The notes under the pieces are model-generated. The model saw nothing but the letters and a program-made list of their open reading frames with translations. It had not been told where the DNA came from and ran no database searches. Shown here piece by piece: positions 1 to 64,000 of a stretch of 64,000 nucleotides of DNA (its first letter is position 1; each line of letters starts with the position of its first letter). The stretch lies in contig NW_023601433.1 of NCBI RefSeq assembly GCF_014898055.3, positions 86,933,106 through 86,997,105 of the forward strand. Reading direction: 5' to 3'. Both the position numbers and the translations under genes were made by a program. The stretch comes from Talpa occidentalis. Lineage: Eukaryota > Chordata > Mammalia > Eulipotyphla > Talpidae.

Positions 1-40
1 TAGTTCTTGTATGCATAAATAAATCTTTAAAAATAAATAA
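1..40 (+). repeat. SINE tail cut by window edge
   Basis: TTCTTGTATGCATAAATAAATC followed by an A-rich run is the 3' end shared by the plus-oriented SINE copies elsewhere in the window. Confidence 0.8.
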
Positions 41-3000
41 ATGACTATGGGGTTTCCTGTACAGGTGGTAACAAAGTTCTGGAACTAGACAGAGGTGATA
101 CCCAACACTGAGTGCATTAAATACATAGTCAAATAGTTAAGACAGAGAAGTTTGTTATGTGCAGACACACACACCCACCACCCCAGCACAGAACCAGCAG
201 GCCATCGAGCAGGAGACAGAAGATGAAGGCCAACACGATGGCAGTGACCACAGCAGCATTCAGAATCCAGCCCCCCGGCCAGCTCTGTTCTCAGGCTGAC
301 CCACGTGCACCAGCAGAACAGGCTCAGCCTCTCACAAGGCACTTCTGTGTGATGTTCTATGATTCTGTCACTGCTGGCGCCAGAACCAGTATGTCTGCCT
401 CTTGCAGTTCTCGCCAATTCTGTCCTCCCCTCCCCCTTGAAGTGACACGTCCCACCTGAGTGGCAACACAGATGGTTTTGGTTGGAAAAGAGAAGGCCTA
501 ACAGGGAAGCAGACAACAAAGACAGTTTCTAGCTGTTCTGGAGGTCACACAAGTCCCCCTAGTTGAAAAGCACCTCCTCAGAGGGGCACAGTCGAATGAA
601 CGGGAACTGTACCATCTCACCTGGAGATAGCTAGTGCAGCTCCTGACCATCCTCAGCCCCGGGACTGTCTACACCACCTGCTTATAGCAAGACTCAGAGG
701 ACGCGCCACAAGGCCCTGCCCCAGAGGTGGGCACTCTCATGCTGACACATAAGCTTGCGTCCCGGCCTCCTGAGAGCTGGGGTAAGAAACCTCGAAAGGC
801 TTATTCTGTGAGGTAAAAATGATGAACAGGAAGTAAAACAGCCATCGTGATGAAGCAAGTGGACACCCCAAGCCAATAATGGCAGCAAGACCTTTAGGAT
901 GCAGAACAGACTCTGGGAAGTCCTGGGTTTTCTGAACGAAAGAAATATTTGAATGAGGAAGAAGCAATAGAAGAGAGGGTGTTTTAACAGCACAGTTTGA
1001 CTCCATCTGTGCCAATCGCAGCTCAGAGGTCACTTTTTTGTATCTTGGTAACAGGAATTACGAAGTCAGAGACGGCAGCTTCATCCCCAGGGCAGGACAG
1101 CGCCTCCCCTCGGCCCCGCTTCAGTCCTGGAGGCCACCCGCTTCTGAGCCTCAGCTCCCATCCACAGGCCAACTCAGCAGGGGCTGCGGGCTCTGCACAC
1201 GTCAGGGAACCCAGGGCTGGTGGCGAAGCAGGACAGAGCTGGCCTGGTCAGCACCCACCAGCTTGTGTCCACCGCACCTCTGCTGTCCTACACTATGATC
1301 ATGATGGTTTCCTGCTCAACAACGAGGCTTCTGCCCACACTGCCAATGCTTCTGAACGTGACCAGCTGACCACCTGGCTGGACTGTGAAAAAGAACATGG
1401 TGAAAATTCACAATTTTTCAGAAGCACAGGGACTCTGGATTCTTGGAGATTGTACAATATGAGAAATGGAGCCAAAAAATCAACCCGTATTCTTTACACT
1501 CAGCTGTTTGAGACAGGAGCTGGTGTCCACTCTTCTGGAAGGGGTGCCGAGCAGGGAGGCACTGAGTCCTCCATGGCATCCACACCCGGCCTCTGTTGGC
1601 CAGGCTGGTGATGGTTCCGCTCACGCCGCCATCCTCCCCAGTAAGCACAGGCCACCCCGCTCCTAAAGGGAAAGTCACTGTCTTGGTGGTTCTTCAAGGC
1701 AGTTTTCCAACACCCTTCGAAGTCACTGATTCTGACGTTTTTGTTCTCAAAGTCTCTTCAGCAGCATGGTAATTCACATCCCAATGTGCAGGAGAGAAGG
1801 GCCTGGAGGCCTCGCCCTACAGCCTCCAGGGAGGTTCCAGCCAAGGTCACCAGGAGCAGGGAGGGCAGCCTCTGTGTGTCCATGGGCTGGGGACCCACCC
1901 TCGCTGCAGAGGCTCATGAGCAGAGATCAAACAGGCCGGGGAATGTGACAGCACTTCCCTTGTCAGAGGCGCCCGATGTTTTAGGAGAGTTTGTGCTGGG
2001 AAATGAAGAAGCCCTCGGGGCAAAGGGCCTCTGTTTCTCAAGAACTCCAGGGTCTCACACCCCAACGAAAGGAGGGGGCAATGAGAGGGGGGGCACCGCA
2101 CCACTTAGGTCTACGCCTCGAGTCTTTCCCGGACCCAGCCAGAAAGCAACCGAGCATCTTTGGACACTGTCAGCTGAGTTAAGCCAGTCACTGCCTTCTT
2201 TCTGCTTCCGTTTCCCCACTGCCAGGGGCAGGGGCAACAGCCGTGCCATCTCGGGGTGCTGTGGAGACTGAGAGAGACAACTGCCCCTCCCTGTACCTGT
2301 CACTGGCGAGTGCCAGCACACCTGAGCAGCCGAACCCAGCGGCAGCATCACCCCAGAGTCCGGAGGGACGTGGCCTCACTCGCAGTCAGGGAGTTGTGGA
2401 AAAGTCAATGGGAAGGCCTCACAGTCTGAATTCAACTCGCCAAAAAGTGCTCCCCACCCACTGTACCCCGTCAGTGGGGATTCAGAGCCACCCTAGCGGA
2501 CACCATCCCCTGGAAGTGCCCCACCAGGGTCCATGACCGCATAGGAAGTTTCGCTTAAAACTGCATTTTGAGCTGCTTCTCTGAGGTCAGATGTGGCTGG
2601 CTATTTAGCACTTTGGCTCAGGTGTCAAAGATGAAAAGCAAAATATAGTCTCCACTTAAATCAGTTCTGCTCCAGGTCTGGCCAACTTGCCAGAAGCCTG
2701 TGCTGTCTGAAAACAGGCGCAAACGGGCAGCGCAGGCCCCTCCACGCTCAGGCGCACCCCGCAGGGACACACCCCAGGGAATGCCTTTGAATTTTTTAAT
2801 TTAAAGAAAAGTATGATAGTATTTCAAACCAGCAACTGACCCTCACACCAAATCAATGGTCTGGGAATCTGTTTCCTTCAAACTAAATTTGATGGGGGGA
2901 AAATGGGAAAAATCATTTTGAAATCCAAGCAGTTAAGTGCAGGGAGAAGGCATTACCCCGGCCCGTCTGAAAGCATGGTATGAGGTCATCTCACAAAGAT

Positions 3001-3189
3001 TTTATTTTCCACTTGCCCGCTCACTCCTCCCCCAGGTGCTACCGCAGCCACTTAAAAACAAGGAGACACATAACCCAGGTAACTGGGCTCCCACTGGAAC
3101 CACCCACCCGCACCCGCCCGTTGGCGGAGCTCCGGCACCGCCGCCGGGAGGGACAGGCCCGGCAGAGCGGCCCGGCCCGGCCCACTGAC
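41..3189. other. CLIP1: Intron left of exon 18
   Basis: This is CLIP1 intron. Several modest open frames on both strands have no recognisable protein and no splice logic. Apart from the SINE tail at 1-40, I see no gene, RNA or clear repeat. Confidence 0.7.
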
Positions 3190-3310
3190 CTTCTGATGAC
3201 TGGAGACCTCGTCCCGGCTTCTCCCCAGCTCCTCGGCAAGTTTCACGTTCTCTTCTTGCAACGCTGAAAGCTGCTGGGACTTCTGAGCTGCTGCCTGCTT
3301 TAGGGTTTCT
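3190..3310 (-). CDS. CLIP1: CLIP1 exon 18: coiled coil, last exon in window
   Basis: This 121-nt exon completes the Ile codon and encodes [20 protein letters not shown] to [12 protein letters not shown] (residues to 1147 of the standard form). Acceptor TGTCCTTGCAG precedes 3310 and donor GTCAGT follows 3190, phase 0. The next known segment (LEEERSVLNNQL) is not found at 1-3189, so the remaining rod and zinc-knuckle exons lie off the left edge. Confidence 0.95.
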
Positions 3311-6300
3311 CTGCAAGGACAGTGAGCGCAGGGTTACCATAGAAACAAGACAGGCAAGGAAACTGTGGGAGACGACCAGCTTCACAGCACAGAGGAAAAT
3401 ATATCTGGGTCACGTGCCTGACAGGATCCACTCTACTGGGAGGCGCTGTGGCCTGCGGGCTCGGGGGCCAAGCGGCGCTGACCTCTGGTGGGGGCCGGTC
3501 GCCCCCAGCGATGACATTTATTTTAAACCCGATGAGCGCTCTGTGCACACTCTCACCGCCCACAAGCACCCGGCTCCAAGCATCCCCACAGTGACGGCGA
3601 TGTTACTATAAAATAAATGATGGATGGAAACGGTCAGGAATCCTCTCCAGGACTGCCCACCAGGGAGTCAGATGCCAGCCCACTGCGCTGGCGAAGGCTT
3701 CACCGCCGAGGCGCGCGGCTCTCACTGCCCCGATCTGCCGTGCGTCTCTCCCAACAAGTGAAAATCTGATCGTCCCATGTGCCAGTATCCATCAGAGTCA
3801 GGTGCTGGCGTGAGTCTGAACCTATTTTTAGAACAACTTGAGGTGGGATGCCCAAAGAAAATGCAGTTTTCTAATTATGTGCCAGGTGTTTTATTTGGAA
3901 GGTCATCCCCCTGCACTAACCTACACTCGGGGAGCAAGTGAGAACAGAGCCCCGCTGGCCTGCATCACGAACATCAGCACTGAAACGGGGGATGAGCACA
4001 TTCACTAGACATCTTCCCAAAACTAAAGTTAGTCCAAAATGCATATCCCAAATTATGACCCTTTACATGAGGGTATTACAAGCATTTGATCACTGCATTT
4101 TAGTTTGATGCCCTAGAAGGTTTTGATGCGATTATGAATCTGAAGTCTGTGCTGGCTAAACTGCATTTAGCGGCCTGTCCCGGTGGCTGGATTCTGAATC
4201 GAGTCAGTGGGTGTGAACCCATCCGTGCTGCATGAACATGTCTATTTTTGACTGCCATTGTCTAAGGGTGGCTGCGCGGTCCCCTCCGAGTCCTTAGTCT
4301 CTAATTCTCCATCCACCCATGGCACGCACGCTGGGAGAAAGTCAGGAAGACTTGGTTGGATAGATCTGTACAAAAATTCTTCTAGTACATTAAATGAGGG
4401 ATTTTACATTGATGTTCATTTAGCAAGTGAAGAAAAAACTGAGTAGGGATTTCCAGAATCAGAAATTCAAAAGCTAGGAGGCTTGATTTTAATTATGGAT
4501 CCAAATACAGACAGAGACACACACACCAGCTAAACTTCATCTTTGGGTCAAAGTTCATTAGTTCTTGACACATGAGATTTTACATCTCTCATTTTATGAA
4601 ATCATCGAAAGCAAAACCTCTGGGTTCTCTGCCTTCACACAGCATTTGTGGCCTGTCGGTAATAAATCTGTGATCCTGCTCTTTCCCTTTTAAACATTTT
4701 CTTTTTTTAAGTTTCTTAAATCCTTGCTTTCTCTATTAACAGTCCATAATAAGGAAAAATCAAAACAAGGAGTCAAAGAATTATCAAAAGATCCTCTTAG
4801 TATTGATTTAACAAATATTTACTATTTCAAGATTTGCAAAATGTGTTCGTGTACACTTTTTCACTTAATCCTCAAAGTCCAAGGAGGTTAACGTCATGAT
4901 TACTATTTTAAAGGCGAGAACACCGAAGCTGGGGGAGAGGCAAAGATCTGGCCCAAATCACAAAGTCAGCATGTCGTAGGGGCCAGAGAGCCGGGGCGAG
5001 GGCGGGCGGAGACCTCAGATGTGCCTCAAACACGGAAACCCCCTCACTGCTTCTGAGAACAGAGGGGCCGTGCGTGGAGGAGGCTCTGATAGCCCAGCTC
5101 CTGGAAAGAGTCTAAGGGATGATTCCGGAAATACCTGCAAATGTACTGCTAACAAATTTTTGAGCTACTTTTCTTTCTACATGACAAGACATCAGGAAAC
5201 AAAAGACTGTCAGTTTTCAAGCTGGCAGGTAGGCATCCTGGGGTCCTCCCCACTGCGCTGCACCCGCAGGGCCCACGCTCTGGGGAAGGGCATGGGAGCG
5301 AGGCAGGCAAGTGAGCGAGGGGCCACAGCGGGCCACGGTCTCCGGTTCCCTGTGCTTAGTTCCCGTAGCACAAGGCAAGAGTGTTTACTATTCATTCAGT
5401 GAAGGGGGCACAAAAATGATTTTCTTGGTAATGGAGCGAGACCACCCTACACCAAGGGCCTGGAGCGGGCGAGGACCAGACCCAAAGGGGCTGTCGCAAA
5501 AGACTCCTGAGGAGCCCTGCAGGAGAGGGGCCAACTCCCAAGACCGTCCTGGCCAGGTCCACCCTAGCACTGCCCCTCTGTCACCCAGCACAGCCCAGAG
5601 GACCCAGAGGGCCCGGAGGCGGGGACACAGCAAGAGGTCTCTCCTGACACCCGAATCCCTCTTGGCAAGTATCACTCTGTGTTAAGTATCACTCACTGTG
5701 TTAAGTATCACACAAGTATCACTCGCCTTCTAGTTTAATCCAAGCTTTATGAATAAACAGGATTGAGGATGATGTCTTAAGAGAGCAGTTTAGAAGTGAT
5801 GCTTTTTTTCTGTTTAAATCTTAACTATTGGATTGGCCCGACCTGGAAGAAAATGATAAACCCTCGCGGGCCAGGAGCACATGTCCCTCCCAGCTTCACC
5901 GGACCTAGCGTGATGGACATATTGAAACATTCACCAGACTCAGAGATTTTAAATTTTTTCAGTTTAAAAATGCCAGATAAGGGACCTCCCTGGTGGTGCA
6001 GGGGTTAAAGATAAGCGCTATCAAGCTATCTGCAGCCTCTATGGCCTGAGTTCGATCCGCGGCCGGGGAGCTACCCACATGGCCAGCAGACCTCTCCTGT
6101 CTCCCCGCTGCTCCCCTCAGCAGTGTGTTTCAGTGGATCTGCCTGTTCTATTCCCCACTGTCTCTGGTGAATCCTCTCACTCCCTGCACCTCTGGCCTGT
6201 ACCCCAGCTCCTGCATGTATAAATAAAATAAATCCTTAAAAAAATCCAGATAAAAATCAATAACCATGACCCCAAACTTAAAGGATAAGTGGTGGTGCTG

Positions 6301-9300
6301 AGAAAGGAAACCTGGGCAGCCTGTTGCCCTGAGCTCAGCCTGGCTGGGAAGTAGCACTGGATTAGTGAGCATCTTTCCAGGCTCTGCTCATGTCATTTCA
6401 CACGCACCCCACTTCCATGCTAGATGATCTGATTACTCTGAAAATCAAGATTATTGGTAATCTTGAAAGTGACATGCTGTTTTTTTTCTTTTTTCTCCAT
6501 GGGAAGGGTTTTTTTTTTTTTTTCACGATTTATGTATTTATACAAGAACTGGGGTACAGTCAGAGGCATGGGAGGGTGAGAGAATCCACCAGAGACAGAG
6601 TAGGGAGCAGAACAGGCAGACGGACCAAAGACACTGCTGAGGGGAGCAGCAGGGAGACAGGAGAGGTCTGCCGTGCCATGCAGGAATCTCCCTGGCCAGC
6701 TGGGAATTGAATCCGCGCTGCAGAGGCTGCAGACAGCTTCACAGAGCGGCGCTCAACCCGCTGCGCCACCAGGGAGGCCCCTCCATGGGAAGGGCTTTGA
6801 GGGGTGTATTAATAAAGGGTGTGACTTTCCCAGCGTCAAGACCGGCTACTGGGCAGGTGCCACGGTGACAGGCTCCCACTTCAGTGCATGGTCCCAGGGT
6901 TCATGTGGCCACACACACCCCCCTTGTGTCCTGACCCATCACCAGGCTTATTTCACTTTGTTCCTCTAACATCTCTGTGTGGGAAGGGTGGGGGCGCTCA
7001 GGTCCGCAGGAGTATTTTACTTTATGTTCTTGTCAAGTGGTTCTTAAGTAACTGGCACTGTTCACTTTTGTGAGTTCCAACAAATTCCATAATTTCCCTC
7101 AAAGGAGCTCAACTTACATTTCTTTCCTGAATTCTTCCATTTTTTGATTCTCCACAGTCAGAAGTTCTTTGGATTTGTTCAGTTCTTCCACATTTTTCAA
7201 GTTGTTTTCTTTAAGTGTATCCAACTTAAAGACCAAGAGAAAAAGACTTGATGAAATTATTTCATTTTCCAAAGACAAGACTGGAAAGGCAAATTATAAA
7301 TGAAAATACATGTTAAAAAGGGAGGAGAAATGAGTTACTTGCAAAATCAAAATTAAAAGTCACCTGGGAGAAGAAATCACAGGTGACCAAATCTTTTATA
7401 AATTGCATTCCCTCCCCCTAACATTTAGTCAGGCAGCTCCTGTACTCCTGGCCAAAATGGCATGCGGAACTTCTACATAAATAAGCAGGTCCCGCTCACC
7501 TATGTATAATTAGCAATTTTCCAGTTGAAGCATCTTAAAAAAAATCCATAAATAATCAGCAAGGATTATTCTTTATAATGAGAAGAACCCCCTTTCTAAC
7601 CCACTTAAAAAATAATAATATGGTCTTGGGCCTCCCCTGGTGGCCCAGCGGTTGAGCGCTGGGCTGCAAGGCTGCCCGCAGCCTCTGCAGCACCTGTTCG
7701 TTCCCCGGTCGCCAGCGAGGGTCCCACAAAAAAAAAAATTAATAATAATACGGTCTTTTCCAACATTGGTACCAAATTTATATTGTCCTCATTACAAAAG
7801 AGATTTGAATGAGAAAAAAAGTAAATGGGAAAAGATTTAGTTATCCATTTGAACCTTGATCTGAAAAAGAAAAAGCCACATGTGAGACCGGAAAGCGCTC
7901 ACACCGCACAGCCCGTGGCCTCCTGTGGGGGTGCAGTGGCCGGAGGCCCAGCTCCTGGTGGGGAAGCTGGACCCGAGTAGGGGGGTGCAAGCCACCATGG
8001 GCTGCGGGGAGAGGTGGGGTTCCACGGGTGCTCCCCAGCTAGGTGTGGGTGTCCAGGGCAGGGGCGGCCGGGTCACCCTACTGGCCTCCTGGGGGATTTG
8101 TGCAGTTAGCACCTCAGGCGGGGCCACGTGTCACCAGTTAGGAGCCCAGAAAGGGCCTTAACCACCGTCTTCCTTTCAGTGCCCTTTCCCGTCCAGATTC
8201 AGAGTAAGAAAAACAAAAAACAATTCCTAAGAAAGACACTAAGGGGAAAATTATGGAAGTAGGTAAGACTCCACATTCTGTCCTCAGAGGTTAGAGACCT
8301 ACCCTCAAATCTGCTCTTCTACTCAAGCGGCCGCTTTATCTGTGTTTTTTTAACACTTTCCTATCTTTTCCTTACGCCGCCTTCTCTCATCCTACAAAGG
8401 TGCTCCTTTGCTTGTTAAGTTTTATTTACCTTACGGTTATCTCAAAATTTCATGCCTTTACAGAGTTCCTTCTTTGGCCTTCCGCAGTGAGAAGGCCTAG
8501 TTCCACGGGAGCTAGTCAGCGTGGCCGTGTCCTCGCTGGCTTTCCTTCCTCCATGTCTTACCTGCCTCGCACTTAAAAAAAAATGTCTCAAGTGCAAAAA
8601 ACTTCACACAACTATTTCAGCAAGTCAATCTGCTGAGCATGTAGCAGCAGCTTCCAAAGAAAGGGTCGCTTTGAGTTCAGAGGAGGGGGGGAGCGACCCA
8701 AGAACAGTACAGGGATGAGAAATGCCACTTGTGGATGGAACCAAAATTATCTTGATGCTGCAGATTTGTCTAAGACCCAAACGCGACTCAATCAAGATAA
8801 CACGGGAGGGAAGTGGTACTGAACTGGGCCTCTGTCGAGCTAGGGCTGAGGAATGGAACTCAGCAGCCTAATGCCAGGAGAAAGTTGAGGGGAAATAATG
8901 TATGTGACTTAAAATTAAAATTAAATTAAATTAAAATTAAAGCTACAGGAGCCGAGGCCATCACCAGCCTCATCAGCTCTACTGCCGAACAATTATCAGG
9001 GGACGTCACATTCTTAATGTTTCCCCCTCATTTTTAAAAGGTCTCTCCTACTAAGAAAGAAGGAAGTAATAAGCTTTATTTAATATTATCACGTTCTGGT
9101 GCACATTCGATTCCACTTGCATACACCAAACCTGCATGAGACTACGCTTCAAAAAATAAACAATCCTGAGTTAGTGATCAAATATTCCGTGGAGTCGATA
9201 AGCTGTCCTTCGTACAAAAAGCCATTTAAATCTGATTACTTCATTCTGCAGTTTTTCATTTGTTTGCTTGGAGTCCTCCAAGGAGGCCAGAGTTTCCGTC

Positions 9301-12300
9301 TTCTCTTTGGTCATCTGCTCCATTATCTGCAGGGCGTCTTCTGCTGTCTGAGCCGTCTGAACAGACAAGAAAGCACCGTGAGGATGGGGGACACCCCTCC
9401 CTGGGCTGCCGGGTGGGGCTCAGTGCCGGGGGGACCTGGTCACCAACCCCACCCCACACAGGACACAACAGGAAAGGCCTCTACTCTGGAGTAGAGCAAA
9501 ATTAGACCCTTCTCATGCCATTTTTCAGTGAGCCCACTGTAACCCATGCATTCAACACATTCTCCACCCTGCCTACACCAACATCCTCCTGGACAGGCTC
9601 CAAGGTCAAGCTCATCAGTGTCTGGATTTTCTCAAGCACAGTTAGAAGGCTGTTCTTGCCATTTTCAAATCTGAGGCTTTGGAAGTCACTCAGAATTCAG
9701 GTTTGGAATTTTTCAAATAGAATTAAAACTATTTGGGCAAATATTCATGTGGGGCTCAAGTGTTTCATGAGAAGCACTGAATGGAAGAGTCAAGAAGAGC
9801 TGTGGAGAATGAATATAAACATGGCTGTGAATAAGAAAGATAATGTGCATTTACAGACAAATCCATGTAGGAGAAAAATAATCATAAAAATAAATCACAA
9901 TCTTTTCAGGCACTTGCTGACAATTTCATGCAGTCAAATAAAGCTGATAGCAAGTCTGTGTTCCCTACTTACTAATGGAAGATTTCACAGGGAAAATTTC
10001 TACGCCAAATAGATACAATCTAATAATTAAAAGCCAATGAAAGATACTATGTTTTAATTTATGCAACAGCGCCCTGTCACCATTGCTCTTAAGCCTTTAA
10101 GAAATACAGTTGGCTTCTTCATGAAAATCTCTCCTTAATTAATCAAAAACTATATCCTTCTTATTCACAGTTTGCAATTCTTTTCCCAAACTACTGCAGT
10201 TAGCAATTTAGTAAAGAATTGCCCTTTCAAGTAGTAACAAACAGCTGGAGACAGGTAAGCGACTGATTAGATGGGGTGATTTCCAGGCATGGCAGTGAAG
10301 ACACACACCTCAGCCGCGGCGGTGTTAGTGTGTTGTTAGTAGTCGGGTGCTGTCTACCTGAACCTCCTACTTTACCGTAAATGAGTGAAGTGTCTCGAGC
10401 TCTCTAATCTTAAGAGTGAGCTTGCTCTTGTCTTTCCTCAAAATACGGTTTTCATTTTGAGATTCCAGGAGATTGGATGAAATGTGGCTGTTGGTTTTGG
10501 CCAGTTGGCTGATCTCCTTCTGAAGGGTGAAGTAGCTTTCGGCCAGCTTCTCCTTTTCCTTCAGAAGCTCATCCCTTCTCAGCGTCACTTCTCGGATCTC
10601 AGCCAGCAGGCTCTTGTTGTCCTGCACCACCTTGGCGCGGTCAGCCAGGGTCACCTCGTGGTTCAGCCGGAGCTCGTCCAGGATCTTGGTGAGGCAGCTG
10701 TGGAGGTCCTGCAGTTCCAGCTTGGACTTGGACAGGACAGCAAAATCACTTTTCAGCGTCTCTATATTGGCAGCAAGTTGAGCCGTTTCTGCACTCAAGA
10801 GTTCCTTCTCCTGGATTATCTCCACCACTCTCTGCTCTGATTTAGTCTTCTCTTGGATCAGTGTGAAATTCTCAGCCCGGAGCTCCTTAGTGCACACCCT
10901 TAGTTCTTCCATCTCCCGCTCGAGGAGCAACGTCCTCCCGTGCAGTTTATTGCTTTCAAACACAGATGCCTCCTTTTCCTTTGCTCTGGCTTCTTTTTCT
11001 AGGGCCAAGGATTGCTGCACTGCCTGCGTCTCCTCCTTTAATTTCTGACACTCTTCCTGCAGGTTCAACCCGTCCCTCAGCAAGATGTTCTTCTCGGAGC
11101 AGCAAGTCTTGAGTTCGGCTTGCAAGCTCTCCTTGGCTCTCACTACATTGGTGTGTTCCCTTTCCAGATTCTTTCTGGCATTCTGAGCCTCTTTCAGCAG
11201 CAGGGACAGCTCACACTTGCTGGCCGCCAGGTCCCGGTTTTCCTTTTTCCTCTCCTGGAGCTCTTTCCTCAGGGTGTCGAGATCACCCAGCAGCTTCATC
11301 TTCTCGTGCACGATGATTCTTCTGTTTGCAGACTCCAGATCATACTTCCTTCTGAGGTCTCCTACGGCTTTGATGGAATTTTCCCTCTCGCCAAGTAAGT
11401 CGCCATTATGCATTTCCAGTACAGACTTTTCTTTCAAGAGACTCTCATGCTGCCTTCTGAGCTTAGTCATTTTCTGGCAAACCATCTCCTTCTCAGAAGT
11501 GAGGTACGTGATCTTCTCGTTCAGGCTTACCTCCAGGCGGGCGGCCTCCTCGGAGCACTTGTTGAGTTTTTCCAAGATGAGGTGATTCTCACTGAGCAGT
11601 TCTTCTTTCTCCGCCAACAGCCTCCTCTCAGATGAGGCCAGGGTTTCTTTCTCATGCAAGAGCTGAAGGCACTCGGAGTCTGTGATCTCCCGGCTGGCCT
11701 TAATCTCCTCTAGCACCTTCGTGAGGCTGGAGTTGGTGGCCTGTAGCTGCAGCGCCTCCAGCTCTGCCTTCCTCAGCGCTTTGCTGCTGCCGTCCAGCTG
11801 GGCGCGAAGACTGGTGGCTTCCGTGCTGAGCAGCTGTTGAACCTGGAGGGCGGCCTCCAGGCTGGCGTTGAGTTTCTCCTGCTCTCCAAGCAGCACTTCC
11901 TTCTCAAACTGCAGGTCTTTGTTACTCTGAGCAAGACCGTCTCTTTCCCCCTGGAGGGCTGTGCACATGTGGTCAAGAGCCGATTGTCTCTCTAATGCTG
12001 ACTTCTTCTCGGCCGTGAGGTCTTCCACCTCCTGCACCAAGGTCTGCTGGTCTTTAACAAGCTCTTTGTAAGAGCTCTGAAGCTTCTCAATAATCTCGTC
12101 CTTATCTGTAGCCAAGGCAAGGTTTTCCTTGACGAGCCTCTTGACACGATCCTCCAGCTGACCCTTTTCTTCCCGGGCCTTCCTGGACTCAGCCATCATT
12201 TCCTCTTTGCTGCACCGGAGTTCTTCCACTAGCGCGTGCAGGCTCACCTCGGAGGCTCGCAGAGACTCATTCTCCACATTTATCTTTAAAAGTTCTTCCT

Positions 12301-15300
12301 GTGCACTGTTGATTTCTTCGAGTAGTCTCTCTCTCTCAACAGCCAAAACTTCTTTACTGAGCTGTTCCTGCTGATAAAGCTTTTCAGCATTTTGCCGTTC
12401 TTCTAAGACTTTCTCATTTTCTAAATTAAGAGCTTCATTCACTGACCACAGGTTCTGCTGGTCTTCCTGAAGCACAGTAATTTTGGCTTCCACCTCCATA
12501 AGCTTGGATAACAGTGAACCTTTCTCTAACTTTAAAGCATTGCCCTCCTGCGCCAGAAGCTGCTTCTCTGATTTCAGCCCCCTCAGCTCTTCTGCCATTA
12601 GTTCAAGCTCTTTTTTGGCTGATGTTAACAAATAGGTTAGCGACTACAGAAACAAAAGATGGAAAGAATGGAAACAAAAATGAAGTCAAGCAGACAAATG
12701 CAAGCCCAGGTAACTAATGTCACCTAAACTGTAACAGTTGAAAGATGTCTCACTAAATGTCACAGGAAACATCCGGACAAGGGAAAGGAACTGGACAGAC
12801 GGAGCTCACACAAGGACAATAAAAGGCATCTTTAGCTTTGCAAAGGGCTAATAATTGGCCTATTGGATACTTGAAACAGCTTCTGAAATTATTCCTGATA
12901 GGAGAAAAAGGCAAAGTTTGATTTTGATATCAGGGATAAGATTCTTTTCTGCCATTCCAATTATTTCATTACTTTGCTTATAGAAAGGATTCATAGCAGA
13001 ATTTTTAAAAGTACAATTCCAAGGCTTACAAAAAGTGAGTATGTTTTGACCCAAAAGAGGTGAGGGGGAGGGGACAGAAACTACCTGCAGGATCGCACCT
13101 GCCGGGCATCCTCACACACAGGTCTGTCAGCTAGGGTTGGCGACTCAACCTTCTTTTTCTTTTAAAAATGGATTAGTTTGGCAGTAGCTAGGCAGGATAC
13201 AGCCAGATTCACAAATCATTTAATAGTTGAGTTATCTTTTCAAAATGGATTGGCTTATAGAACAATGTAACCACAGTATCTAGACCAGTGCTATCCAGAA
13301 CTTTCCACAGTTATCCTGAAATTCTTTTTTTTTTTTTAAAGATTTATTTATACAAGAGCTGGGGCACAGGCCAAAGGTGCAGGAGGGTGAGAGGATTCAC
13401 CAGAGACAGAGTGGGGAACAGAACAGGCAGACTGATGAAATACACTGCTGAGGGGAGCAGTGGGCGAGACAGGAGAGGTCTGCCAGGCCATGTGGGAGTC
13501 TCCCTGGCTGGTCGGGAATCAAACCCGTGCTGCAGGGCTGCGGACAGCTTCACAGCACTGTACTCAACCCACTGCACCACCGGGGAGGCCTGATGCTGAA
13601 ATTCTTTATCTGCACTGTCCAGCATGGTAGCCAGGGCCACGGTGAGCACTTGAGGTGTAGTGAGGGGGGCTGAGGACCTGAATCTGTCATTTTATTAAAA
13701 TTTAACTGTCTTAAGTGGCCACCCTGGCTGGTGGCAACATACTGAACAGTAGAGCCACAGTCATTGGCTCTTAACTAGGGAATGTGGGAGTTCTGTGGGG
13801 TCCCAAGTCCCTGAAGTCTTACATGAAACTCGTTGAGGGTACACATGAACCACCCTGTTGGGGAGAACATTTGAAGGCCCATCAGTCTCAGGAGCCTGCG
13901 AGTCACTGCTGGTGACAAGCACTGAAATCCACAGAAACTATCTAGAGCACTTTGTGGGGTTCGGAAGCAGTCCTGGACTGTAACCAAAGGACCTTTGTCA
14001 AACCAACCAGAACCAGGGAGACTCACACAAACCACAGACAATGCTATGGCTAGTCAGGCTGCAACAAAAAACTGGACTCTGTCCAGACAAAAGAGAACCA
14101 CAAAGACAGGCCCTGGTGATTACATGCAGGATTAAGTGGCTTGTGAGCAAGACGTGGCATGGGGAGGAGGCAGCTTGATCAGCAGGAGCACGAGAGACAC
14201 GTGCAAGGCTCCCAGGGGCCGGGCGCCAACAAGACTGACTCAAGGCCCTGCGCTCCTGCTAAGCCTCTATGTAGACATTTCTCTGCCACATTAAAAGAAC
14301 GACCAGTATTTACTTTTCTTTAAGCAATAGGAGGTTACGTAGTCATGGGAGGCTTGAACTTCATGAAGCTACCAGAGTCAAAAAGCACCAGAGGGCAGAC
14401 ACCACCTGATGGACAGTGACACTCAGGATGCCAGCGTCTACTGTGCTACATGAGACTGTGCTCACAGTCCCTGAGCCCACTCCTGTCCCGTCCACAGTCC
14501 ACGGGCTCCGCACCCTCCCGCAGACACAGATGCCCTCTTGGAGGACGCACTTCTCACCCTCCTGCAAGAGCTCCGAGCCAGCCCAGCTCCCCTCCCTGCT
14601 CACAAGCTCACCCTGGTCTGGGCCTCTGGCTCCTCGGCCACCTGCCTCTCCTTCCGGCAGTGCAGGGGGTAGTGGGTGGGCCAAGATCAGGGAAGCAGAT
14701 TTTCTAACACAAAACCTGCTCCAGCATGCAGGCAGGCCCGGGTGCAGGCAACACAGACTGGGCGACAGCTGGAGACCGAGCAGCAGGGGCCGAGGGCACT
14801 CAGTGCAGCTCCTCCAGGACAAGGAGCTCTGGAGACTGACTCCCTCAGGACTCTCTGCTCCAGCCACTTAACTCTTGCCCTGTGCTGCTGCCTCCTCAGC
14901 GTCCCCGCAGCCCTGACGCAGCTCCAGCAGCCGTCCCGCAGCACCCGGCCCGCCCTGCTCCTACCTTGGCTTTATCGGCTTGTTTCCTCAGTTCCACCAT
15001 GTCCTGCAACAAGTTGCCGTTCTCCTCCTGGGCAGCCTTCAGCCTCCCCTCTGCGTCCAGCAGCGCCTTCTGCATGCTCTGCAGGGCTTCATCGTGCTTG
15101 GCCTTGGCCTCAGAGGTGGCCTCCTCATACCTGGCTTTCAGCTCCTGACACTGGGTCTGGCTCATTTCCATCTTCTTTTCCTGCAGTCCCAGATGGAGGA
15201 GTAAGCCGTGAGCCGCCACTGTCCGGCCCCTCGCCCCCTGGCAGCAGGCAGTACCATTTATTCTCTCCTTACCAGGTCCACCAACTTCTTCTGCAGTTCT

Positions 15301-18300
15301 TGCTTCTCTTCCTCATGCTTTACAGCCGCTTCTTGCTGGCTCTGCTGGGCTTTGAGAGTGACTTCCCCGATGTTCTTCTGCAGGACACTTGCACTTTCAT
15401 TAGCCTTGGTGAGCTTTAGCTGCAACTCTTCTACACATCTAGAACACATTGCAATATCAGGCGTCAGACTTTTCATAAGACTGCTTTAAATTCCAGAGCT
15501 ATCCTTTAAAAGATTTACTGACGATTTTAGTGTCATTCGTGATTATGAATGTTACAAGTAATTAATAACACTGAAGTGTGGGAAGAAATAACACTACTTG
15601 TCCTAAAGAATGACCTTGCTGATTCTGACAGCTATATATACATTTAGAGTAACAACGAATGCAATTGTGAAGCTTCATATGTCCACAGATGAATCATGAA
15701 AAATGAGTGAAAAGGAAACATACTGGAGGAAATAAGTATTGAGAAAGTTGGAAAATTTTAGCAAACTATCAAAAACTCATAAAAGATGTTGTAAAAATGA
15801 CAGTAACTACCTTGAAGTTCTGCTTAAAGATAACCGTGTCGCTGAACAAAGGTGTACGGAAAACAAAGGCCATTGCCGATTTAGAAAACAAGTGAATCGA
15901 GAACAAGGGTGGGGCGGGGTGGGCAGGGCCTCTGGACACCCCCCCATTGTCGTGGGGACCCACCCGGTGGAACTTCTCAAAGGCTTTGAGAAGTTGGTAA
16001 ATAGGACTTTGCCAAGAATTTACACTTCAAGAATCAAAGTTTAGCAGCCCTAGACTGGCCCCCGAAAGTTTCTGTCTCATAAAACAGCTATTTTTATGTG
16101 GCAGCCAATGTTAAAAGAAAAACAACCAAAGCAGCAAGAACCTCAAGATAAAGATGAAAACAGATGAAGACAAAAGCAGCATCTGGGCTGAGGACAGCAC
16201 AGTGAGCAGAGCAGCCAGAGGCCTGGGCCTGAAGCCTCAGAGCAGCACTGAGCCTCCCTGAGACGGGGCTGCTTTTCTTTACGATGGGAGTGATAATGCT
16301 CCTCCCAGACTAGAGAATCCCCTCCTGGGAGAGCTGTCTGCTGGCGCAGGCAGGCAGCAAGCCCATGACATGTGTGACCCTCATTACCCTGCTGGACGGA
16401 GGGGAGACAGACGCTGCGTGCCTGTCACGGACCTGCAGGCCCGAGTGACCACCACCTCCCCTATCCAGTCCCCAGCGCCCGCGGCGCCATTCTCCTCTGG
16501 CAAGTTAGCCGACCCAAGCACACGCAGAGAGAGGCGGGAACCTTGAAACAGAACAGCCTGAGGCTTCGTGCTCCCCTGAACTGGACGCCAGCTCACATCC
16601 TTCCAACATACCTTTCTTTCAGACGCAACTCGTCATTCATTTTCGTCAACTGAGAAGAGTTATCTCCTGACATTTTCATAATGTCTGCAATGTCGTTTTC
16701 CAATTTTTCCTTTGCCTTTAACAACTGCTCTTCTCTTTCATCTCTCTCTCTAAATTTTGCCTCCATATCTGAATATATACAGAAAAAAGAGCAGTGTTGC
16801 TGTGTTATAATCAACAAAAATTCACCAAGTGCATCCCATGTGCCAGAACTTGCGCTGGGCCCATTTGCATATGGCAGTCCCTGCCCTCATGAAAATGACA
16901 CTCTAACAAAGAAGACAGGCAATAAACAAGAAAAATAAGGACAATAAATGGGATAATAATGGTAAGTGCTGTGAGAAGAAATACAAGCAGAGACCAGAAC
17001 TAGGAAGGAGTCGGGAAGTTAACACCTCATTAGATAAGTCCTGAGAAGGCGACATTTAAGTGAAGGCCTAAAGGGCGTGGGGAGGAGGACCAGGCAGAGG
17101 GAACAGCAAGTGCAAAGGCCCCGAGGCACCAACAGGCTGACATGCGAGTATCACCATGGAGGCCTATGTGGTTGGAGAGGTACGAACAAGGGCAACCAAG
17201 ATCCCAGGAGAGAGATGATGGGGCCGCTGAGCGAGATGGAGCCCCTGGGCAGTCTAGAGCAGACGCTATATGACTGGGTGGCCCGGGATTGCTCTGTGGG
17301 CTATGCTGAGAAAAGGCCAAGGGGCAAGGGCAGAGGCAGGCAGAAAGGGGGACTGGCTGTTAGAGCAGCTCAGCCAGAAGATCGTCTGGGTCAAGGATGG
17401 CAGCAGGAGCCGTGAGTCGTGGTGGGTTCTGACTTCTTTGAAAACAGAGCAGAGAGGATGTGCTGCGGGCAAGAGGATGGCTCAGGCAAGGGCCTCGTCA
17501 CATTAAGTCACAACAGTGAGTGAAGAATCAGGCCCCGAACAGCACATGCTACTGGAACTCCCTATGACTGCCTCGGACCCTAGAAAGTCTACTGTGTTTA
17601 GTGTTGAGTAACCAGAGAGGTTTTCTTACCTGTCAGTTTTCCTCTCAACTTCTCCAATTCAGAAGACAGCGCAGTAAACTGTTCCTCTTTTTGGTGTAAC
17701 TTATTTACAGTTTCTGTTTAGGATAAAGTTAGAAGTTTAATAAATATCCCTCATAAGTTATCTGGGAATGGTGTCCTGCAGGCTTGAGGTGGGAGGCCAT
17801 GGCAATACCACCGCCCCTAGCAGCCAAGCACTGCCCGGGGAAGGGGGACAGGCTGGCAGCTCCCGCTTCCCTGACCTGTGCAGGAGGTGGTGGCAGCCAT
17901 GCCTTTGCCAGGTTCGCTTTATTCCTGATGCTTAAAACTCAAAAAGCCAGAACTGAAGTTTATGTAAGAGCATACTTTTCCCAAGCACGCTTAGACTTTA
18001 ATACGGAACAGGTTTTAAGTCAAAAGGAGAAGGCGCTCATGAGAGGGTGAGGCTGCAGGGAGCCGGGAGCCCAGCGCCGCCGCAGGCTGTCAGCCTGGGG
18101 ACAGGAAACCAAGCCCCGGTGCCTCTGCCTCACAGCACGTGTCCGCAACCTGGAGCCCCGACGCGTGCTCCACAGACAGCACGCGCTTAGTAGGACGTAC
18201 CTTGCATGCTTCTCTGCACAGAGGCTGCCTCGTTGGAAGCTTCGGCAAACTTTTCTTTCTAAAGAAGAAAGAACGGGGCATTCAGAACAGAAAGGTTTCA

Positions 18301-18495
18301 AATTATAGAGTTTTCATCAGTCATGGACGCAACACTGTCTGCTTTCTGTGGCTGGCTTTAAAAATAAAGTTATCTGAAAACACGTCGACATCAATCACCA
18401 CTGTACGTCCATGGGATGAGGCAGTACGAGCATGAGGCCTGCGGAGGCAGGTGCCTGGGGGGTGTGCACTGACCTTCAGGGATGTGCAGAAGTAA

Positions 18496-18528
<33 letters not shown>

Positions 18529-21500
18529 CGCTCAGATGGGCTTCTCCTCAGGGTCAGATCGTCTCAGAAATGTGCCTGAGACACTGAACAGAGCGCTGCA
18601 ATGTTTTGAACTGGAGAGTGACCCCAGAAGCTGCTCTCTTGAAACCAGGCCTGGGTCAACTACTTCTTCAGCTGAAAGGCCCACTGCTCACCCACTGTCC
18701 CGGGTATTCTTTTCTGAACACGTTATGGGGCCAAGATAAAACCATCTCCTGATTTTCCTGTATGGATTCTGAGGTAGATACACCAAGGGAATTGTTAGAT
18801 GAGCACATGTAACTAACTAGGGCGATAAAAATGTGGGTGCACAGGCCACGGCTGCCCACCTCAGCAACTCCTCCAGCCAGACGTAGGCGGCTCTTCCCTC
18901 AGCGTACACAGAGATTTACGTAAACGCTCACTGATGCGTGCAAAACTGGGCATCTTGAAAGTTCGGGGAGGAGGGCAGAGAAACGATGGGGAACTCAGAA
19001 CACATTTTCTTAAAGGACAGCAAATCACAAAATGGTCATTTCCAGGCCAACGTTCCCCCTAAATGTAGCAAAGATTCTAAATACCAGAACGTCCAGCGGG
19101 GCTGCCCTTGAAGGCGGGAAAGCACAGCCACTAGCCACACGCAAAACGTGGCTGGTGCAGCCAAGGAGCTGAATCTTCAGGTTTTATTTTGTATTATTTA
19201 AATGTCTGTGGTCATAGGTGGACACTAGCGACCACGTCAAAAGCCAACATTTAAAAAAGTAAAAACTGGTAAAAGTGTCATTTAAATAAGAAAGAACCAG
19301 ACACTTCTCTTCACCTTTGGTGTTAGCACAGAAGCGCGGTGGGCGGGGTGGTGGTGGGGGGACAAGGCCAATGGCCTTCCCGGTCACGCTGCTCCCCCCG
19401 GTTCCCGCGGCCCACGGCTTCCCTGTGCACTGCCGTGTGGGTGTCCCTGGCCCTGCTCATGCCTGATGCAGGAGCCAGAAGGCTGAGAGCAGCTAAGAAG
19501 AAAATGTCTTAAAACACGGGGTTAAGTCATTTCCTGAGGTACAGCAGACTGTGCTGGAGGGCAGAATCCTTGACTTGTCCGACTCCGTCAGCGCCCTGCC
19601 TGCCCCATTCACAGGGTGGGGCGATCCTGCTCGGCCTGCTGCTCCTGTCGCCACGCGAGGAGGAGAAAGCACAGCTCAGGACCTCACTCCATGTGAGGCC
19701 CAGCCCCGTGACTGGATGCCCATGCTCGGCTACACGGAGCGGTCACTGCAGTGCCAAGGGCGCTGTCCCAGGCAAAGGGCAGGCCTGATGGAGCTGCACC
19801 TACCTTCACTGCCAGTGGGGGGTCCGACTGCCCCTGATGTACTCACAGCAGTGACCAGTGAGGGTACTTACTTTAATACTTTAAAGGAGAATGCAAAGCG
19901 CTCAGGTTTCCTTTCTTTACAGAGATTTTTCTCACCAGGAACCACTCAGCCAGGCAGCGCCTGCGCCCTGAGATTCAGACGCCCAGTGGGTACTCACCAA
20001 AACCTGAAGTTCTTTCTCCACGGCCTCCTTCATTTGGCTGGCGTCACTCAAGCTTTTCTGGAGGTTAGCAAGGGCCAGCTCTTTCCCCTGCAGCTCGGTG
20101 GTGACGCTGCTAGCCTACCCCAGTACATGGTAGCCAAGCAAATGAACAAAAGGAAACGAAAAGAATGAGGAAATAAAAAAAAAAAAAAACATGTAAAACA
20201 CGTATGAGAAACACACACAAACAAACAAAACTGAAAGGAATAAAGGCAAGAAGTTGCTGGGTTTTTCACACTTTGACAAGCCAGCGACTCCCCCAGTCAG
20301 TTCTAGATGGGCCTGTCTACGGATTAGTTGGAAATAGTTGGAAACATCAGCGCGACCTGAGTCAGAAAGGCTGTCTAGGACACTGACTTTCTAGGTGAGT
20401 GACCTGAGCGGTTTCCTCTTCCAGACTTTACACGCCGTCAGATGGGATCGGCAGGTACGTGTGTGTGGCCTGCACTGGCACTGTCTGTATTTTGTGATGC
20501 TTCAAGATTTCAACATTGAAAACAAAAGTCCTCTCAACCACTAGTCACCTGCGCTTTGCTTTCATTAAACCATGATGAAAAAAGCAGGCCAGCCGCTAGC
20601 TAGACATCCTCTCCTTACTGTGCTGTGTTTTGATTGGTATTTTGGAACCACGTGAGGAAATATGAGAACAATTTCCTGTAACTAGTTTCTGGTTACTTTG
20701 CAATTTTGGGCTGTTTGTCCTTCCCTCCATTAACCATCAGGACCTTTCCTACTCGGCCAAGGGTGCGGCTTCTCCCGCTGAAAGCTCAGAACTTTCACCG
20801 TCGATGGCCAGCAGGTCAACCAGCGGCAGGAGAGCTGGGAGCGTGCTCAATCCCCACACTCTCATCTTCCTTCCTTAAAAGTGAAGATGACAACAGGCTC
20901 TGTGATCAGAAGTGCAGCCCGAGTGCCTCCGACTGCTCCCTGATCAGAGCCCGCGAGCCCAGCCCTCAGGGGCAGGGGCAGCTCACAGTCTCGCCGGGCA
21001 CAGGAGAAACCCTGGTGCCACAGACGTGGCCGTGCAAAGGGCCCGAGGCTGGCCGCCTTGATTTTGTGGCCAATGCTACTAATCACCCCACGACTCAAGA
21101 CTCAGGGGGGAGACCATGCTCGCGGGGAAAGCCATGAGCAGCACCGAGCAGTTTGTCTCCACTAAATGTGGGATGTGAAGGATGAACTGCGTCAACTAAA
21201 GACAACACACGGCGCAAAATGAAAACGACACATGGAAGAGGATGGAGGGTGAGGGTGCAAACCTTGTCACTTGCAGCATCCTTTGCAGCCTCTAGATCCT
21301 TAATCTGCTTCTCGGCTGCCTCAAGCTGCTGCCTAAGTTTCTCCACTTCCGATTTACCTTCGGCACTGGCTTTCCGAAGCGCGTCAAGAGCCGAGAGCTT
21401 TTCTTCGGTGGCCTTGAGCTGGGATGTGAACTGGTCAATAACCTTGGTTTGGTCACCGCACTTGGCCTGCAGTACTTCTAGCTCCTTTACCTTTATCTCG

Positions 21501-24500
21501 GCTTCCTGTAGCTTGCTCAAGGTGTCCTCCATCTCCACCAGGTGCTGGTCCTCAGCTTTGTCCAGCTTGGACTTCATGGCCTCCAGGCTCTCCTCCTTCT
21601 CCCTGACGACCTTCATCAGCTCAGCCCTCAGTGCTTCCAGCTCGCCGGCGTGGGCAGACCTCTCGGAGTCTTGTTGGTTCTGCAGATTTTCTATTTCGTG
21701 CTGGTAATCCAGCCTCATCTTCTCTATCTGGGTCTTTAGCTCAGCAAATTCTGCGGCGTCCGTTCCCACCCCCTTGCTGAAGGATACCTTCAACTCCTCC
21801 ATGGCCTGCTGGTGGGATGCAATGGCCGTCTCCAGCTTGGACTTCCACAGAGCGATCACATCTGAGTTCTCCTTGTTGGCGTGGCCGAGCTTGCTTCTCA
21901 GGGACTCGTTCTCTTTGGAGAGCTTCTCTGCAGAGGCCTGAAGAGCCTTCATCTCCTTCTGAAGCGTTTCTTCCCGGGTTCCAAAATGCTCCTTCAGGGA
22001 AGTGACTTCTCTCTGGTGGTCAGCATGGGTGGCTTCCAGCTTTTCTTGCAAAGAGCGCATATCTTGCAAAAGGGTGAGTGACATGTCGACATCTCCAGCA
22101 GGTTTGCTGGATTCCAGCCTTCTTCGAAGCTCAGCTACCTCCTGTGCTCTCAACGCTAGGTCTTTTTCTAGTTCCATTATACGGGACTTTTCTGACACTG
22201 TAGCCACCTATTAGCAGTCCAAAGAAAAAGAGTTTATTTAGATAACAAGCCGCTGATGAGCTTCTTTAGCCTTGAAGCCCTCTGACTCCCGCCTGTCTCA
22301 GGTGGCGGAGGCCTCCGCAGCGCCCAGGTGATAGCCAGGCTTGCAGGACGACCCGGCTTAAGCCCAGGTCTGGGAGGACCAATTCACAATCATACTCTTT
22401 GGCCAACCTCCACCACTGGGGTATGCTAAAGAGTCTAAAACCTGATACTGAGTTTAACTCACTCCTAAAAACATTCCTTTTTCCTCTAAAGAAGCTTAAG
22501 TCAAGGAAGCACCCATTAACTCATAATAACAAACAGCAGCTGTGACATTCCCAGAGTGACCGACCTCCTGGCACACTCCTCCCATTTCACCTGCTGCAGC
22601 CCCACCCAAGGTGCGGAAACATTTGTCTCTCCAGTGGAGGCGGTGCTGGCCAGGGCTCTCGCGGCTGCCGAGCCCTCGGGTGGGCTCGCCTGACAGGCCA
22701 CATGCTGGGATGCCACAGGCTTTGAAGACTTAGGGGAAAAGACAAAATATCTTGCTGATATTTATTTTAGATATACTGTTTTAAAGGAAATGCATTAAAT
22801 GTACCTGTTTCTTCCTATTAAAAGTGTGTGCCGCTGTGGGCACGAGAGGCCAGGGCACACGCTGGGGGCTGGCAGGGCCACCCTGTGGCGGCTGCAGAGG
22901 CACCTCACTTGGGTCGTGAAGAACTGACTCAGCGACCGTTTTTAAAAATGATGAAGGAAGAACGGCTACTTACCTGCAGTGCTCTGGGAGTCTCACACAG
23001 AGGCCCCCTAGTCTGACAGCGCCGGCATTCTGCGCAGCGGGTGCCTCTACCCTGAGTCTCGGGCTCCCGTCCCGCTACACCCACAGGGGACCCGCTCTTC
23101 CTAAACACCAGGGCTAGAGGGTGCACTTTGCCTGTGCCCTTTCGTCCTTGGGATATGACTCCCTCTGCCACCTGTGGGCAGGTGTGTATGGGACGTGGTG
23201 GCCTCAGGCAGGGGAATTCGTTTTTTGACTAACCTGAGAAATAGAAGGGAACATGAGCGACTCACACCAGCGAGCCCCAAATGTGAAGGCTCAAAACCCG
23301 CCCTGACTCGGGGCTCCTCTCCCACACAGCCCTGCCAACCGGCTTCTGCCGCCCCCGCAGCACAGAAACGCCGCAGCGTCCGCAGGAGGACAGAAAGGGG
23401 AGCGCGCGGCCTTCCCCACACCACAGCACCCAGTCCCCGAGTGTCTCACAGCTCATCTAAATCTCGTGTTTCCGGGGAATCGGTGTTTCCAGTTAAAGCT
23501 GCTAATTTATTTACATACTTTTTCCTGGGACAGGGGAGTCCAAGAGTTTGTTACCCCCAAAATAAGATACAGAACATTAACAAACTCCATCCAAGGCCCG
23601 TGACATAAATTAAACTCAAGAGGGCAGCAGTCCTTAATTAGCCACAACCAAACAGTAAGGTTGAGAAAATACCAAGCGAGAATCACAAGCAACGGGGCTG
23701 GACTTCGGGTGACATTTTGGCAGCACTGCCACTTTTTATTCTCTATCCGAGCACTGCGCCCGGGGTCTGCCGTTGAGGTGGGACATCCTTTGTTATTCTT
23801 GCTAATGTCCCCCCAGCACTAAGCACACCCCAATAAACTGGATGAAATGGCTTAGAGGACGCCCACGCGCTTCCTAGAAAGGAATGCAGGGAAAACGAAA
23901 CTTCTACAGTGGGTGACTGCTGCGTTTCACACTTGGCAAACCAGGAGACTTTTGAGGAAGACATGGCTTCTTACGGAAATCTGAAATGTCACACATGGCA
24001 ATTAAGACGTCCATTGTTGAGAAAATGAAAAAAAAATCTCAACTATCAATACTTGAGGAGACGAAGCTGTGAATGGAGGCTTTCTCACAGCGAAAAAAAG
24101 CAGGCACTGAATTGTTTGCTGGCCGAAGCTATACGGGAGAGGAGTCCAGACATACCAAAAAAAAACCCCAAAACCCTTATTTCAACAGCCAGTGAGACCA
24201 GTGGAGTTCAGCTTCTTAGTCCCTTGTATTTCCCAGACCCAGCCTGGCTTTCGGGCGAGGGAGGGACAGACCAGGTTTTCCCCTTGCCAAACACACAGCC
24301 CTCGCGGCAGACTGAGGGCTTCTTCTTTCTTGAAAAAGTAAAAACTTATGATTTAGAGAAGAAAAATGACTTGACTACCTAGTGTTTCAGATCAATGATT
24401 TCTCGAGAAGAGGAATTTCGACAATTATTACTAATAGTAATAATTCGAAACAAAAGAAATCAGGATAATAAATTTGATCAGAGAGAATAATTTTTGAAAT

Positions 24501-27500
24501 TTTAAAGAATGTGCAATTAAGCCATTGATAGTCAAACTAATGATTGAGAAAACATATGCACAAATATATGTCTCTTCTTGTATGTAAATGACTCAGCTTC
24601 TCTCTTAAGTCATTCAGCAAAAGCTACTTCTGCCACCGAGAGCCCCTACCCCGTGGTGGTGGAGCACACAGCCCCTGCCGCCAAAAGGCCTAGGCAGAGA
24701 TTCTGGCTCCAGTGTTCCTATTAGCTGTGTGGCCTGGGGTAAGTTACTTAGCCTCTCTGTGCCTTAGTGTCCTCATCTGGACAACGAAAACAGTACCACC
24801 GCCTCCTCGGAGGGCTGGGACAGGACCGTGTCAGCTAACACCGCACGGCGCCAGGCTGACGGCGCGCTCCGTGCGGGCTGCGACATACAAGCAAGAGTGG
24901 CGAGGGGACTGGCACCTTGTCTCCGCGGGCCGGGCATGGAAAGGGGGGTGTGAGGAGCCATCTGTTCCCTGCACGCGATCCCTCCTGACCCTGAAACTTT
25001 TACCCACGTGAAAGGAGGTAAATGCAGAGATCGGGTACCAAGGGAAAAGGGAACTTGGTGACGTCACCTTTAACTCTTACTAAAACAAGTCAGGGTTTCC
25101 ATCCCCTTCCCTGACCCAGGAGGCCAGGAAAGGTGGCAGGAAGAGAGCGCTGAAGTGGGACAACAGCAAAACAGTATTTAGAAACCCAGTGAGCGGCTGT
25201 GAGGACAGGAGGACACTGGCAGCGCGTGGTGAGCTGGAGAAACGCATCGCAGGCATCCCAGGGGAACTTCCCCGCGTGTGGCCAGGATGCAGTGCAGCAC
25301 ACGGCTGACAGGATTTCTGGTCTTGGCTTCGGTGGAGTCAACCAAAGGGATGGTCTTTACCTTCCAAAATACTTGACATCGCACACCTGCGCCTACCGTG
25401 AGCCTCCACTCACGAGCACCTGAGCAGGAGCCAGACCAGACTCCGACTGAACCACTGGGTCAGGCTCAGGCCAACAACAGGGCACGTGACCCCGGGGGTC
25501 GGCCACTCACAAACACGGCTCTGCTTCATGAAATAGTGAAAACCATTACCCTAGTGTCTTCTAACTCCCTCTGGAGTTTGTCAGCTTTGGTCTTTTCAAA
25601 GAGCAGGCTCTGTTCAAGCTCCTTAATGCGGGCATGCTCCAGTTTGGTCTGCGTCTGTTAGTGAAAAGGGAGAGGAAGAGAAGACAACAGTGCCACCGTG
25701 ACGTGCCAGCAGAGGAGAGGGAGCAGCATGCAGGCTGAGCCGCCAGCACCTTCCGCCAGAGGAGGGGCCAAGGGCCGAGGAGGGTGGGGGACAGAACCGA
25801 GATGGCGAGGCTGGGGGCGAGGATGGAGACGAGACGACGGGTGAGGAGGGCTGGGACAGGAGCTAGTCGACTGAGAGGAAGATGGACACACGCGAGGCAA
25901 GATGGAGTGTCAGGTGCATGCAGCCAAACACAAGTTATCTTGATAAGTGAAGTTTATCAGCACGAATTAGAACAGTTAATATTCCTCTAAACTATCATTT
26001 CCCCCCCTCCCCACCATGGCTGTTGGACATTAATGTGTATGTAACTGACTCGGTGAGTTAAAAAGTTGATCCACCCTCAAATTCATCATTGTTATCACCT
26101 GCATATGGGAAAGATCATCTTTTGAGTGCTCAATATGTCCCTTGCACTTTGGCACACAATTTGATATGAACAAGGGGCACGTATTAAACCGGGCAAAGGG
26201 ATTCTGGAAGCCCAAGCTAAGGAAACCCACCTCACCCTTTGCCGAGACAGGTGAGAAGGAGCTGAGATTCTCAGCAACAGCCTCAGAGAGGTCAGGCCAG
26301 GAGGCACTAAAGCTCTTAATTTCCTTCCAGTTGTGGATTTTCTGAAGACTATATCTGTCACCAGAAAAGAGGAACAAAAGGGACTCATACAAAAAGAAAA
26401 GTCAGTAAAAATTGTGCTCAGCTGCCGCCATCACTGAGACTCGGAGAAGGAGGAAAGCCGAGCTCGAGCTGGCAAGGGCGTTGTCCTGACCCTGCGGGGG
26501 TCAGACGCGAGCTCAGACGTGGGAGCGGGGACTCGGCAGAAAGGCAGGAGCTTGAACTCCAAGCAAAAAGAGCTGGTAAGATCCCATTGTCTTCGAGCCC
26601 CTCCACCCCCCCGACTCCCTATTACCACTTACTGAGATGTAGACTGATGAAAAACCCAAAGGCCCTCTCTTTCCGATAGATTTAGGGGCAACAGAACTGT
26701 ACACTTTGAAATAATCTGGATTTTGGGTTGAAAGTACCTCTTTCCCTACTCACCCCTCTGGAGGTTGCAGCAAATTGACTGATAAAACCTGTTGACAGAA
26801 CTGCTCCCAGCAGCACCCTGTTGCTGGTTTTATTCATTCATTTACATAGTTTGTGGTTCTAAGTGGTCAGGTCTCTCTTGTGGACACTCATGAGCAATGG
26901 GGAATCTCCACAAAGTCTAACTAAAACCACAAAGCCGTGCCGGGCTGACGCGGAAGGCTCTGCCCAGTCCCAGCGCTGGGAGCTGCAGTGCGTTCAGGTC
27001 GCTTTGCGCATGAATCAGGTATAACTCATCATGGAATATTTAACAGAAACAAATAAAAATGTAAGTTCTTCCCCTGCTGCAGCTTTTTACACTCACCAAA
27101 ATTTATGACAAAAATTCCATAACCTAACTGTCTGGGCAGTCCCCTTGCTCCACAATGTACCTCTGACAGCAGTTGTTCAATTTACCTGCTTTTACTACAA
27201 AAAAAAAAAAATACATCCAACCCAGATCATCATCACCGGGTCACAGTCTCAAGAACTGAAATCCAAAAGAGCAAAGAGCAGAAGGGAGCCGACCCTTTCC
27301 TCTCCCAGTGAAGCTGCACTCAGTGTCCCCTGGGTGAAGGTCACCACTTTTGGACAAAAAGCAAACAAACACTGGAGGACTGCAGCCCGGTCTGTCTCGG
27401 GACCTGACGGTGAACGAGGCTGGGGGCGCAGGCCTCCTCAGGGGTGCAGTCCTCCTCGAGGGCTGGGGGCGCAAGACAACCCTGCTCTAACACCTCCTTT

Positions 27501-30500
27501 CTTAGAATAAGACAGAGGGAGGAAAAGCCTGGGGCGGGGACTGCAGAGGGAAGCAGAGGCCCGGGAAGCGCAGAGAGGCGAGGGCAGCCCATGCACAGAC
27601 ACCGCAGCAGCCCTGCCTGGGGGGAGGAGAGTTGGGGTGGGGAGACCAGATCACTGAAGGAGCTTCACAGAAAGGAGGCTTGTTTCACAAGCTCGGTCTT
27701 CAGCTGTCTAGGGCCACTGCCAGGAGGTGGCAGGGGGCGTTCTTTGCCGTGCTTTTGTTCTCTTGCGATGGCAAGTCAAAGTGAAAGGCTGCGAGGTCCC
27801 TGCTGTTGGATCACAGCTAGCCGGGCCCCGGGGTGGGATTTGAACTTAACCAGAGGGAGGAAGGAAAAGAAAAACAGCTACCTAGTGGCACTGTATTTAG
27901 AAAAATCTCTTCAGTCACGACAAATTTAAAACACACAATGTCTTCCCCGAAGAACGCTGCGACTCTAACTTCACAAACAGGACTCTAACTTCACACACCA
28001 GCAGCAGCGCGAGGAACGGCGCGTCCCGGCGGCTGTAGTGGCGGGCACTGACCAGCCGAGGGCGCGTGCACAAAGGGCACAAAGTTGCTCACGGGGTTGC
28101 ACCTTGACAGCTTGGGGAAACTGAGTCCTGGGATTTCTTAAGCCCTTCACCTGACATGCTTTGTGCTTAAGTCAACTATCACCTCTTTTGGAGGGATTCT
28201 ATTAAAATTAGAAGGCATTATGAATTAAATGAAGGCGGCTAGGCGCCCCCCTGAATTTTTTTTTTCATTTTGGCAAAATTCTTTGTAAGTCAAACACTTG
28301 CCAGTGCATCAAACAAGTGGACTTAGTGAGCTTAGTCATTACAATTTCTTCGAGATTCAACTGTAATTGCTTTGAAAGCCACATGCACAGAAATAATAAG
28401 GTCAAAGTCTCCAGGCCAGGTGATGCAGTTAGTAATTGTATCAATAAGCGCTGTAGTCTGTAAAATCTGTGTTACAGGGGAATGTCCACACAGTGAAGTC
28501 CCTCTTACATTCTCAGGATCTTCAGAAATCTGGCTCTTTTGCTATCAGTAAAAAAAATAAAAAAATTAAACAACAACAAAAGACTCAACTAAAGTTCCAG
28601 TAAGTGTTAGGGTTTCAAAATAATTTTGATTAGTTCAGGTAAGTTGACCAGACAGACTATACTAGTCTAGTGTTGATGTAAGTAAATATCTGAACATGTC
28701 CCTCCCCAGACACCACGAGGCTGTATTTCATATGAATTAGATGCGGCTATGAGACTTCTAATGAGACTCTGGGTGTTTAAAAATGGATGAGAACAACACA
28801 GGAGTCAAGTAAAGGAAAGTGACCGTGTGGGAGATGAGCGAGGAGATAGCTGTGACAGTACTGAGCACCATTAAATTCTGGGCCTTATGAAGCGCAGACC
28901 CAGAAAATGTTTCGCTTACTCTTTGTTAACTGCGTATTTACTTTCAAAGAAATGACAACTGTACTTGGCAGGGCTCTTGAAAGTTAAGCCTGGTGTGGGA
29001 GGACTCTATAAAGGCGGCAAAAATGTGTATTCTGAGACAGCACAGACAGGTGCAATTTTTACTAAAACACTGCAGATTAAAGTACCAAAACCCCACAAAA
29101 TTTGAAAAATGTAGTAATTTACATGTGTCATATATCTGGCAGTGGTTTGAAAAGCATCAAAACCATTGAATTTGGGTGTCTAATTAAAATTATTAAAGTA
29201 AACAATTAAGAGATGAGAAGTTTAAAGTTAAAGGAAAGTCTATGAATTTAATATCTATGGTGTGGAAGGAAAAGAAACTGAAACATAAGTTGCTATTTTT
29301 TTTTCTGGTAATTCCTTTTAAAAGCTCAACTACCAGAACATACATGTGCCCCTTGTACAGGGTAGTAAAGGATTTATGCTTTTGCTGGAAGCAAAGCTGA
29401 AATAAAGCAAAAGTTTTTGTTTTGGACCATTTGGACAAAATAAGAAATGCTCTTTAACATGCCATTTCCGATCACCAGCGGCACGGCGGTCTCGCCTGCA
29501 GCATACTGCCAGATCTAGGACTTGATTAACCCCAATTTGTGGTTCTGAATCGGGAGGGGAGAGAAAGGGGCCATGGAAGGAGCTGGCGCCACCGGGCGGG
29601 CACAGGCACCGTCGGCTGCTGCCCCCTCCACAGCCTGCTGTGACACACGCACCAGTGGGCACAAGGCTCTCATCCATATGTCTGGGTGTGGCACCCACAA
29701 AAGCTTTCCCGAGCTGGAGGGGTTTTACCTCAAGGTCGCCTTTAGTGATGGATTCTTCCTCGACCCGGAATTGAAGGTCCTCAACCTTCCTGTGGAATCA
29801 AATCAAGACAAAACACTTAAGAAATCAACTAAGGGACACACCTGCCTTACAAAAAACAAACAAAAAACTACAGAAACAAAATAACAAAACTATCATCACA
29901 GTGTGGTGGACTTAGCTGATGATGGTGGAAAGAAATTGTCTTAGAGACACAGAAAATAAAGAATGCATCTCTGGGCCTCTGCTCTGCAGACCCGAAAGTA
30001 CGACACTGCTCAGGACGCGCCAACGTCAGAGCCAGGTACTGACTCCAGGAGGTATGAGCCGAGAGGGGTGAGTTGCCAGGCCCTGGTTGCAGCCACAGAG
30101 TAGATCTAAGCAACAGACCAGCCTGGAGGAAAATCTCTGATCAACATGTGTCATGTATCTGGCAGTGATCTGAAAAACACCGTGTGTGAGTCAAGTCCCT
30201 CATTTCCACCTGCAATGACACGGCATAGGGGAAAACAGCCTAGAAGACAAATCTCCTACCACCCACATCAGGGGCTGAGAAGAGACGAGCAGGCACACGC
30301 GCAGAGGCCCTTGCCTGAAAGCTCAGAGCAACCCCCGCGCCAAGATTGAGGGGAAGCCTGAGCTTGATGTGGGGGAGAAACAACCAAAGGCTATCTCTGC
30401 TTCTGAAGTTCACATCCCCTGATTCAGACCCCCCGATAAGGGTGTGGGTTTCAGTCAACACCATCACACCGCCACGAAGTACACGGTCGGGGAGTTAGAT

Positions 30501-33500
30501 GATCTGGCATGATCCATATCATGAATCTTTATGAAATCAGGTGTAAGAGCAGAAAAGGAGGACAAGGTGCAAGACCTACATGCAAAACGAAAATCTTTCC
30601 TACTCACAAGCATTTCTAGCAAAACGAAATAGAAGACAAGTCTAGTTAGTTAAATCAGAAATAGAATCACAGGCGAAAGCCCTCAAGCTTGTTCTGGGGG
30701 CGGGGGCAGGAATGCATTTCGGACTACCCAGTGCGAAACAGGAGAGCGGGTGCTGTGCAAGGGCTCAGGAGGGTCCACCTTTTACTTGGGGGCAATTGTA
30801 GGAGGTGTCCATCCCTTAGGTGGGCCGTTCTCCCAGAGTGAAGGGGATTTCGGGCATCCGCCTCCACTGCATCCCTCGTGGTGCTGTGGCTGTACTGAGT
30901 CCTAGTGATGCTCATTACTATGGAGTCACAGAGGACGCACTCAACACTCCAGAGGACAAATGTCCCAAAACCCTCAAATGGTTTCCATGCACATTTTTTG
31001 GAGATTTTGCTTATTCATGGTCTCAAAGAACCGACTTTTTAAAGAATCAAATTTGTTTCCTTTGACATAATTCAGCGACTTGTTTGCATCCTGACCTGGA
31101 TAATTCTAATTGCTTCACATGACAGTTTTGTTTTCCTAATGAGGTGCTGAATTTCTCAAGTACAGGGACTTCGTGTCACCACCAGGCAGGATATGGTTTC
31201 ATCAATGCATGGGAGGGGTTTCAGAAACACTTGGTGACTTGGATGCAGGACCTCCTCAGTGGGAATGGCTCTGGATGGGAGCTGGGGTGAATGAACTCCC
31301 CACGCAAAGCGATCCTCAGGGGGTGTGGGGCACATAGTAGGTGCTCAGTGAATATGTTCGATCAATCAGGCCAATATCTGATTGATATTATTAATCTATA
31401 TGATGCTAGATCTAAAACCACACAGTATCAAGAGATCAATTCCCGCTGGACAAGGGGTCAGCCATTTCTGTCTAAGGCTGGACACAACAAGGTGATCGAC
31501 AGGAAGAGCTATTCCTCATGTGCTGGCACGGAAAGGCCACGCATGCCAGGGCATGGTCCAGGCATCATCACCTTTTCTCCTCTTCAAGTTGGTTGAGCAG
31601 CTCCACCTTCTCCCTGTCAGCCGCTTCCACCATAGTCCGCAGCTGGTCCATCTTGGCTTCCAGCTCCAGGACGTGCTGGGAAAGGCAAGGGAGTTGGTGA
31701 GTGGCCGTTACCTGCCCTGGGGCTGCCTCCAAAGGGCTATGGCTAAGGGCTACCACTGGAGCTGGTGTTCCCCTAAAACCCTGGCATGTTAAAATGCTTT
31801 CTACGAGCTGACTCTCAATCAGTACTCCTGGAAACTAGACAATGAAAAGCCACACCATTAAAACAATAGAGGGCAAGGTTAAACCAGTGTTTTCTTTGCA
31901 AGCTCGTACAGAGGACAACCTACAAACCAGGAGCTGGCCTCCCTGGGAGGGCCCTGGCCAACAAGCTCGCCTCATGCAGACAGGCCAGAAACCTGGATGT
32001 GGAGACCAAACACTAAGGGAGACGCCAGGAGAACCAAACTTCATCCCTAGATGAGGCACACTGGTGCCCAGGTCACAGCTCATGCCAGCCCAGCAACACA
32101 TCTGTCCTCGTCCCCAGTGCTCTCAACACATCTGTCCTCGTCCCCGATGCTCTCAAGACTCGCTCCCTGGCCCCAAGCACCAGGCACGGCGCCTGGACTC
32201 CTCCCTCATTTAGAGACCGTCACCATCTCCACAACGAGGTCAGCGCCCAGACTTCACCTGGTCGTGTCCGTCCCGGGCCAGCGCTAGCTCCTGCTCTATT
32301 TCCCCCACGTGGCTCGTGGCCTTGGCCACCTCCGCCCTTTCTAGATCCCGCTCCGCCAGCAGCTGCTCAATGTGCTGCTGCTTCTCCTTCAGGGCCTCCT
32401 GGAGGGCAGTGGTGCCGGAGATCTTGCGGGCGTAGCGGGACGAGGTTTCGGTCAACTGCAAAGGAAAGTTAGAGACGTGAAGGGCAATGAGGCCAGCAGG
32501 GAAGCAGGAAGCGAGCGGAGCATGCAGGGCAGGTGTCTCCTGGCAAAGCTGAGCGGGGCCCGTGCCGGTTACTAGCCGAGCTTCTCATCAAGAAACAAGA
32601 GGGCCTGTGCCTCTCGTCTGCAAATTTCACAAAGAACACATCGATGCAAAGTGGTCCTGGAATGTTCAGAAGATGTTTAAAAGGAGAGCGAGTGGCTCAA
32701 ATCAAAGTACCTGAGCTCGGCTGCAGGACCTTGTAGGAATCTAGAGAAATTCCACAGGTGCCATTTAGCGACTGGCTTTCAACTCCACTTTGGCCTGAGC
32801 TTCATTACCAGTGACTTCTTGTTACCGCATTTTGGTCAATCTTTTGATCCTTAGGCTTGAGGCTGAGACTTTCTGTTCAACTTCTTAAGCTGTTACAATC
32901 CCACTAAGTAACCCAGCTCACCCTGGGAGTCATAAGCCTTCCTTCAACGGGCTGGCTGGATCTGTTGGGATTTTCTTCATCTTTTTTTCAAATTGAACAG
33001 CAGGGGAGCCCCTAGCCAGGAGTCCAGTCTTGAGGACGAACCCCAGCAGCAGAGTCACGAGGCTTGGGAGGGGAGCTGTGTCTGTCTTCCAGAGCGTGGG
33101 CGAGCGTGAGTGTGCATGGGGACGTCCACGCAGTGCACACGGGGGAGCTGGAGCCCCCTGCCCAGCCTGGAGTCAGGAGCAAGTGGGGTTAAACTCCCAC
33201 CCCTTGCTCTTACCCCTCCTGGTGATCAGCCGCTGACCGGCTCCCCCTGCAGTCCTGGGAACTGAGGAAACGGACTGTCACATCCCGAGTAAGATCCTCT
33301 GTGTCCCCTGCTGGGAAAGGCAAGCCCCCTGGCTCCTGTTGCCTGGACTATCCCCCCTCCCTGGACTGGACATGGGAAGCCCTGCATGTCCTCACGGTCC
33401 TCCCCTGACAAAGCCCCAGCCTGCCCGCCACTCGGGGAGTCAGGTTTTGGGATGCCTATCGCGCTGACTCGCATGATGGCCACCTCAAATCACCTCCTCC

Positions 33501-36500
33501 ATGTAAAGACACTTCTTGCGGTTCCGAGTCTGGCTTTCTGAGTGCAAGCAAAAGACCTGCTTTGGTCGCTTACAAATCAACATGAAAGAGGAAAAAGGGA
33601 AAAGAGACATCTGAGGAGAACGAGAAGTAGGGGAAGGGGGAGGAGAAGACATGTCAGTTCCATCCTGTTCCCCTTTGCTGTTCCATAGACCCGACTCCTC
33701 AGTCTTGAGGTCAACTGTCATGTGAAAGCGCAGAGAACGTGGTTCCCCATGAAAGGCTATCAGGTCACTGGGCACTGAACTGTGCTCTCAAGCTGGGCTC
33801 CAGAAGCCAGCAGCAGCCACAGGAAGGCCTCATCCCTGTCCATGGATGTTCACTCGGGGTCGCTGGCCCAGGATGCGATCAACCCGACTTCTGCTTCTGC
33901 ACTCAGAGCCCCAGTGTGGCCTGGGTGCTCTGCTCTCCATCAGTCTGCCCAAGCCCTCGGCCAGGATGCAGACGTGGGTGAGGTCTGCCACCAATCAACA
34001 GGCTGACCGAAAACTATGGGAGCAGAGGAATCCATTCAATCCCAAGTTTCCTTTGCTGTTTCTATTTAGTGCAATTTCTTGAATTACTTAACAGACTGGT
34101 GGGGGGAGTTTCCTGTTCTGTATTAACCATCTGACCTTGATTTTCCAATTTCACTGTACGGTTCAATTATGCTTTACGGTACTATCACGTCTGCCTGGAC
34201 ACACCCCATCTGAGGCCGCAGAGAGACCCCAGGGCTCTGGGGGGGGGGGGGGGTTTCGACTGACAGCACTGACAGCTGCCGGGCACCACGAACACCACTA
34301 GCCTGGGGCGCTCCAGGTCCCGCGCAAGGTCACACGTTCCTCTGGATGAGGCCACGTCTGTCCGAAGCGCAGCCTGGCTCTGGCATGACAACGCGACTCT
34401 GTGAAGTCCCGTGGCCCAGGAAAGCAGGCAGCGATGTGGTGGCACCCCCAGGGCGGACAGGGCGTGATGCTGTGGGTGTTCACCAGTGAGCGAGAACACG
34501 GTTCTGTCAATTACTGTGTGTCACTTTTTTCAAATAGCTGCTGAGCTGCTAGGACATAAATATCAAAGTCTTTTGTAGCTAATTACTTACTAGTGAGAGC
34601 AGGGAACTGTCTGGGCCGAAGGGCACGTGGGGAGGTAAGTGGAGACACCCAAGGGGCCCAGATGGCAGGAAGCTTGGGCCCCTCCGCGAACTTCACAGTC
34701 ACTTTGCATGACAGAATCTCTTTTTCTTATATTTGTACTTGGGGTTATAATTGCTGAGATGTACTCTAGGAAGTGACACAATTATCCTATATTCTTGGTA
34801 TATTTTTTGCAGTGACTTTTGGTTTATAGACCAAGCCCCTCCCTCCCCCAGGGAGAAGTTATACAAACATAAGCTATTACGTAGGGAGACTCATTTCACA
34901 TCTGTCTGTTTTCTTCCCTGAATGAGGTGAGGGAGGGGAACTTGTCTGAAAAGCAAGCGGAGCCTGAGTATTTTCCAAAGAAGAGGACGCAATAACGAGG
35001 CTGGCGAGAGAACGCTGGCCCGCGTGGACGCCGGCGGCTCTCCGGGACGTCCCGCTGAGGCCTGTGACCCGCGCAGCAGAGCTTCATCGTCTCCACTTCG
35101 TGCTCTTGTCCAGTTTTCCCCCCACATCCGTGCTGGCGCGGAGGCAGACTCCTTTCCGTGGGAAACAGGCACTATTTGGTCTGGACGCAAGAGCAGGCCC
35201 AGCCAGGCGAGCACTGGCCAGCGCAGGGAGTGACTTCCCCGCTTGCTCGCCCTGCACAGCGGCCACAAGGAAGAGCTCAGGGGCCAGCAGCTGGCCCCCA
35301 AGTCAGACCGGATGACGCTCTGATCCACAGCCCTCTCGGGGTACAGAGACCCAGATTCCACCTTGGGGCGTAATCTGCTGCTGCCATTTCAAATTCAGAG
35401 CTAGTCTAGCTGACCTCTGGAAGTAAACTGAAGGGCCAAAGCCCGAATACCCAGTGCCCCCCCCGCCACACACACACACAAGTGCACACCAGGGACGGGA
35501 TGAGGGCGACCTGGATGGGAGGGGAGAGGAGATGGGGGGAGGAAACAAACAAAACACGACTTTGCTGAGAGTCCTTCCATGTTCCGGAGCCCCGTGTCCT
35601 CAGGCCAGAGGGACCCCCATGCTGGAGCTGCCCTCGGAGGGTAGGGCAGGCAGGATCCATCAGACATAAAACCCCGAGGACACACCTTTTCTCAAAAGTT
35701 CCTAAAACTGAAAGTGACCTGTGCCCGTGACGAGAAGGAGTGCTCCAACTTTCCTGTCGTTCCTGTGTCCAAATAACTTCCGAGAGAAGCAACCACCCCC
35801 TCAGGTAGACTGAACAACAGCTACTACACCGTCACCAAGAACCGGCACCACCTAGAGCCTCAGGAGCCTACAGGGGGCGTTAAAATGCTTTGCTCAAGGT
35901 TTATCTGGTTAAAGTTTTACTTTGTGAAACTTGTCAGAGTCCTCGCAGCCGTGACTAACACTCGGCACAGAGCTGGGGCGACTCCCAGCTGCCAGCAATG
36001 CGGGGTGCGGGGTGCAGTGGGGCACTTACGAGTCCTGTGCGGCTGGGCTTGCTGCTCACGGAGGAGGCCACGGAGCTCATGGAGCTGAGCGAGGAGGCGG
36101 AGGGGCTGCGCTTCAGGCTAGCGGGCGTAGTGGCCATCACGCGCCTCACGGCGGCGGCCTTGGCCTTGGCGGGCGTGGTAGAGGGGAAGCCAATCTTGGT
36201 GACTTTGTGGACGGGAGCGAACAGGCCATACTTGGGCTGACACTGGAAATACCTTCAGAACACAAAACGGGAGCAGTCACAACACACACAACCGGAAAGC
36301 TCCTAAGGCCTCAGCCCAGCCACCCCTGGGGTGAACGGCTGCTTGCGGGTAAGTAAAGGTCAGAGACATGGGCGGCAACCTCAGGGTGGTGCAGAAACAC
36401 CAGCACATCGCTCGCCACGGAGCCCCTCGTCTCCCTGGAGTCCCGAGCGGGGAGTGACGTTTCTATTGCCTGACATGTCTGCAGCACAGGGGTTCACCAT

Positions 36501-39500
36501 AGTGTGACCCCACCTCACAGAACCAAGAGCCTTCACCAGAGGAAGGGGGAGCAGCCAACTCGGGCAGATTCACCCAAGCAGAGGCGGGAGGACACCATCG
36601 TCCCGTTGGAGATCACGAGAATTGGGGGGGGGGGGGAATCAGTGGTTTAATGTCAAGAGGGGGAGGCTTCCTAACGTCGCAGCAATGAGACTTTTCTCGA
36701 GCCTTTATCACTGTATTTGTTAGGTAAAGCCCATATGTTGGAAATCAACCTGCACACATTTTGTGAACAAAACGTTAACTACGTCTTAATACTTGAGCTC
36801 CACATTAACGTGGACGTGTGCCATTGGCACACAGTCTATCCCTCACCTGTGCCCAACGCCAGACACCCTGACAGCAGCACAGGTGCCCTGCACCCATCCA
36901 CACAGGCCTCCCACCTGCCCCGGAGCCAGAGGAGGCATCCTCATGGCAGGCCAGAGCTGCCGGGCCCTGCCCGCTGCCCCAGTCAGAGCTTGGGGCATCA
37001 GAGAGGCTGTGGCTACTTCCCTGAAGTGGGAACTTCCTGCTCCTCACCCCACACCCAGAAATGCATCCAGAGGCCGAGGGCTGTGGAGAGAGTGTTGAAA
37101 GGATGACATAGTATTTCCTTTCTGTTTTGAAAAATAAACTAAAACTCCTGTGTGCATGACACTATGGAGGTAGACACACGTCTGCACACATGTGACTCAA
37201 CAGAGCAGCACGAGTGACCCCAGCTCCAGTCCTGGGCCCTGAGCTGGGAGGACGTGGCCAGCAGCTCCATCAGCCGTGACAGATGGGCCCTCTGAGGTGA
37301 CACTGATGACAGGAGGCGGTGTGGGGACACCGGGCGCGTGGGGTGAAGGTGGGGACACCTTCCTCCCAGTTCTGCTGAGCCTAGACCTGCTCTAAAAAAA
37401 TAAGCCTTAAAATGAAAAATGAAGCAAACTGAACACTTTAAATCTCCCCAGACAAACCCCCCAAGTTACTGAGACAAAGGAACAGCTGCTGTCCAGGGAG
37501 TGGGAGCCAGCCCAGGCGGCCCTTGGGGCGTCCAGCCTCAGCCTTGGGCGGACAACATGTTTCCCCACAAACCTGGTTCCAGCCACAGCCCCATCGTTCT
37601 TCCCAAGAGGCTCGTCTAGCTCCACGCCACACCACTCCCCCTTGGCAAAGTCGGTCTCCCCGAGAAACCGGACGACGCCAGCCTTAGTGCCGCCAACCTG
37701 GAAGAGGAGAACATGGAGGTGAAGGATCATAATTCTCTGCGGTCGCAACCCACGTCTCAGTCCCGCGGGCCCTCACCTCTCCCTGCAGCCCTTCTCTGCC
37801 TTTGCCTCAACTCTCCAGGGGTCTCTCCGGAGACAGGCGAGGCTCACCTGGCAGACGTGCATGGCCAGGGGACTCCATGCCAGGCTGCCCACCCAGACCC
37901 CCGTCCTCGCGACCCGCGGGCACTATGGCCTGCCCCCACCAGCAGGCATGAGGAGCTGGCAGCACGTGCCATCCACTCGCCCTGACCCTCGTTTTCTCCC
38001 GTGACCTGCACAGGCCCCACTGTGTAGACACCCTCCAGCATATCACGCCAGCCCCCTGAACAGGCCCTGAACGGGCTAAGTAGGTTTCATTATTTAATAA
38101 ATTTAAAAATCATTTTGTTGGGTTCTAGAAGAAAGGCTAAGGGACTGTGCTCGTTTCGGTCACCCTGGGCAGGTGGCTCGCTCCCACTGGGGGGAACAGC
38201 TGGTAGGTTCCCCCTTTAGTTTGTGTCTGAAGTTCTGTTTTACTTCATTCACTTTCCACCCTTACTAGTTCCTTTTTTCCAATTTTCCTTTGGTTTATTT
38301 TCTTCCCGTCCTAGTTTCTTAAGACTAACACTAGGCTTATTTTTAGGTCTTGCTTCTTTTTTTTTTAAGATTTATTTATTTATGCATACAAGAACTGGGG
38401 TATAGGCCAGGTGCAGGGGGCGGGGGTGAGAGGATTCGCCAGAGACAGAGTGGCGAACAGACAGAGGTACAGAAATACACTGCTGAGGGGAGCAGTGGGG
38501 AGACAGGAGAGGTCTGCTGCGCCATGTGGGTCAGCGCCTTGGCCGGGATCGAAATCAGGACACAGTGGTGACAGTGCTGGGACTTAACCCCTAGGCCACA
38601 GGGGAGGCCCAGATTGGAGGATTTAAAAAAAGAAGAGGGGGGAACCACAAACAGCAGAGGAGCAACTATTTTTGCCTAAATGCAGGTAATACAATACCCA
38701 TTTGCCCTGGGGGGAGGGGGTGGAGCTAACACCAAGCCAGGGGGTTTGAGATGGATGGGTAGTTTCCTGACTTTTTAATCCCACCAAACTTGGAACGCTT
38801 GACTCTCCTAACAGACAGCAAGCTCCCGCCTCCGTCCAAGTTCATCATCATAATCGTTCAAAACACCCAGACAAAAAGTCACATGAAGTCCTAAAATTGC
38901 TCCAACACTTTCCTACTTAGTCATTCTACAATTTTTTCCCTAAACATTTCAACATGTTTTTCGAAGTTAGTTTTATTTCTCATGTGCCCAGGAGACTCCA
39001 GCATCTTCTAGGACTTGCATTTACATTAAATAAAATTCAGTGTTCAAATTATGTTTGAGGGGCAGATTTCAGGATTAGTAAAGGGCGCAGCCTTCAACTT
39101 TGAGACAGAGTAATCTCCAGTGAACTCAGACATGGCGGTAGCGTGTGCCTCCTAAAACTGTGCTCGCTTTAAGCCCAAATGAGAGGTCACCACTGGGAAC
39201 AAAATTAGCTTAAACTAGAAACTCAACAACAGGAAAACCTAGTCACTATTTTCATGTGCTAACAAAGCTCAGGTTTTCTGTTCCCATTCATTCATTCAAC
39301 ACATACCAGAGGGCCTGGGCATTCGGGGCATAGAGACAAACAGGACATTGATGAGGAGAGACCCAGACACACGGTCTCAGCAAAGGGTGACCAGCATTGT
39401 AAGGGGCTCTGCAGAGTGCTGGGGGGACAGAGCAAACACTTCCTTGAGAGCTTTTTTTTTTTTTTTTTAAGATTTATTTATACAAGCACTGGGTACAGTC

Positions 39501-42500
39501 AGAAGCACGGGAGGTTGAGAGAATTCACCAGAGCCAGAGCAGGGAACAGAACAGGCAGACTAACGAAGAAATACACTGCTGAGGGGAGCAGCGGGCGTGG
39601 CAGGAGAGGTCTGCACACCATGTGGGACCCTCACCGAGGGCCGGGGATCGAACCGGCGCTGCAGAGGCTGTGGGCAACCTCACAGCCCAGCGCACAACTG
39701 CTGCGCCACCAGGGGAGGCCCTCCTTGCGAGCTCTTACAGCGAGTCAGAATAAGGCAAATTTGCTGGGCTAATGAATGGGTGGACTGATGGGAAGGGGAG
39801 ACATCCAGCCCTCTCTGAACTGTCCCTAGGTCCATTATCAAGTCCCAAACAAGCTTCTAAATCTCTCTGTGCCTTGACCTATAAAGCTGTAAAACGCCCA
39901 GTGAGTGGTAGGAGGGGCTGACCCCAGGAACCCTGTGAGGTGGCTTCTTACCTGCCATATTCTATGCTAAGCAGCTGCTTGTAAAGGTTAACTGGTATTT
40001 ACCCAATACACATTTAGCCCTGACTTCAAACTTACTCACCTGTGAAACACAGGCATTTTCTATTTCCTCAACTAGCAAGCCAACCCAGCCTTGGCAACTC
40101 TCTCAGAGAGGGGATCCCCACACCCCAGTCTTCACCTGCTGGTCCTCACAGTACCTCTTGTCATACTTCACAGTTCACCCGCGCCCTCCAGGGAACAACA
40201 TGGCACCTGCACTCACAGCCCCTGCGCCCTCAGCGGTGCCCAGGAGCACCTGCTCCATGTCAGGCGCTGCCCACACGCCGGGGCTGCAACAGTGAAGGGG
40301 GAGAAGGGCCCAGACTTTCTGGTCAGGGAAGAAGGGCAATGCGCAAGTAAGGACATGGCAAGATCACGTCTAATAGTGTGGAGGGTGATGCTGTGGTGCT
40401 ATGAGGGTTGGGGGCGGAGGGCAGGAAACGGCCTGAGGAGGTGACCTCTGCACCAAGACTTGCGTGACAACAGGCACTGGCTGTGAGAAGACTTGGGGAT
40501 GGAACATTCCAAGCAGAAGAAACAGCAAGTCCTAGGTGGGGATGAGGCTGGGGTGCTGAGGAGATGGCAGGGAGGCCAGAGTCGCTGCAGTGGAGCGAAA
40601 AAGGCAGGGTGAGGTCACAGGATGGGCAGCGTCCAGGCCACGTGGGACCCCCAGGTCCTGTGGAGGATTCAGGTTTCATTTTGATGCAACTTGCAGGACC
40701 ATAGAACCCTGAGTTGGTCTGGCTGTGCCGACTCCACAGTACCCGGAGCCGCACCCGGCCCTCCTGTTCTTTGCTGAATGAGCCAGAGGGTGTTAAACAG
40801 CCGCCACGGCCACTGTGCTTTTTCGAGCCTGAATAAATGGGCCAGTCTCTAACTGTAACTCGTGATGGCAAGCAGACCTCCTAAAAAATTAATACAGTGA
40901 GATCAGAGGTTGTGTAGCGGTCTCTTATCAACCCTCACCTCCTTACAACAAGCAGGCTACAGATGAAAAAGTTATGCTTAACTTTAACTCCTGAAATTAA
41001 TCTTCCTTCTGAAAGGCACATAAGCTCCTACAGGAGCCGGGACCTCAAGAACACCAAGAAGCGGGGGAGAGGTGTGGGGGTCAACTGGTTATCTCAAGAG
41101 TGGGCATAAATGCTGACTTTTTTTAAAAAAAGGTATTTATTTTGGGCCTCCCTGGTGGCGCAAGGGGTTAAGCACCACACTACGAAGCAATCCAAAGCCT
41201 CTGCAGCACGAAGCAATCCAAAGCCTCTGCAGCACGAGTTCAATCGCCAGCTGGCCAGGGAGCAACCCACATGGCGCAGACCTTTCCTGTCTTGCCCACT
41301 GCTCCCCTCAGCAGTGTATTTCAGTAGATCTGCCTGTTCTGTTACCCGCTTTGTCCCTGGTGAATCCTCTCACCTCCAGCATCTCTGGCCTGTACCCCAG
41401 CTCTTGTATGCATAAATCAATCTTTTTAAAAATATTTATTTTATTTATTTATGCATACAAGAGCTGGGGTGTAGGCCAGGGGTGCAGGGGTTGGGAGGGT
41501 GAGATTCACCAGAGACAGAGTGAGGAGAACAGGAGGATCGACTGAAACACACTGCTGAGGGGAGCAGCGGGGAGACAGGAGAGGTCTGCTGTGCCCTGTG
41601 GGTCAGCTTCCTCCCTGGCCAGGGATCAAACTCGTGCTGCAGTGGCTGCAGATAGCTTCATAGTGCTGCACCTTAACCCCTTGCACCATCAGGGCGGCCC
41701 TACTGCTTTTTTAAAAAGATTTATTTACTTATTTATACACAGAAGAGCTGGGGGTCCAGGCCAGAGGTGGGGGCAGGGGTGTGAGAGAACTCACCAGAGA
41801 CAGAGTGGGGAGCAGAACTGGTGGATCTACTGAACACTGCTGAGGGGAGCAGTAGGGAGACAGGAGAGGTCTGCTGCGCCATGTGGGTCACCTCCCTGGC
41901 CGGGGATCGCACTCGTGCTGCAGTGACTGCAGGTAGCTTCATAGTGCTGACTTACCCCTTGCACCACCAGGGAAGCCCACTTGAGCAAAATGAGTTTTGT
42001 AAAGTTCACTTTTCTAATTTGTATAAAATCATAAGCAACCGAGAATCTCAGGCCCAAGGCATTTTTATAATTATGCCTCAAGAGCCCCAAAAGCGGAGCT
42101 CGGGCTGCACGTGCTCTGGCAATAGCATTCCAACCTTAGGCTCAGGCCTGGCCATGGCCTGGGCAGGACGCTCCCCAGCCCAGGAGCCCACAGAGTCCTC
42201 GGGCTGGACAGAAGCCGCTAGGCGCCTTCAGGTTAAGATGCTGGGGTAGGTTTGTGCACTGAGTCTGCAGAGAATTCTTCAAACACTGTGAAAGCCAGTC
42301 CACAGCGCCAGCAGGCGGGGCGCAGGTATGGCTCGACACGGGCGCAGCTGCGTGAAGGCCAGCATGGAGGGGCGGGAGCCAGCGCGGGCAGTTATCTGGA
42401 CCGGCAGCCACGGGGGTACTGGCTGATCCCAGCCGTTCTGGTCAACAGGACCAGGGGGAGGATGGACCGTGAGGCCAAAGACATGAAACTTGACGGGCAG

Positions 42501-45500
42501 GTGGACAGCTTCGAGACTCCCACATCCCATAAGTGTATGGGGAAAGCACACGCTGCTTCTGCGCTCTCACTGCAGAAAGCAGGAGCAGAGCAGCACGACT
42601 GCAGGACTGGCTGTGAGCCAGCCAGGGAAGCAGCCAGATCCAGCCGACTCCACCTTTCCCTCCCAGACAATCCTTCAAGGCTATGCTGAGTGAGGTTAAG
42701 GCTTCTGGAAATTGAAAGTGAAAAAGCTCAAAACTAAAATCAACATCTGCAGCAACCCTCATTGCAAACTTCACCTTGGGGTGTATCTGCTATTTCAAGG
42801 TTATGCGGGAGGTTCCACAGCAAAGGCACGAGGCAGGCTCAGGAACCCTCTCCTGCTGGTAAAGATGAAAAGATGCCAAGGTCTCTAAAAACTTTGAACA
42901 GTGTGAGCACCTGCCTCCTCGCCTCTGGACCACACAGCATGCCTGACCCTTCTGCTGAGAGCCCCTGTATCAGCAATCCAGGGATGGGCCGAGTCAGAAG
43001 AGCTTCCCAGAGCACAAGCCCACCCATAAGAACCCAAGGAATTCCCAGGGAGGTGGTGAGCAGAGACAGAATGCACATATGTCCCAACCAGACTCAAAGG
43101 TCTGGGGGTTCGTCATCAAGGGGACTGTGAAAAATAGGGGGGAAAAAAACAAATGAGGGCCTCCCTGGTGGCACAAGGGGTTGAGCACAGCACTATGAGG
43201 CTATCCGCAGCCTCTGCAGCACAGGTTCGATCCCCAGCCGGCCAGGGAGCAACCCACATGGCGCAGCAGACCTCTCCTGTCTCCCCACTGCTCCCTCAGC
43301 AGTGCATTTTGTCAGTCTGCCTGTTCTGCTCCCCACTCTGTCTCTGGTGAATCCTCTCACCCCCCTGCACCTCTGGCCTGTACCCCAGCTCTTGTATGCA
43401 TAGGTAGATAAATCTTTAAAAAAAAAAAAAACCAAATGATTAGAAAGAGTATAATTGTACACTGGGGGAACATAAATAAAGGCTTTTTAGATTACAGTTT
43501 GGCAGCGTCTTTTACAATTTTAAATGTTTATATATGATCTGACTCAGAAAAATGGGAGCAAGCTAAATATGATTACATGTGGCCTGGCCATGCGATGCCA
43601 AACACCAGCTTATTATTGTAAACGAACAGCGGTATTTACCAGCATAGAAATGCCCAGAATCAGCCAAAGTAAACTGTGAGATGTGTTTTCTAAACAGACA
43701 TGTTGTAGAAGAACCTCACGGAGAGGATGTTGTGCAAACGAAGACAAACACCAAAAAGGTGTCCCTAGGGGAAATGCAGCTGTGAAGGCCCAAGCACAAG
43801 CTACATGGTCCTCTGAATAAAGATGTTTTTTATCCTCAGGAAGACTGTTTCTCCTCTCACAGTGAGAGCCTCCGTGGGAGAGCCCCGGGAGCAGCTCAGG
43901 GCAACGGTGAGAGGCTGCAAAGTCTCCCTCTCATATATGGTCATGGGCCGAGAACACACAGGCCCAGCCACGAGACAGCCCCGCGGAGCTGGGGCAGTCA
44001 AGTCTCTCAAGAGCCTGATGTCATATCCTGGGAATGTCAAACAGCCCCCAGAAGGCAGCAAGACCACGTCAAAAGCGCTCAGTGTGATTTGTCACCCCAG
44101 GGCCCTGGTCTGGGCGTCAGGAGCCTGACCTCAGCCCAAACAGCAGTGGCACAGCACACGCCACAGCAGCTCCCACAGTGGGATCCAGGCGATGCTCGAG
44201 GACAAGTGGGCTGATCCCCACACCAAGGCGGGAGGCCGGTGAGGGGCTGCGTGCGCAGCAGCGGCGTGGCCCACCACGCTTCTCATCCACACTGCCGAGG
44301 GCCAGCAGCAGGGGACACTCAGGACTGGGCGTTAGCAGGGTCACCTTCCGAGCCATCACCCCTAACAGGAGAGCCGTCTGCTCAAGTTCAGGCAGGAGCT
44401 GTGAGAAGGCAGGAGAGCCCTGCGCCCTGCACCTGCCGACAAGCCAGGAGCCACCCGGGCACTCTGGGGAGCTCGGCAAGTTCTAGATCAATTCTTAGTA
44501 ACAATCATTGAGCAGATACAGTTCCATTAGGATTTTGATAATCAACAAAATTCTTTTTGAAGTAGCAGAATTGCCAATCAGATGTTTCGATTTCCCGTCC
44601 CCGCAGGGGCTGTGCCATCACTGAAACCCGCGCTCTGCCCCATCTCCATCCGGGTTACCGGCCAAGGTCACTTCAGTCCAGAGGAAGCTCCTAGACTGTC
44701 CTTTATAACCCAAGCAACATCCCCCCGAGCCCACCCCGGGCAGCACCACCCAGCGCGCCCTCTCCCTCAGCATCCAACTTCCGGCCACGCCAACGCCGTC
44801 CCTCCTCTGGGAGTCTGCCCCTCCCCCTGCCAGAGCCAGAACTAGAACCAGAGCCAGGGCCAGGGCCAGGGCACTCCCTCTCACCACCACTACTTTCTTC
44901 TGCCTGGACACTCCTGCTCACCTTCGGATCCACCGTAACCCTCACATCTCACCACTGACAAAAACAGCTGCCATTTCTTGTTTACTATGTCCCGGGCACT
45001 GGAATTACATGTACGCTGATTTATTTTTCCCTTGTCTCTCATTATTTGCTTGAAGCAGCACTGGCTGCCATCACTGCACGTGATTCAGAGGCACAGGGTC
45101 ACGCCCTGAGCTCACGCCACCTGTGGCACCACACACCATGAGACCCGGCACCGTGTCATGCAATCCTCACAGCAGTGCTATGGGGCCTGACCTCACGCTA
45201 CAGTTGAGGCAGCCAAGAAGTCAAATGGCCTGCTGAGGTCACAAAGGCAGAGAGAGGCCTGGGCCTGGGTTTTCAGCACCATGCCACATGCCTCACGGTT
45301 AAAACCAGAGCCCAGATCACTGTGTCAGACCAGCCATCCCTGGACACACAGCGCAGACCTGACGGGCGATGTTGCTGCCATCAGTAAGACAGAAGCAACA
45401 GCATCTTCCCAAATGTGATCATTTATAAGGCACGGAAATTCTGAAACACATCAGGCGGCACATCCCGAGAAGGGCAGGGCATGGGCCAGGGCTTCAGAGA

Positions 45501-48500
45501 CCCACACGCTCGCCTTAACAAAAACTTAAAAACCAGAACAAGGGCATCCCTGGTGGCACAGGGGTTAAAGACAGTGCTGTCAAGGTATCACCAGCCACTG
45601 CAGCACGAGTTCAATCCCCGGCCAGCCAGAGAGCAACCCGCATGGAGCAGCAGACCTCTCCTGTCTCCCCGCTGCTCCCCTCAGCAGTGTGTTTCAGTAG
45701 ATCCACCTGTTCTGCTCCTCACTCTGTCTCTGGTGAGTCTTCTCACCCCCACACATCTGGCCTATACCCCAGTTCTTACATGCATAAATAAATAAAGCTT
45801 GGGCCTCCTTGGTGGCATAGGTGGTTAAGTGCTGCACCTCCCCCTGCAGTGACCTTTAGGGCTAACCATCCCTAGGTCCGGCTGGGCAACCAGCGCGCAG
45901 GGGGAGAACAGTAAAACCCTACATACCTGCTGCACCTCCCCCTTCAGTGACCTTTAGGAATGGCTTTCACCATGGTCCCTAGGTCTGGCTGGGCAACCAG
46001 CCCGCGGCGGGAGAACAGCATAACACCCTGAAGCAGAGGAAGTGCAGCGGAAAAGTTCCCTGAAAAGACAGAAGCTTATCAAAAGATAACGACCACCAGG
46101 AACCACTACAAGAATGCTAAAAATCTTATCCCCTCTTTCTAGAACTACAAACTTTAATCCCTTATTGTCTTTCTAAACTTCCTTCTTTCTTCTATAAAAG
46201 TCATTGCTTGTTATGTAGATCACCTCCCTGACGGTGATAGACTGAGCCCATGAGCAAGCTGATTTCATTGATATTCTTTGTCCCTGTGCTTTTGGAAAAC
46301 ATATATATACTGGTCACAAACTCAAAGAAAATTACACTCAGATTTTCACTCTTGAAGTGTGTCTGTTTGTCATTTCTTTCACCGACGCCCTGACCACCCT
46401 GCACGCTTCTCTCAACCCTGAGGTGGCCTCATCGTCTACTGCTGTGCTGGTCCGCGGCAGTTAAGCACAGCACTGTGACGCTGTCTGCAGCCTCTGCAGT
46501 GCCAGTTCGATCCCTGCCGACCACAGAGCAGCCCACAGGGCGCAGCAGACCTCTCCTGTCTCCCCGCTGCTCCCCTCAGCAGTGTATTTCAGTCAGTCTG
46601 CCTGTTCTGTTCCCCACTCTGTCTCTGGTGAATCCTCTCACCCTCCCGCACATCTGGCCTGTACCCCGGTTCTTGTATGCATAAATAAATAAATCTTAAT
46701 AAATAAATAAATAAATCTTTTTAAAAAACCCACAGAACAAGATACTACCTTTTTTTTTTTTTTTTTAAAGATACTTCTTTAAACACAGCTAAAGGCTGCT
46801 TTGGCAAGGAAAATTACCCTCATATTTATAAGTTGAAAGTTCAATATTCTTTGGGCTTGACTGTAGCTGAACTAGCGTGGGCCATGCAAGCCCACGTTGG
46901 CAGGCATGGCGGGTCTGCAGTCGGCCCTGTGCTCACACAGACTAAACTAGGAAAGTGGGTTCTCGCCCCACAGAGGACTGGGTTCCTCCTGTACAGGCCC
47001 TAAACTGTGTGCCAGGCTCAGCCCCAGGCCGCTGACGATCTCAGCCCTGCCCGCCAGCCGCGAGGCTTCTGGACTCACCAACACTCTGTCTCCGATTTTG
47101 AGCTCTCGCTCTCCCTTCTTGATTGAGCCGGCCTCGGAGAGGTTGGAGATGGACTCGCTGGCGGTTTTTGTCAGGTTGCTCATCTGCGTGGGAGCTGGAG
47201 GCTCCTTCGGGGCTGGCTGGACGGGTTTGTGGGGCGTGCTCGCGGGAGTGGCCGGGGAGGCGCTGGGAGCGGGCAGAGGCGAAGTCCCTCTGGCCGCGAG
47301 GGGCATCTGCAGGCCGTTGGCTTCATCTTCGGCTTGCACCTTCCTGGTTAGCTTCGAGGGCCGGGTGAATATGCCCTTTAAAGGTTCGCACTGGAAGTAA
47401 CGAACTCCGGCCACCGAGCCGTCATTCTTGCCAATGGGCTCGTCTAAGACAATCCCAGCCCACTGGCCTGGTGCAAACTGGGTTTCTCCAAGAAACTGGA
47501 TAAATCCAGGTTTATTGCCATTCACCCAAACTCGCTCCCCAACTCGGAAGTCATCCACAAATTCCTCTTGTGTCTCAGAGACTGGAATGCCCGACGCTTT
47601 CTCACTGGACACGGTTTTCTCTACTGGAGCTGCAACTGAACACAGAGCAGGGGGTCGGAAAAGATGGGTCTCCTACCCAAGCAGACACCGCCTTCCCCAG
47701 AGGAGCAGGAACTCGAGGAAATGAAAAGCGGCCTTCTAGAGATGCTCTGTTTCTCTCTCTTTTGTGAACAAAGTGGTAAAAAAAAAAGCACTTCATCCAT
47801 TGCCACACCAAGTCAAACTGCTCGCTGATGCCCTGACTCGAGGACTTCATGTTCGAAGGGGTGCACGTGAAAACGGCCGATGAGAAAGACAAATCTAAAT
47901 CAGGAATGAGAGAAACAGGGAAGGCTCCGAGGCCAGGCTGGTATCTGAAGGGGTCTTAAGAAGAGGAAGGAGGGGCGGGAAGGAGATTAAGGGGTGCCTT
48001 TTCTGCCCGCCCGCCCCAAGGTCACAAAGCCCTTTCTTCACAGCGTCTCTCAGTAAAGCTTTCCTCCCCTCTACGATGTCTCGGGGTGTCTCTGATCGGC
48101 ACCGGCTATGTCCTGACATGTAACGTGTAAGTCACGGGGGGCGGTCACTCCATCAACAAGTATTTACTGTGCTCCTGCCCTGGGCCAGGCCGGTGCTCTA
48201 GGCACGGGTAAAAAGGAGCAGCAAACACCAAAACCCTCAAAGCTCCCTGCTGTCGGGTAGGCCAGGGAGTGACTTCAGGAAGAACCTGAGAAAGCCCGTG
48301 CTGACTCGCTCCTGTCAGGAAACGCCTGGCCACCTGGAGGGGTGGCTAACAGAGCCAGCCGTGCGCAAACCGCACAGAGGGAGCCGAGAGCAAGCACCAG
48401 ACACCCTCCCCCCAGCTCACTCACAGAAGATGCAGGGGGTGTAAACTGAAATGGGGGCGGCGGGGAAGGCACAGGGAGCGTGGGTTCATCTGTACAGCGG

Positions 48501-48988
48501 GGTGCTTGCCCTCCCGCGCCAGGCTTGAGCCGCAGGGCTGCCTGCTCTAGGTCAATCATCCCTTTAAGCCCGACCAGTCCATTTTCTCCATATCCCTAAG
48601 GCCCGAGGAGAAAGGTCCCGGAGAATTCAGGAAGACACGTGGGGGGAAAGACAAGTACCTAAACCTGGCAAGGATCGAACCCTGATGTTACTGAACGTGA
48701 CAATTTTAGCATCTTAGACCAAATCAACTCAGTCAGGCAAACCAAACTCTTCACGGATGACTTCAAGATCTAAAACTCCACATCTTTTGATGAAAACCTT
48801 TTCAAATAGTTTCAAGAATATGATATTGTAAGATTTTTTAAAATTTCAAATGCAAAGTCTTCGTAAAGGACACGAATTTATTGCTATAAGGAAAAGCAGG
48901 TACCAGTGGTGGGGGCCTTCAAGGCCGAGCCCCCGGGCTTGAGGATCTTGGAGGGGGCCTTGAGCCCGCTGGGCTTGAGCATGCTCAT
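3190..48988 (-). CDS. CLIP1: CLIP1 (CLIP-170) coding region, spliced, 3' end off window
   Basis: This spliced minus-strand gene encodes the microtubule plus-end tracking protein CLIP-170. Sixteen constitutive coding exons read in order give 1,147 codons that follow the vertebrate protein: basic N-terminus, CAP-Gly 1 (about residues 60-125, GKNDG at 97-101), CAP-Gly 2 (about 209-275, GKNDG at 246-250), serine-rich linker (about 295-330), then a long heptad-rich rod. Every junction has GT/AG signals and compatible phase. Three further exons (28509-28541, 25550-25654, 10376-12643) are phase 0 at both ends and can be skipped. The protein binds EEY/F-type C-termini of tubulin and EB1 and recruits dynactin and LIS1 through C-terminal zinc knuckles; those last exons are beyond position 1. 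Identification rests on recognised protein sequence over the whole length. The intact frame argues against a pseudogene, and the introns rule out a retrocopy. Confidence 0.97.
4840..4985 (-). repeat. MIR-type ancient SINE relic
   Basis: The stretch TCACTTAATCCTCAAAGTCC, followed by ACTATTTTAAAGGCGAGAAC and CCCAAATCACAAAGTCAGC, follows the reverse complement of the mammalian-wide MIR consensus as I know it. It is heavily diverged, as expected for its age. Confidence 0.6.
5668..5726 (+). repeat. Short tandem repeat, AAGTATCACTC units
   Basis: AAGTATCACTCTGTGTT, AAGTATCACTCACTGTGTT, AAGTATCACAC and AAGTATCACTC follow one another: about three to four imperfect copies of an 11-19 bp unit. Confidence 0.75.
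5981..6245 (+). repeat. tRNA-derived SINE
   Basis: A full copy starts GGGACCTCCCTGGTGGTGCA and ends in the ATGTATAAATAAAATAAAT tail. A near-perfect target duplication, CCAGATAA, is seen on both sides. Confidence 0.85.
6511..6780 (-). repeat. tRNA-derived SINE, reverse orientation
   Basis: A T-run head and a CCACCAGGGAGGCC end mark a reverse copy. The 16-bp target duplication CTCCATGGGAAGGGTT / CTCCATGGGAAGGGCT (6495-6510 and 6781-6796) is nearly perfect, so the insertion is fairly recent. Confidence 0.9.
7118..7224 (-). CDS. CLIP1: CLIP1 exon 17: coiled coil
   Basis: This 107-nt exon encodes [20 protein letters not shown] to [10 protein letters not shown] plus two bases of an Ile codon. Acceptor TTGGTCTTTAAG precedes 7224 and donor GTAAGT follows 7118. 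The peptide is essentially identical to human CLIP-170. It is too broken by intron frames to appear as a long open frame. Confidence 0.95.
7628..7738 (+). repeat. Short SINE variant, tRNA head plus poly-A only
   Basis: GGGCCTCCCCTGGTGGCCCA starts the element. About 100 bp of tRNA-like head runs to CGAGGGTCCCAC and then directly into poly-A, lacking the usual 160-bp body. The target duplication AATAATAATATGGTCTT / AATAATAATACGGTCTT flanks it, so this is a genuine short insertion, not a deletion relic. Confidence 0.85.
8908..8942 (+). repeat. Low-complexity AAATT repeat
   Basis: Repeated AAAATTAAAATTAAATTAAA units form an A/T-only stretch of about 35 bp. Confidence 0.8.
9240..9356 (-). CDS. 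CLIP1: CLIP1 exon 16: coiled coil
   Basis: This 117-nt phase-0 exon encodes [20 protein letters not shown] to [11 protein letters not shown], nearly identical to the known protein. Acceptor TTGTCTGTTCAG precedes 9356 and donor GTAATC follows 9240. It is the downstream partner of either exon 15 or the giant exon. Confidence 0.95.
9357..10375. other. CLIP1: Intron between exon 16 and giant exon
   Basis: About 1 kb with no recognised repeat. A plus-strand open frame of 165 codons (9515-10012) has no recognised product or typical protein composition and is not called. The paired ACTAAC motifs near 10330 are the only candidate signal. Confidence 0.7.
10324..10340 (-). promoter_or_regulatory. Paired ACTAAC motifs downstream of giant exon donor
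   Basis: On the minus strand two ACTAAC hexamers (10335-10340 and 10324-10329) are separated by 5 nt and begin 36 nt after the exon end at 10376. This fits the bipartite ACUAAY plus UAAY recognition element of STAR proteins such as QKI. These proteins commonly promote inclusion of an exon when bound just downstream. Function is inferred from motif and position only. Confidence 0.45.
10376..12643 (-). CDS. CLIP1: Giant in-frame cassette exon of CLIP1, 756-residue coiled coil
   Basis: This 2,268-nt open segment is 756 codons with no stop. Acceptor CATCTTTTGTTTCTGTAG precedes 12643 and donor GTAAAG follows 10376; both ends are phase 0, so inclusion keeps the CLIP1 frame between exons 15 and 16. 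The translation starts [20 protein letters not shown] and ends [12 protein letters not shown]. It has no proline, one tryptophan, and dense Leu, Glu, Lys and Gln in heptads, so it should extend the rod (a continuous two-stranded coil of this length would be about 110 nm). Related internal segments recur: [16 protein letters not shown] (134-149), [16 protein letters not shown] (305-320) and [16 protein letters not shown] (649-664), hinting at repeat growth. Read alone the frame ends at TAG two codons past the donor. I do not recall this segment in standard CLIP-170. An unrelated intronic gene is possible but less likely, since it lacks its own clear start: the first in-frame ATG comes at residue 16. 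Confidence 0.85.
13282..13650. repeat. Old DNA-transposon-like relic split by SINE
   Basis: AGTGCTATCCAGAACTTTC at the left, and CTGCACTGTCCAGCATGGTAG at the right of the SINE, resemble the terminal text (CAGTGCTGTCCAATAGAA type) of an old mammalian MER element. Family not named with confidence. Confidence 0.4.
13325..13590 (-). repeat. tRNA-derived SINE, reverse orientation
   Basis: The reverse copy runs from the T-run to CCACCGGGGAGGCC. The target duplication TGAAATTCTT lies on both sides. Confidence 0.9.
14965..15180 (-). CDS. CLIP1: CLIP1 exon 15: coiled coil
   Basis: This 216-nt phase-0 exon encodes [20 protein letters not shown] to [11 protein letters not shown]. Acceptor CTGGGACTGCAG precedes 15180 and donor GTAGGA follows 14965. 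In the standard transcript it joins the exon at 9240-9356. Its phase-0 end also fits the giant exon at 10376-12643. Confidence 0.95.
15273..15438 (-). CDS. CLIP1: CLIP1 exon 14: coiled coil
   Basis: This 166-nt exon completes an Arg codon and encodes [20 protein letters not shown] through KKLVDL, ending in phase 0 before donor GTAAGG. Acceptor TGTGTTCTAG precedes 15438. The first whole residue is Cys where the human protein has Asp ([16 protein letters not shown]). The change is read directly from TGT after the splice. Confidence 0.94.
15439..16611. other. CLIP1: Intron 13
   Basis: Intron between exons 14 and 13. No repeat or gene recognised. Confidence 0.7.
16612..16768 (-). CDS. CLIP1: CLIP1 exon 13: coiled coil
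   Basis: This 157-nt exon encodes [20 protein letters not shown] and on to [14 protein letters not shown]. Acceptor TATATATTCAG precedes 16768 and donor GTATGT follows 16612. The exon ends two bases into an Arg codon. Confidence 0.95.
16769..17629. other. CLIP1: Intron 12 with L2 relic
   Basis: Almost the whole intron is the L2-like relic described separately. Nothing else recognised. Confidence 0.65.
16816..17290 (+). repeat. L2-type LINE 3' end relic
   Basis: Text such as CCCATGTGCCAGAACTTGCG, CCCTGCCCTCATGAAAATGA, GAAGGCGACATTTAAG and AGAGGGAACAGCAAGTGCAA matches the familiar 3' part of the ancient L2 LINE in the same order. It is diverged and noncoding. Confidence 0.7.
17630..17713 (-). 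CDS. CLIP1: CLIP1 exon 12: coiled coil
   Basis: This 84-nt exon finishes a Glu codon and encodes [20 protein letters not shown] followed by KLRGKLT. Acceptor CCTAAACAG precedes 17713 and donor GTAAGA follows 17630. It was placed by matching the conserved [12 protein letters not shown]. Confidence 0.93.
17714..18200. other. CLIP1: Intron 11
   Basis: Short intron, no recognised feature. Confidence 0.7.
18201..18258 (-). CDS. CLIP1: CLIP1 exon 11: coiled coil
   Basis: This 58-nt exon encodes [19 protein letters not shown] plus one base. Acceptor TTTCTTCTTTAG precedes 18258 and donor GTACGT follows 18201. The peptide matches the known segment [19 protein letters not shown] with small changes. 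Confidence 0.94.
18259..19997. other. CLIP1: Intron 10
   Basis: It contains the TG/CG microsatellite at 18496-18531. No gene or clear mobile element otherwise. Confidence 0.7.
18496..18531 (+). repeat. (TG)n(CG)n microsatellite
   Basis: About 12 TG units pass directly into five CG units. Both are alternating purine-pyrimidine, the type that can adopt left-handed Z-DNA. Confidence 0.95.
19998..20114 (-). CDS. CLIP1: CLIP1 exon 10: coiled coil
   Basis: This 117-nt phase-0 exon encodes [20 protein letters not shown] and on to EKELQVL, 39 residues matching the known rod. Acceptor GTACTGGGGTAG is preceded by a T-rich tract interrupted by a run of 15 T. Donor GTGAGT follows 19998. Confidence 0.94.
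20115..21262. other. CLIP1: Intron 9
   Basis: Intron between exons 10 and 9 with a poly-A run near 20175. No gene recognised. Confidence 0.7.
21263..22207 (-). CDS. CLIP1: CLIP1 exon 9: large coiled-coil exon
   Basis: This 945-nt exon has 315 codons and phase 0 at both ends. It begins [20 protein letters not shown] and ends [15 protein letters not shown] (residues 452-766 without the small alternative exons). Acceptor GACTGCTAATAG precedes 22207 and donor GTTTGC follows 21263. The translation is uninterrupted coiled coil, close to human CLIP-170, with the block [20 protein letters not shown] fully conserved. This is the largest exon in the standard transcript; only the 10376-12643 exon is bigger. 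Confidence 0.97.
22208..25549. other. CLIP1: Intron between exon 9 and 35-residue exon
   Basis: About 3.3 kb with one MIR relic (24695-24850). No other feature recognised. Confidence 0.65.
24695..24850 (+). repeat. MIR ancient SINE relic
   Basis: TTAGCTGTGTGGCCTGGGGT, AAGTTACTTAGCCTCTCTGTG and CCTTAGTGTCCTCATCTGGA follow the MIR consensus closely in plus orientation. Confidence 0.85.
25550..25654 (-). CDS. CLIP1: CLIP1 alternative 35-residue exon
   Basis: This 105-nt exon encodes 35 residues starting [20 protein letters not shown] and ending LEDTR, the known 35-residue insert of the longer, tissue-restricted CLIP-170 form. The acceptor is TTTTCACTAACAG before 25654 and the donor GTAATG follows 25550. 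Phase is 0 at both ends. The acceptor overlaps an ACTAAC hexamer (25657-25662). Confidence 0.93.
25655..28508. other. CLIP1: Intron between 35- and 11-residue exons
   Basis: No gene or clear mobile element recognised. The ACTAAC hexamer at 25657-25662 (minus) touches the 35-residue exon acceptor. Confidence 0.65.
28509..28541 (-). CDS. CLIP1: CLIP1 alternative 11-residue exon
   Basis: This 33-nt exon encodes [11 protein letters not shown], the known alternatively spliced 11-residue insert of CLIP-170. The acceptor TTTACTGATAG precedes 28541 and the donor GTAAGA follows 28509. Phase is 0 at both ends. It is too short to appear as an open frame and was found by its recognised peptide between exon 8 and the 35-residue exon. 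Confidence 0.92.
28542..29728. other. CLIP1: Intron between 11-residue exon and exon 8
   Basis: A/T-rich intron with no recognised repeat or gene. Confidence 0.65.
29729..29789 (-). CDS. CLIP1: CLIP1 exon 8: coiled coil
   Basis: This 61-nt exon completes the Arg codon and encodes [20 protein letters not shown], identical to the known protein. It ends in phase 0 before donor GTAAAA. Phase 0 here allows the 33-nt and 105-nt exons to be used or skipped without frame change. Confidence 0.95.
29790..31571. other. CLIP1: Intron 7
   Basis: No gene recognised. GGCACATAGTAGGTGCTCAG near 31328 is typical of an ancient L2/MIR tail, but too short to bound. Confidence 0.6.
31572..31675 (-). CDS. CLIP1: CLIP1 exon 7: coiled coil
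   Basis: This 104-nt exon encodes [20 protein letters not shown] through NQLEEEK and the first two bases of an Arg codon (about residues 397-430). The acceptor is TTTCCCAG before 31675 and the donor GTGATG follows 31572. The sequence is pure heptad-type coiled coil. Confidence 0.95.
31676..32257. other. CLIP1: Intron 6 with a 30-bp direct duplication
   Basis: The intron is otherwise featureless; the tandem duplication is listed separately. Confidence 0.7.
32095..32154 (+). repeat. Two-copy 30-bp tandem duplication
   Basis: AACACATCTGTCCTCGTCCC followed by CAGTGCTCTC is repeated at once with two mismatches (CGATGCTCTC). Confidence 0.85.
32258..32455 (-). CDS. CLIP1: CLIP1 exon 6: start of coiled-coil rod
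   Basis: This 198-nt, phase-0 exon encodes residues 331-396, from [20 protein letters not shown] to ALARDGHDQ, nearly identical to the known CLIP-170 rod start. Heptad leucines begin at about residue 350. The acceptor CTTTGCAG precedes 32455 and the donor GTGAAG follows 32258. Confidence 0.96.
32456..36029. other. CLIP1: Intron 5
   Basis: About 3.6 kb. A run of about 15 G lies at 34239-34253 and a CA run at 35465-35480. No gene or clear mobile element recognised. Confidence 0.65.
34239..34253 (+). repeat. Poly-G run
   Basis: About 15 consecutive G, unusually long for a mammalian genome. Confidence 0.85.
36030..36252 (-). CDS. CLIP1: CLIP1 exon 5: end of CAP-Gly 2 and serine-rich linker
   Basis: This 223-nt exon encodes residues 256-330. 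It starts [21 protein letters not shown], closing CAP-Gly 2. An Ala/Lys-rich stretch follows, then the serine-rich block around [16 protein letters not shown]. In CLIP-170 that block is the site where several kinases, AMPK among them, tune microtubule affinity; the LKRSPS context is preserved. The acceptor is TTGTGTTCTGAAG before 36252 and the donor GTAAGT follows 36030. Confidence 0.96.
36253..37572. other. CLIP1: Intron 4
   Basis: It holds a second poly-G run (36624-36636). No gene or mobile element recognised. Confidence 0.65.
36624..36636 (+). repeat. Poly-G run
   Basis: Thirteen consecutive G, the second long G run within 2.4 kb. Confidence 0.85.
37573..37697 (-). CDS. CLIP1: CLIP1 exon 4: core of CAP-Gly 2
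   Basis: This 125-nt exon encodes residues 215-255 plus two bases of the next codon. It reads [17 protein letters not shown] and then GKNDG at residues 246-250, the tubulin/EB1-tail binding loop of the second CAP-Gly domain. The acceptor CTCTTCCAG precedes 37697 and the donor GTTTGT follows 37573. The second domain is therefore split over three exons (3, 4 and 5). Confidence 0.97.
38357..38610 (-). repeat. tRNA-derived SINE, reverse orientation
   Basis: From the T-run and ATTTATTTATGCATACAAG to GCCACAGGGGAGGCCC, a full reverse copy with a slightly altered tRNA-like head. Confidence 0.88.
39452..39720 (-). repeat. tRNA-derived SINE, reverse orientation
   Basis: Full reverse copy. The flanks TCCTTGAGAGCTT and TCCTTGCGAGCTC form a target duplication with one or two mismatches. 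Confidence 0.9.
40250..40630 (+). repeat. L2-type LINE 3' end relic
   Basis: CCATGTCAGGCGCTGCCCAC, GGCCTGAGGAGGTGACCTC, GGAACATTCCAAGCAGAAGA and AACAGCAAGTCCTAGG occur in the order of the L2 3' end, like the copy near 16816. Confidence 0.65.
41144..41431 (+). repeat. tRNA-derived SINE with internal 26-bp duplication
   Basis: A full plus copy starts GGGCCTCCCTGGTGGCGCAA. The segment ACGAAGCAATCCAAAGCCTC plus TGCAGC occurs twice back to back (about 41181-41232) inside the tRNA-like head, lengthening this copy. Confidence 0.9.
41433..41700 (-). repeat. tRNA-derived SINE, reverse orientation
   Basis: Full reverse copy starting directly at the tail of the previous SINE, so the two lie tail to tail. 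Confidence 0.9.
41707..41978 (-). repeat. tRNA-derived SINE, reverse orientation
   Basis: Full reverse copy in tandem with the one before it, ending ACCACCAGGGAAGCCC. Confidence 0.9.
43157..43431 (+). repeat. tRNA-derived SINE
   Basis: Full plus copy with intact tRNA-like B box (GGTTCGATCCC). The flanks ACAAATGA and ACCAAATGA suggest a target duplication. Confidence 0.9.
44831..44873 (+). repeat. Short CCAGAGC / CCAGGGC tandem repeat
   Basis: Imperfect 6-bp units of CCAGAG, CCAGAA and CCAGGG run for about 43 bp. Confidence 0.75.
45150..45300 (-). repeat. MIR-type ancient SINE relic
   Basis: CATGCAATCCTCACAGCAGT, GAGGCAGCCAAGAAGTC and GGCCTGGGCCTGGGTTTTCA follow the reverse MIR consensus. 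Confidence 0.65.
45542..45799 (+). repeat. tRNA-derived SINE
   Basis: Full plus copy, GGGCATCCCTGGTGGCACAG to ATAAATAAATAAAGCTT. Confidence 0.88.
45801..46729 (+). repeat. tRNA-derived SINE split by an LTR
   Basis: The first 29 bp (45801-45829, GGGCCTCCTTGGTGGCATAG...) and the rest (46460-46729) form one SINE interrupted by a 630-bp LTR. The hexamer GTTAAG of the SINE is present at both junctions. Confidence 0.85.
45830..46459 (+). mobile_element. Solo LTR inside a SINE
   Basis: The element starts TGCTGCACC and ends CGCGGCA, with TG...CA termini and a 6-bp GTTAAG target duplication (45824-45829, 46460-46465). Six base pairs is usual for class II (beta-like) endogenous retroviruses. A TATAAAAG box lies at 46193-46200. 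The first 200 bp hold a direct duplication of about 95-105 bp (TGCACCTCCCCCT...CTGGGCAACCAGC...GAGAACAG) read twice. No internal retroviral genes are present, so this is a recombined solo LTR. Confidence 0.8.
46748..46768 (+). repeat. Poly-T run
   Basis: About 17 T then AAAGATA, just after the SINE tail. It is the leftover of a reverse-oriented A-tail or a simple run. Confidence 0.6.
47079..47635 (-). CDS. CLIP1: CLIP1 exon 3: CAP-Gly 1, linker, start of CAP-Gly 2
   Basis: This 557-nt exon encodes residues 29-214. The acceptor is GTGTTCAG before 47635 and the donor GTGAGT follows 47079. It holds the whole first CAP-Gly domain, with the conserved GKNDG loop (97-101) that grips the EEY/F tail of tubulin or EB1, and aromatic residues W65, F73, F76 and W87. 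A Pro/Ala/Ser/Thr linker follows. The conserved block ISNL-type [18 protein letters not shown] leads into KIGDRVL, the first strand of CAP-Gly 2, which continues in the next exon. The Pro/Ala part of the linker is clearly diverged from the human sequence as I recall it. The domain itself looks intact. Confidence 0.97.
47636..48903. other. CLIP1: Intron 2
   Basis: A short L2/MIR-type phrase (AACAAGTATTTACTGTGCTC, 48155-48174, then CTGGGCCAGGCCGGTGCTCT) is the only recognised item. Confidence 0.6.
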
Positions 48989-49092
48989 CGTCTGGGGCTG
49001 CGGGTGTGTCCTTCGCCGGCCACCACTATCTGTCCCCCACCATTGACACAGCTGTGGGTGTTTCTATCGTGAAGTCAGTCTCTGGGTGAAAT
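48904..49092 (-). CDS. CLIP1: CLIP1 exon 2: 5' UTR and start codon, residues 1-28
   Basis: The acceptor TTCTCTTTGCAG precedes 49092 and the donor GTACCT follows 48904. Translation starts at the ATG at 48986-48988; the reading [19 protein letters not shown] is the hallmark CLIP-170 N-terminus. The coding part is 85 nt (28 codons plus one base). A second in-frame ATG is codon 3. The 5' UTR part (48989-49092) contains a five-codon upstream frame at 49027-49044 (ATG GTG GGG GAC AGA TAG). Confidence 0.95.
49027..49044 (-). other. Five-codon upstream ORF in CLIP1 5' UTR
   Basis: On the minus strand ATG GTG GGG GAC AGA TAG lies wholly within the 5' UTR part of exon 2, ending 38 nt before the CLIP1 ATG. 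It has C at -3 and G at +4, so initiation context is moderate at best. Such short upstream frames can lower main-frame translation. That role is inferred only. Confidence 0.5.
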
Positions 49093-50650
49093 CTGCAAAG
49101 AGAAATATATGAAGAGATTCAGAATCCACAGGAGGAAGGATGCAGAAACTACAGTCACTAAGGCAAAGTGCAAACTCCTCCTTCCACACGACGACAGACC
49201 AGCCCCACGGCGAACCCCGGAGCCTCGAGGGCTCTGGGTTTTCATCACATGAAGATGTCGTTGGCATGCAGCTAAAAGCGATCCGCTGCGCTAAAGACAG
49301 GAGGAAGGCTGGCAGGACGCGCCCTTTCTGGACACTCACAATTCCAGACCAGACAGTCCCTCCAAGCCGCGCTCCGCAGGAAAGGAGTCAGAAAAATGTG
49401 CACGGGAATTAAGGGAGAGACGGGAGCTCTCAGTTTTCAGTTCATTCACATCTACACGGCCTGAGTTCTCTGCCCACCAGCCTATATTGTGTACTTGTTA
49501 GCCACATGATTATGCAATGCTCAATATAAAACCAAGTGTATTATATGTTACACCAGAGAAGGAGTCAAACTCTTTAAGAAAAAGCTGTATCTGGGAAGTG
49601 ATGCAGGAAAACCACCTTTATTCTGTCTACACAGATACAGTAAGCTGATTGGCTCGAGACCAGGTATGAATCTACAATTTATGGGCTTAAACAGAAAAGC
49701 ACCTTGTCCTATTGCCTTTCAGAGAGGCGGGATACTTTGGGATTTTAGGCCATGGGAAAATATTTCTAGATAGAATACCTAAAACAGGACCGTTTAGTCA
49801 AAGAGAAAAAAACACTGATGGACTCTCAGATGACTGCGCTTCGCCTTCTTGGCTGCGGGGAGAGCCGGGACCAGGGAGCGCAGCCCTCTCCCCGCCCGCC
49901 GAGCACGCGCACACAGCCTGAGCAAGTCTGATGAAGGAGGAAAAGGCATTCGGTCTCAGGAAAACAATGACGGGCAGGACCATCAATGCTGGTGTTTTAA
50001 ACCTTCCACTTAAAGTTTCTTCTTCATGCATTATTAATAAATGACACGGCAGGCTTGCTCTAAAAAATCAATTCACTGTGAAACAAAAGAGCAAAGTCTT
50101 GGTCACAGGACCCACAAAACACAATCACCAAGAAGCAACATCTCTGCAGGAGGCTTCAAGGTCAGTGAATGTCATGGTGAAAGTGATCGATGCCAAACAC
50201 GCAGAACAGAGGAGGAAGACGTTACCTCACCAACAAGCCGAGCACGCTTGAATGTTTGATGCCTGTGTTCACCGCATCAAGGGTTTTGGACCTGCAATAA
50301 GACAAACTACTCTTCTCTCCTGGCCCAGAGGTAAGGACTATAACACACAGGAGATTATAATTTAGAAATAATTTCCATGCATATCATTACCCCACCTGAG
50401 CCTCTCACTACACGGATTAGCTGCCAACACCATCCTTTAGTGGCTGAGGGCACCTGGCAATGGGCACAGCATGTCCTGGTCTGTTAGTGACCTGCCGGCC
50501 TTCTGTGGAGCCGCAGAGGTGTAAACACAGGTGTGGTTCCAAAGTCCACCTAGTCAGAGGATGCCAGTTCAATTACAGCGGAGGGGAGAAGGGAAGCCAC
50601 GGAGGTTTCCAAGGACTGTCTTAAAGGAGTGATTAAAATAAACGCAGTCT

Positions 50651-50931
50651 GGGCCTCCCTGCTGGCGCAAGAGCTGTTAAGCACAGCCCTGTGAGGCTGT
50701 CTGCAGCCTCTGCAGCATGAGTTGGATCCCCGGCCGGCCAGGGAGCTACCCACATGGCGCAGCAGACCTCTCCTGACTCACCCGCTGCTCCCCTCAGCAG
50801 TGGATTTCGTCAGTCTGCCTGTTCTGTTCCCCACTCTGCCTCTGGTCAGAGTCCTCTCACCCCCTCCGCCCCGCACCTCTGGCCTGTACCCCAGCTCTTG
50901 TCTGCATAAATAAATCTTAAAAGAAAAAAAA
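50651..50931 (+). repeat. tRNA-derived SINE
   Basis: Full plus copy, GGGCCTCCCTGCTGGCGCAA to ATAAATAAATCTTAAAAG. Confidence 0.9.
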
Positions 50932-51060
50932 ATAACCAGCAGTCTGAGTTGGGTCAAGAGGGAAGTGAGGACAAGGTGGGTGATAGTGGGAAGGGGTCCA
51001 GGTCAAAGGGTGAGAGGGCACAAGGGGTGAGGGTGTCCCGGTGAGGACATGGGTGCTCAG

Positions 51061-51166
51061 ATGTGCAAACGTCCCCGGAGCTTGTTAAACTGCAGGTTCT
51101 GGCTCAGTGGGCTGGGACGGAGCCCCAGCGTCCGCTTTCTGGCCCCCCAGGAGATCAGTATTGCTG
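51061..51166 (+). repeat. MER5-type hAT relic
   Basis: GGAGCTTGTTAAACTGCAGG, CTCAGTGGGCTGGGACGGAG and CCCAGGAGATCAGTATTGCT follow the MER5 consensus. Confidence 0.55.
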
Positions 51167-53635
51167 TTTTGAGAAGAGGAGGTGGTTAGCGTGAGATGCT
51201 TAAAGGCTCTGGCCATGGGCGGGACCAAGGGGCGTGTGTGACAAAGGGATTGTTGCTGGCAGGAGCTGGGAGCTGGGAGCTGGAGGGATGGGGTGGGGGA
51301 GAGGCTGACAGCAGCGAGGAAGCAGATAAAGGAATGAAGACACTGAGGTCAGTGGGCTTGCGCTGCGGGTGGGGCTGCAGGTGGGGGGCTGTAATGGAGC
51401 TGGGGGTGGGTCTGAAGCCGGAGAAGCAGAAGTTTAAAGCACTGACAACGTGCCCCACTACCAGGCTCCTGGCCCGGGGGAGGGCCCAGGGCAGCCAAGT
51501 GCCAGACAAGCCAAGGAGGGGAAGAGAGTGTTCAGAGCGGGGACTGGGGACAGACAGAGGCGTGGCCACCACACACTTGGACTAGGAAGCAGAGTGAGAG
51601 TCCGGGGAGTAAAGGAGTAAAGAACTGGGCTCGACACGTAGCAGATTACGGGAGCGTGGATTTTTCTGTGTCCGAGCTTTGACTTTTCTGTGCCCTTCAC
51701 CCAGGGTAGGAACAGGACAGTTTAAGATAAGCAGCTCGCAGGGCAAAAGTCCTGGTGTGAGGATCTACCCATGCTGAAGCAGCATGTGCTGAAAACAGCA
51801 ATAGATACTAGACTTAGATGAGCAAAACCCCGAGGCCTCCCCTACCTCCCAGATGTCCCAGGGACAGCTGCTTCTTGCTCGTTGCCTTCTTATCTTCGCT
51901 CGCTTGACTCTAAACACAAGCTGCCCTAGTAATGGGGCTACATCTAGATTCACCCTCCTTGGGGAGTTTCTTGGTGTAGCCCCTCTAGGCCTCTCACTGC
52001 TCCAACGCACTGGGGCTCTGAGTAAGCTTTCTCACCCTGTGCCACGCAGGGGAACCTGGCAGTACAGGGCAAACAGTCAAGTTCAAAATTACCTGTCCTA
52101 TGTAATAATTAAGAGGGATATTTTAAAATAAAGACAACCTAGACACAGTGACCTAACATCTAACAACTGGAAAACGCCTATTTTGTCATCAGTTATAAAA
52201 ACACTGAAACCCAAAAACGCAATGTTGGATTTCTTAGGCTGGGGTGTGCACGGGCGCCCTCCCGCGGCATCTTGTGAAACTGCAGACTCATACGCACACG
52301 TACTTCCTGTGTATAATTTAAGTTTTTTAAACACGAAAACACACCAAAATGAAAAAAGGTCACCAAATCTTGCCAAACTAAGAAGTATAGCCTGGGGGTT
52401 CCAGAAAAATGGAGTTGGCAAGGAAGTGTTGGTGTCAGTGATGAGCGGGCAGCTGCTCCCCGGCCGGGGCGCGGGGCCTGCAGGGCACTGAGTCTGCAGG
52501 GCACTGGCATCAGGATGCGGGAGCTGCTGCTGCCCGCCACCGCGGGTTCCCAACCACCACCCAAGGGCATGGTCTCCTGACGTTTCTCTCACTGTAAGCA
52601 CACAAAGTTGCAGTATGTAAGCTCAGGCTGACCTCTGAGTTGCTGAGCTCCCAGAGCAGAGGGTCTGCCCTCGGAGGCAGAGGGATGCACACGCGCCCTC
52701 ACCCTCCACACACTAAGGGCGCCCCAGACACCGTTGCAGGACGTCCAAAAGCTCTCTGAAGTGATATCAAGACAGTCTCTGCCTTGCTCCGCTCTGCTGG
52801 AGCTGGCACTGGCACTGGCGGTGCAAAAGCCACCAACGGCAGGTGCCCTCGGAAAGCAGTGGAGCCATCCCGCCCCTCCTCCTCCGTGTTCCTGGTAGCT
52901 GGGGGCGCAAGCCCCTTTCAGACAAGAACGCGATGAGGTAAAACCCTGATTTTGTTAAACTTTAACCCCGGAATCCACGCCTCTTAATACTCTTGTAACC
53001 CCACAGGGAGCCCCTGCCGTCTGCACACCTGCATCAATGACCGTCCCCGGCTGTGCAGACACAGGTAATGGGCAGGCATCTTCTTGAAAACCGGCCCAGG
53101 AGCCGGGTGCTTCAACGAAATTTACTATTTGTTGACAATGATAAAATTTAAGCTCTCAGGAGAAAGGATTTTGGAAAACACCCTCCACAGGAATCTGGTG
53201 GCTTCCCGATCCTAGAACCTTTCTGTTGTGATGGGTGGTGTTAAGAAAGGGTTTGTTTTTTTTTTAATATACCGTACAATGAAATGTGCCAATATTTAAA
53301 AGCTTTCGTCATTGGCTACATCAATACTTTCCAACCAACAATGCATGTTACAAAATCACTCAAGGATAAGGGAACAAGTCAGACTAATGAATTTTTATGT
53401 AACTACAGATTAGATGCAATAGTTGCAGTCTAGTAACCTAGTCTTCCGTTAATACCAGACATCAGTAAGATGTGCAAAAAAAAAAAAACAATGCCACCTT
53501 CTCATTAAATATTTTATTTTAGAAAATAGTTAAAATTTTATGTAACATGTAATAGTGTGTTATTATTTCTAATGAATAAGTATGTGTAGTTCTAATTTTT
53601 AATATGGTGAACAGCAATAGAAAAAAACCTAAACA

Positions 53636-53939
53636 GGACCTCCCTGGTGGCGCAGGAGTTAATGTCTTAGCACTATGAAGCTATCACCAGCCACTGTGGC
53701 AGGAGCTCAATCCCCAGCCAGGGAGCTGACCCACATGGTGCAGCAGACCTCTCCTGTCTCGCCCACTGCCCCCCTCAGCAGTTTGTTTCAGTAGATCTGC
53801 CTGTTCTGCTCCCCACTCTGTCTCTGGTGGTGATCTCTGATGAATCCTCTCACTCCCCCACCCCCACCCCACTGCACTTCTGGCCTACACCCCAGTTCTT
53901 GTATGGATAAATAAATAAAAATAAATCTTTAAAAAAAAA
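53636..53939 (+). repeat. tRNA-derived SINE
   Basis: Full plus copy with the target duplication AAAAAACCTAAACA on both sides. The body has a small insertion (GTGATCTCTGATGAATCC). Confidence 0.9.
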
Positions 53940-54298
53940 CCTAAACAAACATCAGCCTTGGAGATCTCCATAATGTTTAAGAACGTAATGAGATGCTGAG
54001 GAAAAAAGTTTAAGAACAAGTGCTATGTTCATTTTTGCTTCACATTTGGAGTCTCAAAGTTTTAAAATCTCTACCCATTTCATAAGGGCTTCCAGAAGCA
54101 TGTGCCTCCAGTTCAGAGAGCTGAAGATATGGAGGCCAAGTCAGCAAGATCTGTATCTGCGACTCCATTGGCACCGTCAAGGCTTTGCATCAGGGTTGGA
54201 TGGTGCAAGAAGTTTGAGCTAACAGCCTGCGGGACCAGGGTGGGTGGGTGTATGGGGCCAGGCGTTTCTCGGTTCTATGAGCCGCTGCCCGAAATCAG

Positions 54299-54420
54299 TG
54301 GTTCAAAATGAAGCAACATCACCATCACCATCACCTAAGAACTTGCTGGAAATGCAAATTATCACAGGCCCTGCCCAACCCTACTGACTAAGCCCTCCTG
54401 GTGGTTCTGATGCTAGAGAT
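54299..54420 (+). repeat. MER5A-type hAT relic
   Basis: ATCACCTAAGAACTTGCTGG, AAATGCAAATTATCACAGGC and CTCCTGGTGGTTCTGATGCT follow the MER5A consensus clearly. Confidence 0.75.
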
Positions 54421-56187
54421 GAGGCGCCACTGCCAGAGAAGGGGTTGGGAGGCTCATCTCCTCAGTCACCACACTCGCGTCACCCACTGACCACCTTCCC
54501 AGACCCCATCAGGGGGCCTGGGCACCGTCACTCCTCTGGGCAGCCAGCCCAGCTGGCTCACTGGCCCTGAGGGCCCTTTCCAAGTCATCTTCACCTGCTG
54601 CAACCTGACTCATGGGCAAACTCAAGCACCACCCGCCCCACAAACCCTTCTCCGCACGCATCCTTCCACTGCCAGGCATGCTGACCGGGCATCTTCTCCC
54701 CAGCACCGGGCACACCGAGCTGTGTGTGCAGAGTCCAAACTACAAATGCTTGAGGGGAGAGCTATTTTCGTCCTTGCTCTGTTTCCCGCAGACCTTTATC
54801 AATAATTGCCACGTAAAATGAATGAGGAAAATAGTCGTGATTTTTTTCAGCAGCTCTACAGAGAAACCAATTGAGGTGTAACTAGTATTTTTAAAAGTTG
54901 TACAGCAGCTGCTACAGATGACAGAAAAATATATAGACACAGAGCTCAGCTCAAAGAATTTATCATGTACTTGGGGGGAGAAGGCCCACGAAAATATGAA
55001 AAACAGCCACGAATACAATTCAGCTTAGGCGCAATCCCAAACCAGGTGCTGATCAGGGGCGCTTTGGAGGGCAGAGTGGGGTACTGCAGGGAAACAGGCT
55101 CCCGGAAAAGGCAGGGCTGGAGGGGGCTGAGGGAAAGGCGACAGCGTGGCACGGTGGTGGCAGACAGGCCTTTCAAAAAGATTTTAGAGAAGTGACAAAG
55201 GAGGGAGGAGGAAATGCAGTGTTTGACTAAGGCAGGGAAAAGCTCAGCTTGGCTAATAGCAAAAGATTCTTGAGTTAGAAAAAGAAATTGAAAGGAGACT
55301 CAAGAGCCTTAGAGATCAATCCAAGAAATTTACCAGGATCAGTTTCACTGCCTCACACTCCAAATGAAAAGCCACCTTGATGTGAAGACACACTACTGGC
55401 GCGGAACAAGAAAAGGGGCTCCCCGGGGCCCTCGCGCTACTTCATTTGCTCATTTCTAGCTTAAAAAAAAAAAAAAAAAATGGAATGTGAGGAGTAACTA
55501 CTGAGCATAGCAAAAATGTATCCAAGCCACACAGGCCCTCTGGAGAATGCGGGAAATTATAAGCGGCTGCATCATTGTAATAAGGCAGAGAACTTGCCTC
55601 TGGTGTATTTTATTTTTTTAATTTTTAAAAGCCAGTCACATTCAGTTTATGACCTTGCTTTCTACACAACAGTATGGCATTATATGCTATGTTCTGACCC
55701 CAGAATCCTATTGTACACTACGGGGCTAATACCATTGTTCTAATATATTTTTTTAAGAACCATTTGTACAAAAGTTTCTCTTTAGAATGTAACTCACTTC
55801 TGAACACTGGAAGTCGCTAGTCCTCTGCTGGTCCAGGCTCAGACGGGAGAAGTGCCAGGCGAGAGCTACTTCCAGGCCCCGCCCCTGGCCCGGAACACAG
55901 GCCAGAGGACCCAGCAGCAGGACACGTGCCTTCGACTCTTCCTCCCCACACAATTACATTTCCACCTACACCAGGAAGCTGTGTTGCCAAATAGCCACAC
56001 TAGTGGGACAGGGGTGGTGGTTTCTCTATGTAAACTACAGGCTTCTTTGCAGAGACGAAGAAGCCAGACCTGAGAGACACAGAAACGTCCCACTAGAGTA
56101 ATATCCCAGCTTGTGATTTCACTCTGAGATCTGATCTAAATAAACTTAACAGGGCAAGTGTATGGTAAGTAAAAAGTATCAGGCTTT

Positions 56188-56506
56188 GGGGCCTCCCCGG
56201 TGGCGCAGCGGTTGAGCGCTGGGTTGCGAAGCTGCCGGCGACCTCTGCGGCGCAGCGGTTCGATCCCCAGCTGCTCCCCGGCCACCGGAGGAGGGTCCCA
56301 CATGGCGCGCAGACCTCTCCTGCCGCCCGCTGCTCCCCTCAGCAGTGTACTTCGGTCCTTCTGCCTGCTCTGCTCCCCGCTCTGGCTATGGTGAATTCTC
56401 TCGCCCTCCCGCGCTTCTGACTGTACCCAGTGCATGTATAAACAAAACAAACAAACAAACAAATAAATAAATAAAAACATGCCTCTATAAAAAAAAAAAA
56501 AAAAAA
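56188..56506 (+). repeat. tRNA-derived SINE, young-looking
   Basis: GGGGCCTCCCCGGTGGCGCAG opens the copy, CpG-rich throughout, with a long A-tail and a 15-bp perfect target duplication AAAGTATCAGGCTTT. High CpG content and intact duplication suggest recent insertion. Confidence 0.92.
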
Positions 56507-57368
56507 AAGTATCAGGCTTTTCTGCCCTCCTGCCATTAGGATGGATGATAGATCCCTGCGGTCCTGAATGCATGCCTGATGGTGGACACCTGCAGTAGGG
56601 TGTGGGCATGCGTAAGTGGGTACACCTGGGCTAAGGCTGGGCTTATAAGGGCGGCATCAAGGGGACGCGCAGAGCAGCAAGGCCACGAGGGAACCCCGAA
56701 GAGCCCAGATAAAGTGAAGACTTGCTGGGGGCTGGGAGGCCTGCCAGCCCCCTGCCTGCTGTATACCCAGTAAAATCCCAACACAAGCCTGAAAAAGCCA
56801 TCGAGGTCTCTAGGACTTCTCCTTACCCCGTCTGCCGGGATCACAGAAATCCTGCTCCGTGTCCTCCTGCCACTACAGCAAGTCAGAAGACCCAGCCACA
56901 CTGTTGTTTCCAAAAAGAAGAAGTTCGCTTTGAATTTCCTGTGAACGCAGCTTTGCTCAAAGTCAGGATCCCAAAGAGCAGCCTGTTCTCCACCTAATAA
57001 CACAGGGCGCCCTGCCCTGACGGGACTTTGGGGCCCACTGGCCTGGGGTGACAGACACGAGGCCGCCAGTGTGCAGGAGCACACTGCCAAAGCAGGGGCG
57101 CTCCACAGAGGGCAGCGGTTACTAGTTCTGAGAAGCTGAGGGTCCCACTTTTCCTCGGAAAGAGCCTCTCACTGACTGCTGTTTGAACCGGAAGTGACAT
57201 AAGTCAGTCTTCCGCTCTAAACAAATATTCAGAGCTGGGGATGCCATTCAAGCCTACAGACAGCTTCTCAAACAGCACACACTCACTGCCTGCACTCTAA
57301 TACAGTCACCAGAAACCCACTCCAAAATGGTGTGAATTTTCAAAACACCCAGGTAAACACTTGTAGTA

Positions 57369-57389
57369 AAAAAAAAAAAAAAAAAAAGG
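57369..57389 (+). repeat. Poly-A run
   Basis: About 19 A followed by seven G; simple repeat. Confidence 0.8.
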
Positions 57390-58211
57390 GGGGGTTAGTT
57401 AACAACTCCTAAAGGCAAAAACAAACAAACTGCAGCTCCAGCAAGGAGTCCCAGCTTGGGGGTGAGGCCAGGGCCATCCAGTCCTTGTGCAAAGGACTGG
57501 ATGCGCCACCAGTGTCCCTTCACGAGGCTCCTGCATGGCTCCCCCTCCGCCAACACCCTCAGCTGTAGAGACTCCATCTCCTTAACTCCCCTTCCATCAA
57601 GGAGAGCTTGCCGAAGGGCCAAGAGTCCTGAAGTCCAATACTCAGCCCTAGCCCCCCAGCAGAGAACAGATGCTGAAAGCAGAGACTCTTTTCTAACGTA
57701 AGCTGATCTCAGGCAGGGCAAGATTCACGTCAAATCTGCAGTGTCACCGCTGTGTACAGGATGGCGCATTTTAAAAAGCTGTCAGAGACACATTTGAAAG
57801 GACATGTACTTAGAGGACCCATAAAAGGCCCCCAGTCTCAAAGAAAGGAAATGTTTCAGGACTATAGGTCATTTTTTTTTTTTTTAAGAGAAAAGGGACG
57901 TGTGGCCATCACAGAGGCTGGGGAACAGGGAACACACAGGACACTGTTTCTTAGAAAGATCTGTGCCTACTTCAAAACTGGGATGCAGAGTCTCTGATAC
58001 TGTCAAGCCTTGTGGAAGAAAAAAGCAGTAACAAAACAATTTGGCCACAAAATGTCAATTTAGCTCAAACTTGGAAGGGCGCCCTATCTGTTCAAACATA
58101 AGAGGGGTGGAGGATCATTTAGCAAGGGCCTGTACCCAGCATACAGGAACATGGGGCTTTTGAAGTTTGGTTGGCTTAAACATCACAATTCTTAAGAAAA
58201 TGATAGGTACT

Positions 58212-58484
58212 GAGCCTCCCCGGTGGCGCAGGCGGTTGAGTGCAGTGCTGTGAGGCTGTCTGCAGCCTCTGCAGCGTGGGTTCGATCCCGGCCGCCCGCG
58301 AGGGTCCCACATGGCGGGGCGGACCCCTCCTGTCTTGTCCACTGTTCCCCTCAGCAGTGTATTTCGTCAGTCTGCCTGTTCTGTTCCCTGCTCTGTCTCT
58401 GGTGGGTCCTCTCACCCTCCCGCACATCTGGCCTGTACCCTGGTTCTTGTATGCATGAATAAATCAATCTTAAAAAAAAAAAAG
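58212..58484 (+). repeat. tRNA-derived SINE
   Basis: Full plus copy, GAGCCTCCCCGGTGGCGCAG to poly-A. The target duplication TGATAGGTACT lies on both sides. Confidence 0.92.
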
Positions 58485-60959
58485 TGATAGGTACTGCCCC
58501 TCAGAGACTAGGTGTTTAGATATTCTCACGACCCGACACAGCTAAAAAAAAAGAGCAACAGGCACCAGGGCAAGGCAGTCCCGACCATGGGCAAGGATAG
58601 CTCCATCAAGGTATGTCTGATCTTGGGCCTTGAGTCCTAAGTAATTGATAACACAGAGAACCACATCCAATTACTTCACACTGCCTGGTGCTACAGCTAC
58701 ACTGCCACAGAACGAAAATGTTTATTTGCAGGGAACAGGAATACTGACAGCAAATTATACAGCGAATAGAGCCCCTGGATAACTGCATGCCCAGCCACAC
58801 AGACACGCTCCTGCTCTGCCGCTGAGCATCCGACCTGCCTGGGCTACTTCCAAAACCTTTCTTATCATCATATACTCTTTCTCAGCAAAATATAGAGGGT
58901 CTAAGGTCAATGTCGACATTTTATCCATAGAAGCTGCGGGAAAGTCAGCATGAATCTAGCAATATGAGACAACCCAGTACCTCCTCATGGTGTCTGCAGA
59001 ATAGGGCCAGGCTCACCTCAGGTCCTGTCAGAAGCAGGGCACACATTTTAACAACCCTGGCTGTGAGGTCACGATGATGACATCACAACAGGAATTCTGA
59101 CGTGCGTCAGTCTCCAGGGTGCAACCTCACTTGAAAGAAATACCAGCCAGCTCTGCGTCCCTGAGCTGGCGCTGACGGCAGAGATGAGAAACCACCCTCC
59201 CGCTCACCCGGTCAGGGCCCTTCTCCACCGCCCACCAGCAGCAGCCAAGCAGGTGAGCGGAGCAAAGGCACAGCCTCCTCCCAGGCCTTCAGCTCACCAC
59301 CTGAGGAGGGATCTTATTTACTTCAAGTTTACAAGTTTTTATTTCAGCTTAGTTTCAAAAACCTTTCCTTAGGAATCTCTCGGGAAAATTAAGCCACACT
59401 TAAGAACTCTGAAAACTGAGTAGGAAGAAACTCACGAACTTCAAATGTTACCTGCTCCTGCCTTGCTGCCCTGATGTACTTGCTAGCGTCAGCAGCCTCG
59501 ATATTTATTTACCGAGAAGTGAGGATTATGATGTATAAGCGCCAAGTTTGTTTCAAGAACCCCAAAAGTGGCAAGCCTCATGGGGCTGACCACCTTGGCT
59601 AAAAAAAAGTGAAATTGCTAGACTGTTGTTCTTTTCTCCCTCTTGTGAGTTTTGGAGTTTGCAAACTGGCACAGAATAAGAATTGGTGAGATTTCGCTAT
59701 TTCTAGGCAGTTAAACATTCTTAAATTGGTAGGAAATGTAACAAAAGTGAGTAATTATCTCCCAGTGAAGGAATTATTGGTAGTTTTTATAGCCACTTTG
59801 TGTTTCCTTACATTTCTCAAATTTTATTTAATGAGCATGTATAATTTCATAAGCAGGAAAAGAAATTTAATGATTTCTGAGCCACAGTAAAATGGCTTCA
59901 ACCAGAGTGAGCTGCTTTGTACTTTACACGGGACACGCGCACAGCCCAGCCAGGCAGGCCGGGAAGAGGGTGCGCGCCTGGGGCTCACCAACCTGTTCCT
60001 GTTCTTCTGAGACCACTTTCCCGGCCCCATCGTGGGCACGTGACTGACATGGGGGTGCCTGTGCTTCTAGGCCCAGCCCACCAAACCTTCATGAGTGCCA
60101 GCCCTTTCGCTCTAAGCCCTTCAGGAGGCCTGGTGGGGAGGAACCTCAAAAGCTGGGACAGAGGATGGTGGGCGCGCAGCATGGAAGCCACCTGGACCCC
60201 AGCCTCTCCTCCCCCACCCCTACCAGGAAGTCCATTCCCCGCTCCAGGATCAGCTGTTACTCATTTATGTCACTAAAATTCGTGGGCTTTGTTACAGCAA
60301 GTGGTTTATCTTGCTACCATGGAAAGAGAGAACAATTTTCTTAGCGCTTTGGAGTCATCTCAGCTGAGGAAATTGCACAAAGAAAATTTGGGGTATGTGC
60401 ACCAGAGATAGAAACGCTTCACCGCAGAATGTCTAATTACATAATAAAGCACCCTAGTTTCTTAAAAGCCAAAGGACGGTTTACTGGCAGGAGCAAAAGA
60501 TGTTCAAAAAACACGCCAAGTTTGATGAAGGCCCTGAACACACAGACACAAACTCAGGAAAGCCTGGCGAGGGAAGGCCTGGCGCTCCTCTCACCTCGGT
60601 GCCAGGAAATTCTCTGTAGCAACTCTCCATAAAAATTAACATAATTCTCCATAATAAATAGGTTTTGTGATGAAAGATGTCAGTAAAACCCAAGCCCCAC
60701 CTTCTCCGTCGCTCATAACCATAAAAGCTCAAGTCACAGAGGTTCCCCACAGACCCGGTTCGTGCTGTTCTGAAAGCTGTGTTCGCGCGACTGGGGATGA
60801 TGCGCTTCATAATTTCTGTATCTCGAGGTTTTATTCACTCATTTTTAAAAAGCTGGGCCAGTTCTGTTTTACTATCATAAAGTTCTGTGGCTTAAAAACA
60901 CCAAAGTATAAAAGGGCCAGAAATGAGGCCCCCGGATTGGCCCCAAGGACGACCTGAGG

Positions 60960-62085
60960 CGTCACCTGCCTCCGGGGGTGCAAGGGGAGCGCCTCCCGAC
61001 CCCCCTTCTCCGGGTCCCCTGTTTCAGGTTTGGAATCCAGACTCCCAGGGTGAAAGGGCAGGAACTGAAAAGCGAAAGGAAACCAGGGCCCCAGCTCGGC
61101 CAGGCCGGGGCGCTCTGCCGCCGGGAGAAGGGACCCCCCCAAGTCAGGCCAGGCGGGGGCACCGCAGCCTCCAGCGCGTCCGGGGAGCACCCCGACCCCC
61201 CTGCCCCGGGCCCTCCCGGCCCCCCACCCCACCCCGTCCCATCAGCATAAAAATGCTCAGTTTCCAAATGAACACTCCTGGGCGCGCCCGGGAATCGCGG
61301 GGAGCGCGGCGGGCTCTGGGGTCCGCAGCGAGAGGCCGCGGGAGGGGGGGCCGCGCCCCAAAGACCCGGCCTCCCGCGCCCCGCTGCTCCCCACGGACGC
61401 GCCGCAGCACACGGGGTGCCAGACTTACTGGCAGACGGCTGCGCCCCGCGACTCCCGAGCCCCTCCAGCTCCAAGAGGCGAAATGCCCGCGGCCGCGACG
61501 GGGCGGGGGGTGCGGGGGCGCCGGGCGCGCCCAGCCCGGGGGTGACGCCCCGACGCGGGGGCTCGTCGCGCGCGCCCCACGCCGTGGCCGCCGTCGGGGG
61601 GCTCGGCCTCGGCTTCCTCGCCCCCCGGTCACGTCACGGAAGCGGCATCGCGGGGCCGCTGGACGGCGCTGGACGGCGCGCGCTCCCGTCGGCGCCCGAG
61701 CGGAAACCAGGCCGTCTCCACCTCGCCTCAGACTGGCAAAGCCGGGGCGCCCCCGCCCGCTGGCCCCGGGCAGGCCCGCGCGCCCGGGACGCGGGAAGGA
61801 CACGGGAAGGCCCCGCCGGGCCGCGCCCTCCCCGCCTCCGGCACGGCAGCCTGGGGCGCAGGCCTCGCGCCGGGCCGCCCGCGTCTGCGCGCCCGCAGGG
61901 CCTGGAACAGGGCCCGGCACTCGGCGTGCAGGAAAGTTGGCAACGCAGCGCCGGGCAGACCCGCGAGCCCGCGCCGCACCCCCCAGCTGCAGCGGCCCCC
62001 GCGGCGCCCCGGCCCCGCGCCCCTCTCCGGGGCAACCCCCCTCCCGCCCCGCGCCCCAGGACGCCCGGGGTGCGCGTCTCAAATT
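60960..62085. promoter_or_regulatory. CLIP1: CpG island, probable CLIP1 promoter
   Basis: About 1.1 kb is extremely rich in G, C and CpG, unlike anything else in the window, and it lies upstream of the start-codon exon on the minus strand. This is the expected place for a housekeeping-type TATA-less promoter. A TGACGTGA element, close to the CREB/ATF consensus, reads on the minus strand at 61629-61636, upstream of the probable first-exon donor at 61429. Long frames on both strands here are a by-product of GC richness (few stop codons) and are not called as genes. The transcription start cannot be fixed from sequence alone. Confidence 0.8.
61429..61700 (-). other. CLIP1: CLIP1 exon 1, noncoding (5' end approximate)
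   Basis: A strong GTAAGT donor on the minus strand follows position 61429 inside the CpG island, preceded by CTGCCA. CLIP1 has an untranslated first exon in a CpG island in other mammals, and the next exon (acceptor at 49093) has 5' UTR ahead of the ATG, so an upstream exon is required. The right-hand boundary given is only a guess at the transcription start. Another donor within the island cannot be excluded. Confidence 0.5.
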
Positions 62086-62123
62086 AGATCATGACATCAG
62101 CGGGGCTACGAGGCTTTCTAGAA

Positions 62124-62925
62124 CAGCCCCGTCCAACAGAAGATTCACAACAGTAAAAAGAAACAGGTGAAAAAAAAAGTTCATCTGAGACTGCACCCCA
62201 GCATCCGCACAGTCCATCTCCACCACCTTGGACATGGCGGCAAAAAGTCAAAGGGGGGAATTGTTATGGGGAAAGGATGTCCTAAGGCTAATCCCATGCA
62301 GGCTTTGTGGACTCCACCCCCACCCTAGAGCAAAGCCATCAGGACATTGGGAAAGACAAATCCGTCACCACCAAAGGGAAGGTGGCTGGGACCTGAGGGT
62401 GGGGTTAAGCAGCCAGGTTTGGTATAAAGCCAGACACGTGGGCCTTGGGGGTCCCCTTTTGGCTCTCCGCCAGCTCGCGGCTCTCGGCCAGCCCTCAGAG
62501 TGCCATTGGGTTTCCAGGTCGGTGGATCGGGTAGGACGCATCAAAGATTTTATTTCCCTGTTTTCTCCCTGAGTTGTACATTTCCTCACTTCCCTTTCTC
62601 TTGTAAATAAACCTTTTATTAACCTTTTGTGTGTGCCTGTAGTGGAGTATTCATAAGTCCCTTTGAAGCGCGCAGGTCAGGACCCACAGCCAGGCCACCT
62701 GTTTTATATCGGGGCTGCTCTGTAACAAAATCAATATTTAACCCAACACAACCAAAACATTATTTCAAAATGCCATCAATATAGAATTAAAGGCTATTTC
62801 ACATTTTTGAACCAGGTGTTTGAAACCTGGTGTGGATTTTACACTCACAGCACAGCGCAGGATGGACTTGCCACATTTCAAGTCCTCGAGAGCCACACAT
62901 GACTTGCGCTACCAGCCAGGGTGCG
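62124..62925 (+). repeat. Old MER-type DNA transposon relic, split by ERV
   Basis: CAGCCCCGTCCAACAGAA and GTAAAAAGAAACAGGTGAAA (62124-62178) continue after the LTR as TTTAACCCAACACAACCAAA, GAAACCTGGTGTGGATTTTA and ACATTTCAAGTCCTCGAGAG. These belong to one familiar mammalian relic in the same order. The middle is interrupted by retroviral sequence. Family name not certain. Confidence 0.6.
62180..62727 (+). mobile_element. ERV remnant: end of internal region and 3' LTR
   Basis: A polypurine tract (AAAGGGGGGAA near 62249-62260) lies directly before an LTR that starts TGTTATGGGG at 62262 and ends TGTAACA at 62727. About 80 bp of internal sequence remains to the left. Inside the LTR, TATAAAG-like text (near 62423) and AATAAACC (about 62607) are in the usual order of promoter and polyadenylation signal. 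The rest of the provirus, including all genes, is missing. Confidence 0.75.
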
Positions 62926-62975
62926 TCCAGTGAATATATTTAAGGCAGAACATAAAACAGCCTCCCCTGTCATCC

Positions 62976-63646
62976 TGTTATAGAGCAACCCCGATATTAA
63001 ACGGGTTCCTGGCTGTGGGTCCTCAGCGCTTTAAAGGGACTTATGAATACTCTACTACAGACACACGCAAAAGGGTTAATAAAAGGTTTATTTACGAGAA
63101 AAAGAAATGAGGAAAATATACAACTCAGGGAGAAAATAGGGAAATAAAGTCTTTAATGCGTCCTACCCGATCCTGTAATAGAGCAACCCCGATGTTAAAC
63201 GGGTTCCTGGCTGTGGGTCCTCACCCGCGCACTTTAAAGGGACTTATGAATACTCTACTACAGGCACACACAAAAGGGTTAATAAAAGGTTTATTTACAA
63301 GAGAAAAAGAAATAAGGAAAATGTACAACTCAGGGAGAAAATAGGGAAATAAAGTCTTTAATGCGTCCTACCCGATCCGACGACCTGGAAACCCAAAGTC
63401 ACTCTCAGAGCTGGCCGGACGCTGCGAGCTGGCCGAGAGCCCAAAAATGGAGAGAGCCCCCAAAGCCCACGTGTCTGCCTTTTGTATCCACCTGGCTGCT
63501 TAACCCCACCCTCAGGTCCCAGCCACCTTCCCTTTGGTGGTGATGGGATTTGGAGTTCCCAGTGTCTTTGGCTTTGACCTGGGGTGGGGGTGGAGTCCAC
63601 AAAGCCTATATGGAATTTGCTTTGGGACATCCTTTTCCCCCTAACA
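62976..63646 (-). mobile_element. LTR of same family, reverse, with partial duplication
   Basis: A full-length reverse LTR occupies 63174-63646 and a second copy of its last ~198 bp occupies 62976-63173, in direct tandem. The block is flanked by ATCC at 62972-62975 and 63647-63650, a 4-bp target duplication as expected for a gamma-type (class I) endogenous retrovirus. It is the inverted relative of the LTR at 62262-62727. No coding genes. Confidence 0.75.
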
Positions 63647-63650
63647 ATCC

Positions 63651-64000
63651 CTGGTCATCATCCCAATCAGAGGCCCTGCGTCCCCTGGGCACGCAGCGTC
63701 AGTGTTTCCTGCTGCAGCAGGACACACAGGCGAGGAGGACAGAGAGGTGTAGACAAACTCCTGGATGTGAAACTGCCAATAACTGGTGTTAAGACAAGGG
63801 GGGTGGACTCAGCGCTCCCAGGAGGAGGACCCTAGAGTGTCCACCTGGCAGGGACACGCAGCGTGAGGGGAGACCTGCCCACAGCCCAGGGCACTGCCTA
63901 GTGAAGCTGATAGCTCAACGCTGATTACTTGGAAAATATACCCACACGAAACTCAAAGCAAAGCACAGCTTGAGTTACAGATGAAAATTTAATAAGTGTC
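63651..64000. other. Intergenic flank upstream of CLIP1
   Basis: No gene, RNA or recognised repeat. Confidence 0.6.

Follow-up and report, generated by a model that had tools for sequence, protein, structure and literature searches.

A giant coding cassette exon in the CLIP1 gene of Talpa occidentalis, very probably orthologous to the exon described in human and mouse

CLIP-170 has two short alternative inserts of 11 and 35 residues, familiar from restin and the chicken muscle isoforms, and in chicken these short inserts are linked to muscle. By the title of Akhmanova's 2005 work, the protein is said to be on the spermatid manchette and to be essential for spermatogenesis. A far larger segment of the same gene is described in passages of PMC10901741 (Nature 2024), which report giant protein-coding cassette exons, including one in CLIP1/Clip1 of human and mouse. 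The mouse Clip1 exon is called spermatid-specific there, and SAFB proteins are stated to repress it in other cells; they bind the long purine-rich exon, compete with SR proteins and keep it out of the mRNA. In post-meiotic spermatids SAFB falls and the giant CLIP1 form is expressed during spermiogenesis. Inclusion is reported both in mouse spermatids and upon SAFB loss, and overexpression of SAFB1 in N2A cells lowers splicing of the Clip1 exon, which implies some inclusion outside the testis (PMC10901741). According to the same passages, SAFB-repressed giant exons contain over 33% adenine (MAPT excepted) and purine-rich enhancers, and they are also found in ANK3, ANK2, MAP2, MAP4, MAPT, NIN, MPRIP and NASP.

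We analysed a stretch of 64,000 nucleotides from T. occidentalis, referred to here as the window. CLIP1 lies on its minus strand, with the start codon at 48988; the last CLIP1 exon found within the window ends near 3190. Exons were placed by tblastn with an approximate human CLIP1 protein sequence, and the junctions were refined by script. The joined model of 18 exons contains no stop and encodes 1,172 residues without the giant exon and 1,928 with it. The modelled end of exon 4 (36060) is wrong, since a donor is present 30 nt beyond it, and the query of the long-protein search described below lacks these 10 residues; the giant exon is unaffected. The exons that matter here are the following.

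47079..47635, minus strand: CLIP1 exon with the first CAP-Gly domain, which marks the identity of the gene
28509..28541 (approximate ends), minus strand: possible 11-residue alternative exon, from a weak match to the dingo model at 28541-28503
25550..25654, minus strand: 35-residue CLIP1 exon, by tblastn a clear counterpart of the known 35-residue CLIP-170 insert
21263..22207, minus strand: large rod exon of 945 bp, used as a yardstick for comparison
14965..15180, minus strand: upstream rod exon, ending ...RKQADKAK, phase 0
10376..12643, minus strand: giant CLIP1 cassette exon, 756 codons, phase 0/0, coiled-coil-like
9240..9356, minus strand: downstream rod exon, starting TAQTAED (corresponding to the AAQTAED of CLIP1), phase 0

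The first CAP-Gly domain is assigned to exon 47079..47635 by its usual position in the protein; PF01302 is listed for homologues of the long CLIP1 protein. The 35-residue exon is presumably the restin exon, which is alternative in CLIP-170, and in four of the 20 models in the species comparison this region of the rod is shorter by 35 residues. The 11-residue candidate depends on one short match of the dingo model (84.6% identity, E 0.50). Both short inserts resemble the giant exon in being alternative, in frame and within the same rod, but they measure only tens of residues, lie earlier in the rod and are not giant. A further insert of 31 residues follows human residue 1147 in the dingo, ground squirrel and rabbit models (P0043, P0048, P0064); with the dingo and ground squirrel models as queries, no counterpart was seen in the window among matches of >60% identity. 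By eye, the intron upstream of the giant exon holds a tRNA-type SINE-like element with an A-rich tail (about 13594-13330, minus strand). At 60896-62170 both strands carry long open frames whose translations look GC-rich, which may mark a CpG island at the 5' end of CLIP1. No Rfam family matched the whole window at gathering scores.

The giant exon comprises 2,268 bp, or 756 codons free of stops in the CLIP1 frame, with AG (12645-12644) directly before it and GT (10375-10374) directly after. It sits exactly between the rod exons at 15180-14965 and 9356-9240 with whole codons at both junctions, and the CLIP1 frame is intact whether it is skipped or included (phase 0/0). Its translation contains 0 proline, 135 leucines and 123 glutamates, and the remaining five frames of the stretch carry 18-44 stops each. 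GC content by codon position (0.58/0.30/0.64) resembles the values for the constitutive rod exons (0.61/0.30/0.64). A chance open frame was ruled out by simulation: when 2,000 sequences were drawn from a dinucleotide-Markov model of the exon, none was open throughout, the longest open run being 221 codons. The preliminary description had pointed to a proline-free frame of this length, with phase 0 on both sides and placed between two coiled-coil CLIP1 exons, as one that could not be kept by chance, and each of these points was confirmed. Homology is a stronger argument against chance than the Markov, frame and composition tests, since 34 related frames share 69-78% identity with the exon and annotated long CLIP1 isoforms carry the insert at the corresponding position. 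Within the genome from which the window comes, the only match to the exon was the exon itself. With the exon as query, neither Pfam (E≤0.01) nor the PDB sequences (E≤0.001) yielded a match, and no relative turned up in the viral contigs scanned.

These relatives come from a search of about 5.8 billion proteins, from which 7,990 candidates were scored and 39 retained, namely 34 at 69-78% identity, four at 37-40% and one at 27%; several of the 34 are near-duplicates, so that this number is not a count of species. Few of the relatives bear species names, one of the four at 37-40% being named as Lonchura. All the closest frames are open and 33 of the 34 cover 93-99% of the exon (P0035 covers 66%), in a search which favours long open frames and hence under-samples broken copies.

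With the long CLIP1 protein as query, scored on residues 1032-1832 at E≤1e-20, we obtained 81 proteins, 77 of which are named CAP-Gly domain-containing linker protein 1; several isoforms per species are present among them. Long isoforms were found in mammals (hyena, dingo, Rousettus, ground squirrel, mouse, chinchilla, guinea pig and rabbit) as well as in birds including chicken, boa, axolotl and frogs. Those predicted in databases have about 2,050-2,220 residues, with 2,126 in mouse isoform X9. Together with the human and mouse exon reported in PMC10901741, this supports the long isoform of roughly 2,200 residues that had been proposed for this locus.

Twenty-seven of the 81 long proteins were compared with the window. 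All 27 share one starting point for the insert: in 17 of 17 mammal records it begins with SLTYLL after DKAK or a close form (DKAK^SLTYLL), and in boa, birds and amphibians its first residues there are SLT or SLS. The upstream CLIP1 rod is joined to the insert in every one of the 27 and the downstream junction is present in 23, the exceptions being the fur seal and Saguinus models, which read on past the donor, and two Peromyscus models, which stop inside the exon. The insert of mouse X9 (P0053) aligns with the giant exon without gaps and with the same junction, 551 of 756 residues being identical (73%). A tree of 17 exon proteins groups the Talpa exon with that of Rousettus, at a support of just 0.20. 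A search seeded with the axolotl protein added a Polypterus protein with 226 of 743 residues identical across the insert and unclear borders. From sequence comparison, the amphibian inserts appear to be related to the mammalian giant exon, and that of Polypterus probably is. The search proposed beforehand, for the translated exon at CLIP1 in other vertebrates, thus gave long isoforms in mammals, birds and a snake and related inserts in amphibians. Teleosts were not seen among the named matches, which is not evidence of their lacking the exon because the search depends on shared 5-residue words.

Some of the retrieved models have peculiarities of their own. The Peromyscus models P0073 and P0075 end after 480 residues of the giant exon, by an assembly fault, a frameshift or truncation, and a third model (P0074) shows the same 63% coverage. 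The frog inserts (P0115, P0116, P0118, P0121) have 906-920 residues, about 150-165 more than the mammalian ones. Three frog records of about 3,100 residues (P0118, P0121, P0123) combine a long CLIP1 with a Sec1-family domain (PF00995), one record of this size being labelled 'protein lava lamp'; this is perhaps a gene-model fusion with a neighbour, which we take to be VPS33A.

We conclude that the exon in the window is orthologous to the giant coding cassette exon already known from CLIP1, with a probability of about 0.88. Within CLIP1 it follows the exon that ends ...DKAK and precedes the one that starts AAQTAED (TAQTAED in Talpa), is homologous to the mouse insert over its full length and keeps the frame. 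This analysis directly shows the open frame, both junctions, the annotated isoforms with homologous inserts and the deep conservation. The text passages of PMC10901741 name the Clip1 exon without coordinates, and we infer that it is the one seen here because the long mouse isoform, set against the human CLIP1 query, contains no further insertion of more than 11 residues.

The Talpa exon resembles the giant exon of human CLIP1 and mouse Clip1 in gene, cassette type and great length. It differs in its adenine content, which is 31.7% rather than >33%; its expression and SAFB control are predicted from those reported for human and mouse (PMC10901741). At this adenine content we do not file it as a shown member of the SAFB-repressed group. 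The motif GAAGAA occurs at 4.4/kb in the giant exon, 0.3/kb in the flanking introns and 3.1/kb in the constitutive rod exons. There are 10 copies in the giant exon as against about 4 in synonymous shuffles (one of eight motifs, uncorrected), and AGAAG occurs 29 times in the rod exons as against 17.7 in shuffles. Purine-motif density is high but about equal in the giant exon and the constitutive rod exons, with a similar excess in the latter, and composition does not single out the giant exon. By their description, the exons of ANK3, ANK2, MAP2, MAP4, MAPT, NIN, MPRIP and NASP are likewise giant, coding and often tissue-restricted, and many are in cytoskeletal genes (PMC10901741); the CLIP1 exon differs from them in adding coiled-coil-like sequence to a coiled-coil rod.

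A restriction mainly to striated muscle, heart or brain, with testis secondary, would be in keeping with the tie of the short CLIP-170 inserts to chicken muscle. Other giant exons offer a parallel, that of MAP4 being used in muscle and heart and that of ANK3 in neurons (PMC10901741). We nevertheless regard such a restriction as unlikely, since the Clip1 exon itself is called spermatid-specific and is linked to low post-meiotic SAFB (PMC10901741). The preliminary description had proposed a tissue-restricted form to be sought in muscle, heart, testis and brain; the restriction is upheld, for spermatids and in mouse, by the passages of PMC10901741, which lend nothing to muscle or heart.

The splice sites of the giant exon are as follows.

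12644..12669, minus strand: acceptor region, ending TTTTGTTTCTGTAG, 86% pyrimidine at -25 to -4
10370..10375, minus strand: weak donor GTAAAG, with the non-consensus base A at +5

The acceptor, described beforehand as strong, is good: its pyrimidine share of 86% is the joint highest, tied with two other CLIP1 exons. The donor had also been called strong, and this did not hold. ACG|GTAAAG lacks G at +5 and scores 1.25 bits by an approximate donor matrix, the fifth lowest of 17 CLIP1 donors; by the same matrix, 10 of the other 16 score >3 and four fall below it (exon 4, with its mis-modelled end, was left out of the ranking). In the 34 homologous frames the common sequence reaches ...T and is followed by two residues, after which the frames stop or part. 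The residues read through at this point are TVK in 32 frames, TVN in one and TVT in one, and from the codons the base at +5 would be A in 33 and C in one, and G in none. This divergence past ...T is the mark left where a gene finder reads through a splice donor. A conserved weak donor would fit a regulated cassette exon, which often has one.

Indels were compared in 20 species, leaving out the Peromyscus models that end inside the exon. The insert is free of indels in 11 of these, including nine of 14 placentals at exactly 756 codons, and its identity is below that of the upstream rod in all 27 compared proteins (73% versus 83% in mouse, 42% versus 70% in chicken). This near-fixed length and lower identity indicate an insert that is constrained, but less so in sequence than the constitutive rod, and to judge by the alignments it drifts faster. 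Four of the seven placental indel events are exactly -7 (Sturnira twice, Suncus twice); these heptad-size changes carry no weight, being possibly shared by descent. The lower identity, the weak donor, the fur seal and Saguinus models running through it and the two Peromyscus models stopping inside the exon might also be expected of a relic, formerly coding, now rarely or never spliced in and open by inertia. We consider this very improbable in view of the open frame in the 34 closest relatives (from a search biased to open frames), the constant length in most placentals and the inclusion reported in mouse spermatids and on SAFB loss (PMC10901741).

A separate nested gene or pseudogene, to which automatic names of isolated frames ('GRIP and coiled-coil domain-containing protein 2-like' in Otolemur, 'trichohyalin-like' in Lonchura) and their predicted starts at an internal Met might point, is less credible still, given that the common sequence of the 34 closest frames stops at the donor and diverges soon after, that 27 of 27 long proteins join the insert to the upstream CLIP1 rod and 23 also to the downstream rod, that the exon is in phase 0/0 with this rod and that it has no Pfam (E≤0.01) or PDB (E≤0.001) match of its own.

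An AlphaFold2 model of the insert, built with 18 sequences, has a mean pLDDT of 72.8 and a pTM of 0.23, and predicts helices at 6-255, 309-484 and 570-755 (612 of 756 residues) separated by two low-confidence gaps. Heptad-like hydrophobic periodicity exceeded the 95% shuffle level in eight of 26 windows of the insert as compared with 15 of 24 of the upstream rod; the period was 3.44-3.56 in all positive insert windows, and the weakest region lies around 505-616. Given the gaps and the weaker periodicity, an unbroken coiled coil through the whole insert is not established. A coiled coil rises 0.1485 nm per residue. The added rod would thus measure at most 112 nm, or about 91 nm if the modelled helices alone are counted, so that the extension of about 110 nm suggested earlier stands as an upper bound.

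If the window exon is the orthologue of the known CLIP1 exon, it would be skipped in most cells, giving the usual CLIP-170 of about 1,430 residues, and its inclusion would insert 756 coiled-coil-like residues into the C-terminal third of the rod and bring the protein to about 2,180 residues, an increase of about half. Alternative, spermatid-enriched splicing in Talpa is predicted from the mouse report (PMC10901741). The same SAFB and spermatid switch as in human and mouse may operate, eased by the conserved weak donor. In the long form the CAP-Gly heads at the microtubule ends might then be joined to the C-terminal zinc knuckles by a longer tether, and such a tether would serve manchette work and the shaping of the sperm head.

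The giant CLIP1 exon is already known, in print (PMC10901741) and from database predictions, and the Talpa exon is a further orthologue. The additions made here are modest, namely the spread from mammals to amphibians (probably to Polypterus), a length that stays nearly constant although the sequence drifts faster than that of the constitutive rod, and the conservation of the weak donor. These patterns are absent from the passages of PMC10901741 and may be in print elsewhere. More speculatively, and with the odds somewhat against it, the exon could be an ancient module of bony vertebrates, ranging from mammals to amphibians and probably reaching Polypterus. Its length and heptad register would be preserved even as its sequence changes faster than the rest of the rod, and it would hence be a sperm-stage spacer with the conserved non-consensus +5 donor position as a built-in off-switch. 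If the giant isoform is the form at work in spermatids, conclusions based on the short form would need re-examination, and the exon would be a clean target for an isoform-specific test.
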